The position numbers and the translations under genes are program-made. Under the pieces are notes generated by a model. The model was not told the origin of the DNA and did no database searches. It worked only from the letters and a program-made list of their open reading frames with translations. Positions 1-64,000 of a stretch of 64,000 bases of DNA are shown here, piece by piece (positions within the stretch are counted from its first letter, which is position 1; every line of letters starts with the position of its first letter). This stretch comes from Microvirga antarctica (lineage in GTDB: Bacteria > Pseudomonadota > Alphaproteobacteria > Rhizobiales > Beijerinckiaceae), in contig NZ_JAGEMM010000004.1 in NCBI RefSeq assembly GCF_017921815.1, forward strand, positions 248,001 to 312,000, read 5' to 3'.

Positions 1-1280
1 CATCCTTCGGGGTGATCATCGGGTTGGGGTTGTGGGCGATTGGAGTTCCGAGTCCGGCCCTGTGGGGGGTGTTCGCGGCCGTCATGCGATTCGTGCCCTA
101 TATCGGATCGGTGATCGCTGCCGCTTTCCCGATCATGCTGGCCTCCGCGGTGGATCCAGGCTGGTCGATGGTGGGCATGACCGCGGCTCTGTTTCTCATT
201 TCCGAACCCCTCATGGGGCACGCCATCGAGCCCGTGGTTTACGGAACCAGCACGGGACTATCGCCCTTCGCCGTCGTGATTGCGGCCATCTTCTGGACCT
301 GGCTATGGGGACCGGTCGGACTCTTGATCGCGACGCCTCTTACCCTGTGCCTGGTCGTGCTTGGCCGGCATGTGGAGCGCTTGGAGTTCCTCGATGTGCT
401 GCTTGGCGACAGGCCTGCGCTGACACCGGCAGAGAACCTCTACCAGAGAATGCTGGCGGGTGACCCGGACGAAGCACTGGAATCGGCAGAGGTCCTTCTC
501 AAGGATCGCTCTCTGACGTCTTACTACGACGAAGTGGCGTTGCGCAGCCTGCAACTGGCTGCCAACGACGCCAAGCGCGGCGTCATGACGGCGATCCAGA
601 TCGAGCAGGTGAAAAGTGTGGCGAGCGCACTGGTGCAGGACCTCAATTCACACGACGACGATGAGCCGGATGCCGCCGACACCAAGGACGATCCCGTCGC
701 GCCACCGCAGAGCGAGGTCCCTGCCATTCGCAATCCGGCCATGCCGGACACGATAGCTCTGGAATCACGTGTGCCACCGGGGTGGAAAGCCGAAGGGGCG
801 GTGATGTGCGTCGCGGGTCGCGGGCCTCTCGACGAATCCGCGGCCGCCATGCTCTCGCAACTGCTTGGAAAGCACGGGATCGGCTCAGGTGTCCAAACCC
901 ATGACGCGGTCAGCCGGGGAACGATTGAAGCCCTCGACGTGGAAGGCGTGGAACTGATTGCCCTGTGCTATGTGGAGATCACCGGAATGCCGGCGCATCT
1001 GCGCTATCTCATCCGGCGGATCCGCAATCACGCGCCCAACGCAAAGATCATGGTGGGAATCTGGCAGGCGGATCACGGCGTGTTTCAGGATGACGATACC
1101 CGCTCCGCCATCGGCGCGGATTACTACGTGTCATCCCTGCGTGACGGAGTCGTCCGGTGCCTGCAGGTGGCGACCGGCGAGTCCCAGCCCCCTGTATCCG
1201 GCGGTGGGGTTGTCGAATTGATGCCGCAATCCCGCGTCAGCGGCGCCGGTGTCATGCGCCGAATGCGGCTTCCGACCTGA
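1..1280 (+). CDS. AI-2E family transporter (PerM/YdiK-like), 3' part
   Basis: The gene runs in from before the window; the frame is open from base 3 and stops with TGA at 1278-1280, so only the C-terminal ~425 residues are visible. The first ~120 visible residues are hydrophobic segments with the conserved RFVPYIGS and EPxVYG elements of the AI-2E exporter/permease family (Pfam AI-2E_transport). After the last membrane segment comes a long soluble region. It includes an acidic/proline linker and, at about residues 255-385 of the visible part, a Rossmann-like alpha/beta domain (AEGAVMCVAGRG start) as found in many proteobacterial long forms. The family moves autoinducer-2, indole or ions in different members; the substrate here cannot be told. 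It converges on dppF with a 39-bp gap. Confidence 0.85.
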   Translation, partial: SFGVIIGLGLWAIGVPSPALWGVFAAVMRFVPYIGSVIAAAFPIMLASAVDPGWSMVGMTAALFLISEPLMGHAIEPVVYGTSTGLSPFAVVIAAIFWTWLWGPVGLLIATPLTLCLVVLGRHVERLEFLDVLLGDRPALTPAENLYQRMLAGDPDEALESAEVLLKDRSLTSYYDEVALRSLQLAANDAKRGVMTAIQIEQVKSVASALVQDLNSHDDDEPDAADTKDDPVAPPQSEVPAIRNPAMPDTIALESRVPPGWKAEGAVMCVAGRGPLDESAAAMLSQLLGKHGIGSGVQTHDAVSRGTIEALDVEGVELIALCYVEITGMPAHLRYLIRRIRNHAPNAKIMVGIWQADHGVFQDDDTRSAIGADYYVSSLRDGVVRCLQVATGESQPPVSGGGVVELMPQSRVSGAGVMRRMRLPT

Positions 1281-1319
1281 CGAAGAGAGGTCCTGGCAGC
1301 CGTTGCTTGATCGTCGCGT

Positions 1320-2303
1320 TCAGAGCGGCGGTTCAGCCAGGAAATCCTCCGCATAATGACAGGCGACATCGCGGGAATCGACCACCCTGAGGAGGGGCCG
1401 TTCGGCCCGGCATCGATCTGTCACGTGCGGGCAACGGGTTGAGAAGACGCAGCCCGAGGGCGGATTAAGGGGCGAGGGAAGCTCGCCTTTCAACACGATC
1501 CGCTTGCGCTTGGTGCCGGCAACGCCGGGCGTCGATGATAGAAGCGCCTGCGTGTAGGGATGGAGGGGGCGCGCATAGATGCGTTCCTTCGGACCCTGCT
1601 CCACCGTATGGCCCAGATACATCACCAGCACGTCGTCGGCGATGTGGCGCACCACGCTGAGGTCGTGCGAAATGAACAGGTAAGCAAGCCCGAGTTCGCT
1701 CTGCAGGTCCCCCAGCAGATTGAGAACCTGTGCCTGGATGGATACGTCGAGGGCTGACACGGGTTCGTCGGCGACCACGAGTTTCGGCGACAGCATGAGG
1801 GCCCGGGCTATCGCGATCCGCTGCCGCTGGCCACCGGAAAACATGTGTGGGTAGCGCCCGTAATGCTCCGGCCGCAAGCCGACCTTTGTCATCATGGCGC
1901 GCGCGCGCTCCGATCGCTCGGCGGCTGAAAGGTTTGTGTTGATGGCGAGGGGTTCCTCGAGGATCGCGCCGACCTTCTTGCGGGGATTGAGCGATCCGTA
2001 AGGGTTCTGGAAGACCAGCTGCACGGTTTGGCGCAATGTCTTCGCGGCCCCGGCCGGAGGGTTTACCGCATCGATCCCGTCGAGCTTCAGGCTGCCTTCA
2101 GTGGGTTTTTCGATGAGGGTTGCCATGCGTGCAAGCGTCGATTTTCCGCAGCCGGATTCGCCCACCACAGCGAGTGTCTTGCCCGGCTGCAGGGAAAAGG
2201 AGACGCCGCCCACGGCCTGAAGTCTGCCGGGCGCGCGAAAGAGCCCACGGCGGACTTCGTAGACGCGCTTGAGATTCGTGGCTTCGATTACGGGGCCGCT
2301 CAC
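1320..2303 (-). CDS. dppF: Dipeptide ABC transporter ATP-binding protein DppF
   Basis: This is the second ATPase of the dipeptide/oligopeptide ABC importer and energises the DppBC permease from the cytoplasm. Its 327 residues carry a Walker A (GESGCGKST, ~48-56), the signature FSGGQRQR, a Walker B ending [10 protein letters not shown] and the H-loop FISHDLSVV. The C-terminal oligopeptide/dipeptide domain has the cysteine pattern [10 protein letters not shown]...C...C typical of iron-sulfur-type DppD/DppF proteins. The GTG start at 2303 overlaps the dppD stop (GTGA), the usual coupling in this operon; longer reading frames upstream lie inside dppD and add no family sequence. It is the last gene of dppABCDF. 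Confidence 0.93.
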
Positions 2304-3319
2304 GACGAGACCTCCGTGTCGACGGCCGGGCGATCGGCGATCAGGCGCGCCTCGCGGGTTGGATCGCCAAGGGGATAGTGACACCGGATCTGCCCGCCGG
2401 CCCAGGGGCGAAGCTCCGGCCGGACTGTCCGCGAATGCTCCGTCGCATAGGCGCAGCGCGGACTGAACAGGCAGCCTGCCGGTCGATCGTAAAGTCCAGG
2501 AACGACACCCGGAATCGTGGCGAGCCGCCCCCCGTGGCTGTGCTCGGGAAGGGCCGCGAGAAGGGCCGCCGTGTAGGGATGTTGCGGCGAGGCAAAGAGG
2601 TCATCGGCAGCCCGCTCCTCCATGACCTGGCCGGCATACATGACCATGATTCGTTTGGCTGTTTCGGCGATCACCCCCATGTCGTGGGTGATCATCACGA
2701 GGGCCATGTTGCGCTCCTTCTGCAGGGTCACGAGAAGGTCGAGAATCTGCGCCTGGATGGTGACGTCCAGCGCCGTGGTCGGCTCATCGGCAATCAGCAG
2801 TTTGGGATTGCACGAGATCGCCATGGCGATCATCACACGCTGGTTCATGCCCCCCGACAGCTGATGCGGAAACGCCGACAGCCGGCCTTCCGGCGAGGGA
2901 ATTCCGACCTGTTCCAGCAACTCGATGGCGCGTCGCCTCGCTGTCTTGCGGTCCATGTTCTCGTGCAGCCGCAAGGTCTCTGTCAGCTGGAAACCGATGG
3001 TGAAACACGGGTTGAGGCTGGTCGTGGGCTCCTGGAAGATCATCGCCACGTCTTTGCCTGTCAGCTGGCGGCGATCGCGGTCCGAAATGGTCAGGAGATC
3101 GCGGCCGTTGAAGGACAGCTTGTCGGCGGTGACGCGGCCCGGAAAGGGCACAAGCCCCATCAGCGCCAGCATGGTCACGCTCTTGCCCGAGCCGGATTCG
3201 CCGACGACGCCCAGCACTTCCCCTTTTTCAAGGGAGAGGCTCACGCCTTCCACGGCGCGCATCACACCGCCTTGGGTCGGAAACGCGACGGATAGGTTTT
3301 CGATTTCAAGCAATGCCAT
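2300..3319 (-). CDS. dppD: Dipeptide ABC transporter ATP-binding protein DppD
   Basis: This is the first of the two ATPase subunits of the dipeptide importer (339 residues). It shows Walker A GESGSGKS (~40-47), the signature LSGGMNQR, Walker [12 protein letters not shown] and the H-loop MITHDMGV, followed by the oligopeptide-type C-terminal domain with AGCLFSPRC. The ATG at 3319 follows the dppC stop by two bases; an upstream extension in the same frame is dppC sequence read in another frame. The M in LSGGMNQR (usually Q) is also common in DppD. Together with DppF it forms the heterodimeric motor below DppB/DppC. Confidence 0.94.
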
Positions 3320-3321
3320 GA

Positions 3322-4233
3322 TCAGCGCTTCAATTTGGGATCGAGGGCGTCGCGCAATCCGTCGCCCAGCAGGTTGAACGCCAGCACAGTGAGCAGGATG
3401 GCAAGGCCCGGGAACGTCACCACCCACCACGCGCGAAGGACGAACTCACGGGCGTCGGCCAGCATGGTGCCCCATTCGGGAGAGGGCGGCTGCGCGCCGA
3501 GCCCCAGGAACCCGAGGGCGGCCGCGTCAAGGATCGCGGTGGAGATGCCCAGGGACGCCTGGACGATCAGGGGCGCCATGCAGTTCGGCAGGACCTCCTT
3601 GAACATGAGGCGGATCGGTCCCGCGCCGCTGACGCGGGCCGCCGTCACATAATCCTTGGAGGTCTCGGTGATGACGGCCGCGCGTGCCAGGCGCACATAA
3701 TGCGGCAGGATGACGAGGGCGACCGCCAGCATGGAGTTCATCAGCCCCGGTCCGAGAATGGCCACCACCACGATGGCGAGCAGCAGGCTCGGCATCGTGA
3801 GGATGATGTCCATCAGCCGCATGATGAAAATCTCGGTTACGCCGCGAACATAACCTGCCACGAGTCCCAGGACAGTGCCGATGAGGATCGAGAGCACCAC
3901 GACGAAAAAGCCGATGAGAAGCGAGAGGCGCGAGCCGTAAATGAGTCGTGACAGCATGTCCCGCCCGATCGGATCGGTGCCGAGGGGGTAGGTCAAGGAC
4001 CCGCCTTCCTGCCAGAAGGGCGGCTGGAGGGCGATGGTGGTATCCGTGAGATAGGGCGAATGGGGCGCCAGAACGTTCGCAAACACCGCCGTCAGGACGA
4101 CAAACACGATGACGACGAGGCCCGCCACCGCGCCCTTGTTGGCGGCGAAATAGCCCCAGAACTCGCGAAGTGGATGGGGCGGCTGGGAGGTGGGGGCCGC
4201 GACCGCTGGGGTTTCCATGATTTCTGCGGTCAT
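3322..4233 (-). CDS. dppC: Dipeptide ABC transporter permease DppC
   Basis: This is an inner-membrane permease subunit of about 303 residues. A short N-terminal tail with alanine and proline precedes the OppC_N-type segment and the first membrane helix. The BPD_transp_1 domain holds five further helices and the EAA loop ([20 protein letters not shown]) that docks with the ATPases. The motif [14 protein letters not shown] near the C-terminus is diagnostic for DppC/OppC. The ATG at 4233 overlaps the dppB stop (ATGA), which fixes the start; the longer frame upstream reads through dppB. It pairs with DppB to form the peptide channel. Confidence 0.94.
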
Positions 4234-5240
4234 CGGTTGTGCCTGATGCGCGGGTTGATGAGGCCGTAGGTGAGGTCGACGAGCAGGTTGACGCTCATGA
4301 CGACCATGCCGAGGAGGAGAACGCCCCCCTGGAGGACGGGATAATCGCGCCGGAAGATGGCATCGATCATCCATTTGCCGACCCCAGGCCAGGAGAAGAT
4401 GGTCTCGGTCAGGATAGCCCCGGTAAAGAGAACGCCGACCTGCAGGCCGATGACCGTCACGACCGGGATCAGTGCATTGCGCAGGGCGTGCACTGTCACG
4501 ATGCGCAAGCGCGACAACCCCTTCGCCTTGGCGGTCCTGATATAGTCCTCGCCCATCACCTCGAGCATGGCCGAGCGTGTCATGCGCGCGATGACGGCAA
4601 GCGGCACGGTGCCGAGAACGATGGTCGGCAGGATGAGATGACGCACGGCGGACAGGAATGCGCCCTCATCCTCCGACAACAGACTGTCGATCAGCAGAAA
4701 ACCGGTTGTCGGCTCGATATAATAGAGGACGTCGATACGGCCTGAGACAGGCGTAAGATCGAACTGGACCGAGAACAGCAGGATCAGGATCAGGCCCCAC
4801 CAGAAGATCGGCATGGAATAGCCCGCGAGCGAGATCCCCATGACCCCGTGGTCGAAGATCGAATTGCGCTTGACGGCAGCCAGCATGCCGGCCGGCAGCC
4901 CCAGCAGCAGCGCAAAGATGATCGCGCAAAGGGCCAGCTCGATGGTCGCCGGAAAAAGGGTCTTGAATTCTTCGAGGACGCTCGCCTGCGTGACGATCGA
5001 ACGGCCAAGATCGCCGTGCAGGACGCGGCCGATATAGATGCCGTACTGGACCAGAATCGGTTTGTCGAAGCCGAACTCCTTACGGAGAAGCTCATGACGA
5101 ACAGGATCAATCCCGCGCTCGCCCGCCATGGTCTCGATGGGGTCGCCCGGCACGAGACGGATGAGAAAAAAGGCCAGCAACGTGATGCCGATGAAAGTCG
5201 GGATGACGAGGCTGACGCGCGTGAGAATAAATCGGAGCAT
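4230..5240 (-). CDS. dppB: Dipeptide ABC transporter permease DppB
   Basis: This permease subunit (336 residues from the ATG at 5240) can be aligned from memory with E. coli DppB almost from its first residue: MLRFILTR, IPTFIGITLLAFF, MAGERGI, GYSMPIFWWG, and a C-terminus ending NPRIRHNR. Six membrane segments and the EAA loop (AKAKGLSRLRIVTVHALRN) are visible. A TTG three codons upstream is possible but would add only three residues. It follows dppA after a 129-bp gap that contains a strong hairpin, and it overlaps dppC by four bases. Confidence 0.95.
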   Translation of the reverse strand: MLRFILTRVSLVIPTFIGITLLAFFLIRLVPGDPIETMAGERGIDPVRHELLRKEFGFDKPILVQYGIYIGRVLHGDLGRSIVTQASVLEEFKTLFPATIELALCAIIFALLLGLPAGMLAAVKRNSIFDHGVMGISLAGYSMPIFWWGLILILLFSVQFDLTPVSGRIDVLYYIEPTTGFLLIDSLLSEDEGAFLSAVRHLILPTIVLGTVPLAVIARMTRSAMLEVMGEDYIRTAKAKGLSRLRIVTVHALRNALIPVVTVIGLQVGVLFTGAILTETIFSWPGVGKWMIDAIFRRDYPVLQGGVLLLGMVVMSVNLLVDLTYGLINPRIRHNR

Positions 5241-5326
5241 TGCCGCCAAATATCCTGGCCAGACGTGAACGCGGCGCGTTCGACAAAGTGACGTTTGAAA
5301 TGGTCTTCAGTCTGCGAAACAGAATA

Positions 5327-5352
5327 CGGCGGAGCAGCGTGCTGCTCCGCCG
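5327..5352 (-). terminator. Intercistronic hairpin between dppA and dppB
   Basis: A perfect 12-bp inverted repeat (5327-5338 pairs with 5341-5352) with only GT between the arms begins about 18 bases past the dppA stop. The sequence after it on the minus strand is moderately T-rich (TATTCTGTTT), not a full U-tract. It is likely a partial terminator or 3' mRNA-stabilising hairpin that keeps the binding protein more abundant than the permeases. The pairing is seen; the role is inferred. Confidence 0.6.
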
Positions 5353-5369
5353 ATGTCGTGAGCCGAGGC

Positions 5370-6968
5370 CTACTTGCCCTTGATGTCGACGCCGTAGAAG
5401 CTATGCCGTCCGAAGGGCGACAGCTTGAAGTCGACGACTTCCTTGCGAATAGGCTTGAGCTGAACCGCATGGGCTACCGTGAGCCACGGAGCTTGCTCTT
5501 TGAAGATCACCTGAGCCTGCTTGTAGAGATCGGTGCGCTGCTTCTGATCCGTCGTGACCTTGGCCTTCACCACTAGGTCATCGAACGGCTTGTAGCAGAA
5601 CTTCGCAACGTTCGAACCGGCACCCTTGGCAGAATCACAGCCGAGAAGGGTGTGCAGGAAGTTGTCCGGATCGCCATTGTCGCCGGTCCAGCCGAGCTGT
5701 CCCATGCCGTGTTCACCGGCCTGGAGACGCTTGCGGTATTCGCCCCACTCGAAGCTCTTGATCTCCGCCTTCACGCCGACCTTGGCGAGGTCCGCCTGCA
5801 TCAGCTCGGCCATCCGTTTGCCGTTGGGGTTGTAAGGACGCTGCACCGGCATGGCCCACAGGTCGGTTTCGAACCCATTGGGGAATCCCGCTTCAGCGAG
5901 CAGCTTCTTGGCGGCTTCTGGATCGTAGGGGTCATCCTTCACGGCGTCGTTGTAGGACCACATCGACGGCGGAATGGGGTTCTTGGCCGGCACGCCGGTG
6001 TCGAGGTAGATCGCCTTGACCAGAGCGTCCTTATTGATCGACATGTTCAGCGCCTTGCGGACGCGGACGTCGTCGAACGGCTTCTTGGTGGTGTTGTAGG
6101 CAAGGTAGCCAACATTCAGGCCCGGCTGTTCCAGGATCGTGACGTTGGGATCCTTCCTCATGGCCTCGATATCTGCCGGGTTCGGATACGGCATCACGTG
6201 GCATTCGCCCTTTTGGACCTTTGCCCAGCGAACCGATGCGTCCGGTGTGATCGAGAAGACGAGGTCGTCGATCTTCGCCTTGCCGGCCCAATATTCCGGG
6301 AAGGCCTTGAAGCGAATGACGGCGTCCTTCTGATATTGCAGAAGCGTGAACGGCCCTGTGCCGATCGGCTCCTGGTCGATCTTCTCAGGCGAGCCGGCCT
6401 TCAACATGGCGTCGGCATATTCCTTGGACTGGACACTCGCGAACATCATCGCGATATCGGCCAGGAAAGGAGCCTCCGGCTTGTTGAGGGTAACCTTGAC
6501 GGTCAGATCGTTGACCTTTTCGACCGACTTGATCAGGCCGGGCATGCCCATGTCGTCGTAATAGGAATGGTTGGGGCTGGTGACCTTGAAATACGGGTTA
6601 TCAGGCTTGCCCTGGCGTTCGAACATGAACATCACGTCGTCCGCGTTGAAGTCCCGCGTCGGCTTGAAGTTCTTGTTGGAGTGCCACTTTACGCCCTTGC
6701 GAAGGTAGAACGTGTAGGTGAGGCCGTCCGCCGAGATGTCCCACTTTTCAGCCAGACCAGGCACGACCTGCGTGCCGCCGCGCTCGAATTCCACGATCCG
6801 GTTATAGATCGGCTCGTTGGCGTCGAAGGACGTGCCAGTGGTGTTGATGCCTGGGTAGAAGTTCTCCGGGCTACCCTCTGCGCAATAGACAAGGGTTTTG
6901 GCTGCCAGCGGTGCCGCGGCCAAAAAAGCCGGAACGCAAACAGCTGCAAGAAGAGCTGATTTCTTCAT
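5370..6968 (-). CDS. dppA: Dipeptide ABC transporter periplasmic binding protein DppA
   Basis: This is a periplasmic solute-binding protein of family 5 (SBP_bac_5), 532 residues, that captures dipeptides and hands them to DppBCDF. The ATG at 6968 opens a clear Sec signal peptide (MKKSALLAAV...AAPLAAKT) and has an AGAGGA-type ribosome site about ten bases upstream. The mature start (KTLVYCAEGSPENFYPG) and the motif GTGPF are typical of DppA, and the cysteine pair conserved in DppA (one early, one near GCDSAKG) is present. A longer frame upstream has no signal-peptide character. It is the first gene of the operon, with its own promoter region upstream. Confidence 0.95.
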   Translation of the reverse strand: MKKSALLAAVCVPAFLAAAPLAAKTLVYCAEGSPENFYPGINTTGTSFDANEPIYNRIVEFERGGTQVVPGLAEKWDISADGLTYTFYLRKGVKWHSNKNFKPTRDFNADDVMFMFERQGKPDNPYFKVTSPNHSYYDDMGMPGLIKSVEKVNDLTVKVTLNKPEAPFLADIAMMFASVQSKEYADAMLKAGSPEKIDQEPIGTGPFTLLQYQKDAVIRFKAFPEYWAGKAKIDDLVFSITPDASVRWAKVQKGECHVMPYPNPADIEAMRKDPNVTILEQPGLNVGYLAYNTTKKPFDDVRVRKALNMSINKDALVKAIYLDTGVPAKNPIPPSMWSYNDAVKDDPYDPEAAKKLLAEAGFPNGFETDLWAMPVQRPYNPNGKRMAELMQADLAKVGVKAEIKSFEWGEYRKRLQAGEHGMGQLGWTGDNGDPDNFLHTLLGCDSAKGAGSNVAKFCYKPFDDLVVKAKVTTDQKQRTDLYKQAQVIFKEQAPWLTVAHAVQLKPIRKEVVDFKLSPFGRHSFYGVDIKGK

Positions 6969-7273
6969 TCTGAGAGTCCTCTGAGACGGCTCTGGATTAT
7001 GGCCGTTCTGAGACAGAGTTAAGGTGCGAAGGTTGGAACTTGTCAATCTGTCCAATCGGCCGGCCGCCCAAATCCGATAAATTATACCATTTCACAAACC
7101 ATCCGCGGAGGAGATCAAAGATCATTCGCGCTGATGTGTTTTCCCATGCGGGCTCGTAACCCCCGGCAGCATAAGACTATTTTCGACCAGCAGACATGCA
7201 GCCGAGCGTCTCTTTCCACGGGCGCCTTCGGCGTGATCTCATCCACAAGCGGCCGCTGAGCCCAAGTGGCCGC
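6969..7273. other. 305-bp intergenic region between dppA and the hybrid kinase
   Basis: No gene is recognised here. The half next to dppA is AT-richer and holds the candidate extended -10 promoter. The far end holds an imperfect inverted repeat (7248-7254 with 7268-7274) that overlaps the stop codon of the histidine kinase gene and could act as its weak terminator, without a T-run. Confidence 0.5.
7081..7089 (-). promoter_or_regulatory. Candidate extended -10 promoter for dppABCDF
   Basis: On the minus strand the sequence TGGTATAAT (7089 down to 7081) is a perfect extended -10 element (TGnTATAAT), which does not need a good -35 box; none is seen. It lies about 113 bases upstream of the dppA ATG, in the only gene-free stretch in front of the operon. 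The site is seen; its use as the promoter is inferred. Confidence 0.45.
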
Positions 7274-9187
7274 TCAGGTGTCCGACACGATCGCGAGAGC
7301 GGCCGCTACCTCGTTAACCTTTGCGGCAAGATCCCCCCGCCCGAAAGGCTTATGGAGAAGCGGGAAGCCATCAGGCATTTTCTCAGGATCGGCATAGCCT
7401 GTGACGAGCAGAATACCCAATCCAGCCCGGTGCTCCCGGGCCTTGAGGGCGAGATCAAAGCCTGTCATTCCCGGCATGGCAAAGTCGGCAATGAGGAGAT
7501 CGATCGGTTGATCCGTCCGAAGAACATCGAGGGCCGTGGCACCGTCTTGCGCTTCGACCACGCGATGGCCCATCTCAGTCAGATAGGCGGCCGTCACAGA
7601 GCGTACTTCGGAATCATCGTCCACCAGGAGAATGCGTACCCTGGTGGCAGGGGCGCCTTCGGCCTGCGTCTCGGCCTGCGGCTCGGCGTCGTCTGCGGCA
7701 GTACGGGCGAGATACACTTCCACCAGCGTGCCCGCGTCAACGGTGCTGGCAATCGTGACTGTTCCGCCGGATTGCTGGGCCAGCCCGTAGACCATCGGCA
7801 ATCCGAGCCCCGTTCCCTTGCCGACTTCCTTTGTGGTGAAGAAGGGCTCCAACACGCGATTGAGAATTTCCGTCGGGATCCCTGACCCCTCGTCGGCCAC
7901 CGCGATCACCACATAATCGCCAGCTCCCAGCTCGGCGATCTGGCCCTCTCCAACGCTGGCATTGCGGGTCGACAACGAGATGAGACCGCTTTCCGGCATG
8001 GCGTCGCGTGCGTTGATGCAGAGGTTGAGAATCGCCAGCTCCAGTTGATCCGGGTCGACCATGGCAGGCCAGAGGCCCTCCGCCAGCGTCCTCTGGATGC
8101 GGATCACCCCCCCGAGGGTGCGCATCAGCAAATCGTTCATGTCGCGAATGACGTCGTTAACGTCCACGGCTCGCAGGGTGAGATCGCGCTGCCGGCTGAA
8201 GCTGAGGAGGCGTTGCGTCAGCGACGCGCCGCGCTCCGCCGCGTAGGTGGCGTTCTGCAGGAGCCGATTGAGCCGGGGATCGTCGGGTGCGCGGCGGGAC
8301 GCAAGGTCAAGGCTGCCGAGCACGGCCATGAGAAGGTTGTTGAAATCATGGGCGATGCCTCCCGCCAAGGTGCCGAGCGCCTGCATCTTGTCCGCCTGCC
8401 GCAAGCGCATTTCCATCATCTTGCGCTCGGTGACATCGCGCTCGATGGTTGCGATCGTCGCCACCGATCCTCCTTCATCGAGGATTGGGATACGATGAAC
8501 GAGGTGCCATTGCGTCGCGCCGTCTGGTGTTGCGAACTCCTCCAGCCGCTCTGCAGGCGCTTGGGCAAGGACAGCCGCATGCTCTGCCTCGCGAATGGCC
8601 GCTGCGCGTTCGGCATCCACAAACTCGCTTTCCTTGCGTCCGATGCAGGATACCGCAGGGAGGCCGAAGTTTTTGGCCTTGCTTGAATTCAAGCGGACGA
8701 ACCGCCCGTCCAGATCCTTGAACGAGATCAGGTCTTCCGTACTCTCCATCAAGCCCCGGAGCAGGGCGCGCTCCATGTCGAGCTCCCGTGCCAGCATGCG
8801 CCGGTCATAGGCCGAGGTCACCATGCTCGACAGGACCGCAGGGTCCCATGGCTTGGGCATATAGGCCATGATGCGGCCCTTGTTCACCGCGCCGATGACG
8901 GCCTTCAGGTCCGCATAGCCGGTCAGAAGGATCGATTCCGCCTCGCTTTTCTCCCGCGCCCGCGCCAGAAACTCATCCCCCGACATCTCGGGCATCCGCT
9001 GATCTGACACGATGACCGCAATATCGGGCTCGGTCTCGAGCATGGCGAGGGCCTCGACCGGCGACGTCGTGGAGAGAACGCGAAAATCGTTCTCGAACAG
9101 ATCCTCGAGCGCAACGAGAATGTCCGGTTCGTCGTCAACGACAAGGATCGTGCCCTGTCCGGATGTGTCTGCCGCAATCGAGGTCAT
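7274..9187 (-). CDS. Hybrid sensor histidine kinase, REC-PAS-HK-REC
   Basis: This is a soluble 637-residue hybrid kinase without a signal or membrane segments. The order is receiver 1 (~13-130, phospho-acceptor D62 in [12 protein letters not shown]112), PAS domain (~140-255), HisKA (H280 in GGIAHDFNN), HATPase_c (N box [25 protein letters not shown]) and a C-terminal receiver (~520-630, D568 in [11 protein letters not shown]). The AHDFNNLL H-box is that of cytoplasmic hybrid kinases of the HWE-unlike 'HDFNN' type. The ATG overlaps the previous gene's stop (ATGA), so it is translationally coupled to the chemosensory operon as its last gene. It is probably an output or modulating kinase of that pathway; no DNA-binding partner regulator is encoded next to it. 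Confidence 0.88.
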
Positions 9188-10929
9188 GTAAGGTTCTGCC
9201 TCGGGATCTTGATGGTAAAGCTGGTGCCGCCCAGCGGCCGGGGATCCACGGCAATCGTGCCCTTGTGAGCCTGCACAACGCTATAGGCGATCGCCAGCCC
9301 AAGTCCAGTTCCCGCGCCGACCGGCTTTGTCGTAAAGAAGGGCTCGAAGATCCGCTCACGCAGTTCGGGGGAAATTCCAGGGCCCGTGTCGCTGATCGTG
9401 ATGGTGTAGGTGGTGTCGTCGCTGGCGGTCTCGATATCGATTGCGCCTGTTCCGACAATCGCATCCGCCGCATTGCCCACGATGTTCATGACAACCTGGT
9501 TGAGGAGAGCGGGTGAGCAATAGAGGTCGACAGCGCCGCCGTAATGGCGCCGGACGTCAATGCGGGTGCCGAGCTTGTGACCGAGCAGCGCCAGCACGGT
9601 GTCAATCGACTCCCGAACGTTGACCGTCTGAAAATCGCCCTCGTCGAGCCGGGAGAAACGTCGCAGGTTCAGCACCAGCTCCTGAATTCGTCCCAGCCCC
9701 AGTTTCATGGCCGCGACCCGCTCGAGCGACTTGCGCACGGATTTCTCGAGCCCGGGATCGTCGGGGAGGTTTTGGGCCACGTCCGTCAACAGGCGCTCGA
9801 CGGTCCCCTGATGGGCGAGAATGAAGGCGAGCGGATTGTTGATCTCATGGGCAATGCCCGCGACCAACTCGCCCAGAGAGGCCATCTTGGCTGCCTGGAC
9901 GAGCTTGGCCTGCGTATCCTTCAGACGCTGGTTGGCCTCTTCCAGTTCGTGATTGGCCTTTTCGAGCGCCCCCGCGAGAGCTGCCCGCGCTTCTGCCGCC
10001 GCCGCCTCGGTGCGCGCGCGCTCGAGGGCAAGGTCGCGCTCCTGGAGTTCGGCCTCAATGCGCCAGTTTTCGTCCTGCAGGAGTTTGCGGCGGACCAGTG
10101 CGCGGATACGGACCCGCATGACGTCGGCATCCGCGGTCGCTGGCACGATGTCGTCAGCCCCCGCAGCGAACGCCCGTGCGAGGACATCCCCACCGTCCTC
10201 GTTTCCCAGACCGACGATATAGAAGGTGGCGACCTCGATCCCTGGCACAGGGGCGACGCCGCGATAGACATTCAGCTTTCGGCAAAGCTCGACGCCGTCG
10301 AAGCCGGAATTGAGGATGTTGACCAGCACGCAGTCGAGCGCTGCACCGTGTTTGCTGACGCGTTCAAGCGCCTCTTCAGGGCTGTCAACGCAGGTGACCG
10401 CGTAACCCTCGCGCGCAAGGACGCCCTCGAGCGAATGTCGCTGGGTTTCATCCTCGTCGACCACAAGGATCCGCGCCCGTCTGAACGTGCTGAAACTGGG
10501 CGCTTCCCGACCTTCTGAAACGACCGCAACCGGCGTCGCGCGGCGCCGCAACAACGCTCTGATGCGAAGAATAATGAGCGCCTGCTCGGCCGATTTCGAC
10601 ACATAGGCGTCGGCGCCGCTCTCGAGCCCCTGGCGTTCGACAGCCCGTTCACGGGCTTCCGTCAGCATGATGACCGGGATGGCGCGCGTGCGCACATTCA
10701 ATCGCATCTGCCGTGAGAGCTCGTCTCCATTCATGCCAGGCAGGTGGAAATCGGCGATGACCAGGTCGGGAAGCTTCTCGTTCAGGCTGTCGAGGGCTGC
10801 CTCGGCCGTGGATTTCCACGTCACATGGAAGCCGTTCGTTTCGAGGACGTAGCGCAGCTGCAGGGCCTGCGTCTCCGAGTCCTCGACCAGCAGGATCCGT
10901 GCGCCTTGATGCGCTGGGCCTGCCGTCAC
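9184..10929 (-). CDS. Hybrid histidine kinase, REC-REC-HK with a pseudo-receiver
   Basis: This is a soluble 581-residue protein. Receiver 1 (~10-130) is canonical (ED at 16-17, D60 in [12 protein letters not shown]112). Receiver 2 (~152-280) keeps the fold ([16 protein letters not shown]) but has N204 where the phospho-aspartate belongs, and the conserved lysine is replaced (DDIVPAT), so it should not be phosphorylated. A coiled coil (~285-345, rich in E, A and R) leads to HisKA (H361 in [10 protein letters not shown]) and HATPase_c ([25 protein letters not shown]). The GTG start overlaps the cheB stop (GTGA) and its stop overlaps the next kinase (ATGA). It could read the phosphorylation of the CheA pathway through receiver 1 and control its own kinase; that is inference. 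Confidence 0.86.
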
Positions 10930-12002
10930 TTTCCGACTCCCTGCACCAGACGCGTGATTCGCGGCGCGATGAGGTCAAGAGGGAGGCTAGCCCGCACGCC
11001 GCCCATGCGCGTGGCTGCGGCCGGCATGCCATAGACAACGGCGGTGCTTTCGTCTTCGGCGATGGTGTAGGCGCCTGCCTGCTTCATCTCCAGCATCCCC
11101 TGCGCGCCGTCCTCTCCCATGCCCGTCAGAAGGACGCCAAGACCCTTCGGCCCTAGCGTCTTCGCGATGGATTGAAACATCAGCGTTGCGGACGGCCGCT
11201 GGCTCGCCAGAGGTGCGGCCGCGCTGATCTTGAGCGTTCCTGTCGGCGAGAGCATCAGGTGCCTGTCGCCGGGCGCGACGTAAATGCGACCGGCGACGGG
11301 AATCTCCTCATCGCGGGCGACACCGACAGACAACGCCATGATTCCATCGAGCCAGGACGCGAACCCTTCCATGAACGGCGCCCCCATGTGCTGGACCAGC
11401 AAAATCGGCAGCGGGAAGTCAGCCGGCAGGGCGCCCAGGACCTTCGCGAGAGCAGGCGGGCCACCTGTCGAGGCTGCAATGCCGAGAAGGGTCGGAGTCT
11501 GCGATTCCACGGGCTCATCCCGCCACATCGGAACGGTCCGGTCGCCGGCCGGCTTCCAAGCGAAGGAGCGCTGTCGAACAACGGTGACCTGACTCATGAT
11601 GTAAAGTTGCGTGCATATCGTGTGGGCGACAGCCTCATAGCCCGCGCTTGTCACCCCGACAGGTTTCTCCACGACGGAGAGAGCGCCGGCGCGAAGCGCG
11701 TTCATGGAGATTTTCAGCGCCGAATCCTCGATGCTTCCGGCGATGACCACGATGGGCGTCGGGCGCTCGGACATGATGCGCCGGGTCGCCTCCAGCCCGT
11801 CCATGCCGGGCAGGCGGATATCCATGGAAATCACGTCCGGCTGAACCCGGCCGATTTCCTGGAGCGCTTCTTCGGCCGAACTGACAGCCGCGGCAACGAT
11901 CAGACGCGGGTCGCGCGCGACAATATGCGCCAGCAGCTGCCGCACCACGAGGGAATCCTCCACGATCATCACGCGGACGGGCGATGGAGAGGGAGAGATC
12001 AT
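10926..12002 (-). CDS. cheB: Chemotaxis-type methylesterase CheB (WspF-like)
   Basis: This is a 358-residue protein with an N-terminal receiver (D61 in ISMDIRLPGMDG, K113) and a C-terminal CheB methylesterase domain. The catalytic triad residues S178 (IAASTGGP), H205 (VQHMG) and D298 (TGMGEDG) are all present. It removes methyl groups from (or deamidates) glutamates of the MCP, opposing CheR, and is activated by phosphotransfer from CheA. The ATG overlaps the cheA stop and its TGA overlaps the next gene, both by four bases. In Wsp systems the homologue WspF sits at the same place, directly after the CheA-receiver hybrid. Confidence 0.93.
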   Translation of the reverse strand: MISPSPSPVRVMIVEDSLVVRQLLAHIVARDPRLIVAAAVSSAEEALQEIGRVQPDVISMDIRLPGMDGLEATRRIMSERPTPIVVIAGSIEDSALKISMNALRAGALSVVEKPVGVTSAGYEAVAHTICTQLYIMSQVTVVRQRSFAWKPAGDRTVPMWRDEPVESQTPTLLGIAASTGGPPALAKVLGALPADFPLPILLVQHMGAPFMEGFASWLDGIMALSVGVARDEEIPVAGRIYVAPGDRHLMLSPTGTLKISAAAPLASQRPSATLMFQSIAKTLGPKGLGVLLTGMGEDGAQGMLEMKQAGAYTIAEDESTAVVYGMPAAATRMGGVRASLPLDLIAPRITRLVQGVGK

Positions 12003-14242
12003 AACAGTTGTCCGATGGTCGCCAGAAGGTCGCGCTGGTCGAATTTCTGTTTCGTGAGATAGGCGCTGGCGCCCAGGTCCAATCCCCGACGAATGTCGGC
12101 AGGGTCGGCGCGGGATGTCATGAGAATCAGCGGCGTGGCGGCCAGGCGTCCATCTGCCTTGATGGCCTGGAGGAGGCCGAACCCGTCCATCCGCGGCATT
12201 TCCACATCCGCGATGACCAGGTCGATGATGGTGTTGCCGGACCGCAGAACATTGAGAGCATCGATGCCGTCCACGCTCAGGAGAACACGATAGCCTTGCG
12301 ATTCAAGAATGCTTTTCTCGAGCGTCCGCGTCGTGATCGAATCGTCCACCACGAGAATCGTCGTCGCTCGGATCTCAGCCGCTTCGCCGTTGTCGAGAAT
12401 GCCCAGTCCGCTCGACGCGACATGGCTCTCCTGCCGCGTCCAATGCTCGACAAGCATTTCCGGGCTCAGCACGAGCGCCGGCACTTCATCCTCGAGCATG
12501 ACCGTTCCTGTCACCATCGCGCTCGTTCCAATCACCGCAACGTCGCTGACCAGCATCGTCCGGACGTCTTGGAAGGAATCCACCGCAAAGGCGCAGAAGC
12601 GAGAGCCGTTATTGACCAGGACAGCTTTCACAGTCCCGTTCTCGATTGGAAGATGTGCACGTGGTGATCCTGTAAGGGCTGCCAGGGCGATGACTGGAAC
12701 CACAACGTCTTGCCCCCCCACCGCGATCCGTGCCGTCGGACGTCCTTCCACACTTTCCAGCTCAGCCGCGCCGATGCGGAGCAGCCGTTCGATCCCGTAA
12801 GTCGGAAATCCGAATGTCCGACCCTCCGTCTCCACGAGGAGAAGCGGCTGACGGGCGGCGTTGAAAGGTACGCTGAGGATCACCTCCGTGCCCCACGGAA
12901 AACGTGGGCGGAGGAGAACCGAGCCATGGAGCTTGCGCACCGCTTCGGCCACGACGGAGAGCCCCATGCCGCGACCGGACAGTCGGTTCACCTCGGTCGC
13001 GGTGGAGAACCCCGGGGCAAAGACCAACGCGAGGAGCTGGTCCATCATGGGTCCACGCTCTCCCGCCTCCCTCTTGGAAAGGAGGCCGCGCTCAATCGCC
13101 ACCTCCTCGATCCGTGCGAGATTGGGGCCGCGCCCATCGTCCCGGATGCTGACCGCAAGGCGACCGCCGCGGGAGGCCAGCTCGAGAGTTATCTCGCCAC
13201 GTTCAGGCTTTCCCTTGCTGGCGCGCTCGGCGGCCGATTCGAGGCCATGGCTGATCGCATTGCGCAGCAGATGCATGATCGGGTCCTTCAGCGCCTGAAG
13301 GACCTGGCGGTCGACCTGGATATCGAGGCCGAGAATGCGCACGTGAACCTCGCGGCCCTCATTACGCGCGATATCCCGGACCATGTGGCCGAAGCTCCCG
13401 AACACCGTGTCGGCAGAGACCAGCGACACCCGGTCGATGTCGTCGCGAACCCGTCGGGCCGCCTGATCGATGGTCCAGGCCGATTTTCGGCGATCGCGGG
13501 CCAGGGCGGAGAGGGTCCGGAACAGGAGTTTCAGATCCTCGTCGAACGCCTGCAGGCGTGATGCCGACGAACCGGCAGCGCGTCGGGTCGAACGCGCGCC
13601 CTCGCTCGTCGCGCCCTTGAGATGGGGTTGAAGCTGGTCCCAGTTGCGGCGAAGCCCCCTGACGTCGAGTTCGATCTGCTGCAGGTCTTCGCCGATCGCC
13701 TCATCCGCCTGAATTTCAGCCAGCAATTGATGCATCGAGCTGGACAATTGCTCCATCTGCTCGGCAGCCACGCGCAAGTAAGCGCCAGCGCCGTGATCCG
13801 TCGGAACTGCGGCTTCGGGCTTGGCGACGGCGATCTCGTCAGGCGCGGCCTTCGGTTCAGGGCGCGGTCGTGGCGGAAGCCCGAGAATCTCCGTGAGTGC
13901 ATCGAGTGCTGCATCGGATGATGTCGTCGCGTTGTCCGCGTCGATTTCGGCGACAAGGTCTTCAATGGTGTCCAGGCTCAGACGCACCGCGGCGATAGCC
14001 TTGTCGTCGAGAGCCTGATCGCCCTCGAGAATTCGCGAGAACAGCGCCTCCAGCTGATGCGCGACCTCTTCGACGCTCGGAAGTTCGACGGCACGCGCGG
14101 CGCCCTTCAGAGAATGGGCGCGCCGAAACACATCGTTCAGATCGATTGTGCCGGAGCTCTCGAGGGCCCGTCGGATGGCGTCGAGATGCTCTCGATGCTC
14201 CACATCGAACGCCGCGAGCAGAAGTTTGCGAATATCCTTCAC
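11999..14242 (-). CDS. cheA: CheA-REC hybrid histidine kinase (WspE-like)
   Basis: This is a 747-residue chemosensory kinase. It has an HPt domain with H43 in RAHSLKGAAR, a proline/alanine-rich linker (~115-150), a dimerisation helix region, HATPase_c with the CheA-type N box (HLLRNAISHGLE), DDGRGPN and the GRGMGLSVV lid, a CheW-like domain (~480-600) and a C-terminal receiver (D679 in IADVEMPRMDG). No separate P2 CheY-binding domain is recognisable, which fits a kinase that phosphorylates its own receiver. CheA fused to a receiver is typical of the Wsp and other non-flagellar chemosensory systems. It overlaps cheB (ATGA); a 29-bp gap separates it from the MCP gene. Confidence 0.93.
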   Translation of the reverse strand: MKDIRKLLLAAFDVEHREHLDAIRRALESSGTIDLNDVFRRAHSLKGAARAVELPSVEEVAHQLEALFSRILEGDQALDDKAIAAVRLSLDTIEDLVAEIDADNATTSSDAALDALTEILGLPPRPRPEPKAAPDEIAVAKPEAAVPTDHGAGAYLRVAAEQMEQLSSSMHQLLAEIQADEAIGEDLQQIELDVRGLRRNWDQLQPHLKGATSEGARSTRRAAGSSASRLQAFDEDLKLLFRTLSALARDRRKSAWTIDQAARRVRDDIDRVSLVSADTVFGSFGHMVRDIARNEGREVHVRILGLDIQVDRQVLQALKDPIMHLLRNAISHGLESAAERASKGKPERGEITLELASRGGRLAVSIRDDGRGPNLARIEEVAIERGLLSKREAGERGPMMDQLLALVFAPGFSTATEVNRLSGRGMGLSVVAEAVRKLHGSVLLRPRFPWGTEVILSVPFNAARQPLLLVETEGRTFGFPTYGIERLLRIGAAELESVEGRPTARIAVGGQDVVVPVIALAALTGSPRAHLPIENGTVKAVLVNNGSRFCAFAVDSFQDVRTMLVSDVAVIGTSAMVTGTVMLEDEVPALVLSPEMLVEHWTRQESHVASSGLGILDNGEAAEIRATTILVVDDSITTRTLEKSILESQGYRVLLSVDGIDALNVLRSGNTIIDLVIADVEMPRMDGFGLLQAIKADGRLAATPLILMTSRADPADIRRGLDLGASAYLTKQKFDQRDLLATIGQLL

Positions 14243-14271
14243 GAGGCTGGGCGCTCCCGATGATCTTCAGG

Positions 14272-15948
14272 TCACAAACGGTAGCGCTCGACGAGCCCCA
14301 CGAGCTGCTGCGACAGGCCGGAAAGATTGGCGGCCGCCATATCCAGCTGCCGCGTTCCCGCGGCGGTCTGCTGGCTCGCCTGCCGGATGTTCTGCAGAGC
14401 GCTCATCACCTGCTCGATCCCGAGCTGCTGCTGGTTGGTCGATGCCACGATCTGCTGGAACGTCTGCACGCTCTCCTGAACGCGGCTCGAAATCTCCGTG
14501 ATGGTGGATTGCGTGGTATCGGTGCGCTCCTTTCCGGCGGTCACACGCTTGACCGCTTCCTCGGTGAGCATGACCGAAGAATTGATCCCGCGCTGGATAT
14601 CGCCGAGGATCGATCGAACTTGCGAAGTCGCGTCCTTCGCCTGGTCGGCCAGCACCTTCATCTCCGATGCCACGACGGCAAAGCTGCGACCGTTCTCGCC
14701 CGCCGCGGCGGCCTCGATGGCAGCATTCAGCGCCAGAAGGTGAGTCCGCTCCGAGATGTCGTTGACGGTGGAGATGATCTCTCCCACGGCCTGAGTTTTC
14801 TCGCTGAGCGCAACAATGTTTTCCGCCACAGCCTCTGCCTGGTCGCGAATGGCATCCATGGCCCGTGCGGTCTCGTCCACGGCCTGGAGGCCAGCCACGC
14901 TGGTCTGCGCGGTGGCCTGTGCGGCCGCGATCACTTCCTGCGCCCGCTTGCCGATCTGCGCCCCCGCGTGGGTGATCTCGTCAACGGTAGCGGCGGTCTC
15001 CTGCACGGCTGCCAGTTGTTCTTCGACACTGGCGGCCTGTTCCTGGGTCGATGCCCGGATTTCAGCCGCAGCAGCGTTGAGATTCTCGGTCGCTTCCCGA
15101 CTTTGCCTGGCCAGTTGTCGAAGTCCCTCGACCATTCCATTGAGGGTGCCGCCGAGCCGTCCGAGTTCATCGGTTCCGGCCGTTGCGGTCTGACCGGCAA
15201 GATCGCCGCGGCCAACACGCTCCACAAACTCCATGAAGGCATTGAGCGGATTGGCGATGGATGCCCGCAGCACGTACGTGATCAGAACGCTGAGAAGCGC
15301 GACGACAGCGAGCGCCAGAATGATCGACGTTCTGCTCTGCTCATAGACCTCGCCAACCCGCCGCTGCCCGATGGTGATGGCCTCGTTCAGAACCTTGCTG
15401 ATGTCCTCAAGCGATTTGCCCCAGGCGTCGCGGCTCACCCTCAGCGCGTTCTCCGTGCTGACGATCGCCGAAAGGTCGTTGGCCTGGATCGCACTGAATT
15501 GCTGTTCTGAGCCCACGCGGATCTGGCGCAACTGGCCGCTGGAGGTGTTCAGCAATTCGCTGATTCGCCGCCAGGCGTCTGCGCGCTGGCTCGTCGCGGA
15601 CGTGGAGATGTAACTATTCGTGGTCACGATGGCCTGGGCCAGCGTCGATTCCGCGGCTGCGGCACGCCGTCCCCAATCGGCAACCAGGTCTTCGTATGGA
15701 CCGGGTTGCTGGCCGAGAGAGCGCAGGAAATAGCGGCTGAGCGCCTCCTCGCGCGCGGCGCGCATGTCATTCTGGCTGCGCCCGATCGCGTCGAGCTGGC
15801 GTTGCAAAGCCAGATCACGATTGACGATGGTTTCCGTCGTCCTCGTCACGTCGTCAAGCTGGTTGATGGTGTAGGCGCCCAATCCCACCATCAGCGCAAC
15901 AATGAACGCGAAGCCGAGAAGGATGCGATTCGCAATCGAGATTGTCAC
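14272..15948 (-). CDS. Methyl-accepting chemotaxis protein (WspA-like)
   Basis: This is the 558-residue transmembrane receptor of the cluster. TM1 lies at ~8-28, then a helical periplasmic region (~30-208) of the four-helix-bundle type, TM2 at ~210-232 and a HAMP domain (~233-285). The long cytoplasmic coiled coil has its hairpin tip at [22 protein letters not shown]. Glutamine/glutamate-rich stretches flanking the tip look like methylation helices. The C-terminus (LVERYRL) has no CheR-binding pentapeptide. It is the only MCP in the window and lies between cheW and cheA, so it is the sensory input of this array. Its stimulus cannot be read from the sequence; Wsp receptors respond to surface contact. 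Confidence 0.92.
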
Positions 15949-15949
15949 G

Positions 15950-16546
15950 TTACACTCCAGAAGCCGGGAAGGGGAAAAGGAAGGGGCGGATCAGTTGATC
16001 GACATCGAGCAAGGAGAGAACGCGCGCGCCACGGGCGGACCCGGACGCCATCTCCGCATATCCGATAACAGCCTCGGTCCGAAAGGCGTGCTGGTTCTCG
16101 GAGGAGATTGGCGTCGCGGGGAACACGCCTTCTGCGTGCTCGACCCGTAGGGCGACCCGCGGCTGCTCGCGCCGCAGCAGGACAAGGTGATGAAACTCGG
16201 TCTCAGCGGGCGCCGGGATGCCAAGTGCAGCTCCGAGGTCGATGACGCTGACAAGATAACCTCGCCGACCAATAATTCCGACGAGGGCAGACGGACCATC
16301 AGGCACCGGGACGCAGGGGCGCACGGGAAGGACCTCGACGATATCCGCCAGAGCAATCCCATAGCGCTCGCGCCCGGCAGTGCAGACCAGAACCGGCGCT
16401 GCCGGCCGCTCCGGCTCCTTTGCGGAGGATTGTCGCGAGGCGAGATCGAGCGTTCGCTCATCGAGAAGAAGGCGCGCGCTCTCCTCGGCCGAATATGCGC
16501 CCGCCCGGTTGATCTGTCGCAGTCTGCCGCGCAGTGACAATGCCAT
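15950..16546 (-). CDS. cheW: CheW-domain adaptor protein
   Basis: The protein has about 198 residues: an N-terminal ~50-residue tail rich in charged residues, then a CheW domain ([23 protein letters not shown], with VIDLGAALG and a C-terminal [10 protein letters not shown]). CheW couples receptors to CheA in the signalling array. The ATG at 16546 is preceded by AGGAGG with a seven-base spacer that overlaps the end of cheR, so it is preferred to the TTG two codons earlier. It is one of two CheW genes flanking cheR here, as in the Wsp operon (wspB and wspD). Confidence 0.88.
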
Positions 16547-16548
16547 GA

Positions 16549-17994
16549 TCAACCCTCCTGCCGCGGGGTGGTCAGGCGCTTCAGCCGCGCGCGCACCATC
16601 GTTCTGAAATCCTTGGCGGTGAGGCCGTCGCCCTCCTCGAGCGGACAGTCATCCGGCAGATCTGCTGCAAGCCTCAGGGCGTTGGCAACCGATCGTTGGC
16701 CAGCAGCCGCGTGGTGGCGCGAAATCAGATGAAGACCGAGATGATAATGCGCCATGACAAATCTCTTATCGAGATAGATGCTGTCGCGGAAGGCCTTCTC
16801 TGCCTCCTGATCGCGCCCGAGGGTCTGGGCGATAAGGCCTTGAAAGAAGTGGAATATGGGGTCGATCGGCTGATCTCTCAGGCCACGCTTGCACAGCGCG
16901 TCGGCCTCCTCGAGATGTCCCGCATCGGCGAGCCGCCTGACATCGCGCAGCAGCACCGCTGCCTGCGAAACCGGCATGATTTCATCGATGGGGAGCGCAG
17001 GCAGGACCTTTGGAGACGACCATTCCGTCCGCTCTGAGGCAGGTGCGGGGTCCGTTGGAATTGCCGGCAGCCAGGGCACCGGAGCAAACGGTTCCTCGGC
17101 GACCGCGGGCGCGGCTTGCGAGCCATCGCCCGGCAAATGGCGATAGGCGGTCGTTCCGGGCAGGTTCAACGCCTGCATCATCGCCGCAAAAGCCGGGTTT
17201 GGCTCGGCGTGACCCAGCAGCATCCACCCCCCTTCCAAAAGCGTATCGCGCAGGGCTTCCACAACGCGATGGACCGTCTCCGGATGAAAGTAGATGAGGA
17301 CGTTTCGGCAGAGAATCAGGTCGAATTCCGTGAACTGGAGCGGCGACGTTCCGTCCAGAAGACTGAGCAGGTTGTGGCGTTCAAAACCCACGAGGGATCG
17401 AAATTCCGGCCGAAGCTGCCATTGGGCGCGCTCGGCGGCTGGGACGAAATACGCGGATTTCTCGGCTGGGGTCAGCGAGCGAAGCGCCCATTGCCCGAAG
17501 CGCGCGCGGCGGGCCGTCTCCAGAAAGGTCTCGTTGATGTCGGTGCCGATGATCCGCACCCGCCAGTTCGCGAGGTCCTCGCCGAGAAGTTCGGTGAGCA
17601 GAATGGCAATCGAATAGGCTTCCGCACCGGTGGCGCATCCTGCGCTCCAGATGCGAAGCCGCTTCTCGCCGCGTTTGCGCGCGATGATCTCCGGCAAAAT
17701 CACCTCGCGGAGGGCGGCGAACTGCTCCACGTAACGAAAGAAAAACGTCTCCCCGATCGTGATCTCGGCTTCAAGGCGTGCCCATTCGGCGTCGCCGAAG
17801 CCGGGGTCTTCGAGCAGCGCGAGATAGGCAGAACAATCGGGCTTTCCAGTTTCACGCAGGCGCTTGCGAACCCGCTCCCACAGCAGGTCGTCCTTGTCCT
17901 GATAGTAGAAGTGGCCAGTGCGCTCGATCACAAGGGATTTCAGCCGCGCGAAGGCGGGATCGAGGGCGTAGCCCTGAGTGAGTGGCGCTGGCAT
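16549..17994 (-). CDS. cheR: CheR-type methyltransferase with C-terminal TPR region (WspC-like)
   Basis: The 481-residue protein has a CheR N-domain, then a SAM-dependent methyltransferase domain with ETFFFR (~82-87), the SAM-binding WSAGCATGAE (~116-125), GTDINETFL and LILCRNVLIYF. It then has a proline/alanine-rich linker and a C-terminal tetratricopeptide region (~370-450) with helix pairs such as ADAGHLEEADALCKRGL. It methylates MCP glutamates. A CheR with TPRs and no flagellar context is a hallmark of WspC. The ATG overlaps the stop of the upstream cheW (TGATG), which decides the start; a longer frame upstream lies within cheW. Confidence 0.91.
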   Translation of the reverse strand: MPAPLTQGYALDPAFARLKSLVIERTGHFYYQDKDDLLWERVRKRLRETGKPDCSAYLALLEDPGFGDAEWARLEAEITIGETFFFRYVEQFAALREVILPEIIARKRGEKRLRIWSAGCATGAEAYSIAILLTELLGEDLANWRVRIIGTDINETFLETARRARFGQWALRSLTPAEKSAYFVPAAERAQWQLRPEFRSLVGFERHNLLSLLDGTSPLQFTEFDLILCRNVLIYFHPETVHRVVEALRDTLLEGGWMLLGHAEPNPAFAAMMQALNLPGTTAYRHLPGDGSQAAPAVAEEPFAPVPWLPAIPTDPAPASERTEWSSPKVLPALPIDEIMPVSQAAVLLRDVRRLADAGHLEEADALCKRGLRDQPIDPIFHFFQGLIAQTLGRDQEAEKAFRDSIYLDKRFVMAHYHLGLHLISRHHAAAGQRSVANALRLAADLPDDCPLEEGDGLTAKDFRTMVRARLKRLTTPRQEG

Positions 17995-18500
17995 CAAGCG
18001 CTCACCGTCCACTCGCTGAGGCGACTTTGGGCCGTCTGCGTTAACGTCGACAGGGCCTGCTGTTCCTCGGCGAAGAGAACGCGATCGACGGACAGGAGAT
18101 GGACAAGTTGCCCGTCGATGTCGATCTCGCCCTGGACGCATCCATTGAGCGTTCCTGCCTCTCGAACGGGAGAGACAAGGCGTCCGTCGACAAGAGCGAG
18201 GTCAACGACCCGGTCGACCAAAAACGCCATGGGACGTCCCTCGGTCACTCCATCCACCAGGATCAGGTGACGGTACAATCCGTTGTCAGTTCCGGCTTTC
18301 TGGCTCTCCAGGCCGAACAGCACATCCATTCGGACAACCGAAACAGCGGTTCCGCCAAGATTGAAGAAGCCCGCGAGTGGTTTCGGCAGGGACGGCGGAC
18401 GCCACAAGTGCGGCAAAGGGAGAAGCTCACGCACGTCATTGCGCCGAAGGGCACATCGCGTCCCGCCCACGTCGAACAGAAGAATGTGGAGGCTCGCCAT
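17994..18500 (-). CDS. cheW: CheW-domain adaptor protein, first gene of the chemosensory operon
   Basis: This is a 168-residue CheW-like protein (HILLFDVGGTRCALRRNDVREL, FFNLGGTAVSVVRMDVLFGL, MAFLVDRVVD) that joins the receptor to the kinase. The ATG at 18500 is chosen over a TTG eleven codons upstream, because the extra residues do not match the CheW start and a purine-rich GGCGGA/AGCGAG stretch lies upstream. It starts 118 bp after the end of bcsK on the same strand, with a candidate promoter between. Every later gene in the cluster follows within 30 bp or overlaps. Confidence 0.86.
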   Translation of the reverse strand: MASLHILLFDVGGTRCALRRNDVRELLPLPHLWRPPSLPKPLAGFFNLGGTAVSVVRMDVLFGLESQKAGTDNGLYRHLILVDGVTEGRPMAFLVDRVVDLALVDGRLVSPVREAGTLNGCVQGEIDIDGQLVHLLSVDRVLFAEEQQALSTLTQTAQSRLSEWTVSA

Positions 18501-18556
18501 CTCGCTACAATCCGCCAAATTCAGGGAAAACAAGGCTGCGGGCCGGCGCAGTGCTG

Positions 18557-18605
18557 CTTATATTGGGCGGAGGGGTCGATGGAGCAACCTCTTTCGAACG
18601 TTCGA
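18557..18605 (-). promoter_or_regulatory. Candidate promoter and palindrome ahead of the chemosensory operon
   Basis: In the 118-bp gap between bcsK and cheW the minus strand shows TTGCTC (18587-18582), then AATATAAG (18564-18557). The spacer is 17 bases to AATATA or 19 to TATAAG, a plausible -35/-10 pair. Just upstream is a perfect 12-bp palindrome TCGAACGTTCGA (18594-18605) of operator size. No T-tailed terminator follows bcsK, so read-through from the cellulose operon is also possible. Confidence 0.3.
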
Positions 18606-18618
18606 TCGGGATTGTCCG

Positions 18619-20904
18619 CTACTGGCGGATGTTCTGCGTGCGCTCGAGGACGGCGTTCAGCCCGACATTCGCCTCGTCCGAGTAACCCGTTCGCTGGACG
18701 GAGCGGAAAATGCGTTCCGCATCGTTGTAACGTCCGAGCTTGAAGTACGACCAGCCTCGCAGCAGCATCAAATCTGTCTGCTCAGGCACGACCCGGCTCC
18801 GTTCGCCCAGCGCGAGGATGACTTCCATCCAGCGTCCTTCGCGATAAGCCCCCAGCGCGCGCTGGGACAGGATGCTGGCATTCAGCTCGCGTCGACGATC
18901 TGCGGATTGAGGGGCTTCGGCCGCCGCGACGGCTGCCTCGGCCGTCAGATCCTTGCGCAGATACGCCAAAGTTTTGCCGTAGGCAGCCTCTTCCCGCGTC
19001 TGTCCCTCGCCGCGCTTGACGGCCTCATCGAAGGCGCTGGCTGCCTCCATCGGGCGGTTAAGCTCCATGAGACACCAGCCCAGCGTCAGTGCGGCGCCGG
19101 GCGCGAGGCTGGTAGGATTGCGCGTGACCGTACAGCCACGGTTGGCACGGCCTGTGCCGCGGGCCTCAGCCGCACGCGCCGCGGGCCGCCTTGCTGCAGG
19201 AAGGGCCTCGGCGGGTGCCGTTTGCTCGAACCTGGCCGGTTCTTCCATCCGGCGAAGCGCTGCCGACGGGCGCAGAGGTTCGACAGGCGGCGGAGCGTCG
19301 GCCTGCGCCATCCGGGTGGCCTCGGCCCGACGCGCGGCGCTGTCAGGCTGGTCCTGTGGAAACGCCGTGGCAGGCGCCGTCGTGGTCATCGGGGCAGGGA
19401 GGCCCGATGACGGCATCGCGATTGGAGACGGGGCGGTCATCGCAGCAGTGGTCTCGGTCGTCGCATCCGGACCCGCGGACCGGCGGCCCGACGCGGGGGC
19501 GGTGACACGGCCGTCCGCGAGATCGGCAATGCGCGGCGAGCGCGGCCGCCATTTGGTCACGATCGCGTTGAATCCCGCGCGATCGTTGAGCCGCTGGGTC
19601 GAAAGCGCCGCGCCATAAGCGGACGGCTCGTCCTCCGCATTCCAGGCGAGTGCTTTCAGGAACCAATCACGGGCCGACCGGAACTGGCCAGTATTGTAGG
19701 AGTACCAGCCGAGCGCCTGGGCGCCGTTGACGAAGCGCTGGGCCGTCACCGCCTGAATGACGCGCGTGATGACCCGGGGATCGAGGCGCGGCGGAGGATC
19801 CTGGCTCAGCAACGCGGTCGCCACGTCCAGGTAGACCTGCATGTTCTCCTTGGCCTTGTCGCGCCAATCGAACGCGAACGCTTCGGCCTCGACGAACCGG
19901 TTAAGGTTGCGGAGCGTGAGGGCATATCCCTCGGCGGCCTTCGGCCCCGCATTCCGATCCAGCGCGAGCTTGAACCACTCCAGCGCCTTCTCGGGCGATT
20001 TGTGATGATAATTGTAATAGCCGAGGATCAGCGCGTTGCCCGAATCCGCGGGATTTTCAGCAAGGCGCTCTACGATAGCGAGGTCGTCGGGCGCGGCGAT
20101 GGTTTTGCCGTCGACTGAGGCGCGCTCAACCCGTCGGCGTGCGAGCTCGTCGCGAATGGGACTGAAGTCATCAGGTGTATCGCCCGTCCGCCGCTCGAAT
20201 TTCAGCAGTTCGGCGATCTGAGCGTCCGGTAAGAGAGCGACCGCCTTCTGAAGCGTGCCGAGACGCTCCGTCGGGTTGGCGCAATTGGTCAGCGTGTAAG
20301 TGTAGACATCGCGCGCGCGCGGGATCTGGTTCGTCTTGGCGAAGGCTTCCGCCACGCGCCAGAGCACATCCACATTCGCGCAGGTGAGGAGGGTCGGCGT
20401 TTCTGTGGCGATGGCCAGGACGGTGCGCCACTGGCTGCTGTCCGAGGCATTCGTCAGGCGGCGGCGCGCTTCTGACTGGTCGAGCGCCACGAGCAGTTCG
20501 GCGGGCGGCTTCCAGTTGGGATCGGCGGCCTGACGCTCAGCGATAGCCGCGCGGATTTCCGCCACCTTGCCGTCCGCATAAAGCTGCCAGAGGGCATCGA
20601 CCGCGGGATCTGTCTGGGGCAATGCGCTGCCGGGGGATTGCGACAGATCGGTCGGCGGTGTCCATTCGGGATACAGCGCGCGCAGGCGCGCCACCTCCGC
20701 ATCCACACGCCGCGTGTCGCCCTGAGACGCGAAGTAGCGCAACGCCGATTCGTCAACGGGCGGACGGGTCGGTGCAGGTTGCAATCCGGCAGGCGCCCCG
20801 GCTCCCTGCATCTGCCGCGGCACGGTCTCGCCGGATTGCTGAGCGATGGCCGCAAAGCCCAGGCTCACAATCGCAATCGCTATGGCACCGCGCGCTACAG
20901 ACAT
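18619..20904 (-). CDS. bcsK: Cellulose-operon TPR protein, BcsK-like
   Basis: This is a 761-residue exported protein with an N-terminal signal (ARGAIAIAIVSLGFAAIAQ). Repeated tetratricopeptide helices (for example ~255-310 and ~620-740, the latter with LLRGWSYFKLGRYNDAERIF) flank a long Pro/Ala/Thr-rich linker (~455-590). It lacks the C-terminal outer-membrane barrel of BcsC (BcsC is ~1150 residues). The type III cellulose operons of rhizobia (bcsN, bcsA, bcsB, bcsZ, bcsK) carry such a TPR protein instead, which may scaffold peptidoglycan or export partners. The ATG overlaps the bcsZ stop by ten bases. The BcsK name rests on context and architecture rather than on residue motifs. Confidence 0.75.
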   Translation of the reverse strand: MSVARGAIAIAIVSLGFAAIAQQSGETVPRQMQGAGAPAGLQPAPTRPPVDESALRYFASQGDTRRVDAEVARLRALYPEWTPPTDLSQSPGSALPQTDPAVDALWQLYADGKVAEIRAAIAERQAADPNWKPPAELLVALDQSEARRRLTNASDSSQWRTVLAIATETPTLLTCANVDVLWRVAEAFAKTNQIPRARDVYTYTLTNCANPTERLGTLQKAVALLPDAQIAELLKFERRTGDTPDDFSPIRDELARRRVERASVDGKTIAAPDDLAIVERLAENPADSGNALILGYYNYHHKSPEKALEWFKLALDRNAGPKAAEGYALTLRNLNRFVEAEAFAFDWRDKAKENMQVYLDVATALLSQDPPPRLDPRVITRVIQAVTAQRFVNGAQALGWYSYNTGQFRSARDWFLKALAWNAEDEPSAYGAALSTQRLNDRAGFNAIVTKWRPRSPRIADLADGRVTAPASGRRSAGPDATTETTAAMTAPSPIAMPSSGLPAPMTTTAPATAFPQDQPDSAARRAEATRMAQADAPPPVEPLRPSAALRRMEEPARFEQTAPAEALPAARRPAARAAEARGTGRANRGCTVTRNPTSLAPGAALTLGWCLMELNRPMEAASAFDEAVKRGEGQTREEAAYGKTLAYLRKDLTAEAAVAAAEAPQSADRRRELNASILSQRALGAYREGRWMEVILALGERSRVVPEQTDLMLLRGWSYFKLGRYNDAERIFRSVQRTGYSDEANVGLNAVLERTQNIRQ

Positions 20905-21989
20905 TTCGGATATTTTTCACCCACTAGCGACATCGACAGCAGGTACAGCGTCGACGAATAATACAGTTTCGGCTCAAACGTCTTCAACTCAGCCGGGATC
21001 GGCGTGCCATCGAGCGCGCACGACAAGGCCGCCGACATGGCGGTGTAGCCCTGATCCGTCAGGCGCTCGCGCACCTGGCCCGTCAGGACATTGACGATGG
21101 CAACTCCCTCGCTGCCCGCGCGCCAACGCTGATCGACGGTTTTCAACCAATCCATGTCGGTCATCCCCGCCCGCAATAAGTAAAGAGGTATCCTTAACGA
21201 GTTGTAACCAAACTCCGGCGGAAAGCCGTCTGCCGTGCGTGGCTGCAGGCGCGCCCGAATGGAAATCCAGTCCGCGGGGAGACGGGTCTTGCCGGTCGTG
21301 GCCTGCTGCAGCAGCACGATTCCCTGGCGCCACACGGCGCTCCAATCGAATTCCGGCGCAAGGCTCGCGAGGATGGGGAATGCCTCGAAGACCCAGTAGG
21401 ACAGATTGACAACCGGTCCGTCGGGACGGTCAGCGGCTGCAAAACCCTTGGCGCCCGGAAGCAGAAACAGGGACTCGCCCTCGCGCCCGATGCCGGTCTT
21501 TCCGATGGCCATCGCGAGGCGTTGCGCCGCCTTCACATATCGGTCGTCCTTCCAGTGAATGCCCGCGCGCCCGAGGGCGTAAGCAATCAGGATGTCACCA
21601 TCGGTCGCGTTGTTGCGGTCGGTCACATGCGGGGTGGCGGCCGGGTCCCACTTCCAGACGGCGAGGCCGTCGTCGCGGATGAGGAATTCGGTGAGCGTGA
21701 AGTTCCAGATCTTCTCGAACGTTCCGCGATCTTCCGCAGCCAGCGCCAGGATCAATCCGTAGCCCTGCCCTTCGCTGTGACTGATGTCGCCATTCGCATT
21801 GTCGACGACACGGCCATCCGGCTTCACAAAACGGGAGCGATAGGCCTCCCAGTCCGACGCTGTCACGGTTCCGGCGATCTTCACGGGTTCGACCGGGGCG
21901 CTGACAGCCGGCTGCAGGGGAGCAAGGGCCGCGACGACGACACAGAAAAGCCAGCACAGCCGTGTGATTCGCGATCCACTGTCATTCAT
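20895..21989 (-). CDS. bcsZ: Periplasmic endoglucanase BcsZ, glycoside hydrolase family 8
   Basis: This is a 364-residue GH8 beta-1,4-glucanase that trims cellulose during synthesis. The N-terminus is a signal peptide (LCWLFCVVVAALAPLQPAVSA). The segment DISHSEGQGYGLILA carries the conserved catalytic acid (glutamate in SEGQGYG), and NNATDGDILIAYALGRA gives the second conserved acidic motif of the family. The start ATG overlaps the bcsB stop (ATGA) and its stop lies inside bcsK, so it is tightly coupled in the operon. Length and motifs match BcsZ/CelC proteins. Confidence 0.92.
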   Translation of the reverse strand: MNDSGSRITRLCWLFCVVVAALAPLQPAVSAPVEPVKIAGTVTASDWEAYRSRFVKPDGRVVDNANGDISHSEGQGYGLILALAAEDRGTFEKIWNFTLTEFLIRDDGLAVWKWDPAATPHVTDRNNATDGDILIAYALGRAGIHWKDDRYVKAAQRLAMAIGKTGIGREGESLFLLPGAKGFAAADRPDGPVVNLSYWVFEAFPILASLAPEFDWSAVWRQGIVLLQQATTGKTRLPADWISIRARLQPRTADGFPPEFGYNSLRIPLYLLRAGMTDMDWLKTVDQRWRAGSEGVAIVNVLTGQVRERLTDQGYTAMSAALSCALDGTPIPAELKTFEPKLYYSSTLYLLSMSLVGEKYPKCL

Positions 21990-24658
21990 TTGCCGCGTCC
22001 AAGGTGGTTCAACATCAGGTAGGTCGCGCCACCGAGCAGAATGCAGCAGACAACGAGCAGGAGGGCATATTGCAGGATGTTGACGGACATCCAGTTGGCC
22101 GCGACCAGACGCAGATTCAGCAGCGAGAATGGCTGCGTCTGCACGAAACTGAAGTCGCGGATCGGCTCGATCTCAAGCTTGCTCTCGGTGGGATCGAGCG
22201 AGGCAACGCGTCCGGAGACCTGCGACCAGGTCATCGGATTGGTCAGGCGCACCATCTCGTCCGCGAGTGCCTCCGCGTTGCGCGCGGTCACAAGAGTCCA
22301 GGTGGCATTACCTTCCGCGCGGCTCTGGGCGAGCAGGAGGCTTGTGCGCTGCGGCGGTTCGTAGGCCTGGCTGACGCGCTCATCGAAGGAGAGCGATGCC
22401 AGCGAGAGGTTGAACGTGCGCTCGACCCATTCCTTGAAGGTGTCGATGCTCTGTTGGATGAAGCCGCGCCGCTGCAGGTTCTCGGACCATCGGCGGCGGA
22501 TGTCGTCCGTCGAACCGCTGTCGACCACCGCAGGCTGCGCTTTCGGGGGTACGTAATCGGCCCGGTTTGCATTGGTTCCCGCAACGGGTTTAGGGGGCTG
22601 GTTAGAGGCCACGCCGGGCGGATAGGCCCAGTTCGAAGACGGCATGGATTGCCAGACCGTCTTCAGGTTCTCGCTGATGTTGACGCGGCCCAGCATGCCA
22701 GCCGGAAGTTGATCGATCGAACCCACGACGACGACCGATGAGTCTCCCCCCGACACGGCATTGAGAAACTGGGCTCGCACCGGCTCTCCGGAATCGCGGG
22801 CCATGCGGGCGAGAAGCGTGCCCGATGCGGAATAGCTCAGCGCATCCGGGCGGGCCAGAACGATCGAGGCTGGCTGCGCCCCGAAGGGGAACCCAGCTGT
22901 GCTGATGGGCGCGAGGTCGGGCACACGTCCGATGCGGCCGAAGTTGGGAATCAAGAGGGACGTCGTGTCGAACAGGACGAAGCGGTTGGCCTCCGACAAG
23001 GTCTCGCCAGGTGCGCAGCGTTCATCCGCTGCGGTCAAAAGAATGGTCTCGAATGCGAGGTGGTTGATGCCCGGCTTGAAGTTTCGCATCGGGATACGCA
23101 CGGGATGCCGGCGGAAGACGTCGCCGCGTGATGTGATCGTCATGGTGGCGCTGATGCGCCCGTTCACATAGAGATCGATGCGGCTCCCCGGAAGCACCGC
23201 CGCCGTGTGTGCGGCATCGAGAAACAGGGTCGCCTCGCCATAGTCGCTGGCATAAAAATCGGCCGGAAGGTTGACAGCGAACCGGGCTCGCAGACGTCGA
23301 CCGGAGAATTCCTGCGTGGGAATCCCGACATCCGAGAATGCGATCGGCCTTCCGCCCAACAATGTCTGAACCTCTGGCCACAGCCAGCTTGCCGTATCGA
23401 CGGTGTTGCGCGGACGGCCCTCGCGATTGAGGGCAGGCGCGCCGACGATGTTGATGGCGTTGTCGAGATCGTTCCAACTGGGTCCCGAGACGACAAGCGT
23501 CGCAGAGCCCGAACTGGCCTCGTGCATGACGATCGCCAGAGCCTGAGCGTTCGCGGCCTCGGGGGGCGCTGCCATGACGCCGCGCAGTTCGCTGGCGATG
23601 CCCATCACCACTTTGATGGTTCCCGCAGGGCTTGCGCCCGGGTCTGATTCGACCACGCGAATGACAGGGTGAGCATAGCGACCCCGCAGGGCCACCATCT
23701 GGGCAAGGCGCAAGAGACGATCGCGGATCTCCGGACGGTAGATGCGGGGCGCCACGATCCGTATGGTGGTGATCCCCTGGGTGTCCATTCCGACCGCGGG
23801 AAGGTCCTCCAGCGAGCGGATCGGGCGCGGGGCTCCGTCAGAAAAGATCAGGCTCGTCGAGGCGGAATCCAGCTGCGTCCACAATTCGTAGGTCGCGCGA
23901 ATCGTGCAGTCCGTTCGATGCCTCTGCGTTGCCTCGATCCGGATGATATTCTGGCCCTGTCGCAGGAGCCCCGACCGCATGGGCACGACAGTTCTGAAGA
24001 TATTGGCCGAGGATGCGATCGTGATGTCGTTGATCACCTCGCCATTGATGATGACGCGCAGCCTCGAGGCCTCGGGCATGACCACGACGGCGTTCTGGTA
24101 GCCGACCGCCAGACCCACCACATTCACTGCTTCATCTTGAGTCAGGCTGAAGGCCCAGGAACGGGCGTCGCTTTCGCCCTCAAGCCGGATATCGTCGAAC
24201 GGCAGGATGGGCTTCTCGCTGCGGCCGCCCGTGCGTGCGGCGTTGGCGGGCCCCGAAGACGGCGCCAGCGGCGTGACATTGCGCACGGGTGTGGCAACAC
24301 CCGGCTGGGGGCGAACAGCAGTCGCCGGAGGGCGCGCGCCTTGGGGCGCCATGTCAAACGGCGCAGCTCTGGCCGCGGGCGCGTCGGCCGGGCGCACTGA
24401 GGGTTGGGGCAGCGATTGAACCCCGTTTGTGGGATTGGGCCGCGGCGCTGCCGGCCGCTGTGGGACGGGCGCGACGCCCTGCATGTCGAAGGGAACCGGC
24501 GTGCCGATCGCCGGTCCCGGTGAGGGTGGCGATGGCGCAGGAGGGGGAGCCGGCCGTTCGCTGCCGGGCGACATGCTGAAAGGAGCTGGCTGCGCCGATA
24601 GCGGATGGGCGCCAATCGCCTGAAGCGCGAGCAAGAACGGGATGAGATAAGCGCGCAT
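21986..24658 (-). CDS. bcsB: Cellulose synthase periplasmic subunit BcsB
   Basis: The ~890-residue protein is BcsB, which guides the nascent glucan through the periplasm and is essential for BcsA activity. It has a signal peptide, an unusually long proline-rich linker (~25-165 with repeats of PFDM), two carbohydrate-binding/flavodoxin-like modules (HRTDCTIRATYELWTQLD; ADERCAPGETLSEANRFVLFDT) and a single C-terminal membrane anchor (LLLVVCCILLGGATYLML). The ATG at 24658 has AGGTG seven bases upstream; a GTG three codons earlier, directly after the bcsA stop, is the alternative. The PFDM repeats in the linker are unusual and look like a tether. Confidence 0.92.
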   Translation of the reverse strand: MRAYLIPFLLALQAIGAHPLSAQPAPFSMSPGSERPAPPPAPSPPSPGPAIGTPVPFDMQGVAPVPQRPAAPRPNPTNGVQSLPQPSVRPADAPAARAAPFDMAPQGARPPATAVRPQPGVATPVRNVTPLAPSSGPANAARTGGRSEKPILPFDDIRLEGESDARSWAFSLTQDEAVNVVGLAVGYQNAVVVMPEASRLRVIINGEVINDITIASSANIFRTVVPMRSGLLRQGQNIIRIEATQRHRTDCTIRATYELWTQLDSASTSLIFSDGAPRPIRSLEDLPAVGMDTQGITTIRIVAPRIYRPEIRDRLLRLAQMVALRGRYAHPVIRVVESDPGASPAGTIKVVMGIASELRGVMAAPPEAANAQALAIVMHEASSGSATLVVSGPSWNDLDNAINIVGAPALNREGRPRNTVDTASWLWPEVQTLLGGRPIAFSDVGIPTQEFSGRRLRARFAVNLPADFYASDYGEATLFLDAAHTAAVLPGSRIDLYVNGRISATMTITSRGDVFRRHPVRIPMRNFKPGINHLAFETILLTAADERCAPGETLSEANRFVLFDTTSLLIPNFGRIGRVPDLAPISTAGFPFGAQPASIVLARPDALSYSASGTLLARMARDSGEPVRAQFLNAVSGGDSSVVVVGSIDQLPAGMLGRVNISENLKTVWQSMPSSNWAYPPGVASNQPPKPVAGTNANRADYVPPKAQPAVVDSGSTDDIRRRWSENLQRRGFIQQSIDTFKEWVERTFNLSLASLSFDERVSQAYEPPQRTSLLLAQSRAEGNATWTLVTARNAEALADEMVRLTNPMTWSQVSGRVASLDPTESKLEIEPIRDFSFVQTQPFSLLNLRLVAANWMSVNILQYALLLVVCCILLGGATYLMLNHLGRGK

Positions 24659-24667
24659 GCCCGACAC

Positions 24668-26884
24668 CTATTTCAGCGCCGGCACGGGAGGCGTGACGTT
24701 CGGGGCGATATTCGGTGCAGGCGGCTTCGACTCGCCCAGCTTCTGCAACCCGAGCATGTAGGCGAGGCCGCGGCCGGTCTGGTAGATCGAGACGGTGAGG
24801 AACCATAAGGTGCCACGCAGGATGCCGATATCCTGGTGGCGCCGCTTCTGGAACTGGCTCCACTGGTCGGCGCTGGCGAAAACGAGATCCGCGATCAGCT
24901 GGTGATGCTCCGGCGTCTCGGTGAGGAAGCGTCCGCCGATCAGGATGCCCTTCTCGTCCATGCTCATCTTGCGAATTTCCATGGGGATCTGATTGACCGG
25001 CAGCTCGGTGTGCGGGGTAAATTCGAGGGTGCCCAGGGCTCCGCGTTTCAACCCCGGGAGCGCCGATTGCGAGAGGCGCATGCTGATGCCGCCCACCGAC
25101 ACGTCGCGGATCACCGCATCCACCACCTTGTCGCCCATCACGAATCGGGCGGGGCGATCGGCCAGGACCCTGTGGGTCTGGCGACGGGTGGCGCGTTCCG
25201 ACACGACCCCCAGGGCGCAACCGGCGATGATGAGGTTGAGCAGGTTCCACGCCCCTGTCACCAGCGTGACGTCTGCCTTGTAGGGTTGTGCCCAGAGGCG
25301 GATGCCGGTGGCGATCACGCCGAGAACCAGCACGCCGAAGATGATGAAGAAGGGTGCGCCCAGTTCCGAGACGCGGCTCTTGTCCATCGTCTCGTTCTTG
25401 GCCGTCACCTTGAATGTCGGCTTGCTGGGATTGGCGATCACCGAGAGGATGGCCGGCAGCAGGTAGACCGTCTGGATGAATTCATACAGATCCGAAATCC
25501 ACGGCCAGCGATAACGGCCATAGAGATAGTTCTGCATCATGAAGTTCACCATCATGTAGGTCGAGGTGTAGGCTAGGAATTCGCCGCCCGACGCGGTAAA
25601 GATCTCCATCGAGAAGAACAGGTAGCACAGCGGCGACACCAGGAATGCGAACCGCGTGAAAGGGAACAGCCAGAACAGGGTGCTGGACATGTAGCAGAGC
25701 CGTTGCGGCAGCGTGAGGCCACGTTTCAACGGCGGAAAGCGGTAGCGCAGGATCTGGATCATGCCCTGCGCCCAGCGCGAGCGTTGTCCGATGAAGCTGG
25801 CAAAGCTGTCGGGCTGCAGCCCCGCGATCAGAGGCTTATCCACATAGACGCTTTTCCAGCCGCGTGAATGCAGTTCGAGCGCTGTCTCGCAGTCTTCCGT
25901 GATGCTGACGCCGCTGAATCCATTGGTTTCGAGGAGGGCCTCCCGGCGAAGCACAGCCGCCGAGCCGCAGAAGAACGCAGCGTTCCATTTGTCGAGGCCG
26001 CGCTGGATCACGCCGTAGAACATCTCGTTCTCGGACGGCATGGTCTGAAATGTGCCAAGGTTGCGCTCAACCGGGTCCGGGTTGATGAAGAAGTGCGGCG
26101 TCTGGACGAGGAACAGTTTTTCCTCGAGGGCGAAGAAGCCGATTGTTTCCTCGAGAAACGAGCGGGCCGGGGCGTGATCGGCGTCGAAGACCGCCACCAG
26201 CTCGCCTGTCGAGTGTTCGAGGGCATTGTTGAGGTTGCCGGCTTTCGCATGTTCATTGCGCGCACGGGTCAGATATTTCACCCCGAGCGCGGCGCAGAGC
26301 GCCTGCAGTTCGAGACGGCGGGCGCGCGCTTCGCCTGCCGCGACCACATCCTTCGACTCGCATTTCTGGTCCGTGCCACCGTCATCCAGAAGCCAGACTG
26401 TCATCTTGCCGGCGGGATAAGCCATGGCCTTGGCGGCGGCGAGCGTTGTGGCAAGAAGATCCGCGCCCTCGTTGTACGTTGGGACGAAGATGTCGACGCT
26501 GGGAGCGTTCTCGTAGTCAAGTTTGGGCGGACGCCGCGACGGCAGCGGGCTCGAGACCACGAAGAGGCTGAGAAACAGCATGACGACGCAGTACATCTCG
26601 GCGCCGTACAACAGAATTGCCGGAATATAGTTGCCGATCTCCGTGATCGGCGGCAACGTGCTGGTCGTGCGCCAAAAAACATAACGCAATACGATTGCGG
26701 TGCCCAGCGCAAGTGCGATCAGCCGCCAGATTCCTTGTGCCCGGAAGAATTTCAGGACGATCATGCAGGAAACAACGACAAGACCGGCGATGAGATGGGC
26801 TTGGAGACTGATGGGAAGAGCGACCAGCAAGAAGATTAAAGCAGCCGCGACGACCCAAAAGGCCACGATGAAACCGTTTTTCAT
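24668..26884 (-). CDS. bcsA: Cellulose synthase catalytic subunit BcsA (locus 1)
   Basis: This is an inner-membrane family 2 glycosyltransferase that polymerises UDP-glucose into cellulose and extrudes it. The 738 residues contain N-terminal membrane helices and the catalytic motifs DDG (167-169), DAD (234-236), TED (329-331) and QRSRW (367-371). Interface and channel helices follow, then a cytoplasmic PilZ domain with RxxxR (RQTHR) and DVSVGG, the c-di-GMP-binding signature. The ATG at 26884 is preferred to a GTG 14 codons upstream: GAGGA lies just before it, and only with this start do all four motifs fall at exactly the residue numbers seen in the second synthase at 59593. It is followed by bcsB with no or minimal gap. 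Confidence 0.95.
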   Translation of the reverse strand: MKNGFIVAFWVVAAALIFLLVALPISLQAHLIAGLVVVSCMIVLKFFRAQGIWRLIALALGTAIVLRYVFWRTTSTLPPITEIGNYIPAILLYGAEMYCVVMLFLSLFVVSSPLPSRRPPKLDYENAPSVDIFVPTYNEGADLLATTLAAAKAMAYPAGKMTVWLLDDGGTDQKCESKDVVAAGEARARRLELQALCAALGVKYLTRARNEHAKAGNLNNALEHSTGELVAVFDADHAPARSFLEETIGFFALEEKLFLVQTPHFFINPDPVERNLGTFQTMPSENEMFYGVIQRGLDKWNAAFFCGSAAVLRREALLETNGFSGVSITEDCETALELHSRGWKSVYVDKPLIAGLQPDSFASFIGQRSRWAQGMIQILRYRFPPLKRGLTLPQRLCYMSSTLFWLFPFTRFAFLVSPLCYLFFSMEIFTASGGEFLAYTSTYMMVNFMMQNYLYGRYRWPWISDLYEFIQTVYLLPAILSVIANPSKPTFKVTAKNETMDKSRVSELGAPFFIIFGVLVLGVIATGIRLWAQPYKADVTLVTGAWNLLNLIIAGCALGVVSERATRRQTHRVLADRPARFVMGDKVVDAVIRDVSVGGISMRLSQSALPGLKRGALGTLEFTPHTELPVNQIPMEIRKMSMDEKGILIGGRFLTETPEHHQLIADLVFASADQWSQFQKRRHQDIGILRGTLWFLTVSIYQTGRGLAYMLGLQKLGESKPPAPNIAPNVTPPVPALK

Positions 26885-27034
26885 CAGTCCTCGTTCTCTG
26901 TTCAGATCCGCTACGGCATCTGCCACGCATAAGCTACGGGATACGAACGGTCTATGGCTATCTGTGCCGTCCCGGCGTCACAGTGTGATCGTCGTAAACG
27001 ACCTTTCTCTAAGGGCGTCTCTCCGAGATCCGCG

Positions 27035-27979
27035 TCACGGCGGTGGCGGAACGACCGGATAGCCACTCAGGGGCTCCTGCCGGATGGCAGGGGCCAGCGG
27101 AGGCGGTGCTTCCACGTCCTTGAGCACAGCTCGTCGTGGGGCTGCCCGTCTGACAGGGGCGGGTGTCGTGCGGACCGGAGGAGTCGAACCGAATTGTCCG
27201 GATGCCAACGGGTTGATAGGCGCGTCCAACTCGCCCAAGGATGGTGAGACCGGTGGCGGATCCCCGAAGGGGTTCCAGTCGGATGAGGAGAAGAAGGCTG
27301 TGATCGTGTAACCGTACATTGTCCGCAGGAGCTGCTCCTCCGTCGCCTCGGCGTCGCACAGGCGCAGGCGGACGGACACTGCGCCACCCGGTGTGAGGAT
27401 CGCCGGCTTGGTGGGCTCGATCTGCTGCCACGCATAGAGACACAGATCGCCGACCGAGGAGCGGCCGGTGGCGAATCCAAACGGGCCGTACTTATTCTGG
27501 GCGTAGAACAGGGAGGTCCGCATTTCGACGCCGGAAAGCCTGTCGTCCATCTCCTTCTGAACCACGTCGGGGGTGATGCGGCGGACGCGAAGAGTGTCGT
27601 CGATTTCCGAGAGGGTCTCCAGGTCGTTGACCATGCTCACATAGATGGCGTTCTGCCCCGGCGTGGCGGAAGCGGTCGATAGGGAGATCTCCTGCGACAC
27701 GCCGTTCTGATATTTTCGTTCCAGAACCGCCACGACCGAAGGACCGCCCGCCGGCGGAAGAATGACCGCCCGCGTTGGTTTGACTTCGCTCATGAGATTC
27801 GCGAACCGGAGCTCGGACTGGGTGGAGCAGGCGGCGAGGATAGCAAGGAGGGGCGCGATCAGAAAAAGCGCTGCCGCCCCGCGCGCCGGGTGGCGCTTCC
27901 GCGGCGCAGTCGAGCGAGCTGCCGCGGCAGGGTGAATGCCGGGGCCGTCGTTCAGACTGGTCTGCGTTAAAAAGGTCAT
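27035..27979 (-). CDS. bcsN: Cellulose biosynthesis lipoprotein BcsN
   Basis: The protein has about 314 residues from the ATG at 27979. A basic stretch (RKRHPARG) and a hydrophobic run lead to a lipobox with cysteine (LLAILAAC), so it is probably an outer-membrane or periplasmic lipoprotein. The mature part (RFANLMSEVKPTRAVILPPAGGPSVVAVLERKYQNG) matches the BcsN family of rhizobial type III cellulose operons, whose biochemical role is unknown. The C-terminus is proline-rich. It is the first gene of the operon, 150 bp before bcsA; the gap has a small TCACA-G-TGTGA palindrome (26978-26988). The start is uncertain, because an in-frame ATG at 28099 would add 40 residues. Confidence 0.75.
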   Translation of the reverse strand: MTFLTQTSLNDGPGIHPAAAARSTAPRKRHPARGAAALFLIAPLLAILAACSTQSELRFANLMSEVKPTRAVILPPAGGPSVVAVLERKYQNGVSQEISLSTASATPGQNAIYVSMVNDLETLSEIDDTLRVRRITPDVVQKEMDDRLSGVEMRTSLFYAQNKYGPFGFATGRSSVGDLCLYAWQQIEPTKPAILTPGGAVSVRLRLCDAEATEEQLLRTMYGYTITAFFSSSDWNPFGDPPPVSPSLGELDAPINPLASGQFGSTPPVRTTPAPVRRAAPRRAVLKDVEAPPPLAPAIRQEPLSGYPVVPPPP

Positions 27980-28189
27980 GAACTCTATGATCTGGCGTCC
28001 CGCCGAGACGGAGAGAGCGAGGAAGACGAAAGCGGCAAGATGGCTCCGCACCCGTGGGCACCAACACCCGTGGGCAAGAAGAACAACGCATTCAGACATG
28101 CTCAATCATAGTTAACGAACGATGAAAATGGAGCTCGAAAGGGCATATTTTCCAGTATGGCCCTCGCTTTCCTCGGCGCCAAGAGTGGG

Positions 28190-28690
28190 CTACCGGCCCA
28201 TCGACTGCACGACATCCGCAAGTGAATCGACGACGATTCGTGTCATCGCAGCGCCCTTCTCGGACGTTCCGAGACTCGGATCGCCCACGATGCCGCTCCC
28301 CCGGAGATTTCCGCCATGGTTCGATAACGCGATCCTCTGCCCGGGCGCAGCAGATCGCCGTTGCCCCCGTCGTGCGTCATCACTTGGCTGTAACCCCCGA
28401 TTCGGTCACGTCGTACGCTGCACTCGTCGATGTGCAGCATGAGCGATGTCTCGAACTCGAAGGCGTGTCCGACGCCTCCGAAAGCACTCTCCTGAGCCTC
28501 GGCGAGCGCTTCCGTGGCAAGCTTCCACCAGGTCAGAAACGCGATCGGGCACTCCGGATGCCGGGCCCCGAACACCTCGCTGATCACCTGCCCAATAGCC
28601 TAGTCGCCGCCGTGCGAGCAGAACAACATTGCAAAAGCCGCGGGATGTAACGGCGGTCAGCATATCCGTCAGATAGGCGAGCAGCGTTGT
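28190..28690 (-). pseudogene. Creatininase-family amidohydrolase, decayed
   Basis: Three frames on the minus strand together spell the C-terminal half of a creatininase-family protein. One frame gives AYLTDMLTAVTSRGFCNVVL. A second gives SHGGD, a TAG stop at 28602-28600, then AIGQVISEVFG and GHAFEFETSLMLH. The third gives SGIVGDPSLGTSEKGAAM and ends at the normal-looking stop TAG (28192-28190). These match the family's NGHGGN, E-TSLML and SGVxGDP..AT.EKG blocks in the right order. At least two frameshifts and one nonsense codon break it, and the metal-binding N-terminal half is not recognisable. Intact members hydrolyse creatinine or similar cyclic or formamide-type amides. Confidence 0.75.
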
Positions 28691-29055
28691 GGGCTACACC
28701 GTGAGCGTTTCGGCAAACGCTATTGGGTTCGGCGCTGGCGACGATCCTGCTGACCATGACGGTGATCGCCGTCTCTGCGGCGTTTCACGTGTCGGGCCGG
28801 AAAGAGAGCGCTCCTCTAGGGAGGATATCGGAAGGCACATGCGTGGCGCGCATGCGCGCATCCCATTCTTTGACTTGACCTGCGTGCATTGCGGCATAGA
28901 AATGGATACGAGGTTGCAAGTTCAACCGCTTGCGCCTCGTTCCAGTTTTTACGCGTGCTCATTCTTGCCGGCGGCGGCGTCTGCTGCTCCGACGCGCCTT
29001 GCTTGACGTCCACCACTCCGGCTGTGCGCGGTCGGCCGATAGAAGTTGCTTCACC
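28691..29055. other. 365-bp region between the pseudogene and the MFS gene
   Basis: No intact gene is seen. On the plus strand an open stretch without a start codon (28705-28878) encodes FRQTLLGSALATILLTMTVI, hydrophobic and like the first helix of a binding-protein-dependent permease, so it may be debris of the same decayed locus. The rest should hold the promoter of the MFS gene; no clear box was identified. Confidence 0.4.
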
Positions 29056-30246
29056 ATGAAGTCCGCCTTCCTGCGAAACGCCCTCGTCCTCGGCATGCTG
29101 TCGGCGATCGGCCCCTTCGCGATCGATATGTATCTGCCGGCCTTCCCGACGATCGCACGGGACCTGAACGCCGATATCGGCGCCGTGCAGATGAGCCTCA
29201 TGAGCTTCTTCCTGGCCGTCGCCTTGTGCCAGATTCTCTACGGACCCATCTCGGATCGCGTGGGTCGCAAACCCCCGATCTATTTCGGCCTGACCCTGTT
29301 CATCATCGCCGGAATCGGCTGCAGCTTCGTCACGAGCGCGGAGGCGCTCATCGTTCTGCGCTTCATCCAGGGGGTCGGCGCCTGCGCCAGCATGGTCATT
29401 ACCCGCGCGATCATCCGCGACCTGCACACTGGCCATGAGGCAGCGCGCCTGATGGCGACGACGATGCTCGTGTTCAGCGTCTCACCGATTCTGGCGCCGC
29501 TTGCGGGCAGCATCCTGACCGAATTCTTCAGCTGGCGGGTGATCTTCTGGGCGATCGCGCTTATTGGCATCGGCGGCTTGGCGGTGGTGGCTCTCCTCCT
29601 GCCCGAAACCCGCAGCCTGGAAGCGCGACAGGTTGGGGGCGTGGGCCACGTGGCGCGCACGTATTGGGGGCTGCTCCATGATTGGCGATTTCTCGGCCTT
29701 GTGTTCATCGGAGGCCTGGGACAGGCGAGTTTCTTCGCCTATCTCGCGGGGTCGTCGGTGGTGTTCATCGAGCATTTCGGCCTCTCGCCGTCCACCTACA
29801 GTCTCGTCTTTGCGACGAATGCGGTGGCGTTCATCGGCGGCGCCCAGTTCAACAGCGTCCTCATGCGCCGTTTCGGTGCAGAGCGGGTCGTGCGCACAGC
29901 CATCACGATTTTCGCGTTTCTGACCAGTATTCTCCTTATCCTGACCCTGTCGGGCGTCGATAATGGCGTGGTCCTGTGGGCCATGCTCTTTGCAGCTTTT
30001 GGCTGTCTCGGCTTGGTAATCCCCTCGACGGTCGTCCTTGCGCTGGAATCGCACGGGGCCAATGCCGGAACCGCCTCCGCCCTGATGGGAACCCTGCAAC
30101 TCGGCACGGGCGCGGCGGTCATTGTCCTGGTCAGCGCTTTCTTCGACGGGACGCAGCGATCCATGGTGGCGGCGATTGCGGCATGCGGGCTATCCGCCTT
30201 CGTGCTGAGCTGGACGCTACTGAAGCGCCGTCACACATTCCCTTAG
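29056..30246 (+). CDS. MFS drug efflux transporter, Bcr/CflA family
   Basis: This is a 396-residue major facilitator protein of the drug:H+ antiporter-1 type with 12 membrane segments. It has the Bcr/CflA signature at the start (IGPFAIDMYLPAFPTIARDL), motif A DRVGRKPP after TM2, and motif C-like glycine/proline-rich TM5 (SPILAPLAGS). The ATG at 29056 fits the family start; an upstream in-frame extension is arginine-rich and unlike the family. Members export chloramphenicol, bicyclomycin, cysteine or other small molecules; the substrate here is not known. It converges on a LysR gene, with both stops inside one short tandem repeat. Confidence 0.88.
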   Translation: MKSAFLRNALVLGMLSAIGPFAIDMYLPAFPTIARDLNADIGAVQMSLMSFFLAVALCQILYGPISDRVGRKPPIYFGLTLFIIAGIGCSFVTSAEALIVLRFIQGVGACASMVITRAIIRDLHTGHEAARLMATTMLVFSVSPILAPLAGSILTEFFSWRVIFWAIALIGIGGLAVVALLLPETRSLEARQVGGVGHVARTYWGLLHDWRFLGLVFIGGLGQASFFAYLAGSSVVFIEHFGLSPSTYSLVFATNAVAFIGGAQFNSVLMRRFGAERVVRTAITIFAFLTSILLILTLSGVDNGVVLWAMLFAAFGCLGLVIPSTVVLALESHGANAGTASALMGTLQLGTGAAVIVLVSAFFDGTQRSMVAAIAACGLSAFVLSWTLLKRRHTFP

Positions 30247-30285
30247 GAATCCCGCCCTTAAGAATCCCGCCCTTAGGAATCGCGG
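30241..30285. repeat. Three tandem copies of a 15-bp unit
   Basis: The units CCTTAGGAATCCCGC (30241), CCTTAAGAATCCCGC (30256) and CCTTAGGAATCGCGG (30271) follow with no gap. The first unit contains the stop codon of the MFS gene (TAG 30244-30246), and the third contains, on the other strand, the stop codon of the LysR gene (TAA 30275-30273). It therefore forms the whole convergent junction. Confidence 0.85.
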
Positions 30286-31178
30286 ACCCGCGTCGTGATC
30301 CAGTCGCTGAACGACCGCACGAGGGGGGCCTCCGCCTTGGCGTCCGGATAGACCAGATAATACGCCCCGCTGCTGATCAGGCTTTGCGGGAAAAGGATCT
30401 GAAGTCGACCGGATTCCAGTTCTTCGGCAATGAGGAACTGCGGGATCAGGGCGACGCCGAGGCCTGCCACGGCGGCTTGGGCCACCATGGCGAATTGTTC
30501 GAACCGCGGACCGCGCAGGGGATTGCCCATTTCAACCTTCGCACCCGCGAACCATTCGGCCCATCCGGTCGAACGGGTGCTCTGCTGCAGGAGCGTCGTG
30601 CGCGTCAGATCAGCGGGAACCGCGATGCGTTCCTGCTCCCGGTAGGCTGGGCTGCAGACAGGAACGCATTCCTCTCTCAGGAGGAGATCGCACACGGCGC
30701 CGGGCCAGTGCGGCTGGCCGAAATGGATGGCGGCGTCGAAGGGCTCGGTCAGGAAATCGAAGGGGGCAAGCCTCACGCCGAAATTGACGGTCACGTCCGG
30801 ATGGCGCCCAAAGAACTCCGGCATGCGCGGAATGAGCCAGCGGGTCCCGAAGGTGGGCAACACCGCCAAGTTGAGGACGCCGCTCGTGCCCGACAAGGCT
30901 ATGGCCTGGCGGGTCGCATCGGAAAGGTCACTGAGTGTACCGCGGACATGTGCGGCATACATCCGACCGACATCCGTCAGCACAACCCGCTGTCGGGTCC
31001 GGCTGAACAGCGACACCCCCAGCATCTCCTCGAGTTGCTGGATCTGGCGGGACACGGCGCTCTGGGTCAGGCTGAGTTCCTCCGCAGCCCGGGACACGCT
31101 GCCATGGCGTGCGGTCGTCTCGAACGCCAGGAGATTGCCCACATTAGGGAGAAAGCCGCGCCGCAACACCACGTTCAT
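30273..31178 (-). CDS. LysR-family transcriptional regulator (GcvA/GcdR-like)
   Basis: This is a 301-residue LysR protein. The N-terminal winged helix-turn-helix ([35 protein letters not shown]) is of the GcvA subgroup, which typically starts with LxAFExxARxxS, and the C-terminal ~205 residues form the periplasmic-binding-protein-like effector domain ([16 protein letters not shown]). It is divergent from the glutaryl-CoA dehydrogenase gene with 131 bp between, a common gcdR-gcdH arrangement, so it probably activates that gene in response to a glutarate-pathway metabolite. The effector is inferred from context only. Confidence 0.88.
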
Positions 31179-31309
31179 TCCATTTCAGAATAACCTGCTG
31201 CGAAGATGTCGATTTACATGCGGTCTGTCCAGCGTCACGTTGCGGCCCAATTTCAACGTCCCAATCCGGCGGCCCTGGCGCTGTCCGGCGCTGCCAAAAG
31301 GATCTGATG

Positions 31310-32509
31310 ATGTCCGCTGCCCATAAGGAAGTTGCCAAACTGGTATGGCAGGATCCTCTTCTGATCGAGGACCTGCTGACCGACGACGAGCGCATGATCC
31401 GCGATACGGCCCGTGCCTACGCGCAGGAGAAGCTCCAGCCGAGGATCATCGAGGCCTATCGCGAAGAGAAAACGGACCGGTCCATCTTCAACGAGATGGG
31501 CGAATTGGGCCTCCTCGGCATCACGCTGCCGGAAGAATATGGATGCGCCGGTGCCTCTTACGTCGCCTACGGCTTGGTCGCCCGCGAGGTGGAGCGGGTC
31601 GATTCAGGCTATCGCTCGATGATGAGCGTCCAGTCCTCCCTCGTGATGTATCCCATTTTCGCCTATGGGACCGAAGACCAGCGCAAGAAATACCTGCCCA
31701 AGCTCGCCACCGGCGAATTTGTCGGCTGCTTCGGCCTGACGGAGCCCGACGCCGGCTCGGACCCCGCGGGCATGAAGACCCGGGCCGAGAAGATCGATGG
31801 TGGATACCGTCTCAGCGGCAGCAAGACGTGGATTTCGAACGCACCGATTGCGGACGTGTTCGTTGTCTGGGCCAAATCGACCGCTCACAACGATGAGATC
31901 CGTGGTTTCGTGCTCGAGAAGGGCATGAAGGGCCTGTCCGCTCCCAAGATCGGCGGGAAGCTGTCGCTGCGCGCTTCGATTACCGGCGAGATCGTCATGG
32001 AGGGCGTCGAGGTGCCCGAGGACGCGCTTCTGCCGAATGTCTCGGGCCTGAAAGGGCCGTTCGGCTGCCTCAACCGGGCCCGCTACGGGATTTCCTGGGG
32101 GTCGATGGGCGCCGCTGAGGATTGCTGGCACCGTGCGCTGCAATACACGCTCGATCGCAAGCAGTTCAACCGGCCGCTGGCCGCAACCCAGCTGGTCCAG
32201 AAGAAGCTGGCGGACATGATGACTGAAATCACGCTCGCCCTTCACGCGAGCCTGCGGGTGGGGCGGCTCTTTGACGAAGGGCGCGTGGCGCCTGAAATGA
32301 TCTCGCTGGTCAAACGCAACAATTGCGGAAAGGCGCTGGATATCGCCCGCGTCGCGCGCGACATGCACGGCGGCAACGGTATTCAGGAAGAATACCACGT
32401 GATGCGTCACGCCCAGAACCTGGAGACGGTGAACACCTACGAGGGCACCCACGACGTGCACGCGCTCATTCTGGGGCGGGCCCAGACCGGCCTGCAGGCG
32501 TTCTTCTGA
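31310..32509 (+). CDS. gcdH: Glutaryl-CoA dehydrogenase
   Basis: This FAD-dependent acyl-CoA dehydrogenase (399 residues) oxidises and decarboxylates glutaryl-CoA to crotonyl-CoA in lysine, tryptophan and benzoate breakdown. The full fold is present: [14 protein letters not shown] for [20 protein letters not shown], and the C-terminal HGGNGI and TYEGTHDVH, where the glutamate (E378 with this start) is the catalytic base. The substrate-binding arginine in KLSLRAS separates GCDH from other acyl-CoA dehydrogenases. Two adjacent ATGs exist (31307 and 31310); AAAAGGA is better spaced for the second. A CoA-transferase gene follows after 34 bp. Confidence 0.93.
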
Positions 32510-32543
32510 CCGACCTTACGGATTCCTGAGGAAGGAGAAGCCG

Positions 32544-33719
32544 ATGACCAAGCCCCTCGAAGGCCTGAAGGTGCTCGAACTCGCCCGGATATTAGCGGGG
32601 CCATGGGTCGGTCAACTGCTGGCCGATCTTGGGGCAGACGTGGTCAAGGTCGAGCGGCCGGGCGTGGGAGACGATACGCGCGGCTGGGGCCCTCCCTTCA
32701 TCGACGGCGTAGGAGAGGATCACCTCTCGGCGGCGTATTTTCATTCCTGCAACCGCGGCAAGCGGTCCATCGCGGTCGATTTCGAGACCGCGGAGGGCCA
32801 AGCGGTGGTCCGGGACCTTGCCCGGCACGCTGATGTGGTGATCGAGAATTTCAAGGTCGGGGGGCTCGCCAAATACGGTCTCGACTATCAGGGCCTGAAA
32901 GCGGTCAATCCCCGCCTTGTCTATTGCTCGATTACGGGCTTCGGCCAGGATGGGCCTTACGCCAGTCGGGCCGGCTACGACTTCATGATCCAGGGCATGG
33001 GCGGCATCATGGACCTGACAGGCGACCCGGACGGCGAACCGCAGAAAATCGGCGTTGCGTTCGCCGATATCTTCACCGGGGTCTACGCGGTGGTGGGGGT
33101 GCTGGCCGCTCTGCGGCGGCGCGACCAGACCGGCGAGGGCGCGCAACTCGACATGGCGCTTTTGGACGTCCAGACGAGCGTGCTTGCCAACCAGGCGATG
33201 AATTTCCTGGCGTCCGGGCAGGCTCCGCGGCGCATGGGGAATGCCCATCCGAATATCGTGCCCTATCAGGTGTTTCCGGTGTCCGACGGTCATGTGATCG
33301 TGGCCGTCGGCAATGACGGTCAGTTTTCCCGCTTCGTCGCCGTGCTGGGACGGCCGGAACTGGCAACGGATGCGCGGTTCAAGTCCAATTCGGACCGCGT
33401 CGGCCACCGCGCCGACCTCGTGCCACTGTTGACCGCCCTGACGATCATGTTCACCCGTGACGAGCTTCTGGCTGCGCTCGAGGCGAAAGGCGTCCCTGCC
33501 GGGCCGATCAACACGGTGGCTGACGTGTTTGCCGATCCTCACGTCATCGCGCGCGGGATGCGCGTGGATCTACCCTCTGAGGCCGCGAAGGGCGGTGCGA
33601 TCCCGTCGGTGCGCTCGCCCATCGTCATGGACGGCAAGCCGATGGTGGCCCTGCGCCCATCCCCGCGCCTGGGCGAGCACACGCACGAAGTGCTCAGCGA
33701 TCCATCCTGGATGACTTAA
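32544..33719 (+). CDS. CaiB/BaiF-family CoA-transferase, probably glutarate-specific
   Basis: This is a 391-residue class III CoA-transferase. It has the start motif LEGLKVLELARILAGPWVGQLLADLGADVVKVE, RGKRSIAVD, ENFKVGGLAKYGLDY and GVAFADIFTGVYA; the aspartate of that last block (D175) is at the position that forms the covalent acyl/CoA intermediate in this family. Because it follows gcdH in one operon, it most likely makes glutaryl-CoA from glutarate with succinyl-CoA as donor (the SUGCT reaction). It has a good ribosome site (AGGAAGGAG) before the ATG. Its TAA overlaps the stop of the convergent tetR gene. Confidence 0.88.
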   Translation: MTKPLEGLKVLELARILAGPWVGQLLADLGADVVKVERPGVGDDTRGWGPPFIDGVGEDHLSAAYFHSCNRGKRSIAVDFETAEGQAVVRDLARHADVVIENFKVGGLAKYGLDYQGLKAVNPRLVYCSITGFGQDGPYASRAGYDFMIQGMGGIMDLTGDPDGEPQKIGVAFADIFTGVYAVVGVLAALRRRDQTGEGAQLDMALLDVQTSVLANQAMNFLASGQAPRRMGNAHPNIVPYQVFPVSDGHVIVAVGNDGQFSRFVAVLGRPELATDARFKSNSDRVGHRADLVPLLTALTIMFTRDELLAALEAKGVPAGPINTVADVFADPHVIARGMRVDLPSEAAKGGAIPSVRSPIVMDGKPMVALRPSPRLGEHTHEVLSDPSWMT

Positions 33720-34294
33720 CTGCCCGGCTGCTTGGCGATCCCGTTCTCGAGAAGGCGGGAGACCGCATCCTTGATGCGCCCGATGTCTGTCTCGTCGAAC
33801 GGGCTGAGATCGTGCATCTCGAAGCTGTGCAGGCCCTCCACGGCGAGCCACCCTAACAGACAGGCATCGAGATCGTCCGAGGTGGTCTTCAGCTCGTCCA
33901 GCGTTTTGCGCAGCACCTGACGGACAGGCTCGAGGAGGGCCGGGTTCTCCGACGAGGCAGCGAGCATCCCGTTGGCCACATCCTTCATCTTGCCGTTGCG
34001 CATCTTCAGCATGGCAGCTGTGCATAGCCGGGCCTCAAGATTGCGACCGGGAGCCGCATGCTTGCGCAGCGCCTCTTTCTCCAGCGAAACTTCGTCGATC
34101 AGCCGCTGAATCATGCCCTGGAGGAGCGCGTCCTTGCTGGGGAAATTGTAGAGCAAACCGCCCTTGCTCAGCCCGGCTCGCTCGGCGACCGCCTCGAGAG
34201 TGAGACGTCCAGACCCGATATCGCTCACGAGTTCCGCGGCCGCATCGAGGATTTTCGCGCGGGAGCTCTTCCGGCCACGGACGCAGTTGAACAT
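33716..34294 (-). CDS. TetR/AcrR-family repressor of the RND pump
   Basis: This is a 192-residue TetR-type regulator. The helix-turn-helix covers ~10-55 (ILDAAAELVSDIGSGRLTLEAVAERAGLSKGGLLYNFPSKDALL), and the C-terminal ligand domain (TetR_C-type, WLAVEGLHSFEM) follows. The ATG at 34294 has AGGGGTGGA just upstream; a longer frame would run through the operator and promoter region. It is divergent from the RND adaptor gene, and a palindromic operator lies between them, so it should repress both itself and the pump until an inducing compound binds. Confidence 0.88.
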   Translation of the reverse strand: MFNCVRGRKSSRAKILDAAAELVSDIGSGRLTLEAVAERAGLSKGGLLYNFPSKDALLQGMIQRLIDEVSLEKEALRKHAAPGRNLEARLCTAAMLKMRNGKMKDVANGMLAASSENPALLEPVRQVLRKTLDELKTTSDDLDACLLGWLAVEGLHSFEMHDLSPFDETDIGRIKDAVSRLLENGIAKQPGS

Positions 34295-34303
34295 TTCCAC
34301 CCC

Positions 34304-34331
34304 TTGCACTAAACCGTCCAGACGGTATATA
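34304..34331 (+). promoter_or_regulatory. RND operon promoter with an embedded palindromic operator
   Basis: The plus strand has TTGCAC (34304-34309), 16 bases, then TATATA (34326-34331), a close match to a housekeeping promoter. The spacer and first -10 base hold a perfect inverted repeat ACCGTC-CA-GACGGT (34313-34326), the size expected of a TetR operator. The left ten bases AACCGTCCAG recur at 34393-34402, 81 bp downstream and 33 bp before the adaptor ATG. Repressor binding would block polymerase directly. Confidence 0.7.
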
Positions 34332-34434
34332 AAAGGTTCCATCGCCTTGGCGTCAAGAGGAACTTGCGTTAAGGCGACGCTTCCAAACACTGAACCGTCC
34401 AGCTTTGCCGGACGTCTGAACACGGAAAAGCTCC

Positions 34435-35568
34435 ATGAAACGGCGCATTGTTGTCACCCTTGTCTTTGTCCTGGCGATCGGACTCTGCGCTGGTCTCATC
34501 TGGTTCAACTTCTTCAAAGAACGGATGATCAAGGACTTTTTTGCGAACATGAAGCCCCCGGCGCAGGTGGTGACATCGGCGAAAGTCGAGGCCAGGACCT
34601 GGAACCCGGGCATCAGCGCGATCGGCACCGCACGTGCGGCGAACGGAGTCGAACTGGCGTTCGAAATCGCAGGCATCGTCAAGGAAATCAAGTTCAAGGC
34701 GAACCAGACGGTCGAAAAGGGCGCCGTCCTGGTGCAGCTCGACGATACGGTCGAGCGCGCAGACCTGCAGGACGTACAGGCCAATGTGAAGACGGCCGAA
34801 AGCAATTTTGATCGCGCCAAGACCCTCTCATCCCGGGGCTTCGGAACGGAAGCGAATTTCGATCAGGCGAGCGCCCTGATGGCTGCGGCGCGGTCGCGAC
34901 TTGCGCGCCTTCAGGCCACCATCGAACAGAAGGCCCTGAAAGCTCCGTTTTCCGGCACCATCGGCATCCCGCGCATTGACGTGGGCCAGTATCTCCAGCC
35001 AGGCACTGTCATTGCCAGCTTCCAGGACCTGAATTCGATGAAGGTCGATTTCACGGTACCTGAGCAGGTGGCGGCTGAAATCAAGCTTGGCCAGGAGGTT
35101 CGCGTCGGCGTCAGCGAGACCGATCTTCCCTTCACCGGCAAGGTAACGGGAAAGGACCCCCGCGTTGATCCCAAGACCCGGCTCGTGTCTGTTCAGGCGG
35201 TCGTCGAGAACAACAAGGATGCGGCGATTCTTCCGGGACAGTTCCTCCATGTGGAGGCAGTCCTTCCGCCGCAGCTCAATGTCATCACGATTCCGCAGAC
35301 GGCGGTGATCGCGAGCCTTTACGGTGACTACGTCTTCACCATCGACGAAGAAGAAAAGGCCGGCGAAAAAGCCCTTGTGACCAAGCAGGTCTTCGTCAAG
35401 ACCGGGCGCCGTCGCGGCGGATCGATCGAGATTATCTCGGGCATCACGCCGGGCCAACTCGTGGTCGCTTCGGGACAGAACAAGCTCCAGGCCGGATCAA
35501 CGGTCAAGATCAACAACAGTGTCGACGTGACGAAGTTCGACGCGACCAAACTTGCCAACGGGCAGTAG
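34435..35568 (+). CDS. RND efflux periplasmic adaptor (membrane fusion protein)
   Basis: The 377-residue protein has an N-terminal membrane anchor or uncleaved signal (IVVTLVFVLAIGLCAGLIWF). It has a biotinyl-lipoyl-like hairpin (GIVKEIKFKANQTVEKGAVLVQLDDTVERADLQ), an alpha-hairpin (~115-165), a beta-barrel (DFTVPEQVAAEIKLGQEVRV) and a membrane-proximal domain. There is no lipobox, unlike AcrA. It connects the RND pump to an outer-membrane channel, which is not encoded here, so a shared TolC-type protein is likely. It lies ten bases before the pump gene. Distinct from heavy-metal CusB types, it resembles the MexF/MdtA-type adaptor group. Confidence 0.9.
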   Translation: MKRRIVVTLVFVLAIGLCAGLIWFNFFKERMIKDFFANMKPPAQVVTSAKVEARTWNPGISAIGTARAANGVELAFEIAGIVKEIKFKANQTVEKGAVLVQLDDTVERADLQDVQANVKTAESNFDRAKTLSSRGFGTEANFDQASALMAAARSRLARLQATIEQKALKAPFSGTIGIPRIDVGQYLQPGTVIASFQDLNSMKVDFTVPEQVAAEIKLGQEVRVGVSETDLPFTGKVTGKDPRVDPKTRLVSVQAVVENNKDAAILPGQFLHVEAVLPPQLNVITIPQTAVIASLYGDYVFTIDEEEKAGEKALVTKQVFVKTGRRRGGSIEIISGITPGQLVVASGQNKLQAGSTVKINNSVDVTKFDATKLANGQ

Positions 35569-35577
35569 GCACACGCG

Positions 35578-38500
35578 ATGAGTTTTACAGAACTCTTTAT
35601 CAGGCGCCCCGTCCTCTCGATGGTGGTGAGCCTTCTCATCCTCCTGCTCGGTGCGCAGGGGTTGATGAGCCTTCAGGTGCGGCAGTATCCCGAGGTCGAA
35701 GAAACCACCATCACCATCACCACGACCTATGTGGGCGCGAGCGCCGACCTAATGCAGGGCTTCATCAGCACGCCCATCGCCAAGTCGGTCTCGAGCGCCG
35801 AAGGCGTCGATTACGTGACGTCGCAGAGCCGCCTGGGCGTCAGCACGGTCTCCGTGCGCATGCGTCTCAACACGGATCCGAATGCGGCGCTCACGGAAGT
35901 GACCGCAAAGGTTCAGCAGGTGCGTGCGCAGCTGCCGACCGATGCCGAAGATCCCGTGATCATGAAGGGCACGGGTCAGACCTTCGCGTTGATGTACCTG
36001 ACGTTTGCCAGCTCGGAGATGAATTCCGAACAGGTGTCGGAATTTCTCACCCGCGTGATCCAGCCGCGCTTTGCGACCCTTGAGGGCGTGGGCGGAGCCG
36101 AAATCCTGGGGGGACGCGAGTTCTCCATGCGCGTGTGGATCGATCCGCAGCGCTTGGCGGCTCGTGGGGCAACCGCAAGCGATGTCGTGGCAGCAATCCG
36201 GTCGAGCAACTTCCTGGCAGCGCCTGGCAAGACGAAAAACGAGTTCGTGGCCTACGCACTCGAGATGCAAACCACTTTCCAGACGCCGGAAACGTTCGGG
36301 ACCCTTCCCATCCGCTCCAATGGCGATCAGATTGTGCGTCTGAGCGATGTCGCGGACGTCGAGCTGGGCCCGAAAAGCACCGACACCAAGGTCAGCTTCA
36401 ACGGCAAGGAAGGCACGTTCATCGGCATTACGCCGACGCCCGCCGCCAACCCGCTCACTGTTGCCGCCGAGGTCACGAGGGCCATCGAGTCTATCCGCCC
36501 GACGCTGCCGAAAGGCATGACCGTCGAGATCGTCTACGATGCCTCGAACTTCATTTCGGCGTCGATCGAGGAAGTCTTCAAGACCATCGGCGAAGCAGCC
36601 TTGATCGTGATCATCGTTATCCTGTTGTTCCTCGGGTCGTTCCGGGCGGTTCTCATCCCGATCGTCACAATCCCACTGTCGCTCGTGGGTGTCTGTTTCG
36701 TCCTGTTTGCGCTGGGATATTCCATCAACCTGCTAACGCTTCTGGCGATGGTTCTGGCCATCGGACTCGTCGTCGACGATGCCATCGTGGTGCTGGAGAA
36801 TATCCATCGCCACATTGAAGAAGGCCTTTCGCCGACCGATGCGGCAATCGTCGGCATGAAGGAAATTTTCGTTCCGATCGTGTCGATGACCATCACGTTG
36901 GCGGCCGTCTACGCGCCGATCGGATTCACCCAGGGCCTGACGGGCACGCTCTTCCGGGAGTTTGCCTTCACGCTGGCGGGTGCGGTGGTTATTTCCGGCA
37001 TCATCGCCGTGACCCTGTCGCCGATGATGTCCGCCAAGCTCCTCAAGGCTCACGGCCCGGGTGGCCAGAAAGGCTTCGCGGGCTTCGTCGATCGGACTTT
37101 CACCAGGCTGGAAAACTGGTACTCGCGGCGGTTGTCCGGCTCGCTCGATTTCCGCCCGGTTACCTTGATCATTGTCGTCGCGCTGCTCGGAACGACCGTT
37201 TTCCTGTTCATGAAGACGCCGTCGGAACTCGCCCCTGAAGAGGATCAGGGCGCCTATCTCGGGCTGGTCAACACACCGCAATACGCGACCGTGGACTACA
37301 CGCAGGCGTTTGCCGCGGGCTTCACCCGCGCCGGCGAAACGATTCCCGAGATCGACGACACCTTCCTGATCGCCGGCATCGACGGTGGCGGCAGCGGATT
37401 TGTCGGGTTCAAACTCAAGGAATGGTCGGAGCGCAAGAAGAAGGGCGCCGAAACGAAGAAAGAAATTCAGGCCCTTCTCAACGAGAATGGCGGCGTCCAG
37501 GCTTTCGTCTTCGCGCCTCCCTCTCTGCCGGGAGCCGGCGGTGGGCTGCCGATCCAGTACGTTCTTCGCACCATCGGCGATCCGGCGCAGGCCTTTGAGG
37601 TGGCCGAACAGGTCAAACAAAAGGCGACGGCGTCCGGTAAGTTCATCGTCGTCCAGAATTCGGTGACCTACCAGACCCCGCGGGCCCGCATCATTGTCGA
37701 CCGCGACCGCGCGGCCGCGCTCGGCGTTCCCGTCAGCGAGATCGGAACGACCCTCGGGGCGCTGGTTGGCGGCGCGTCGATCTCGAAATTCGACCGCGAC
37801 AACCGCAGCTACGATGTGGTCAGCCAGGTGAGGCAGAACGATCGCCTCAATCCGGAACGGTTGACCGAGTTCTTTGTCCGGGCCGCCGACGGCTCCATGG
37901 TTCCGCTCTCCGCGCTCGTGCGGATCGAAACCGATGCTGCACCGGCCGCGATCGAACAGTTCAACCAGCTGAACTCCGCAACCCTGTCGGCCCTGCCGTT
38001 GCCGGGCGTGACGACGTCGGAGGGACTGGCGACCCTGCGGCAAATCGGGCGCGAGGTGATGCCGCAGGGCTTCTATGAGGATTATGCGGGTCAATCGCGT
38101 CTCGAGGTGCAGGAAGGGAGCTCGATCGCGCTCGCGTTCGGCTTGGCGATCATCGTCATCTACCTGGTTCTCGCCGCCCAGTTCGAGAGCTTCCGCGATC
38201 CATTCATCATCATGATGTCGGTGCCGCTCTCGATGTTCGGCGCGATGATCTTCCTCAACCTCGGATTGGCGACTCTCAACATCTATACGGAGGTCGGGCT
38301 GATTACCCTCGTTGGCCTGATCACCAAGCACGGCATCCTGATGGTCGAGTTCGCGAACGACTACAAAGAGAAGAACGCGAGCACCAACCGCAAGGCAATC
38401 GAAGAAGCAGCGCGCGTGCGGTTGAGGCCGATTTTGATGACCACCGCCGCCATGGTTCTGGGCGTCGCCCCGCTGCTCTATGCGGCGGGTGCGGGTGCCG

Positions 38501-38673
38501 CGGCACGCTTCTCCATGGGCCTCGTCATCGCTTCGGGCATGTCGATCGGGACGATCTTCACGCTCTTCGTGGTGCCGATGTTCTACACCTACATCGCGAA
38601 GCCCGCTGTCAAGCGGGTGGAAGCCGCCAAGGAGGAGCCGATGGCTCCGCCGCGGGCCTGGGCCGCCGAGTAA
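35578..38673 (+). CDS. RND efflux transporter, HAE1-type permease
   Basis: This inner-membrane proton-driven pump of 1031 residues matches the AcrB/MexB length. It starts SFTELFIRRPVLSMVVSLLILLLG; the TM4 proton-relay aspartates are D400-D401 (GLVVDDAIVVLENI), and TM10 has the lysine of TKHGILMVEFAN. Two large periplasmic loops hold the porter subdomains; conserved elements such as SPMMSAKLL after TM6 and the second-half repeat VVLAAQFESFRDP-like block are present. Substrates are probably hydrophobic or aromatic compounds; the family cannot specify which. It is the last gene of the operon and is followed 3 bp later by a strong terminator. Confidence 0.94.
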   Translation: MSFTELFIRRPVLSMVVSLLILLLGAQGLMSLQVRQYPEVEETTITITTTYVGASADLMQGFISTPIAKSVSSAEGVDYVTSQSRLGVSTVSVRMRLNTDPNAALTEVTAKVQQVRAQLPTDAEDPVIMKGTGQTFALMYLTFASSEMNSEQVSEFLTRVIQPRFATLEGVGGAEILGGREFSMRVWIDPQRLAARGATASDVVAAIRSSNFLAAPGKTKNEFVAYALEMQTTFQTPETFGTLPIRSNGDQIVRLSDVADVELGPKSTDTKVSFNGKEGTFIGITPTPAANPLTVAAEVTRAIESIRPTLPKGMTVEIVYDASNFISASIEEVFKTIGEAALIVIIVILLFLGSFRAVLIPIVTIPLSLVGVCFVLFALGYSINLLTLLAMVLAIGLVVDDAIVVLENIHRHIEEGLSPTDAAIVGMKEIFVPIVSMTITLAAVYAPIGFTQGLTGTLFREFAFTLAGAVVISGIIAVTLSPMMSAKLLKAHGPGGQKGFAGFVDRTFTRLENWYSRRLSGSLDFRPVTLIIVVALLGTTVFLFMKTPSELAPEEDQGAYLGLVNTPQYATVDYTQAFAAGFTRAGETIPEIDDTFLIAGIDGGGSGFVGFKLKEWSERKKKGAETKKEIQALLNENGGVQAFVFAPPSLPGAGGGLPIQYVLRTIGDPAQAFEVAEQVKQKATASGKFIVVQNSVTYQTPRARIIVDRDRAAALGVPVSEIGTTLGALVGGASISKFDRDNRSYDVVSQVRQNDRLNPERLTEFFVRAADGSMVPLSALVRIETDAAPAAIEQFNQLNSATLSALPLPGVTTSEGLATLRQIGREVMPQGFYEDYAGQSRLEVQEGSSIALAFGLAIIVIYLVLAAQFESFRDPFIIMMSVPLSMFGAMIFLNLGLATLNIYTEVGLITLVGLITKHGILMVEFANDYKEKNASTNRKAIEEAARVRLRPILMTTAAMVLGVAPLLYAAGAGAAARFSMGLVIASGMSIGTIFTLFVVPMFYTYIAKPAVKRVEAAKEEPMAPPRAWAAE

Positions 38674-38675
38674 GC

Positions 38676-38706
38676 AAAAAGGCCGGGCAATGCCCGGCCT
38701 TTTTTA
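38676..38706 (+). terminator. Intrinsic terminator after the RND operon
   Basis: AAAAAGGCCGGGCA is followed, after at most a few loop bases, by its complement TGCCCGGCC and a run of six T. The flanking A-run means it can also act on the minus strand, towards the end of the Fur-like gene (38739). It is the clearest rho-independent terminator in the window. Confidence 0.92.
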
Positions 38707-38738
38707 TTGGATAGTAACCGGCCGCTCGAGCGATGGCT

Positions 38739-39191
38739 TCAGGTGGCGCTCTCGCCCTCGACCTCGATGAAGGCCGACAGGGACTTGAAGCCTGCCTGCT
38801 CGGCCGCGATCTTCACGGCCTCGGCGACCTCCGCCGAATGAACCTCCACGGTCTTTCCCGTCTTGGTACACACGAACATCACCTTCATGGCGTTCACCTC
38901 GGGCTGGCCGTGGGACACGATGTAGGAGTTCTGGGTCGCAAGGCGATGAACGAGTCCCGCATCGCGCAGGAAGTCCAACGCGCGGTAGATGGTGACAGGA
39001 GCCAGGCGCTTTTTGTCACTGCTCAACCGGTCCACCAGATCATAGGCCCCGACCGGGCCGCCGGTCTGAACGAGTTCGCGATAGACCCTCTCGCGAATCG
39101 GCGTAAGCCGCAGATTATTGGCGCGACAAAGGTCGTCTGCACGTTGCAGGAGGGTCTCCTCCTCGTCTTTGCGAATGGCCCGGGCGTTCAT
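38739..39191 (-). CDS. Fur-family regulator lacking the zinc-ligand cluster
   Basis: This is a 150-residue Fur-like protein with the normal winged-helix start (NLRLTPIRERVYRELVQTGGPVGAYDLVDRL; APVTIYRALDFLRDAGLVHRL) and the usual dimerisation fold. The His-rich segment is replaced by SHGQPEVNAMKVMF, and only one cysteine of the usual CxxC remains (FVCTKTG), with no C-terminal CxxC. It therefore probably cannot hold structural zinc like Fur or Zur, and may sense something else or act without metal. The ATG at 39191 has AGGAG eight bases upstream. It lies 149 bp downstream of a regular zur gene on the same strand and looks like a diverged paralogue of it. Confidence 0.85.
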   Translation of the reverse strand: MNARAIRKDEEETLLQRADDLCRANNLRLTPIRERVYRELVQTGGPVGAYDLVDRLSSDKKRLAPVTIYRALDFLRDAGLVHRLATQNSYIVSHGQPEVNAMKVMFVCTKTGKTVEVHSAEVAEAVKIAAEQAGFKSLSAFIEVEGESAT

Positions 39192-39340
39192 GGAAATAGC
39201 TCCTGTAATAACAAATCCTATCCGTTTATATAGGCAAAATTCGAGGAGCACAATGTGCTATCGTTGCAATTTATGCTTGCATTGTTGCATATCGCGAAAC
39301 CGTCGGTGACGTCCTCAGGCCGAGTATCGGCGCCGAGAGA

Positions 39341-39772
39341 TCAACCAGCGGGCGAATCCACGTGCGCACAGGCATCGCAAAGGCCGCGCACCTCGACCGT
39401 CACCCGCTTGGCCGAGAAAGCGTTGCTTTCACTCCAATGCGCAAGGCGCTCTCCGATCTGCGGGTCGGTAAACTCGCTGACGGCGCCGCAGCCGTCGCAG
39501 ATGGCAAAGGCCGCCATTTCATGATGATGCGGGTGATGATGTTGACAGGCGACATACGCGTTCACGCTCTCCAACCGATGGGCGAGCCCTTTCTCGATCA
39601 GCTTCTCGAGAGATCGATAGATCGTGGGAGGCGTCACAGCACCCTTTGCCCGCATCTTGTCGAGCACTTCATAGGCCGAAAGCGGATTGCGTGCGGTGGA
39701 CAGGATGCGGTGCACGCGCCGCTGCGTGTCGTTCAAACCGTCGACCGCGTGGCCATGCTGCTTCAAAGTCAT
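39341..39772 (-). CDS. zur: Zinc uptake regulator Zur (Fur family)
   Basis: The 143-residue Fur-family protein has the winged helix (TPPTIYRSLEKLIEKGLAHRLESVNAYVAC). A dense histidine block (H78-80 and H82-84) and two zinc-ligand pairs follow, C92/C95 (CDGC) and C132/C135 (CDAC). The NAYVAC and EVRGLCDAC blocks are typical of Zur rather than Fur, Irr or Mur. It represses zinc importers when zinc is plentiful; no znu genes are in the window. It is divergent from urtA with a 384-bp gap. Confidence 0.85.
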   Translation of the reverse strand: MTLKQHGHAVDGLNDTQRRVHRILSTARNPLSAYEVLDKMRAKGAVTPPTIYRSLEKLIEKGLAHRLESVNAYVACQHHHPHHHEMAAFAICDGCGAVSEFTDPQIGERLAHWSESNAFSAKRVTVEVRGLCDACAHVDSPAG

Positions 39773-40156
39773 AGATCAGATCCACCCGAAAGGTACTTTA
39801 TACGTACGGGTTGGCGGGGCGAATTGCAAAGGGCGATTGAAAGCCATTGCATGGCGCCGCCCGCCGCCGTCGCGGGAGGACAGAAGTCTCCATGGCTCGT
39901 TAGAGCGCTCCGCGACAGGATCGTTTTCGAGCAAAGCGCGCATTATTTCTTATCATACAAATCTCACATTCGTCCGCAGGTGAAGCGCTGAAGCCTGTTC
40001 TTTAAGCACGCGCATCATTTGTGAGCGCTGCGGCTCGCCGGTCTCTTCGCTTTGTCTCGCCCGTCGGGGTCATGCCGTTTCCGGCTCGGCACTGGCACGG
40101 AACTTGCTCTGAACCACTGGCTGCTCCGGGGGCAGCCTGGGCAATGGGAGACACCT
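39773..40156. other. 384-bp divergent intergenic region zur / urtA
   Basis: No gene is seen. The urtA side holds the sigma-54 promoter described separately. The zur side should hold its promoter; no clean Zur box was found. Palindromic NtrC sites (TGCACC-N5-GGTGCA type) were looked for by eye and only weak half-sites seen, for example TTGCATGGCGCC near 39847. Confidence 0.5.
40093..40108 (+). promoter_or_regulatory. Sigma-54 promoter of the urt-ure operon
   Basis: TGGCACGGAACTTGCT is a full match to the sigma-54 consensus TGGCACG-N4-TTGCW, with GG (40094-40095) and GC (40106-40107) separated by exactly ten bases. Transcription would start near 40119, giving a leader of about 38 bases before urtA. 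Sigma-54 control through NtrC is the classical route for nitrogen-limited expression of urea uptake and urease. The match is seen; the activator is inferred. Confidence 0.85.
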
Positions 40157-41446
40157 ATGTCGATTGCGAACTGGACGAAAAAAAGTACGCGCATTCTGGC
40201 CGCCACACTGGCGGTTTCGGCCAGCCTCGTGGGCGCCGCGCAAGCACAGGAGACGATCAAGGTCGGCGTGCTACACTCGCTGTCAGGCACGATGGCCATC
40301 AGCGAGACGACCTTGAAAGACGCGATGCTGATGCTCATCGAAGAGCAGAACAAGAAGGGCGGTGTCCTGGGCAAGAAGCTCGAAGCGGTGGTCGTCGATC
40401 CGGCTTCGAACTGGCCGCTCTTCGCCGAGAAGGCGCGCGAGCTCATCAGCAAGGACAAGGTCGTGGCGGTGTTTGGCTGCTGGACCTCGGTTTCGCGGAA
40501 ATCGGTGCTCCCGGTGTTCAAGGAGCTGAACAGCGTCCTGTTCTATCCCGTCCAATACGAGGGCGAGGAGAGCGAGCGCAACGTGTTCTATACGGGTGCT
40601 GCGCCCAACCAGCAGGCAATCCCCGCTGTCGAGTATCTGGCCAAGGAAGAGAAGGTCGAGCGCTGGGTCCTGGCCGGCACCGACTATGTCTATCCGCGCA
40701 CCACCAACAAGATCCTCGAGGCCTTTCTCAAGTCCAAGGGCGTGAAGTCCGAAGACATCATGATCAGCTACACGCCGTTCGGGCATTCCGATTGGCAGAC
40801 CATCGTGGCAGACATCAAGAAGTTCGGTTCAGCTGGCAAGAAAACGGCCGTCGTCTCCACGATCAATGGCGATGCCAACGTCCCGTTTTACAAGGAGCTT
40901 GCCAACCAGGGCATCAAGGCCACCGACATCCCGGTCGTGGCATTCTCCGTCGGTGAAGAAGAACTCGCAGGCATCGACACCAAGCCCCTCGTCGGCCACC
41001 TGGCTGCCTGGAACTACTTCGAGTCGATCGACACGCCTGACAACAAGGCGTTCATTCAGAAGTGGAAGGCCTTCACCAAGAATGACAAGCGGGTCACCAA
41101 CGATCCGATGGAAGCTCATGTGATTGGCTTCAACATGTGGGTCAAGGCAGTCGAGAAGGCGGGTTCGACCGATCCCGACAAGGTCATCGACGCCATCGTT
41201 GGGGTTCAGGTCCCCAACCTCACCGGCGGGATCTCCGAAATGCTTCCGAACCACCACATCACCAAGCCCGTCCTGATTGGTGAGATCAAGGATAACGGCC
41301 AGTTCGACGTGGTGTGGAAGACAGAGGGTCTGGTTCCGGGCGAAGCCTGGTCCAAGCAGCTTGAGGGTTCGAAAGACCTTGTGGCCGATTGGAAGACGCT
41401 CAAATGCGGCAACTACAACACAGTCACAAAGAAGTGCGGCGCGTGA
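40157..41446 (+). CDS. urtA: Urea ABC transporter substrate-binding protein UrtA
   Basis: This is a periplasmic urea-binding protein of the leucine-binding-protein-like family (429 residues). The signal peptide (TRILAATLAVSASLVGAAQAQ) is followed by ETIKVGVLHSLSGTMAISETTLKDAMLM, the UrtA/FmdD start. Diagnostic blocks VFGCWTSVSRKSVLPV, LFYPVQYEGEESERNVFYTGAAPNQQ and DPMEAHVIGFNMW follow, and two C-terminal cysteines (LKCGN...KKCGA) close the chain. The ATG at 40157 has GGGAG six bases upstream; a longer frame would overlap the sigma-54 promoter. It is the first gene of the urea uptake and urease operon. Confidence 0.95.
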   Translation: MSIANWTKKSTRILAATLAVSASLVGAAQAQETIKVGVLHSLSGTMAISETTLKDAMLMLIEEQNKKGGVLGKKLEAVVVDPASNWPLFAEKARELISKDKVVAVFGCWTSVSRKSVLPVFKELNSVLFYPVQYEGEESERNVFYTGAAPNQQAIPAVEYLAKEEKVERWVLAGTDYVYPRTTNKILEAFLKSKGVKSEDIMISYTPFGHSDWQTIVADIKKFGSAGKKTAVVSTINGDANVPFYKELANQGIKATDIPVVAFSVGEEELAGIDTKPLVGHLAAWNYFESIDTPDNKAFIQKWKAFTKNDKRVTNDPMEAHVIGFNMWVKAVEKAGSTDPDKVIDAIVGVQVPNLTGGISEMLPNHHITKPVLIGEIKDNGQFDVVWKTEGLVPGEAWSKQLEGSKDLVADWKTLKCGNYNTVTKKCGA

Positions 41447-41456
41447 CGGTTTGACG

Positions 41457-41478
41457 GAGGGCGGCCATGGCCGCCCTC
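41457..41478 (+). terminator. Perfect palindromic hairpin between urtA and urtB
   Basis: A 22-bp uninterrupted palindrome (arm GAGGGCGGCCA, 41457-41467, and its exact complement 41468-41478) begins 11 bases after the urtA stop. There is no T-run after it, so it is more likely an mRNA-stabilising or attenuating structure than a full terminator. It contains an ATG (41467) and its apparent ribosome site, both of which would be hidden in the stem. Confidence 0.6.
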
Positions 41479-41502
41479 ATCCTCAACTTCTGGGCTCACC
41501 GC

Positions 41503-43107
41503 ATGATCAGCTTTCGAAACGCTCTCCGCGCGCTGCTGGGACCTCTTGTCGTGGTCGGTGCCTTGTCATCAGCCCATGCAGGGCCGTACGACGACGCACT
41601 GATCAAACTGACCACCGATAATTATGCGGACACGGATGCGGGTGTGGCGGCTCTCGTCGAAAGCGGCAATCCGCGGGCTGAAGCGATCATCGAGGCTTTG
41701 CGGGCAGGAACGTTGCTTTATGGCGATGGGAAGCTTGCCATCCGTGGTCCGGCAGGCGTCGCTGTCGACGCGACAACGGCAACACCGCTGGTCGCCAGTG
41801 ACGCGGGATCGCTCAAACCGGTGCGGGTCAATAACCGTGTGAGGCGTGCCGTCGAGGCAGCCCTCGGCAGCATGACACTGCTCAGCCCGGATCAACGCAG
41901 GCGGCTCGACGCTGCTGCTGCCGTCCTCAGATCCCGCGATGCTGCAGCGCTTCCTTCCCTGGACAAGGCTCTCGCGCAGGAAAAGGTGGAACGGGTCAAG
42001 ATTGCCATGCTCGAAGCACGGGCGGCCATCATCCTCAACCAGCCCGATTCCTCTCCTGGCGACAGGCTCGCGGCGGTTGCGACCCTTGGCAATCTCGGCA
42101 ACCAGAACGCACTTGCGCTTCTCGCCAACCTTCCTGCCGGGGCCTCGCCCGAACTCACGGCGGCGGCCCGCCAGGCCTCTGAGACCATTGCGGCCAATCT
42201 TGCGCTCTGGAACGCCGCACAAAACGTCTGGTACGGCATTTCCCTCGGCTCGGTCCTGCTCCTCGCCGCCATCGGATTGGCAATCACGTTCGGCACCATG
42301 GGCGTGATCAATATGGCCCATGGGGAGATGGTGATGATTGGCGCCTACACGACCTTCATGGTCCAGGAGGTGATCCGCAACCATGCCCCTGGTCTCTTCG
42401 GCGCCTCGCTGTTTATCGCCTTGCCGCTCGCGTTCCTGATCGCCGGGGCGATCGGCATCGCCATCGAGCGCCTGGTGATCCGCTTTCTCTACGGGCGTCC
42501 GCTTGAGACTCTGCTTGCCACATGGGGCCTGTCCCTCATTCTGCAGCAAGGCGTGCGAACCATGTTCGGCCCGAGCAACCGTGAAGTCGGCACGCCGGAA
42601 TGGATGAGCGGAGCGCTTCAACTTGGAGGCCTCAGCCTGACGTATAATCGCATTGCGATCGTCATCTTTGCCTTTGCGGTCTTTGCGACTTTGCTTCTCG
42701 TTCTGCGCTACACCTCCCTCGGGCTCTACATGCGCGCGGTAACACAGAACCGCCGCATGGCCGGTTCGGTCGGCATTCGCACCAGCCGGATCGACGCGTT
42801 GGCGTTCGGTCTCGGATCGGGGGTCGCAGGGATTGCCGGCGTCGCGCTGTCGCAGATCGACAATGTGAGCCCCAATCTCGGCCAGAGCTACATCATCGAC
42901 AGTTTCATGGTGGTGGTGTTCGGGGGTGTCGGCAATCTGTGGGGAACCCTGGTGGGCGCCATGACGCTCGGCGTCGCCAACAAGTTGCTTGAGCCATTCG
43001 CCGGAGCGGTGCTGGGAAAAATCCTTCTGCTGGTCGCCATTATCCTCTTCATCCAACGAAGGCCGCGCGGGCTCTTCGCGCTCAAGGGCAGGGCAGCAGA
43101 GGCATGA
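41503..43107 (+). CDS. urtB: Urea ABC transporter permease UrtB
   Basis: This is an inner-membrane permease of the LivH type. The ATG at 41503 opens a signal-like helix (ALRALLGPLVVVGALSSAHA) and a ~190-residue extracytoplasmic domain characteristic of UrtB. The membrane domain follows: GTMGVINMAHGEMVMIGAYTTF, then RAVTQNRRMAGSVGI (ATPase-coupling loop) and SFMVVVFGGVGNLWGTLVGA. An in-frame ATG at 41467 with GGAGGG upstream would add 12 residues but sits inside the palindrome, so the later start is preferred; from it the protein has 534 residues. It overlaps urtC by four bases. Confidence 0.92.
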   Translation: MISFRNALRALLGPLVVVGALSSAHAGPYDDALIKLTTDNYADTDAGVAALVESGNPRAEAIIEALRAGTLLYGDGKLAIRGPAGVAVDATTATPLVASDAGSLKPVRVNNRVRRAVEAALGSMTLLSPDQRRRLDAAAAVLRSRDAAALPSLDKALAQEKVERVKIAMLEARAAIILNQPDSSPGDRLAAVATLGNLGNQNALALLANLPAGASPELTAAARQASETIAANLALWNAAQNVWYGISLGSVLLLAAIGLAITFGTMGVINMAHGEMVMIGAYTTFMVQEVIRNHAPGLFGASLFIALPLAFLIAGAIGIAIERLVIRFLYGRPLETLLATWGLSLILQQGVRTMFGPSNREVGTPEWMSGALQLGGLSLTYNRIAIVIFAFAVFATLLLVLRYTSLGLYMRAVTQNRRMAGSVGIRTSRIDALAFGLGSGVAGIAGVALSQIDNVSPNLGQSYIIDSFMVVVFGGVGNLWGTLVGAMTLGVANKLLEPFAGAVLGKILLLVAIILFIQRRPRGLFALKGRAAEA

Positions 43108-44237
43108 CGATGAGCACTATCATCAATCGGCAGGCCGTGGTGGTCCTCGTGCTCCTCGCGTTGGCGGCGATCGTCATTCCAGCGATGAACCTTGCCGCCG
43201 CGCCCGGATCGGTCTTTCACCTCTCCGATCATCTCGTGCCGTTGTTCGGGAAGTATCTCTGCTTTGCGCTGCTCGCCCTCTCGGTCGATCTCGTCTGGGG
43301 CTTTTGCGGAATTCTGTCGCTCGGGCACGGGGCTTTCTTCGCACTCGGCGGCTATGCCATGGGCATGTATCTGATGCGACAGGTGGGGTCGCGCGGGGTT
43401 TATGCCGATCCGGTGCTGCCGGACTTCATGGTGTTCCTGAACTGGAAGGAACTTCCGTGGTTCTGGGAAGGGTTCAATCATTTCCCCTATGCGCTGCTGA
43501 TGATCCTGGCGGTGCCCGGAGCCCTGGCCTTCGTGTTCGGTTGGTTCGCCTTCCGGTCCCGCGTGACGGGCGTCTATCTGTCGATTATGACGCAGGCGAT
43601 GACCTTCGCGCTGATGCTCGCATTTTTTCGCAACGATATGGGCTTCGGCGGCAATAACGGGCTGACGGACTTCAAGGATATCCTGGGATTTTCCGTTCAG
43701 GCGAAATCGACGCGTATCGCGCTGTTTGTCCTCTCGGTGGCGGCCCTGGCGGCGGGCTATGTCCTGTGCCGATGGGTGGTGAGTTCAAAGCTTGGCAAGG
43801 TGGTCGTGGCCATCCGCGACGCGGAAAGCCGCACGCGTTTCCTCGGTTACCATGTGGAGCAGTACAAACTCGTGGTCTTCACCTTGTCGGCCATGCTGGC
43901 GGGTGTCGCGGGTGCGCTCTACGTTCCTCAGGTCGGCATCATCAATCCGGGCGAGTTCGCGCCGGCCAATTCCATCGAGGCAGTGATCTGGGTGGCGGTT
44001 GGCGGTCGCGGGACGCTGGCGGGCGCGATTCTTGGCGCCTTGGTTGTCAATGCCGGAAAGACATGGTTCACGGGGGCGGTGCCGGAATACTGGCTCTTTG
44101 CGCTCGGGGGCCTGTTCGTCCTGGTGACGCTCTTCATGCCGACGGGTATCCTCGGGGCTGCCGACAAAGTGTGGAAGCGGCTGCGATCACGGCCAGAGGA
44201 TACGCGCGGCGAACTTGCCTCGCAGGCGGCGGAATAG
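43104..44237 (+). CDS. urtC: Urea ABC transporter permease UrtC
   Basis: This is the second permease subunit (377 residues), LivM-type. Several membrane segments surround the family block VDLVWGFCGILSLGHGAFFALGGYAMGMYLMR, GVYLSIMTQAMTFALMLAFFRNDMGFGGNNGLTDFK and the coupling loop VVAIRDAESRTRFLGYHVEQYK. It ends with VGGRGTLAGAILGALVVN and a charged tail. The start overlaps the urtB stop (ATGA). With UrtB it forms the urea channel powered by UrtD/UrtE. Confidence 0.95.
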   Translation: MTMSTIINRQAVVVLVLLALAAIVIPAMNLAAAPGSVFHLSDHLVPLFGKYLCFALLALSVDLVWGFCGILSLGHGAFFALGGYAMGMYLMRQVGSRGVYADPVLPDFMVFLNWKELPWFWEGFNHFPYALLMILAVPGALAFVFGWFAFRSRVTGVYLSIMTQAMTFALMLAFFRNDMGFGGNNGLTDFKDILGFSVQAKSTRIALFVLSVAALAAGYVLCRWVVSSKLGKVVVAIRDAESRTRFLGYHVEQYKLVVFTLSAMLAGVAGALYVPQVGIINPGEFAPANSIEAVIWVAVGGRGTLAGAILGALVVNAGKTWFTGAVPEYWLFALGGLFVLVTLFMPTGILGAADKVWKRLRSRPEDTRGELASQAAE

Positions 44238-44240
44238 GCG

Positions 44241-44993
44241 ATGAGCGCACCCACTACCCCAACCCTGCTTTACCTGGACAACGTCACGGTCACGTTCGAC
44301 GGCTTCCGTGCTCTCAACGCCCTGTCGCTCGCCATCGACCATCATGAAATGCGCGCAATCATCGGCCCGAACGGGGCGGGCAAAACGACCATGATGGACG
44401 TGATCACCGGCAAGGCGAAACCTGACGATGGGCAAGCCGTTTTCGACGGTTCGCACGACCTGACGGCCCTCGACGAAGCCACCATCGCCGAGTTGGGGAT
44501 TGGCCGCAAATTTCAGACCCCGACGGTATTCGAGCATCACACGGTCGAGGACAATATCCTGCTTGCGCTGAAGGCAGATCGCCGTCCGTTTTCAGCCTTG
44601 CTGTCCCGTCGCGACAAGGTCGAGCGCGAGCGGATCGATGCTTTGCTTGAGCGCGTGCGCTTGAACCGCCATCGGCATAGGCTTGCGGCAGAGCTGTCCC
44701 ATGGCCAGAAGCAATGGCTCGAAATCGGCATGCTGTTGGCTCAGGAGCCAAAGCTGCTCCTCGTCGACGAGCCGGCCGCCGGCATGACGGACCAGGAGAC
44801 GGCCGATACCGCCGACCTCTTGCGAGACATCGCAAAGACGCGCGCCGTCGTCGTCGTCGAACACGACATGACGTTTGTGCGTGACCTCGGCGTGAAGGTC
44901 ACGTGTCTGCATGAGGGATCTGTTCTGGCCGAAGGGCCGCTCGACGTCGTCAGCGCCAACGAGCGCGTGATCGAAGTGTATCTGGGACGGTGA
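44241..44993 (+). CDS. urtD: Urea ABC transporter ATP-binding protein UrtD
   Basis: This is a LivG-type ATPase of 250 residues, with Walker A GPNGAGKTT (42-50), the UrtD-typical GRKFQTPTVFEHHTVEDNI (Q-loop), signature LSHGQKQ (152-158), Walker B LLLVDEP (172-178) and the H-loop VVVEHDM. LSHGQKQW in place of LSGGQ is normal for this branch. It lies 3 bp after urtC, and its stop overlaps a possible GTG start of urtE. Confidence 0.95.
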   Translation: MSAPTTPTLLYLDNVTVTFDGFRALNALSLAIDHHEMRAIIGPNGAGKTTMMDVITGKAKPDDGQAVFDGSHDLTALDEATIAELGIGRKFQTPTVFEHHTVEDNILLALKADRRPFSALLSRRDKVERERIDALLERVRLNRHRHRLAAELSHGQKQWLEIGMLLAQEPKLLLVDEPAAGMTDQETADTADLLRDIAKTRAVVVVEHDMTFVRDLGVKVTCLHEGSVLAEGPLDVVSANERVIEVYLGR

Positions 44994-44995
44994 CG

Positions 44996-45691
44996 ATGCT
45001 CTCGATCGACAACCTCTCCCTGAAATATGGCGCCTCCCAGGCCCTGCGCGACGTGTCGCTCTCGGCGCCTGTGGGCGAAGTCACGTGTGTGCTCGGTCGC
45101 AATGGGGTCGGCAAGACGTCGCTGCTGCGGGCATTGTCGGGACAGCGCGCGGTATCGGCCGGGAGCATTCACTTCGACGGACAGGACATCACCCGTCTGA
45201 AGCCTTTCGAGCGCGCCGCCCTCGGAATCGCCTACGTGCCGCAAGGCCGAGAGATCTTTCCGTTTCTCACCGTGAAGGAGAATCTCGAGACGGCGTTCGC
45301 GCCCTTGAAACGCGACAAGCGTGTCATTCCAGACGAGGTGTTCGAGCTCTTCCCGATTCTCTCCTCCATGCTTGGCCGTCGCGGCGGCGATCTGTCGGGT
45401 GGACAGCAGCAGCAGCTCGCGATCGGACGCGCGCTAGTGATGCGGCCCCGGCTCCTCTTGCTTGACGAGCCAACAGAAGGCATTCAGCCGTCGATCATCA
45501 AGGATATCGGTCGGGCCATCTCGTTCCTGAGGGACCGCAAGGACATGGCGATCCTGCTCGTCGAGCAGTATTTCGACTTTGCCCGTGACTTGGCCGACCG
45601 CTTTGTCGTAATGGAGCGCGGAGCGATCGTGCAATATGGCGATCGCGCAGCTCTCGCGGGGGACGATGTACGCCAACGACTGGCCATCTGA
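44996..45691 (+). CDS. urtE: Urea ABC transporter ATP-binding protein UrtE
   Basis: This is a LivF-type ATPase (231 residues from the ATG at 44996). It has Walker A GRNGVGKT (34-41), YVPQGREIFPFLTVKENL, signature LSGGQQQQLAIGRAL, Walker B LLLDEPTEGIQPSII and H-loop LLVEQYFDFA, all matching UrtE. A GTG at 44990 overlapping the urtD stop is an alternative start two codons earlier. It overlaps the start of ureD by 26 bases, joining uptake and urease genes in one transcript. Confidence 0.94.
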   Translation: MLSIDNLSLKYGASQALRDVSLSAPVGEVTCVLGRNGVGKTSLLRALSGQRAVSAGSIHFDGQDITRLKPFERAALGIAYVPQGREIFPFLTVKENLETAFAPLKRDKRVIPDEVFELFPILSSMLGRRGGDLSGGQQQQLAIGRALVMRPRLLLLDEPTEGIQPSIIKDIGRAISFLRDRKDMAILLVEQYFDFARDLADRFVVMERGAIVQYGDRAALAGDDVRQRLAI

Positions 45692-46520
45692 CAATTCAGC
45701 GCGCGTGCCAGTCGTCGGACGCCAACGGGCGGTCGGCCGCATTGCCTTCAGTGCCCAGCAGATTGAAGGCCTCACCCGCCCCATGCGCATCGCCGAAAGC
45801 GGTTCGATGCGGATCAGACTTCCAAAAAACGCCAGTTCGGGAATCGATGCGGTGATCGTGAACACCGCCGGTGGCGTCGCCTGTGGGGACCGCTTTGATA
45901 TCGACATCGAGGCGCAGGCGGGAACCTTCGTGACCGTCGCTACGCCGGCTGCCGAGAAGATCTATCGCTCCGACGGCCCGATCTCCGAGCTGTCCACGAC
46001 TTTGACACTAGGCGAGGGCGCCAGACTCGACTGGCTGCCTCAGGAAACAATCCTCTACGATCGGGCGCGCCTGTCACGGCGTCTCGATGCCGACATCGCC
46101 GAGACCGCGGTCCTCAGCATCTTCGAGGCTGTCGTCTTTGGGCGCGCGGCCCGACATGAGACCATGACCGAGGGTCTATTTATCGATCGGTGGCGGATCA
46201 GGCGGGGGCAGCGCATGGCCTATGCCGACACGCTGAAGCTTTCAGGCGCCATCGCAGAGCTTCTTCAAAAGAAGACCATCGCAGGCGGAGCAAGGGCGCT
46301 GGCCACATTCCTATACATTGCGCCGGATGCCGAGGCGCGTCTTGAAGACGCCCGCAACCTGCTCGGGACCGTGCCCGGATGCCAAGCAGCAGCCAGCGCG
46401 TGGAATGGCCTCTTGGCAGTCCGGTTCTGCGCAGTCACAATTGAATCGTTGCGCGATGCGGCAAGCCGATTCCTCGTCGGTTTCAGGGCGGCGCCTCTGC
46501 CACGTGTCTGGTTGAGCTAG
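45666..46520 (+). CDS. ureD: Urease accessory protein UreD
   Basis: This is a UreD/UreH chaperone (284 residues) that, with UreF and UreG, binds apo-urease for nickel insertion. The family blocks are present: VNTAGGVACGDRFDIDIEAQAGTFVTVATPAAEKIYRS, LDWLPQETILYD, FGRAARHE and a C-terminal VRFCA. The ATG at 45666 has GGGGGA upstream and lies inside the end of urtE; this fits the family better than a start ten codons earlier. ureAB follows after 9 bp. Confidence 0.93.
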   Translation: MYANDWPSDNSARVPVVGRQRAVGRIAFSAQQIEGLTRPMRIAESGSMRIRLPKNASSGIDAVIVNTAGGVACGDRFDIDIEAQAGTFVTVATPAAEKIYRSDGPISELSTTLTLGEGARLDWLPQETILYDRARLSRRLDADIAETAVLSIFEAVVFGRAARHETMTEGLFIDRWRIRRGQRMAYADTLKLSGAIAELLQKKTIAGGARALATFLYIAPDAEARLEDARNLLGTVPGCQAAASAWNGLLAVRFCAVTIESLRDAASRFLVGFRAAPLPRVWLS

Positions 46521-46529
46521 GGACAAATT

Positions 46530-47149
46530 ATGAATCTGACGCCCCGTGAGAAAGACAAGCTCCTGATCGCCATGGCCGCGATGGTCGCGCGCCGCCGGCT
46601 TGAACGGGGCGTGAAGCTCAACTACCCGGAGGCGATCGCTTTGATCACCGATACGGTCGTGGAGGGAGCCCGCGACGGTCGCTCCGTCGCCGACCTGATG
46701 GAGGCCGGGGCCTATGTCATCTCGGCCGATCAGGTCATGGAGGGCGTGGCTGACATGATCCATGACATTCAGGTCGAGGCGACGTTTCCGGATGGGACGA
46801 AACTCGTGACCGTCCATCACCCGATCCGGGGCGCAGCATCTGTACACGCCCCCGGCGAGGTCGTGACCCTTCCGGGTGAAATCCTGTTCAACGAGGGCGC
46901 GCCACGGGTCACGCTCACCGTTGCCAATACGGGCGATCGGCCCATCCAGGTCGGAAGCCATTATCATTTCTTCGAGACCAATCCGGCCCTCACCTTCGAT
47001 CGCGCCGCCGCACGCGGCATGCGTCTCGACATCGCGCCGGGGACCGCGGTTCGCTTCGAGCCCGGCTCGACGCGAGAAGTGAGTCTGGTTCCGTTCGTCG
47101 GCGGTCGCGAGGTCCATGGGTTCCGCGGTGATGTGATGGGACGCCTGTC

Positions 47150-47153
<4 letters not shown>
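46530..47153 (+). CDS. ureAB: Urease gamma/beta fusion subunit (UreAB)
   Basis: One uninterrupted 207-residue chain contains both small urease subunits. Residues 1-100 are UreA (gamma: [48 protein letters not shown]). After a few residues, ~107-207 are UreB (beta: [61 protein letters not shown]). Separate genes are usual; fusions are known from Helicobacter (gene called ureA there) and some proteobacteria. There is no frameshift: no stop or start lies at the joint. It overlaps ureC by four bases. Confidence 0.94.
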
Positions 47154-48877
<1,724 letters not shown>

Positions 48878-48878
48878 C

Positions 48879-49343
48879 ATGATGCGCGCCTCCACCATCA
48901 CCCGCCAGCCCGACGTTGATCCCGACCGCATCGTCGACGTCATCACCCTCGATCATGGCGACCGTCATCGCAGGCGTATCTTTCTCACAGCGGATGGGGG
49001 GACGGCCTTTCTGCTCGATCTCGACAAGGCGGATGTCCTCGCGGATGGGGATGCGATCAGGCTCGAGACAGGTTGGCTCATCGAGGTGCGTGCATCGCTT
49101 GAGAAACTTGTCGAGATCCGCGCCGACACTGCATTGGACCTTCTGACGCTTGCCTGGCACATCGGCAACCGTCACGTCCCGGCGGAGATCACCCCTGAGG
49201 CGATCTATATTCTGTACGACCATGTTCTTGTCGCGATGCTTCAGGGGCAGGGTGCGTCCACAAGTCTGGTCGAGCGCGCTTTCAGTCCTGTTCGCGGCGC
49301 CTATCACCACGATTCGCATCATGCCGGCCACGCCCATGGCTGA
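48879..49343 (+). CDS. ureE: Urease nickel metallochaperone UreE
   Basis: This is a 154-residue UreE that delivers nickel to the UreDFG-urease complex. It has the N-terminal peptide-binding domain (DVITLDHGDRHRRRIFLTADGG, FLLDLDKADVL) and a metal-binding domain (DLLTLAWHIGNRHVPAEI with its conserved histidine). A C-terminal histidine-rich tail ([12 protein letters not shown]) probably adds nickel storage. The ATG at 48879 is one base past the ureC stop; a second ATG follows at once (48882). Longer frames upstream read through ureC. Confidence 0.92.
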   Translation: MMRASTITRQPDVDPDRIVDVITLDHGDRHRRRIFLTADGGTAFLLDLDKADVLADGDAIRLETGWLIEVRASLEKLVEIRADTALDLLTLAWHIGNRHVPAEITPEAIYILYDHVLVAMLQGQGASTSLVERAFSPVRGAYHHDSHHAGHAHG

Positions 49344-50025
49344 GTCGAAATCCGTGTCCGCTTCCGCGTCCCTGATCCCGCTTTTTGCGTGGCTTTCACC
49401 GGGCTATCCGGTCGGCTCTTATGCATATTCCCGGGGTCTTGAATGGGCGGTCGAAGCCGGCGATGTTTTGGATGATGCGACACTCATCGTGTGGCTTTCG
49501 GATATGCTGACACTCGGCGCCGGTCGCAATGACGCAATTCTACTGGTGCACGCCTACAACGCGATCGGCGCCCGCGATGACGCATCTTTCGACGCGGTCA
49601 ACGCGTTGGCGCTCGCGCTCTCACCCTCGGCAGAAATCTATCTTGAGACCTCGCAACAGGGCCGCAGCTTTCTCGACGCGACGCGGGCTGCCTGGTCGGC
49701 TGCTCTCCTGCCGTCCTGCGCGGGAGAGATTGCCTATCCGGTGGCGGTCGGGGCTGCGGCGGCGGCTCACGGCATCCCCTTGCCGGTGACGCTGGAGGCG
49801 TTCCTCTTTGCTCTTGTCCAGAACCAGGTCTCGGCCGCCATCCGGTTGGCGCCCATCGGTCAGACATCGGGAACCCGCGTCTGCGCGTCTTTGCAATCGG
49901 TCGTGATCGCGACAGCCCGGGACGCGGAAAGCGCGGACCTCGATGCGTTGTCGAGCGCGACGTTTCGAGCCGATCTCGGCTCGTTTCATCATGAAACCCA
50001 ATATACGAGGATTTTTCGATCATGA
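49336..50025 (+). CDS. ureF: Urease accessory protein UreF
   Basis: This is an all-helical urease activation protein (229 residues) that bridges UreD and UreG. The family start [30 protein letters not shown] is clear, and [32 protein letters not shown] and [14 protein letters not shown] complete the pattern. The ATG at 49336 overlaps the ureE stop by eight bases; an ATG at 49321 would add five residues, and neither has a strong ribosome site. Its end overlaps ureG (ATGA). Confidence 0.9.
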
Positions 50026-50645
50026 CGTCGGCGACCGGGCCACTTCGCGTGGGAATCGGGGGACCTGTTGGATCCGGCAAGACCGCCCTCATGGAGGCGC
50101 TCTGCAAGTCCTTCCGTAACCGCTATGATATCTGCGCCATCACGAATGACATCTACACCAAGGAGGATGCGCGCCTGCTGACAGTCGCGGACGCGCTGCC
50201 GGAAGAGCGCATCATGGGCGTGGAGACAGGAGGCTGTCCGCATACCGCGATCCGGGAGGATGCATCGATCAATCTCGCGGCCATCGCAACGATGCGAGGT
50301 CGCTTCCCAAATCTCGACATCGTCCTTGTGGAATCGGGTGGCGATAATCTTTCGGCGACCTTCTCACCTGAATTGGCTGATCTGACCATCTATGTCATCG
50401 ACGTGGCGGGCGGTGAGAAAATTCCCCGCAAGGGCGGACCCGGCATCACCCGGTCGGATCTGCTGGTGGTCAACAAAATCGATCTCGCCCCCTATGTGGG
50501 CGCTGACCTTGCCGTGATGGAAGAGGACACGAAGCGCATGCGCGGTCACCGGCCGTACATTTTCAGCGCCATCCGCAGCGGCTTCGGTGTCGACTTCATC
50601 GCCGATTTCATCGAGAGGACCGGCGGCCTCACGCCAACAACCTGA
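50022..50645 (+). CDS. ureG: Urease accessory GTPase UreG
   Basis: This is a 207-residue GTPase that powers nickel insertion. It has the P-loop GGPVGSGKT (13-21), the nickel-binding CPH motif (C72-P73-H74 in [17 protein letters not shown]), VESGGDN, the switch-like [16 protein letters not shown] and the guanine-specificity [11 protein letters not shown]. It is one of the most conserved urease accessory proteins, and nothing is missing. It overlaps ureF by four bases and ends 11 bp before the hupE/ureJ gene. Confidence 0.96.
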
Positions 50646-50656
50646 AAGCAGCATCC

Positions 50657-51226
50657 ATGAAAATCACTCGAGTTGTCGCCGTTCTTATCGCCTCGCTCCT
50701 GGCAAGCCCGGCGCTCGCGCATACCGGCGTCGGCACCACGTCCGATCTCACCTCCGGATTCCTCCACCCGATCGGAGGCCTCGATCATGTCCTTGCCATG
50801 GTGGCAGCAGGCCTCTTTGCCTCGGTGTTGGGCGGGCGTGCCCGGTGGGCGCTTCCGGCAACATTCGTCGCCATGATGATTCTGGGCGGCACGCTCGGGT
50901 TTGCGGGGCTTTCGCTGCCGGGCGTGGAGGGCTGGATATCGCTGTCAGTGGTCGTCCTCGGGCTGGTGGTGATGGTGGGGAAGGCATGGCCGATCGGCGC
51001 GGCTGCCGGCATGGTCGGCGGGTTCGCGATTTTTCACGGCTACGCTCATGGAGCCGAGATGCCCGTCGCGGCGGGAGCCGGCCTTTACACCCTCGGCTTC
51101 GTGGCTGCGACCGCCCTTCTGCACGCGGTCGGCGTCGGTGCGGGGATCGCGTCGTCCCGCCCTTCCGTCGTTCGGCTTGCCGGGGCCGCGGTTGCTGTGG
51201 CAGGGCTCGCCATCCTGGCTCTCTGA
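50657..51226 (+). CDS. ureJ: HupE/UreJ-family nickel-associated membrane protein
   Basis: This is a 189-residue membrane protein with a cleavable signal (VVAVLIASLLASPALA) followed by HTG at the mature end, then GFLHPIGGLDHVLAMVAAGLFAS and FHGYAHGAEMP, the conserved His/Asp-bearing helices of HupE/UreJ proteins, and about six membrane segments. Members are believed to mediate nickel (or cobalt) diffusion across the inner membrane. Its position as last gene of the urease operon supports nickel supply to urease. The specificity is inferred from context. Confidence 0.88.
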   Translation: MKITRVVAVLIASLLASPALAHTGVGTTSDLTSGFLHPIGGLDHVLAMVAAGLFASVLGGRARWALPATFVAMMILGGTLGFAGLSLPGVEGWISLSVVVLGLVVMVGKAWPIGAAAGMVGGFAIFHGYAHGAEMPVAAGAGLYTLGFVAATALLHAVGVGAGIASSRPSVVRLAGAAVAVAGLAILAL

Positions 51227-51302
51227 CCGCAATGGTCGAACCGACCTCTGGAAAAAGCAGACCGTAGCGGAAGTAAAACTTTATGCGCGCCTGTTTAAAA
51301 CA

Positions 51303-51374
51303 GTTCTAATCAAAGTCTGGAGTGGTTCTAATTGTGGTAACATCTTGCCTATTCGGCCTGGTTTTTGGGCCGAA
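51303..51374. promoter_or_regulatory. Candidate control region of the iron ABC genes
   Basis: The 245-bp gap before the binding-protein gene is AT-richer than its surroundings. GTTCTAAT occurs twice in direct orientation (51303-51310 and 51325-51332), 22 bp (two helix turns) apart. The first copy is preceded by TTTAAAACA, giving a loose match to the alphaproteobacterial Irr-type box (TTTAGAA..TTCTAAA). A 7-bp hairpin (TTCGGCC, 51352-51358, with GGCCGAA, 51368-51374) follows. Iron control by Irr or RirA is inferred. Confidence 0.3.
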
Positions 51375-51471
51375 GGGCATTGCCGATGCTAGAACGATCG
51401 TGCAGTAGCGCACCGGACGGGTGGATATCGCCCGTCATCTGATCATAAACGCTACGGAGACACGATCCATG

Positions 51472-52503
51472 ATGCCTACCACCCTTTTGCGACGCGGTAT
51501 TCAGATCGCTCTCCTTGCTGGAAGCCTGGGCGTGTCGTCAGGCGCTGCCTTCAGCCAGGAGATCAATCTCTATACGACCCGTGAGCCGGGTCTGATCAAG
51601 ACGCTGATCGATGCGTTCACGCAGGCCAAAGGGGTCAAGGTCAACACGATCTTCGTCAAGGATGGCCTGGCGGAGCGCGTGGAGGCCGAGGGCGACAAGT
51701 CGCCGGCGGATGTGCTCATGACCGTGGACATTGGCAACCTCATCGATCTGGTGGACAAGAAGCTCACGCAGCCGGTGAAGTCATCGCTGCTGGACAGCGC
51801 CATTCCGGCCAATCTTCGCGGTGCGAACGGCGAGTGGTTCACGCTGTCGATGCGCGCCCGCGTCCTCTATGCGGCCAAGGATCTCGACCTCACCGCGTTC
51901 ACCTATGAGGACCTCGCCGATCCCAAATGGAAGGGCAAGGTCTGCATTCGGTCGGGACAGCACCCCTACAACACGGCAATGATTGCAGCCTATCTGGCCC
52001 ATCACGGCGCGGCAAAGACGGAGACCTGGTTGAAGGGTCTCAAGGCCAATCTGGCGCGCAAGGCCGGAGGCGGCGATCGGGAAGTCGCGCGCGATATCCT
52101 CGGCGGCATCTGCGAGATCGGCGTCGGCAATTCGTATTATGTCGGCCTGATGCGCAGTGGTAACGGCGGTCCCGATCAGAAGAAATGGGGCGAGGCCATC
52201 AAGGTCGTTCTTCCGACTTTCGAGGGAGGCGGAACACAGGTGAACGTGTCCGGTGCTGCCGTGGCGCGCAATGCCCCCAACAAGGCTGCGGCGATCAGCT
52301 TCCTCGAATTTCTCGTGTCGGATGCCGCTCAGAAGATCTACGCGGAAGCCAATTACGAGTACCCGGTCAAGGCCGGCGTCGCCGCCGATCCTCTGATCGC
52401 GGCGTTGGGAAACCTGAAGGTGGACAATCTCAACCTGACCGAGATCGCCAAGAACCGCAAGGAAGCGAGCCTTCTCGCTGAGAAAGTCGGCTTCGACAAT
52501 TGA
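51472..52503 (+). CDS. Iron(III) ABC transporter substrate-binding protein
   Basis: This is a periplasmic binding protein of the FutA/FbpA/AfuA type (343 residues). The signal peptide (GIQIALLAGSLGVSSGAAFSQ) precedes EINLYTTREPGLIKTLIDAFTQAKGVKV, the usual start of the family. DVLMTVDIGNLIDLVDKKLTQPV, CIRSGQHPYN and the adjacent tyrosines in VGNSYYVGL, which serve as iron ligands in FbpA-like proteins, are present. Two ATGs lie together (51469 and 51472). It is followed by a hairpin and a double-length permease. Iron is the probable cargo; other oxyanion-complexed metals cannot be excluded. Confidence 0.88.
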   Translation: MPTTLLRRGIQIALLAGSLGVSSGAAFSQEINLYTTREPGLIKTLIDAFTQAKGVKVNTIFVKDGLAERVEAEGDKSPADVLMTVDIGNLIDLVDKKLTQPVKSSLLDSAIPANLRGANGEWFTLSMRARVLYAAKDLDLTAFTYEDLADPKWKGKVCIRSGQHPYNTAMIAAYLAHHGAAKTETWLKGLKANLARKAGGGDREVARDILGGICEIGVGNSYYVGLMRSGNGGPDQKKWGEAIKVVLPTFEGGGTQVNVSGAAVARNAPNKAAAISFLEFLVSDAAQKIYAEANYEYPVKAGVAADPLIAALGNLKVDNLNLTEIAKNRKEASLLAEKVGFDN

Positions 52504-52509
52504 CATGAC

Positions 52510-52530
52510 GGAGGGGCTTGGCGCCCCTCC
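52510..52530 (+). terminator. Hairpin between the iron binding protein and permease genes
   Basis: GGAGGGGC (52510-52517) pairs perfectly with GCCCCTCC (52523-52530) around a 5-base loop, seven bases after the stop codon, and is followed by TTCCTCTTTC. It is a likely partial terminator or 3'-protecting structure, as at the dppA-dppB and urtA-urtB junctions. Confidence 0.65.
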
Positions 52531-52558
52531 TTCCTCTTTCGAGAATTGAACCGTCACA

Positions 52559-54214
52559 GTGTACTTCGTGAAGCAAAGCGGGCGCTCGCTTCAGCGGCGA
52601 CCATGGCTTGTTGCCGCGATGGGAATCGCGGCCCTCGTCATGGCGCCGATCGTCGTCCTTGCAGGCCTGGCCGCGCAGGGTTCGGGAGGATTGTGGTCCC
52701 ACTTGGCCACCAACGTTCTTCCGACGGCCCTGCACGACACGATCCTGCTGCTCCTCGGCGTCGGCATCCTTGTCAGCGCCATCGGGACTGGAACGGCGTG
52801 GCTGGTGTCGGCCTACGAGTTTCCGGGGCGCCGCGCCCTGTCATGGGCGCTGCTGCTGCCCCTGTCGGTTCCCACCTACATCATCGCCTACACCTATCTC
52901 GATATCCTGCACCCGATCGGGCCGGTTCAAACAGCGCTTCGTGCGGTCTTGGGAATCGCGAGCCCGCGAGATTTTCGGCTGCCCGACATCCGATCCATGG
53001 GCGGCTGCATTCTTCTGCTAAGCTTCGTGCTCTACCCGTACGTCTATCTCACGACGCGCGCGATGTTCCAGACGCAGGCCGCTGGTCTCATCGAGGCGGC
53101 GCGGGTGCTCGGCACGCGCAAGGTTGCGTTGTTCTTTCGCGTCGCGCTGCCACTCGCGCATCCAGCCATCGCAGTCGGCGTCAGCCTCGCTCTGATGGAG
53201 GCTCTCAACGATATCGGTGCGTCCGAATTTCTCGGCGTGCGGACATTGTCTGTCTCGATCTACACCACCTGGATCACACGATCGGACCTCCCCGGAGCTG
53301 CGCAGATCGCACTCGTCATGCTCCTGGTCGTCATCATGCTGGTGATGGCCGAGCGATGGGCACGACGCCATCGACGATATGCCGCGTCGACGAAGAGATC
53401 TCATCCTTTGAAGCGCGTCATCCTGAAGGGGCCCGCGGCAGCCGGAGCAATCGTCCTGTGTGTGATCCCGATCGTGCTCGGCTTCGTGGGGCCCGCCGTA
53501 TACCTCGTGTCGGAGAGCATCAAGCGGGTCCGTTTTGGGGGCATCTCGTCGTCCATCATCAGGGAGTTGCTGAACACAATCACGGTCTCGTTTATTGCGA
53601 CGCTGGCCGTCGTCTGCCTCGGTCTTGTCGTTGCCTATGCGGCGCGGCTCGAGAGGGGTCGAAGGCTGTCCGCAATCTCGCTCCGCGTGGCTTCGCTTGG
53701 CTACGCCATTCCCGGAACCGTCCTGGCGATCGGCATGCTGCCGCTGATTACCGGGCTCGATGCTGTCCTCGACGATATTGTCCAATCAATCTGGAATGTT
53801 CCCCTGCGCTTATGGCTTCTTGGCACAGGATCGGGCCTCGTCATTGCCTACACGGTGCGTTTCATGGCCATCTCGATTGGTGGAATCGAGGCCGGCTTCA
53901 CGCGTGTTCCGGCGTCCCTCGACGATGCCTCGAGGACCTTGGGAAAATCGGCAGGCTCCACGCTCAGGCAGGTTCACTTTCCGTTGATCCGACCCGCTGT
54001 CGCCGCGGCGGCGCTTCTCGTCTTTGTCGACGTGATGAAAGAACTACCTGTGACGTTGTTGCTGCGGCCGCTGAATTTCGAGACGCTTGCCACACATCTC
54101 TACGGCGAAGCGGCGCGCGGCACCTACGAAGAGGCAGCGATTGCCGCTCTCCTGATCGTGGCCGCCGGCATCATCCCTGTTGTCGTGCTGGGACGTGCCG
54201 ACCAAAAGACCTGA
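52559..54214 (+). CDS. Iron(III) ABC transporter permease, FbpB-type double permease
   Basis: This 551-residue inner-membrane protein is a tandem of two permease domains, as usual for FbpB/AfuB/HitB. About twelve membrane segments are seen, with two EAA coupling loops: EAARVLGTRKVALFFRVALPLAHPA in the first half and DDASRTLGKSAGSTLRQVHFPLIRPA in the second. SVPTYIIAYTYLD and the LALMEALNDIGASEFLGVRTL block are typical. The GTG start at 52559 comes 55 bases after the binding-protein gene. No ATP-binding-protein gene follows; the next gene is on the other strand. Confidence 0.9.
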   Translation: MYFVKQSGRSLQRRPWLVAAMGIAALVMAPIVVLAGLAAQGSGGLWSHLATNVLPTALHDTILLLLGVGILVSAIGTGTAWLVSAYEFPGRRALSWALLLPLSVPTYIIAYTYLDILHPIGPVQTALRAVLGIASPRDFRLPDIRSMGGCILLLSFVLYPYVYLTTRAMFQTQAAGLIEAARVLGTRKVALFFRVALPLAHPAIAVGVSLALMEALNDIGASEFLGVRTLSVSIYTTWITRSDLPGAAQIALVMLLVVIMLVMAERWARRHRRYAASTKRSHPLKRVILKGPAAAGAIVLCVIPIVLGFVGPAVYLVSESIKRVRFGGISSSIIRELLNTITVSFIATLAVVCLGLVVAYAARLERGRRLSAISLRVASLGYAIPGTVLAIGMLPLITGLDAVLDDIVQSIWNVPLRLWLLGTGSGLVIAYTVRFMAISIGGIEAGFTRVPASLDDASRTLGKSAGSTLRQVHFPLIRPAVAAAALLVFVDVMKELPVTLLLRPLNFETLATHLYGEAARGTYEEAAIAALLIVAAGIIPVVVLGRADQKT

Positions 54215-54362
54215 AGGGGCGACACTTGAATTCTGCTCCCGAGTGGGGCGGTCTCTGGCTTTGGCGTGAAGGTCCCCCGCCAGAATGCCCGCTTCCATGG
54301 CGACCGCGCGCCAAACGGCGTTAGCGGGGACCAGAGAGCTGTCGGTGCCCGAGGCGGGAGAC

Positions 54363-54393
54363 TGCCGCACCCGCTCTGAGAGCGGATGCGGCA
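54363..54393. terminator. Long hairpin between the convergent permease and ggt genes
   Basis: TGCCGCA-c-CCGCTC-tga-GAGCGG-a-TGCGGCA forms a 13-bp stem with a single internal mismatch and a 3-base loop. It is close to symmetrical and lies eight bases past the ggt stop, so it could end transcripts from both sides. There is no T-run. The remaining ~150 bases between 54215 and 54362 show no recognised gene. Confidence 0.55.
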
Positions 54394-54400
54394 AGGGGCG

Positions 54401-56041
54401 TTAAAAGCCGCCGGACTGGCCATCCTTGCGCGGGTCGGACCCCGCCACATAGCCGCCGGGAACGCGCTGGATGATCTGGCTGCCGCCAAATCCAAAGCTC
54501 TGATCGGGCGCCTCCGACTTCACGCTATGTCCGCGCTCGCTGAGGCCTTCGACGAGGTCTGGGCGCATGGTTGATTCCAATGCGACCTCGAGCCCTTGGA
54601 GGATGCGCCAGCGGGGCGCATCCGAGGCGGTCTGCGGATCCTGCTGCCAGATCTGCGTGCGCAGCACCATCTGGACGTGACCTTGAGCCTGCATGGGGCC
54701 GCCCATCAGGCCGAAGGCCATCGCGGGTTCGCGACCCTTCATCACGAAGCCCGGAATGATGGTGTGGAAAGGGCGCTTGCTCGGGCCGACTTCATTGGGA
54801 TGTCCCTTCTCGAGGGTGAACCCGAAACCCCGGTTCTGCAGACTGATACCCGTGCCGGGAACGACGATTCCAGAGCCGAAGCCAGCATAGTTGGATTGAA
54901 TATAGGACACCATCATGCCGCTCTCGTCAGCCGCAGCCAGACAGACGGTACCGCCATGCTTGGGTGAACCGGCGCCAAAATTCTGCGCGCGCTTCCGGTC
55001 GATCAATTTCGCACGGCTGGCGAGATAGGCCGGGTCAAGCAAGTGCGAGGCCGCCACATCCGTCATGGCGGCCGCATCGGCCACGTAGGCATGCACGTCA
55101 GCAGTCGAAAGCTTCATGGCCTCAATCTGGAGGTGCACGGCATCGACATCGTCAGGTTGCATGCTGGCGAGGTCGAACTGTCGCAGAATGCCCAGAGCCA
55201 TCAGGGCCGCAATGCCCTGGCCATTCGGCGGAATCTCGTGGAGCGCCACATCGCCGATCTCTTGAGCGATGGTGCCGCACCAATCATTGCTGTGGGCGGC
55301 GAGATCGTCCTCGTTGAGCACCGCACCGTGCTCCTTGGCGAAGTGCGCGATCTTGGCGGCCAATGCGCCCCGATAAAAGGCATCGCCCTTGCTTTCGGCG
55401 ATCAGCGCGAGGGTCTGTCCGAGAGATTCGTTGCGGTAGAGTTCGCCTGCTTTCGGGGCCGCCCCATTGGGCATGAACGCTTCGCGGAACCCAGGTTGGG
55501 CATTGAGTTCGGCGGCGCCCCGACGCCACTGTTCGGCGATCACCGGCGTCACGAGATAGCCGCGCTCGGCATAGTCGACCGCTGGCCCGAACAGATCCGC
55601 GAAAGGCAGCTTTCCGAAGCGCTCCGACAGATCGGCCCAGGCAGACACAGCGCCAGGAACCGTCACCGATTCCCAGCCGCGCATCGGCATGGCAGGAAGA
55701 TGGGCGAACCGCTCGGGGTTCCACTGAGCGGATGAACGGCCCGATGCGTTCAGCCCATGCAACTCTTTACCGTCCCACAGGATGCAGAACGCGTCCGAGC
55801 CCAGTCCATTACCGGTCGGTTCAACCACGACGAGGGCGATGGCAGCCGCGAGGGCGGCATCCATCGCATTGCCGCCGCGTGCGAGCATGCGCAGGCCGGC
55901 CTGCGTTGCAAGTGGATGCGATGTCGTCACCACATTCCGGGCAAGGACCGGGGACCGGCGAGACGGATAATCAGACTGAAGGGTGAAGTGCACGAGATGA
56001 CCTTGGGTGTGAGCGTCGTCGAACGGTCGTGGATGAAACAT
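54401..56041 (-). CDS. Gamma-glutamyltransferase family protein
   Basis: This is a self-processing N-terminal nucleophile hydrolase (546 residues) that removes or transfers gamma-glutamyl groups, for example from glutathione or gamma-glutamyl peptides. The nucleophile is T365 in KHGGTVCLAAAD, where the precursor should cleave into large and small subunits. The GG-type oxyanion and substrate motifs GRSSAQWNPE, PGAVSAWADL and RPFHTIIPGFV are present. The ATG at 56041 leads into RSPVLARNVVTTSHPLATQAG with no signal peptide, so the enzyme is probably cytoplasmic, unlike E. coli GGT. It shares the strand with the DUF1028 gene 161 bp upstream, and both may handle peptides or amides. Confidence 0.88.
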   Translation of the reverse strand: MFHPRPFDDAHTQGHLVHFTLQSDYPSRRSPVLARNVVTTSHPLATQAGLRMLARGGNAMDAALAAAIALVVVEPTGNGLGSDAFCILWDGKELHGLNASGRSSAQWNPERFAHLPAMPMRGWESVTVPGAVSAWADLSERFGKLPFADLFGPAVDYAERGYLVTPVIAEQWRRGAAELNAQPGFREAFMPNGAAPKAGELYRNESLGQTLALIAESKGDAFYRGALAAKIAHFAKEHGAVLNEDDLAAHSNDWCGTIAQEIGDVALHEIPPNGQGIAALMALGILRQFDLASMQPDDVDAVHLQIEAMKLSTADVHAYVADAAAMTDVAASHLLDPAYLASRAKLIDRKRAQNFGAGSPKHGGTVCLAAADESGMMVSYIQSNYAGFGSGIVVPGTGISLQNRGFGFTLEKGHPNEVGPSKRPFHTIIPGFVMKGREPAMAFGLMGGPMQAQGHVQMVLRTQIWQQDPQTASDAPRWRILQGLEVALESTMRPDLVEGLSERGHSVKSEAPDQSFGFGGSQIIQRVPGGYVAGSDPRKDGQSGGF

Positions 56042-56202
56042 TGTCCACGAGCCGATTGGACCATGTCCAGCGCGTGAGGGTGGCGCTGCGCGCGCCGACG
56101 ATGTCAGGAGCGCACCGGCGTCGCCAACGTCCACCAATTGCCGCCGCTCTTCAACCCCGTTTCCCGACTACGAGAGAATTCTCGCTGCCGCAACATTGCA
56201 GG

Positions 56203-56916
56203 TTACGGCTCGCCATTTGCGATCGATTGGGCAATCCTGCTCTCGATCTCGGCCCGATCGATGATGCCAGCCGGGTGAGCCCGCGACGGCATGAACTTGC
56301 GGTAGTGCAGAAACCGTTGGCGGCTCACCGCCTCCAGACGCTCCAGTTCCGCGAGAGGATCGGCGTGGTCGTCAACCCGCAGATCGACCAACGGATACTC
56401 CTCACTGTCGTGGACCACGAGGGCCGCCGATTGGCGCCCTCTTTTGTCCCCGCCGGCGGCTTCTCCGGCCTTCAATGCGGCAACCAGCCGGCGCGCCAGC
56501 GGCAGCGCTTCCAACTCCCTGAATGCCCGCGCGGTCTCAGGAACAACATCCTCATTGGCCAACATATTCCCGGCCACCGAAAACGTCTCGTCCAGAAGAT
56601 GACCGCACCATGGGACGCATTCCATGCCCGTATAAGCGGCAAACCGCCCGGCACGATCGGTCACATGCACCTGCCTTTGGGCACGCCCCGCATCCGCCTC
56701 CGTGATGCGCTCAATCACGTCTTCGGCGGAAAAGCCGGCCCTGAGGAGTTCAAGCCCGCGAAGACCGTAGAACGGATTGACGAAAGCCTGCGTAGCGACG
56801 GCGCCGGTCCCCGTTTCCACAAACGGGACGCGTGCACCGACCGCAAAGGCGCAGGTCGAGACCGCAATGCCGAGATGTCCTGTCCGTTTGTCTCTCGCGA
56901 CGATAGACCACGTCAT
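56203..56916 (-). CDS. DUF1028 family protein (Ntn-hydrolase-like fold)
   Basis: This is a 237-residue protein that starts MTWSIVARDKRTGHLGIAVSTCAFAVGARVPFVETGTGAVATQAFVNPFYG, the conserved N-terminus of DUF1028 (UPF family with an N-terminal nucleophile-hydrolase-like fold; structures are known but the reaction is not). The invariant S20/T21 and the GAVATQ block are intact. DUF1028 genes often sit beside peptidase, gamma-glutamyltransferase or RutC-like genes, and here the neighbour is gamma-glutamyltransferase. The function is unassigned; processing of a peptide-derived or amide metabolite is the best guess. Confidence 0.85.
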   Translation of the reverse strand: MTWSIVARDKRTGHLGIAVSTCAFAVGARVPFVETGTGAVATQAFVNPFYGLRGLELLRAGFSAEDVIERITEADAGRAQRQVHVTDRAGRFAAYTGMECVPWCGHLLDETFSVAGNMLANEDVVPETARAFRELEALPLARRLVAALKAGEAAGGDKRGRQSAALVVHDSEEYPLVDLRVDDHADPLAELERLEAVSRQRFLHYRKFMPSRAHPAGIIDRAEIESRIAQSIANGEP

Positions 56917-57185
56917 GGATTCGTCTTCCTTGCCAAGAGCGCGGCGGCTGCCGCGGTTAGGACCTTAGCCGAGAGCCGGGGACTGGGGAAATGCAGCGCT
57001 GCAGACTCGCGTTCATCGCTGGCGTGATGTCGCCCGCCATCCCCGTGATCATGGATCGGCGCGCGAAACCGGGGCCCAACTTTTGACGGTCGTTCTCACA
57101 GAAATCACGGCACAATCCCGCGGATATTAACTGTCGGTTAACCATAAGACGACGAGATCGGTTCACAACAGGAATCTGACCGCCC

Positions 57186-57890
57186 GTGACCATCGCCGTT
57201 CGCCCCCGCCCCTCGCTTCGTTTCCGTGGCCGATCCTTCATGGCGCTCGTTCTGGCCCCGACAGCGCCCCTGAACGCATGGTTTTCGGATCTCGACGAAG
57301 TGTCTCAACGCTCTCCAGGATTCTTCGGAGGGCGCGCCATCATCCTCGATCTGTCGACCATCCGGCTGTCCAGAGGCGAACTGAAGGACCTGATCGCGTC
57401 GCTTCAGGCACGAGACATCCGGCTCATGGGGATGGAGGGTGCCGATCCGGCCATCGTCGAGCCCGGCATGCCTCCGAGCGTGAATGGCGGTCGTCCGGCC
57501 GGTGCCGTCGAGGTTCCAACCGCCGCCGCGCCAGCCCCTGCGGTGACGACGCCCGCACCGATGAAATCCCTCCTCATCGAGACGTCCGTCCGTTCGGGCC
57601 AATCGATCCTGCATGCGGAGGGGGACGTCACGATCATCGGGTCGGTTGCGTCGGGAGCCGAGGTCGTGGCCGGTGGATCGATCCATATCTATGGCACGCT
57701 ACGCGGACGTGCGATTGCGGGCTGTACCGGCGACGCGCGCGCGCGCATTTTCTGCAACCGCTTCGAAGCTGAACTCATCAGCATCGACGGGCTCTACAAG
57801 ACGGCCGACGATCTCGGCCCTGCCTTCCGGGGCCTCGCCACCCAGGTCAACCTGGATGGCGATTCGATCATCCTCAAAACATTCGACTGA
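57186..57890 (+). CDS. minC: Septum site-determining protein MinC
   Basis: This is the inhibitor of FtsZ assembly that keeps division at midcell (234 residues). The N-domain (RFRGRSFMALVLAPTAPLNAWFSDLDE) is followed by an alanine/proline-rich linker (~100-125) and the C-terminal beta-helix (RSGQSILHAEGDVTIIGSVASGAEVVAGGSIHIYGTLRGRAIAG), which dimerises and binds MinD. The GTG at 57186 is the only sensible start. It is first in minCDE. The 269-bp gap to the divergent DUF1028 gene holds the promoter, of which no clear box was seen. Confidence 0.94.
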   Translation: MTIAVRPRPSLRFRGRSFMALVLAPTAPLNAWFSDLDEVSQRSPGFFGGRAIILDLSTIRLSRGELKDLIASLQARDIRLMGMEGADPAIVEPGMPPSVNGGRPAGAVEVPTAAAPAPAVTTPAPMKSLLIETSVRSGQSILHAEGDVTIIGSVASGAEVVAGGSIHIYGTLRGRAIAGCTGDARARIFCNRFEAELISIDGLYKTADDLGPAFRGLATQVNLDGDSIILKTFD

Positions 57891-57911
57891 TCTCACAGAA
57901 AGAGGCACACA

Positions 57912-58727
57912 ATGGCCAAAGTATTGGTCGTGACATCTGGCAAGGGCGGCGTTGGTAAGACCACCTCGACGGCTGCTCTCGGTGCCGCACTGGCACGAAG
58001 CGGCGACAAAGTCGTTGTGGTCGACTTCGATGTCGGCTTGCGCAATCTGGACCTTGTCATGGGGGCAGAGCGCCGCGTGGTTTTCGATCTGATCAACGTG
58101 GTGCAGGGCGATGCGAAGCTGGCGCAGGCCCTCATTCGCGACAAGCGGCTTGAGAACCTCTCGATCCTGCCGGCGTCGCAGACGCGCGACAAGGATGCGC
58201 TCACCGAGGAAGGCGTCGCGCGAGTCCTTGCCGAGCTTCGCGAGAAGTTCGACTGGGTCATCTGTGACAGCCCCGCGGGCATCGAACGGGGCGCGACCCT
58301 TGCGATGCGTCACGCTGATCTCGCCGTCGTGGTGACTAATCCTGAAGTGTCGTCTGTCCGCGATTCCGACCGGATCATCGGCCTCCTCGATTCGAAGACC
58401 GAGAAGGCAGAGCGTGGAGAGCGGATGGAGAAGCATCTGCTGCTCACCCGCTACGACCCAGCACGCGCGGAGCGCGGCGAAATGCTGAAGACGGACGACA
58501 TCCTGGAGATCCTCTCCATTCCCCTTCTCGGGATCATCCCCGAGAGCGAAGAGGTTCTGCGTGCATCGAACGTGGGTGCGCCCGTCACTCTGAACAATCC
58601 TGACAGCGCGCCGGGACGTGCCTATTTCGATGCCGCTCGACGCCTTAAAGGAGAGACCGTCGAGATGACCATTCCGAGCGATCGGAAGACCCTGTTCGGG
58701 AAAATCTTCGGACGGAGGGCGGCATGA
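57912..58727 (+). CDS. minD: Septum site-determining ATPase MinD
   Basis: This is a 271-residue ParA/MinD ATPase that brings MinC to the membrane. The deviant Walker A KGGVGKTT (K11 and K16) lies near the N-terminus; [36 protein letters not shown] and [16 protein letters not shown] are standard. The last residues ([12 protein letters not shown]) form the amphipathic membrane-targeting helix. It has AGAAAGAGG upstream and overlaps minE by four bases. Confidence 0.97.
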
Positions 58728-58999
58728 GCCTCTTGAGCTTTTTCAATCGCCGGAGTTCAGCTCCAGTCGCCCGCGAACGGCTCCAGATCCTTCTTGCGCA
58801 CGAGCGCGGCATCGTCGGTGGCGAAAGCGATCTCGTGTCGCTCCTGCGGGAGGAGATCGTTGCTCTTGTGAGACGACACATCACCGTCGAGCGTGACAAT
58901 ATCCAGGTAAAGATGAACAGGGGCGGCGATGTGTCGACCCTCGAGATCGAAGTTGAGATCCCTTCAGCGAGTGGCGCGCCCATCGCGGCGCGCGCCTGA
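58724..58999 (+). CDS. minE: Cell division topological specificity factor MinE
   Basis: This is a 91-residue MinE that stimulates MinD ATPase and drives pole-to-pole oscillation. The N-terminal anti-MinCD region ([27 protein letters not shown]) and the C-terminal topological specificity domain ([40 protein letters not shown]) are both clear. The start overlaps the minD stop (ATGA). Confidence 0.96.
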
Positions 59000-59004
59000 C
59001 ACAC

Positions 59005-59039
59005 GGCCGATCCGGCGCCTCGTGCTCTCCGGATCGGTC
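59005..59039 (+). terminator. Hairpin after minE
   Basis: CCGATCCGG (59007-59015) pairs perfectly with CCGGATCGG (59029-59037) around a 13-base loop, extended by one G-U and one G-C pair. It starts six bases after the minE stop. There is no T-run, so efficient termination might need Rho. Confidence 0.5.
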
Positions 59040-59297
59040 CAATCCGCCACGATCCCGCCTCGGCCCCGAGATCGCGGTTGAAGCCCTTCGGCCAACATGC
59101 ACCCCATCATCCGCGGCCTACCGGTAGCGTTGGATAGCTCTAGAGCGCCGTCAGTCGCGAGGCGGTGCAATTCGCTCCCCCCATAAGCGGCATCTGCCAC
59201 TTCGCGAGGCAGTTTCGTTCGGAAGGCCCAGAGAGGCACTCCATTAGCAATTTTCGTGCCATTCCGCAAGCTGGGTTTGCCTACTGGCTTTGCTAGA

Positions 59298-59531
59298 TTA
59301 ACCGCGACAATCCGCCACCAATCTCTTCATCGCTCCCAGTAGAGACAGGAGAAGCGTTCGCTTCAATCCGATCCTGTGGAAAAGCGCGATCAATAAATCC
59401 ATGTTTTGCCGAAACTGACCTTCGGATGATGCGACGAATTTTTTGAACGCAATAGCGTCACGCATCAGGTAGCCCGAAATTGTCTTGGGCCAAATTTGAG
59501 GGACGCCCGCTAACACTTTGTTTCCCAGCAT
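59298..59531 (-). CDS. Possible small hypothetical protein
   Basis: A 77-codon frame with an ATG at 59531, preceded by AGAGG at a seven-base spacing, reads MLGNKVLAGVPQIWPKTISG and later DLLIALFHRIGLKRTLLLSLLGAMKRL, an amphipathic, basic C-terminal half. It was not recognised as any family. It lies alone and divergent from bcsA2. The base composition is lower in GC than in true genes nearby, so it may be chance or a recent acquisition. Confidence 0.25.
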   Translation of the reverse strand: MLGNKVLAGVPQIWPKTISGYLMRDAIAFKKFVASSEGQFRQNMDLLIALFHRIGLKRTLLLSLLGAMKRLVADCRG

Positions 59532-59592
59532 TTAAGAGCCTCTCAGAATAAGTTCCGCTCATGGCTTCCCACACTCAAAGTGGAATTTAGTA

Positions 59593-61767
59593 ATGATGCG
59601 CGTCCTGAATGGCGTAATGATAGTTGTGGCGGTATCGCTCATCCTCCTTCTTTTGCTCCAGCCGGTGGGAACAGACGCCCAATGGGCAATTGCGGAAGCG
59701 TGCCTCGTCGCAATGCTGGCAATCAAGCTGTTGAAGCTGAGTGGCTATTGGCGTCATCTGTTTTTTACACTCGGGGCCATCCTCGTGTTGCGCTATGTAT
59801 ACTGGCGGACCACGTCGACGCTGCCTAGTCCCGAGCATCTGCAAGACTTCATTCCTGGAATCCTGCTTTACGCAGCCGAAATGTTCTGCGTCGTCATGCT
59901 CGCCCTGAGCCTTTTCGTGATCTCGCGGCCTATTACCCGTGGAAGGGCCCCTGCTATTCAAGAGGGCAGAGCTCCAACGGTCGACGTCTTCGTGCCGTCC
60001 TACAATGAGGATTCGAGCCTGCTGGCCCTGACCCTGGCTGCCGCGAAGGGCATGGATTATCCGGCGGATCGGATGAAAGTCTACCTCCTGGACGACGGCG
60101 GGACGGAGGAGAAGATCAACTCCACAAGCTTCAAGGTTGCGGATGCGGCTGCGCGGCGACGCCACGAACTGCAGGAGCTCTGCCGCGTCCTCGATGTGAC
60201 CTATCTCACGCGGGAAAAGAACGTTCACGCGAAGGCGGGAAACCTCTCAAACGGCTTACTTCATTCCCGCGGGGATCTCGTGGTGGTCTTCGACGCAGAT
60301 CACGCCCCGGCCAGAGAGTTCCTCCGCGAGACGGTGGGATTTTTCGCTCAGGACCCCAAGCTGTTTCTCGTCCAAACACCTCACTTCTTCGTCAATGCCG
60401 ATCCGATTGAGAAAAATCTGTCCACCTTCGACAGCATGCCGTCCGAGAGCGAGATGTTCTACGGCATGATCCAGAAGGGCCTCGACAAATGGAACGCGGC
60501 GTTCTTTTGCGGATCCGCGGCGGTCCTGCGGCGAAGCGCACTCGAACAGGTCGGCGGTTTTGCCGGCACCTCGATCACGGAAGACTGCGAGACGGCGCTG
60601 GAGTTGCACGCGGCAGGCTGGAACAGCGTCTATGTGGCCAAGCCGCTGATCGCAGGGTTGCAGCCCGAGACGTTCTCATCCTTCATCGGCCAACGCTCCC
60701 GCTGGTGCAGCGGGATGCTGCAGATCCTTCTCATGAAGAACCCGCTGTTCAAGAAGGGCCTCTCTCCGGCGCAGCGCATCTGCTACCTGTCCACCTGCAT
60801 GTTCTGGCTCTTTCCGATCCCGCGCATGGCATTTCTTTTCGCGCCGCTTCTGTTCATTTTCTTCAATCTCAAGATCTACAATTCGACCGTCGCGGAATTC
60901 GGCGCTTATACGATGACCTATCTGGTCGCCGCTGTGCTTCTCCAAAGCTACGCCTATGGGCGCTTCCGCTGGCCGTGGATTTCTGAACTCTACGAGTATC
61001 TCCAGTCGGTCTATCTCCTGAAATCGATTGCAGGCGTCATCCGCAATCCGCGATCGCCGAAGTTCAACGTCACGGCCAAGGGCGGTTCGACTGAGCAGGA
61101 TCATCTCTCCGGCTTCGCCTGGCCCTATTTCCTGATCTTCGTCGTCCTCCTCCTCGCCCAGGGAACGGTGTTCTATCGCATGCACGCCGAACCGGAGGCC
61201 GCTGGGCTTCTCCTGATCGTCGGGTTCTGGAACATGTTCAACCTCATGATGGCGGGTCTTGCGCTTGGTGCCGTCTGTGAACGACGCGAACGGCGCCAGT
61301 CGCATCGCCTGCCCACCGAGGCGCGGGGAACGCTCAGCGTTGACGGATTGGTGTTTGTCGGGAGCGTGATCGATATTTCGCAGGGTGGGATGCTGGTGCG
61401 CGCGAGCGGCAAGGAGGCGATTCGCTTGCAATCCTCCGCACGACTGGCTCTCACGCTTCCCGGAAAGGCTCCGGCGTCTGTGTCGATTCCCGTGCGGATC
61501 GCGAACGTGCGCAGTGAAGGCGACGATCGCATCATTGGCGTCAGCTTCGAAACATTGAACGCGGCCGAATATGGGGCCGTCGCCCGGATGATGTACAGCG
61601 ATCTGACGCTGCTGCGGGGCGTTCGACAATCCCGCCAACGCTCCAAGAGCATTGTTCTCGGCACGGCTCAGATCCTGCTCTGGGGGTTCAGGCAGACTTT
61701 GCGCGGGGGCTATTACGCGCTCTTCCGCCGGGAGCCGGCTTCCACTGTCCCTGCCACGACGCATTGA
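59593..61767 (+). CDS. bcsA: Cellulose synthase catalytic subunit BcsA (locus 2)
   Basis: This is a second 724-residue cellulose-synthase-type family 2 glycosyltransferase. The motifs DDG (167-169), DAD (234-236), TED (329-331) and QRSRW (367-371) are at exactly the same residue numbers as in the first BcsA. Membrane helices and a PilZ domain (RQSHR ... VIDISQGG) follow, so it should also answer to c-di-GMP. After QRSRW it reads CSG where locus 1 has AQG. The C-terminus is shorter and lacks the proline-rich tail. Two ATGs are adjacent (59593 and 59596). A bcsB homologue follows after 55 bp. The product could be cellulose or a related beta-glucan. Confidence 0.92.
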   Translation: MMRVLNGVMIVVAVSLILLLLLQPVGTDAQWAIAEACLVAMLAIKLLKLSGYWRHLFFTLGAILVLRYVYWRTTSTLPSPEHLQDFIPGILLYAAEMFCVVMLALSLFVISRPITRGRAPAIQEGRAPTVDVFVPSYNEDSSLLALTLAAAKGMDYPADRMKVYLLDDGGTEEKINSTSFKVADAAARRRHELQELCRVLDVTYLTREKNVHAKAGNLSNGLLHSRGDLVVVFDADHAPAREFLRETVGFFAQDPKLFLVQTPHFFVNADPIEKNLSTFDSMPSESEMFYGMIQKGLDKWNAAFFCGSAAVLRRSALEQVGGFAGTSITEDCETALELHAAGWNSVYVAKPLIAGLQPETFSSFIGQRSRWCSGMLQILLMKNPLFKKGLSPAQRICYLSTCMFWLFPIPRMAFLFAPLLFIFFNLKIYNSTVAEFGAYTMTYLVAAVLLQSYAYGRFRWPWISELYEYLQSVYLLKSIAGVIRNPRSPKFNVTAKGGSTEQDHLSGFAWPYFLIFVVLLLAQGTVFYRMHAEPEAAGLLLIVGFWNMFNLMMAGLALGAVCERRERRQSHRLPTEARGTLSVDGLVFVGSVIDISQGGMLVRASGKEAIRLQSSARLALTLPGKAPASVSIPVRIANVRSEGDDRIIGVSFETLNAAEYGAVARMMYSDLTLLRGVRQSRQRSKSIVLGTAQILLWGFRQTLRGGYYALFRREPASTVPATTH

Positions 61768-61822
61768 GCGCGCCGACGCCCTACAACCCTCTCAGACAAG
61801 ACTTTTGACTTTGGAGCCGACA

Positions 61823-64000
61823 ATGCGTCCCGTCCTGGCCCTTGCCTTCGCCGCATCACTGCTGCCACTCGCGGTCGGTGCAGCCGAATCGCCGCGCCGC
61901 TCTCTTGCCGGATCGGTGTCATCCCTGAGTTTCCCGGTTCTGGAATCGCGCCGGGCGCTGCCCATCGCAGCGGACGAGATGGACTTCGTCGGAGAGGCAG
62001 CGAGCCACGAATATCCGGTCTATCTGACAGCCAATGAGGCGACCCGGCCGGCGAAACTGAAGCTCGCATATTTGAATGCGATCTCGGTTTTGCCCGAGAC
62101 ATTTCATCTCACCGTGAAGATCAATGATGTGGTTGTGGGCGAGACAACCAAGCAGGCATCCAGCCGCCCCGGAGATCTGAGCCTCAACATCCCGGCCGGT
62201 CTGCTGGAGGTTGGTTTCAATTCTGTGAGGATCAGTGTCCGCCAATCTCACCGCGTCGATTGTTCGGCGGGGTCGACCTACGAATTGTGGACGCGGCTCC
62301 TGCCCGACCAGAGCGAACTCACCTTCACAGGCGGTGTCGCCGATATTCGCGAGTTGCGCGATCTTCCTGCGGTCGGCAGTGGCAAGAACGGATCGACGCC
62401 CATTCGGGTGAAAGTCCTGCGCGGCTCCAGCAGCAAAGACGTGGTCAGCGCATCTCGCGCCGTCCAGTCGGCGGTGCTGCTCGGTCAGTATACGAACCCC
62501 GTCGTTGAGTTCGATCCATCGTCGCCCGGCGTCGGAGGTCTCGATATCATCGTGGGGCAGGCTGGCGCCATTGAAAGCCTTCTGGGACAGCGCCTGCAAG
62601 GCTCAGGCCCACGCAGCCAGGTTCTGCAGGGAACCTCTGATGGACGCGTCACGCTGGCCGTGACAGGCGCAAACGAGGCGGAAATCGATGCTGCTCTTGA
62701 GGCCCTTGCCGAGCGCGCCTCTGCGGCCGTGCCGGTGGGCTCTCCTGCCGGGCTCAGGGCGCTGAAGAATGTCAGTGGGCGGCGGCTGCAGGGCGGCGAA
62801 TCCGCCACTCTCAATGAGCTTGGGCTGGAATCGGAACCGTTTCGGGGCCGTCTCAGCCGGCAGACGGTGAAAGTGCAGCTCCCGCCGGACTTTCTCGCGG
62901 CGGATTACGGCCGCGTGACGTTGACGACCGATGCTGTCTACGCGCCGGATCTTTCGCCCAGCAATAAACTGATCGTCAGAGTCAACGGGACTGTCATTGC
63001 CGACGCGTCGATGGCCAACCCGCGTGGCGACGTCCTCAAGCGCCATATTCTTTATCTTCCGACGGGGGCTTTCAAGTCGGGTCTCAACACCATCGACATC
63101 GAAGCCGAGACGCGAACAGCCGGGGACGCTCGCTGCGATGCGGTGGCGCTGCTCGACCAGCGCGAACGCTTCCTGCTCGCCGGGAGCAGCGAGATCACTG
63201 TGCCGACCCTTGCACGGATCGGAGCGTTGCCGAACATCTCGTCTGCGATGTCGGGCGGTCTCGGCCTCTTGTCCAAAGAACTCTCTGTCTTCATCCCCAA
63301 AGGGCGAAGCGAAGCCATTGATGCGTCGCTGACCGTGCTGGCAAAGATGGCGAGCGTTGCCGGCCACCCAACCACGGTGAATGTCGGTTTCGAGCAGCCG
63401 CCGCAGAGCGGATCCCATGTTCTCGCAATAGGAGCCTTCGGGGACGTGCCCGACGCCATGCTCCGTGCGGCCGAGCTCGATCCTGACAAACTCAGAAGTG
63501 CTTGGCAGGGAACCACAACGGGAGCGGTACAAACGAGCAGCAATCCCGAGCGAATTAAGGTTGCGTCGATGGATGCCAGTGGCGAACTGGTGGTGCCGTC
63601 CCGGCGTGTGCCGACGGATCCGCCGGTGGCGACCAGCAGCCTCCACGATCAACTCGCAAACACCCAATCTTCTCTGGGAGGGCTCAAGACTCTTGTGGGC
63701 AGCACCAGCTCCGATTGGTTGACGCGTCATGTCGGCTCCGTCTTTGCGACGGCCTCCGACATCGTCACCGAACCGCTGCGCCGCACGGGCGTTCTCGCCT
63801 CGCCTGAAGCCGCAAGGCTGGTGGTGACGGACAATTCCACTCTCGTCATCGCCCAAGGCGCCAGGGCGCGCGATCTTCAGGACGGTTCGCAGCCGGGGTT
63901 TCTTCCCAGCATCGAGTCCACCACCGTGATTGTGGCGCCGTCCGCTGCCGATCTCGTGGCCTCGACGTCGAACCTCCTCACCGGCTCTCTCTGGCAGCAG
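61823..64000 (+). CDS. bcsB: Cellulose synthase subunit BcsB (locus 2), 5' part
   Basis: The frame is open from the ATG at 61823 (GGAG six bases upstream) to the window edge, 726 codons without a stop. A signal peptide (PVLALAFAASLLPLAVGA) is followed by the BcsB pattern: FHLTVKINDVVVGE, the block RVDCSAGSTYELWTRLLPDQSELTF, which parallels RTDCTIRATYELWTQLD in locus 1, and the second-module block DARCDAVALLDQRERFLLA. Unlike locus 1 it has no long proline-rich PFDM-repeat linker after the signal. The C-terminal anchor lies beyond the window. Confidence 0.9.
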   Translation, partial: MRPVLALAFAASLLPLAVGAAESPRRSLAGSVSSLSFPVLESRRALPIAADEMDFVGEAASHEYPVYLTANEATRPAKLKLAYLNAISVLPETFHLTVKINDVVVGETTKQASSRPGDLSLNIPAGLLEVGFNSVRISVRQSHRVDCSAGSTYELWTRLLPDQSELTFTGGVADIRELRDLPAVGSGKNGSTPIRVKVLRGSSSKDVVSASRAVQSAVLLGQYTNPVVEFDPSSPGVGGLDIIVGQAGAIESLLGQRLQGSGPRSQVLQGTSDGRVTLAVTGANEAEIDAALEALAERASAAVPVGSPAGLRALKNVSGRRLQGGESATLNELGLESEPFRGRLSRQTVKVQLPPDFLAADYGRVTLTTDAVYAPDLSPSNKLIVRVNGTVIADASMANPRGDVLKRHILYLPTGAFKSGLNTIDIEAETRTAGDARCDAVALLDQRERFLLAGSSEITVPTLARIGALPNISSAMSGGLGLLSKELSVFIPKGRSEAIDASLTVLAKMASVAGHPTTVNVGFEQPPQSGSHVLAIGAFGDVPDAMLRAAELDPDKLRSAWQGTTTGAVQTSSNPERIKVASMDASGELVVPSRRVPTDPPVATSSLHDQLANTQSSLGGLKTLVGSTSSDWLTRHVGSVFATASDIVTEPLRRTGVLASPEAARLVVTDNSTLVIAQGARARDLQDGSQPGFLPSIESTTVIVAPSAADLVASTSNLLTGSLWQQ

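Follow-up and report, generated by a model that had tools for sequence, protein, structure and literature searches.

The eight-gene operon in the 64,000-nucleotide stretch of Microvirga antarctica DNA analyzed here (the window) raises the question of where a chemosensory array sends its signal when the operon ends in two hybrid histidine kinases. All eight genes lie on the minus strand, at the place and with the domain layout previously claimed for them, and Pfam agrees: cheW1 (17994..18500; Pfam CheW 6e-17), which begins with the ATG at 18500 inside a longer TTG ORF reaching to 18533; cheR-TPR (16549..17994; CheR 2.1e-45, TPR_16 6e-4), whose likely start is the codon read at 17994, within a longer ORF to 18141; cheW2 (15950..16552; CheW 1.1e-19); an MCP gene (14272..15948; HAMP and MCPsignal) with two membrane segments read by eye; cheA-REC (11999..14242; Hpt with His43, HATPase, CheW, and REC with Asp679), in which Pfam reports no P2 domain; cheB (10926..12002), with a receiver and a methylesterase domain (CheB_methylest 2.2e-55); the REC-REC-HisKA-HATPase hybrid kinase HK1 (9184..10929); and the REC-PAS-HisKA-HATPase-REC hybrid kinase HK2 (7274..9187). 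ORFs overlap by four bases at cheR/cheW2 (16549-16552), cheA/cheB (11999-12002), cheB/HK1 (10926-10929), and HK1/HK2 (9184-9187), the last being an overlap that had been predicted and is real. The window was also said to hold no cheY, EAL, GGDEF, or flagellar gene, which agrees with a Pfam scan of 42 further ORFs (some overlapping in different frames, small ORFs covered in part) that returned no receiver or CheY-like domain either, and with the location of all 19 GGDEF domains found in the genome outside the window. Compared with E. coli Tar, the MCP signalling hairpin, which we take to be of the 40H type, has an extra 14 residues inserted in each arm, a feature common to the WspA, Azospirillum, and Indioceanicola MCPs.

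That the two kinases might be only sporadic neighbors of this core had been named as a refuting condition, and relatives show them instead to be fixed members: both come after cheB in every one of 28 fetched relatives and in 80 of 80 named loci, the latter kept out of 304 candidate relatives and drawn from genomes that overlap with the first set. cheW1 and cheR-TPR are each present in 28/28 fetched relatives, and cheW2 gives a tblastn match in 27 of the 28, missing only in L040. Because all eight genes recur in identical order in 64 of the 80 named loci, the remaining 16 being cut at the locus end, the block is far beyond chance. Asp60 and His361 of HK1 and Asp62 and His280 of HK2 are kept in 85/85 members, Asp568 in the C-terminal receiver of HK2 in 81/85 (the other 4 are gaps), and CheB Ser178, His205, and Asp298 are invariant in 85/85. 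CheA His43 and Asp679 are both kept in 29/29 aligned proteins and, in the wider set, in 83/85 (the other 2 are gaps) and 85/85, respectively. The block is a rigidly conserved three-kinase version of such an operon in Methylobacterium, Methylorubrum (M. thiocyanatum, L122, is one carrier), and Microvirga, and no description of it appeared in the titles or abstract beginnings of the top-ranked literature matches, a search whose coverage excludes most subscription journals.

The operon had been read as Wsp-like, with the kinases replacing WspR, and the CheA tree contradicts this. The block CheA groups in a single clade with the CheAs of Azospirillaceae Che3-like systems (100/99; Rhodospirillum centenum itself is outside the tree), five Wsp CheA rows form their own clade (100/100), and a joint clade of these with 18 block rows is rejected (p-AU 0.0006). 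A flagellar class is likewise rejected, as originally predicted, through a joint clade with eight CheA rows labelled F (p=0.00026), where the F and Wsp labels are our own and two A. brasilense F rows stand apart from the other six. Six rows of the tree are in no group, ChpA was trimmed to its last 900 residues, and two long branches, Deinococcus and ChpA, meet. CheR-TPR and multidomain response regulators are marks of the alternative-cellular-function (ACF) chemosensory class (PMC3447774), and the block has both, together with a CheA that the tree puts outside the flagellar classes. From this tree and the gene content, we favor on balance, as part of the explanation as a whole, that the block would be a Che3-like chemosensory system of the ACF kind. 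The genome of this soil bacterium encodes three CheW-domain proteins, all inside the block, which is the only chemosensory system found there, and neither the flagellar-switch protein FliG nor the pilus-retraction protein PilT has a match in the whole genome; what the array senses and controls can therefore be asked directly. Two observations weigh against the explanation. Another carrier of the block, M. brassicacearum (L049), is on record as a motile species with a polar flagellum (PMC6780248), and in one genome (G415) the HK1-HK2 pair accompanies a CheA outside the block clade.

The closest parallel to the output is the R. centenum Che3 system, which governs cyst formation and which the block resembles more than it does the surface-sensing Wsp pathway with its c-di-GMP output. 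As reported (PMC3868531), that system likewise has a CheA-REC hybrid, two CheW, CheR, CheB, and one MCP, and its CheS3 is, like HK1, a REC-REC kinase whose REC1 (acceptor Asp at residue 54) is the reported phosphate taker from CheA3 and whose REC2 is without an acceptor. The same study reports that CheA3 D663A, a mutant without its own receiver site (the counterpart of Asp679 in the block CheA), phosphorylates the first CheS3 receiver in vitro, that wild-type CheA3~P gave no such label, and that phosphate flow from CheS3 to the CheA3 receiver was absent. The differences are that CheS3 has a PAS domain and an HWE kinase, whereas HK1 has HisKA and no PAS, and that R. centenum uses a stand-alone CheY3, whereas the block has no CheY and a second hybrid kinase, HK2, after HK1. 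For all sequence comparisons an Indioceanicola (Azospirillaceae) plasmid served as a stand-in for R. centenum; its order, cheW-cheR-TPR-cheW-MCP-cheA-cheB-cheS3-like, matches that of the window up to the cheS3-like gene, the product of which has PAS and HWE_HK domains and a REC1 Asp at residue 54. HK1 REC1 (10561..10896; Asp60 codon 10750-10752 checked), the predicted acceptor of CheA phosphate, is 55% identical to this Indioceanicola REC1, against 31% for WspR and 27% for WspH, so that the block, too, has a REC-REC kinase with a CheS3-type REC1 directly after cheB. The plasmid-borne cluster of Azospirillum (A. ramasamyi, A. lipoferum 4B) shares the six-gene core order cheW-cheR-cheW-MCP-cheA-cheB and a CheA 39-40% identical to that of the block, but then continues with a 255-aa receiver protein and an HK-REC protein. 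The 255-aa protein is annotated as a transcription factor, and Pfam reports one REC only. Related CheA-CheB pairs thus have other outputs, which speaks against our explanation: either these Azospirillum proteins or, in G157, a single REC-PAS-HK-REC protein after cheB, with a first receiver that shares 42% identity with HK1 REC1.

The second receiver of HK1 (10060..10485, borders approximate) has Asn204 at the acceptor position (codon 10318-10320 checked), a replacement of Asp that the earlier reading overlooked. Asn occupies this position in 26/29 aligned proteins and was first noticed in Microvirga, which led us to consider REC2 a universally dead receiver; over 85 members the count is D48 N30 G4 S1 T1 A1, and we dropped the idea because 48 of them, mostly Methylobacterium, retain Asp. 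The HK1 kinase core (9187..9969; His361 codon 9847-9849) is 53% identical to an RsbU_N-HisKA kinase at a stressosome-type locus of G306 (context in PMC9237108), which also encodes an HK2 homologue (44%) and where the kinase pair sits with protoglobin-STAS and SpoIIE-type phosphatase genes. Such stressosome-linked pairs of Gram-negative bacteria differ from the block in that their input would be the stressosome, not MCP/CheA, and in having no REC-REC module. The input domains attached to the kinase-receiver pair elsewhere are RsbU_N (stressosome), hemerythrin, REC, or PAS.

How does HK2 fit downstream? An HK2-type receiver lies near an HK1-type kinase in 6/6 distant genomes compared with 1/20 control kinases (p=3e-5), at a cut-off of 70 bits chosen after the test scores were known, with the lowest-scoring test genome (G697, 73 bits) barely above the best control (L216, 72 bits). 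The controls are kinases of the order to which the window belongs, while three of the six test genomes belong to other classes; the DNA compared spanned 9 to 20 kb per test genome and about 10 kb per control, and all counted receivers were within ~4.5 kb of the kinase. In three of the six distant genomes the HK2-type receivers occur as fusions with HD domains and with GGDEF-EAL domains, and in five (G306, G439, G686, G697, and G515) the receiver is beside the HK1-type kinase with no CheA seen in the stretch. Around HK2-like kinases with no HK1 neighbor seen, an HK2-type receiver of at least 60 bits was present in 0/13 loci of sufficient reach, a count that excludes L187 (locus cut). This co-occurrence in distant genomes makes the N-terminal receiver of HK2 (8804..9148) the predicted partner of HK1.

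Because HK1-type kinases lie near HK2-type receivers in this way, we propose a serial route. The membrane MCP and two CheW proteins would control CheA, in a signalling unit that CheR and CheB adapt. CheA~P may pass phosphate to its own C-terminal receiver as a sink and to Asp60 of HK1 REC1, as proposed for R. centenum CheA3/CheS3, and phosphorylated REC1 would then alter HK1 kinase activity. HK1 would in turn act on the N-terminal receiver of HK2, as the module co-occurrence suggests, and so set the HK2 kinase, which might signal to its own C-terminal receiver or to a regulator encoded elsewhere. This would place three histidine kinases in series, one tier beyond R. centenum, in which the target of CheS3 is CheY3, a single-domain protein. 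As a whole, with every phosphotransfer step deduced from sequence, we judge this serial, three-kinase, Che3-like explanation slightly better than even. We are more tentative about its specific form, in which the array signals through CheA to HK1 and on to HK2 and HK1 is a chimera with a chemosensory input plugged onto an interchangeable two-tier kinase-receiver output unit; this is possible, but we would lean modestly against it. Hybrid kinases as chemosensory outputs are already in print (PMC3868531, PMC8552884, and PMC3447774) and account for ~40% of the response regulators that cheR-TPR clusters contain (PMC3447774), and the R. centenum work is the only one we came across that demonstrates a CheA passing its signal to a further histidine kinase. 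The block lets one ask whether kinase input and output modules swap between chemosensory systems and stressosomes.

The original prediction had phosphate flowing from CheA into the receivers of both kinases as a branched output. The hybrid-kinase output stands and the flow is plausible, but "branched" may read better as serial because HK1 has the CheS3-type input receiver and the HK2 N-terminal receiver goes with the HK1 kinase type. A branched route, in which CheA would directly phosphorylate receivers of HK1 and HK2 as two parallel kinases, is nonetheless the strongest competitor, and we consider it unlikely at roughly the level of a serious minority view: a single operon encodes every receiver, Asp is retained in HK1 REC1 and in the two HK2 receivers by 81 to 85 of 85 members, a genome search with PF01627 found just one Hpt protein besides the CheA, and G157 has its REC-PAS-HK-REC protein right after cheB with no HK1. 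Against it, HK1 REC1 is of CheS3 type, and the N-terminal receiver of HK2, which differs from it in type, turns up next to HK1-type kinases also in stretches that showed no CheA. Flow in the reverse, phosphatase-type direction seems improbable. HK1 and HK2 would then be independent kinases, with the CheA Hpt serving the C-terminal receiver of HK2 mainly as a phosphotransfer hub or sink. The small number of PF01627 domains is in keeping with such a role, and so is the terminal receiver of HK2, a position from which hybrid kinases commonly talk to an Hpt. Yet according to Pfam neither HK1 nor HK2 has a sensor domain of periplasmic or membrane kind, HK1 begins with a CheS3-type receiver, and the CheS3-to-CheA3 receiver flow was absent in R. 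centenum (PMC3868531).

Wsp systems are defined in PMC8552884 by a syntenic wspA-wspF order with the MCP first; in the block the MCP is fourth and the terminal regulators are HK1 and HK2, neither WspR nor WspH. According to the same paper, the Burkholderia WspH system also couples a chemosensory core to a receiver-kinase hybrid that replaces the diguanylate cyclase WspR. It differs in that its CheA lies in the Wsp clade of our tree, its MCP is ahead of the other core genes, and in B. stagnalis (L131) the kinase has a single REC, is encoded upstream, and has no second kinase in sight. That a true (H-type) Wsp pathway moved into alphaproteobacteria and was then permuted is very improbable, for all the likeness in gene content apart from output, the 40H-type MCP common to the block and WspA, and WspH being a REC kinase as well, given the rejected CheA clade, the low REC1 identities, the WspR-bearing Wsp-type clusters that other alphaproteobacteria carry and that do group with Wsp, and a genome in which we found no clear WspR ortholog. 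There each match to the WspR query covers just its GGDEF part or just its REC part, although one 726-aa frame holds both kinds of match. A GGDEF gene is directly upstream of cheW1 in G343 (L152); as a conserved neighbor it was discarded, with no WspR match extending to the GGDEF part across the 80 named loci.

Directly upstream of cheW1, on the same strand, is a cellulose-synthesis gene set that the earlier reading overlooked: a bcsC-like TPR gene, bcsZ (GH8), bcsB, and bcsA (PilZ), identified by Pfam (18619..26926), and, farther upstream, bcsN (27035..28105; CBP_BcsN 2.8e-61). No promoter-like site was found between 18300 and 18800, and the DNA separating bcsC from cheW1 contains a terminator-like hairpin. 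The bcsC-like gene adjoins cheW1 in 24/27 fetched relatives of the same genus, and among the named loci, with ~2 kb upstream per complete locus, this neighbor is confined to Microvirga. Over 37 genomes, 27 have both the block and bcsA, 1 the block only, 6 bcsA only, and 3 neither (p=0.04). We set cellulose aside as a general target, the adjacency being limited to Microvirga and the co-occurrence weak. For Microvirga itself, where these genes are a candidate target, the evidence points weakly to cellulose or another envelope polysaccharide as the process most likely regulated. The sole bcsA match in G023 is a 49% paralogue.

The block occupies window positions 18500 to 7274 on the minus strand and reads cheW1, cheR-TPR, cheW2, MCP, cheA-REC, cheB, HK1 (a REC-REC-HisKA-HATPase hybrid kinase with receivers REC1 and REC2) and HK2 (REC-PAS-HisKA-HATPase-REC), exactly the gene set, order and kinase pair of the original prediction. 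Four-base ORF overlaps occur at four junctions, which fits a tightly packed operon. The two kinases also proved to be constant rather than sporadic neighbors: HK1 and HK2 follow cheB in 28 of 28 relatives (27 same-genus, one other; cheW2 is missing from view in one) and in 80 of the best 80 named loci kept from 304 candidate relatives, two sets that have many Microvirga genomes in common. All eight genes stand in order in 64 of these 80, and the remaining 16 are truncated by the locus border. Methylobacterium, Methylorubrum, Roseomonas, Pseudoroseomonas, Acidisoma, Alsobacter, Chthonobacter and some MAGs are represented among them, and the named matches that score highest come from Microvirga. 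Of 37 same-genus genomes, counting that of the window, 28 encode a near-full-length HK1, as does 1 of 24 genomes belonging to other families in the order. HK1 matches at E 1e-60 occur in 8 of 385 evenly sampled alphaproteobacterial genomes; che genes adjoin the match in five (G000, G343, G099, G394 and G415), and the stretches examined around the matches in G235, G306 and G439 showed no CheA. With so few matches among genomes and a fixed gene order within loci, the block is patchy but internally rigid. A further copy on a 195-kb Pseudoroseomonas cervicalis plasmid (locus L133, 4373-15604) represents a possible route for this spread.

In a tree of 40 CheA kinase-CheW cores, in which the Wsp and F (flagellar) row labels are our own, 18 block CheAs form one clade (support 100/99) that joins the CheAs of Azospirillum and Indioceanicola (100/99). 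The block had been likened to the Wsp pathway, a description that the tree does not sustain: five Wsp CheAs form their own clade apart (100/100), and a topology constrained to a common clade is rejected (p=0.0006). Each arm of the MCP hairpin carries a 14-residue insert relative to E. coli Tar, which we take to denote the 40H type, and the same inserts are found in WspA and in Azospirillaceae MCPs. Membership of the CheA in the F class was examined as well, and the constrained common clade is rejected (p=0.00026), in keeping with a non-flagellar block; the eight F-labeled rows are set off by a single branch (99/95) only with ungrouped rows uncounted, and two A. brasilense rows stay apart from the other six. 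Separately, Wsp-type clusters with WspR lie on plasmids of Novosphingobium sp. KACC 22771 and Hyphomicrobiales bacterium UR115, both alphaproteobacterial (loci L160, 3178-11409, and L162, 3117-11467); the genes compared, WspA, E, F and R, are 50-63% identical to those of Cupriavidus, and CheR is also present. One account restricts Wsp to beta- and gammaproteobacteria (PMC8552884).

As a stand-in for the Che3 system of R. centenum, a species placed in the Azospirillum clade (PMC3868531), we used a plasmid system of Indioceanicola (Azospirillaceae), in which cheW, cheR-TPR, cheW, MCP, cheA-REC and cheB, in this order, precede the gene of a REC-REC-PAS-HWE kinase. In this system REC1 has Asp at residue 54, REC2 has Ala at 192 and the CheA receiver has Asp at 660; the residues described for R. 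centenum are CheS3 D54 and A191 and CheA3 D663 (PMC3868531). REC1 of HK1 is 55% identical to Indioceanicola REC1, 31% to WspR and 27% to WspH. Compared with CheS3, HK1 retains the same kind of input receiver, but its kinase, a HisKA, is a different one. In vitro, CheS3 REC1 is reported to be phosphorylated by CheA3 D663A and not by wild-type CheA3, which the authors ascribe to the receiver of CheA3 itself competing for the phosphate; the genetics agree in that phosphorylation damps CheS3-CheY3 and allows cysts to form (PMC3868531). A Niveispirillum plasmid (L155, 4791-9414) encodes a REC-REC kinase with a CheS3-type REC1 (52-54%) and another kinase type, adjoining an Hpt-REC-REC-GGDEF protein; that stretch gave no CheA match.

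Across 85 aligned block members, Asp60 of REC1 and His361 of HK1, Asp62 and His280 of HK2, and Asp679 of CheA are present in 85/85, CheA His43 in 83 (two gaps) and HK2 Asp568 in 81 (four gaps). The REC2 acceptor position, Asn in the window, is Asp in 48, Asn in 30, Gly in 4, and Ser, Thr and Ala in one each. The HK1 core is closest to the RsbU_N-HisKA kinase of G306, whose locus also encodes protoglobin-STAS proteins and SpoIIE-type phosphatases, with an HK2 homologue ~4 kb away, and to the REC-HK kinase of G439, which adjoins an HK2 homologue. Genomes from other proteobacterial classes (G686, G697 and G515) carry HK1-type kinases beside HK2-type receivers, here fused to HD-GYP-like HD domains and to GGDEF-EAL domains. 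Counting one entry per genome, an HK2-type receiver scoring 70 bits or more lies near the HK1-type kinase in 6/6 (G415 and the five genomes just named) and near one (72 bits) of the 20 control kinases taken from other genomes (Fisher p=3e-5), at a cut-off fixed after the scores were seen and with G697 at 73 bits. HK2-like kinases lacking a visible HK1-type neighbor had such a receiver, at 60 bits or more, in none of 13 loci (L184-L186 and L188-L197, L187 being too short a stretch), searched over flanks of ~1.5 kb in nine and 6 kb in the other four; the receiver seen in the flanks of L194 and of L196 is of a different type. Because HK1-type kinases co-occur with HK2-type receivers, we propose that the kinases act in series, with phosphate passing from CheA to HK1 and then HK2, a route drawn from gene co-occurrence rather than biochemistry. 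Flow from CheA into a hybrid-kinase output, as first suggested, would thereby be kept, and its branching would give way to a series. Kinase outputs in cheR-TPR clusters are already known in general, a kinase module being reported in about 40% of their response regulators (PMC3447774), with CheS3 and WspH as specific precedents; the eight-gene block, its second kinase and the serial pairing were not found in the titles and abstract openings of the literature matches listed.

Output modules vary around such a core. In Azospirillum, the genes after cheB encode a receiver protein of 255 aa and an HK-REC protein; genome G157 has in that place a single REC-PAS-HK-REC protein, its first receiver sharing 42% identity with REC1. 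Genome G415 has an HK1-HK2 pair (47% and 32%) ahead of a differently ordered set of che genes, and since its CheA groups with those of G157 and Sinorhizobium, outside the block clade, HK1-HK2 is not bound to one CheA lineage. The Sinorhizobium meliloti cluster on pSymA (L163, 3578-10409), cheR-cheW-MCP-cheA-REC-cheB, adjoins Flp/Tad pilus genes, and its cheB is not directly followed by an output kinase; in the tree the CheA falls with that of G157.

All three CheW-domain proteins found in the genome lie inside the block, and one of the two PF01627 Hpt domains found is in CheA. Searches of the genome found no FliG (the controls of that search match in four genomes), no PilT and no obvious WspR. 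A flagellum has been described for M. brassicacearum (PMC6780248), a carrier of the block (L049), which speaks against taking the missing motility markers for a property of the system. The predicted absence of a GGDEF gene from the window holds, all 19 genomic GGDEF domains lying elsewhere. Directly upstream of the block, also on the minus strand, are a bcsC-like TPR gene, bcsZ, bcsB, bcsA with PilZ, and bcsN; a peptide ABC transporter lies downstream. In 24 of the 27 same-genus relatives the bcsC-like gene adjoins the block; it does so in none of the non-Microvirga loci among the best 80 named ones, within ~2 kb upstream, and a terminator-like hairpin separates it from the block. With the adjacency seen in Microvirga alone and a hairpin in between, control of cellulose by the block is a suggestion at the level of Microvirga only; c-di-GMP-type enzymes near HK1-type kinases in three distant genomes and the PilZ domain of BcsA make such control plausible. 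A second cellulose-type locus at 57912-61767 encodes an ATPase resembling BcsQ/ParA and a BcsA paralogue with a PilZ domain, which shares 50% identity with the first BcsA. Elsewhere in the window, urease genes (ureD, fused gamma-beta, alpha, F, G and J; 45636-51226) sit downstream of a branched-chain-type ABC transporter.
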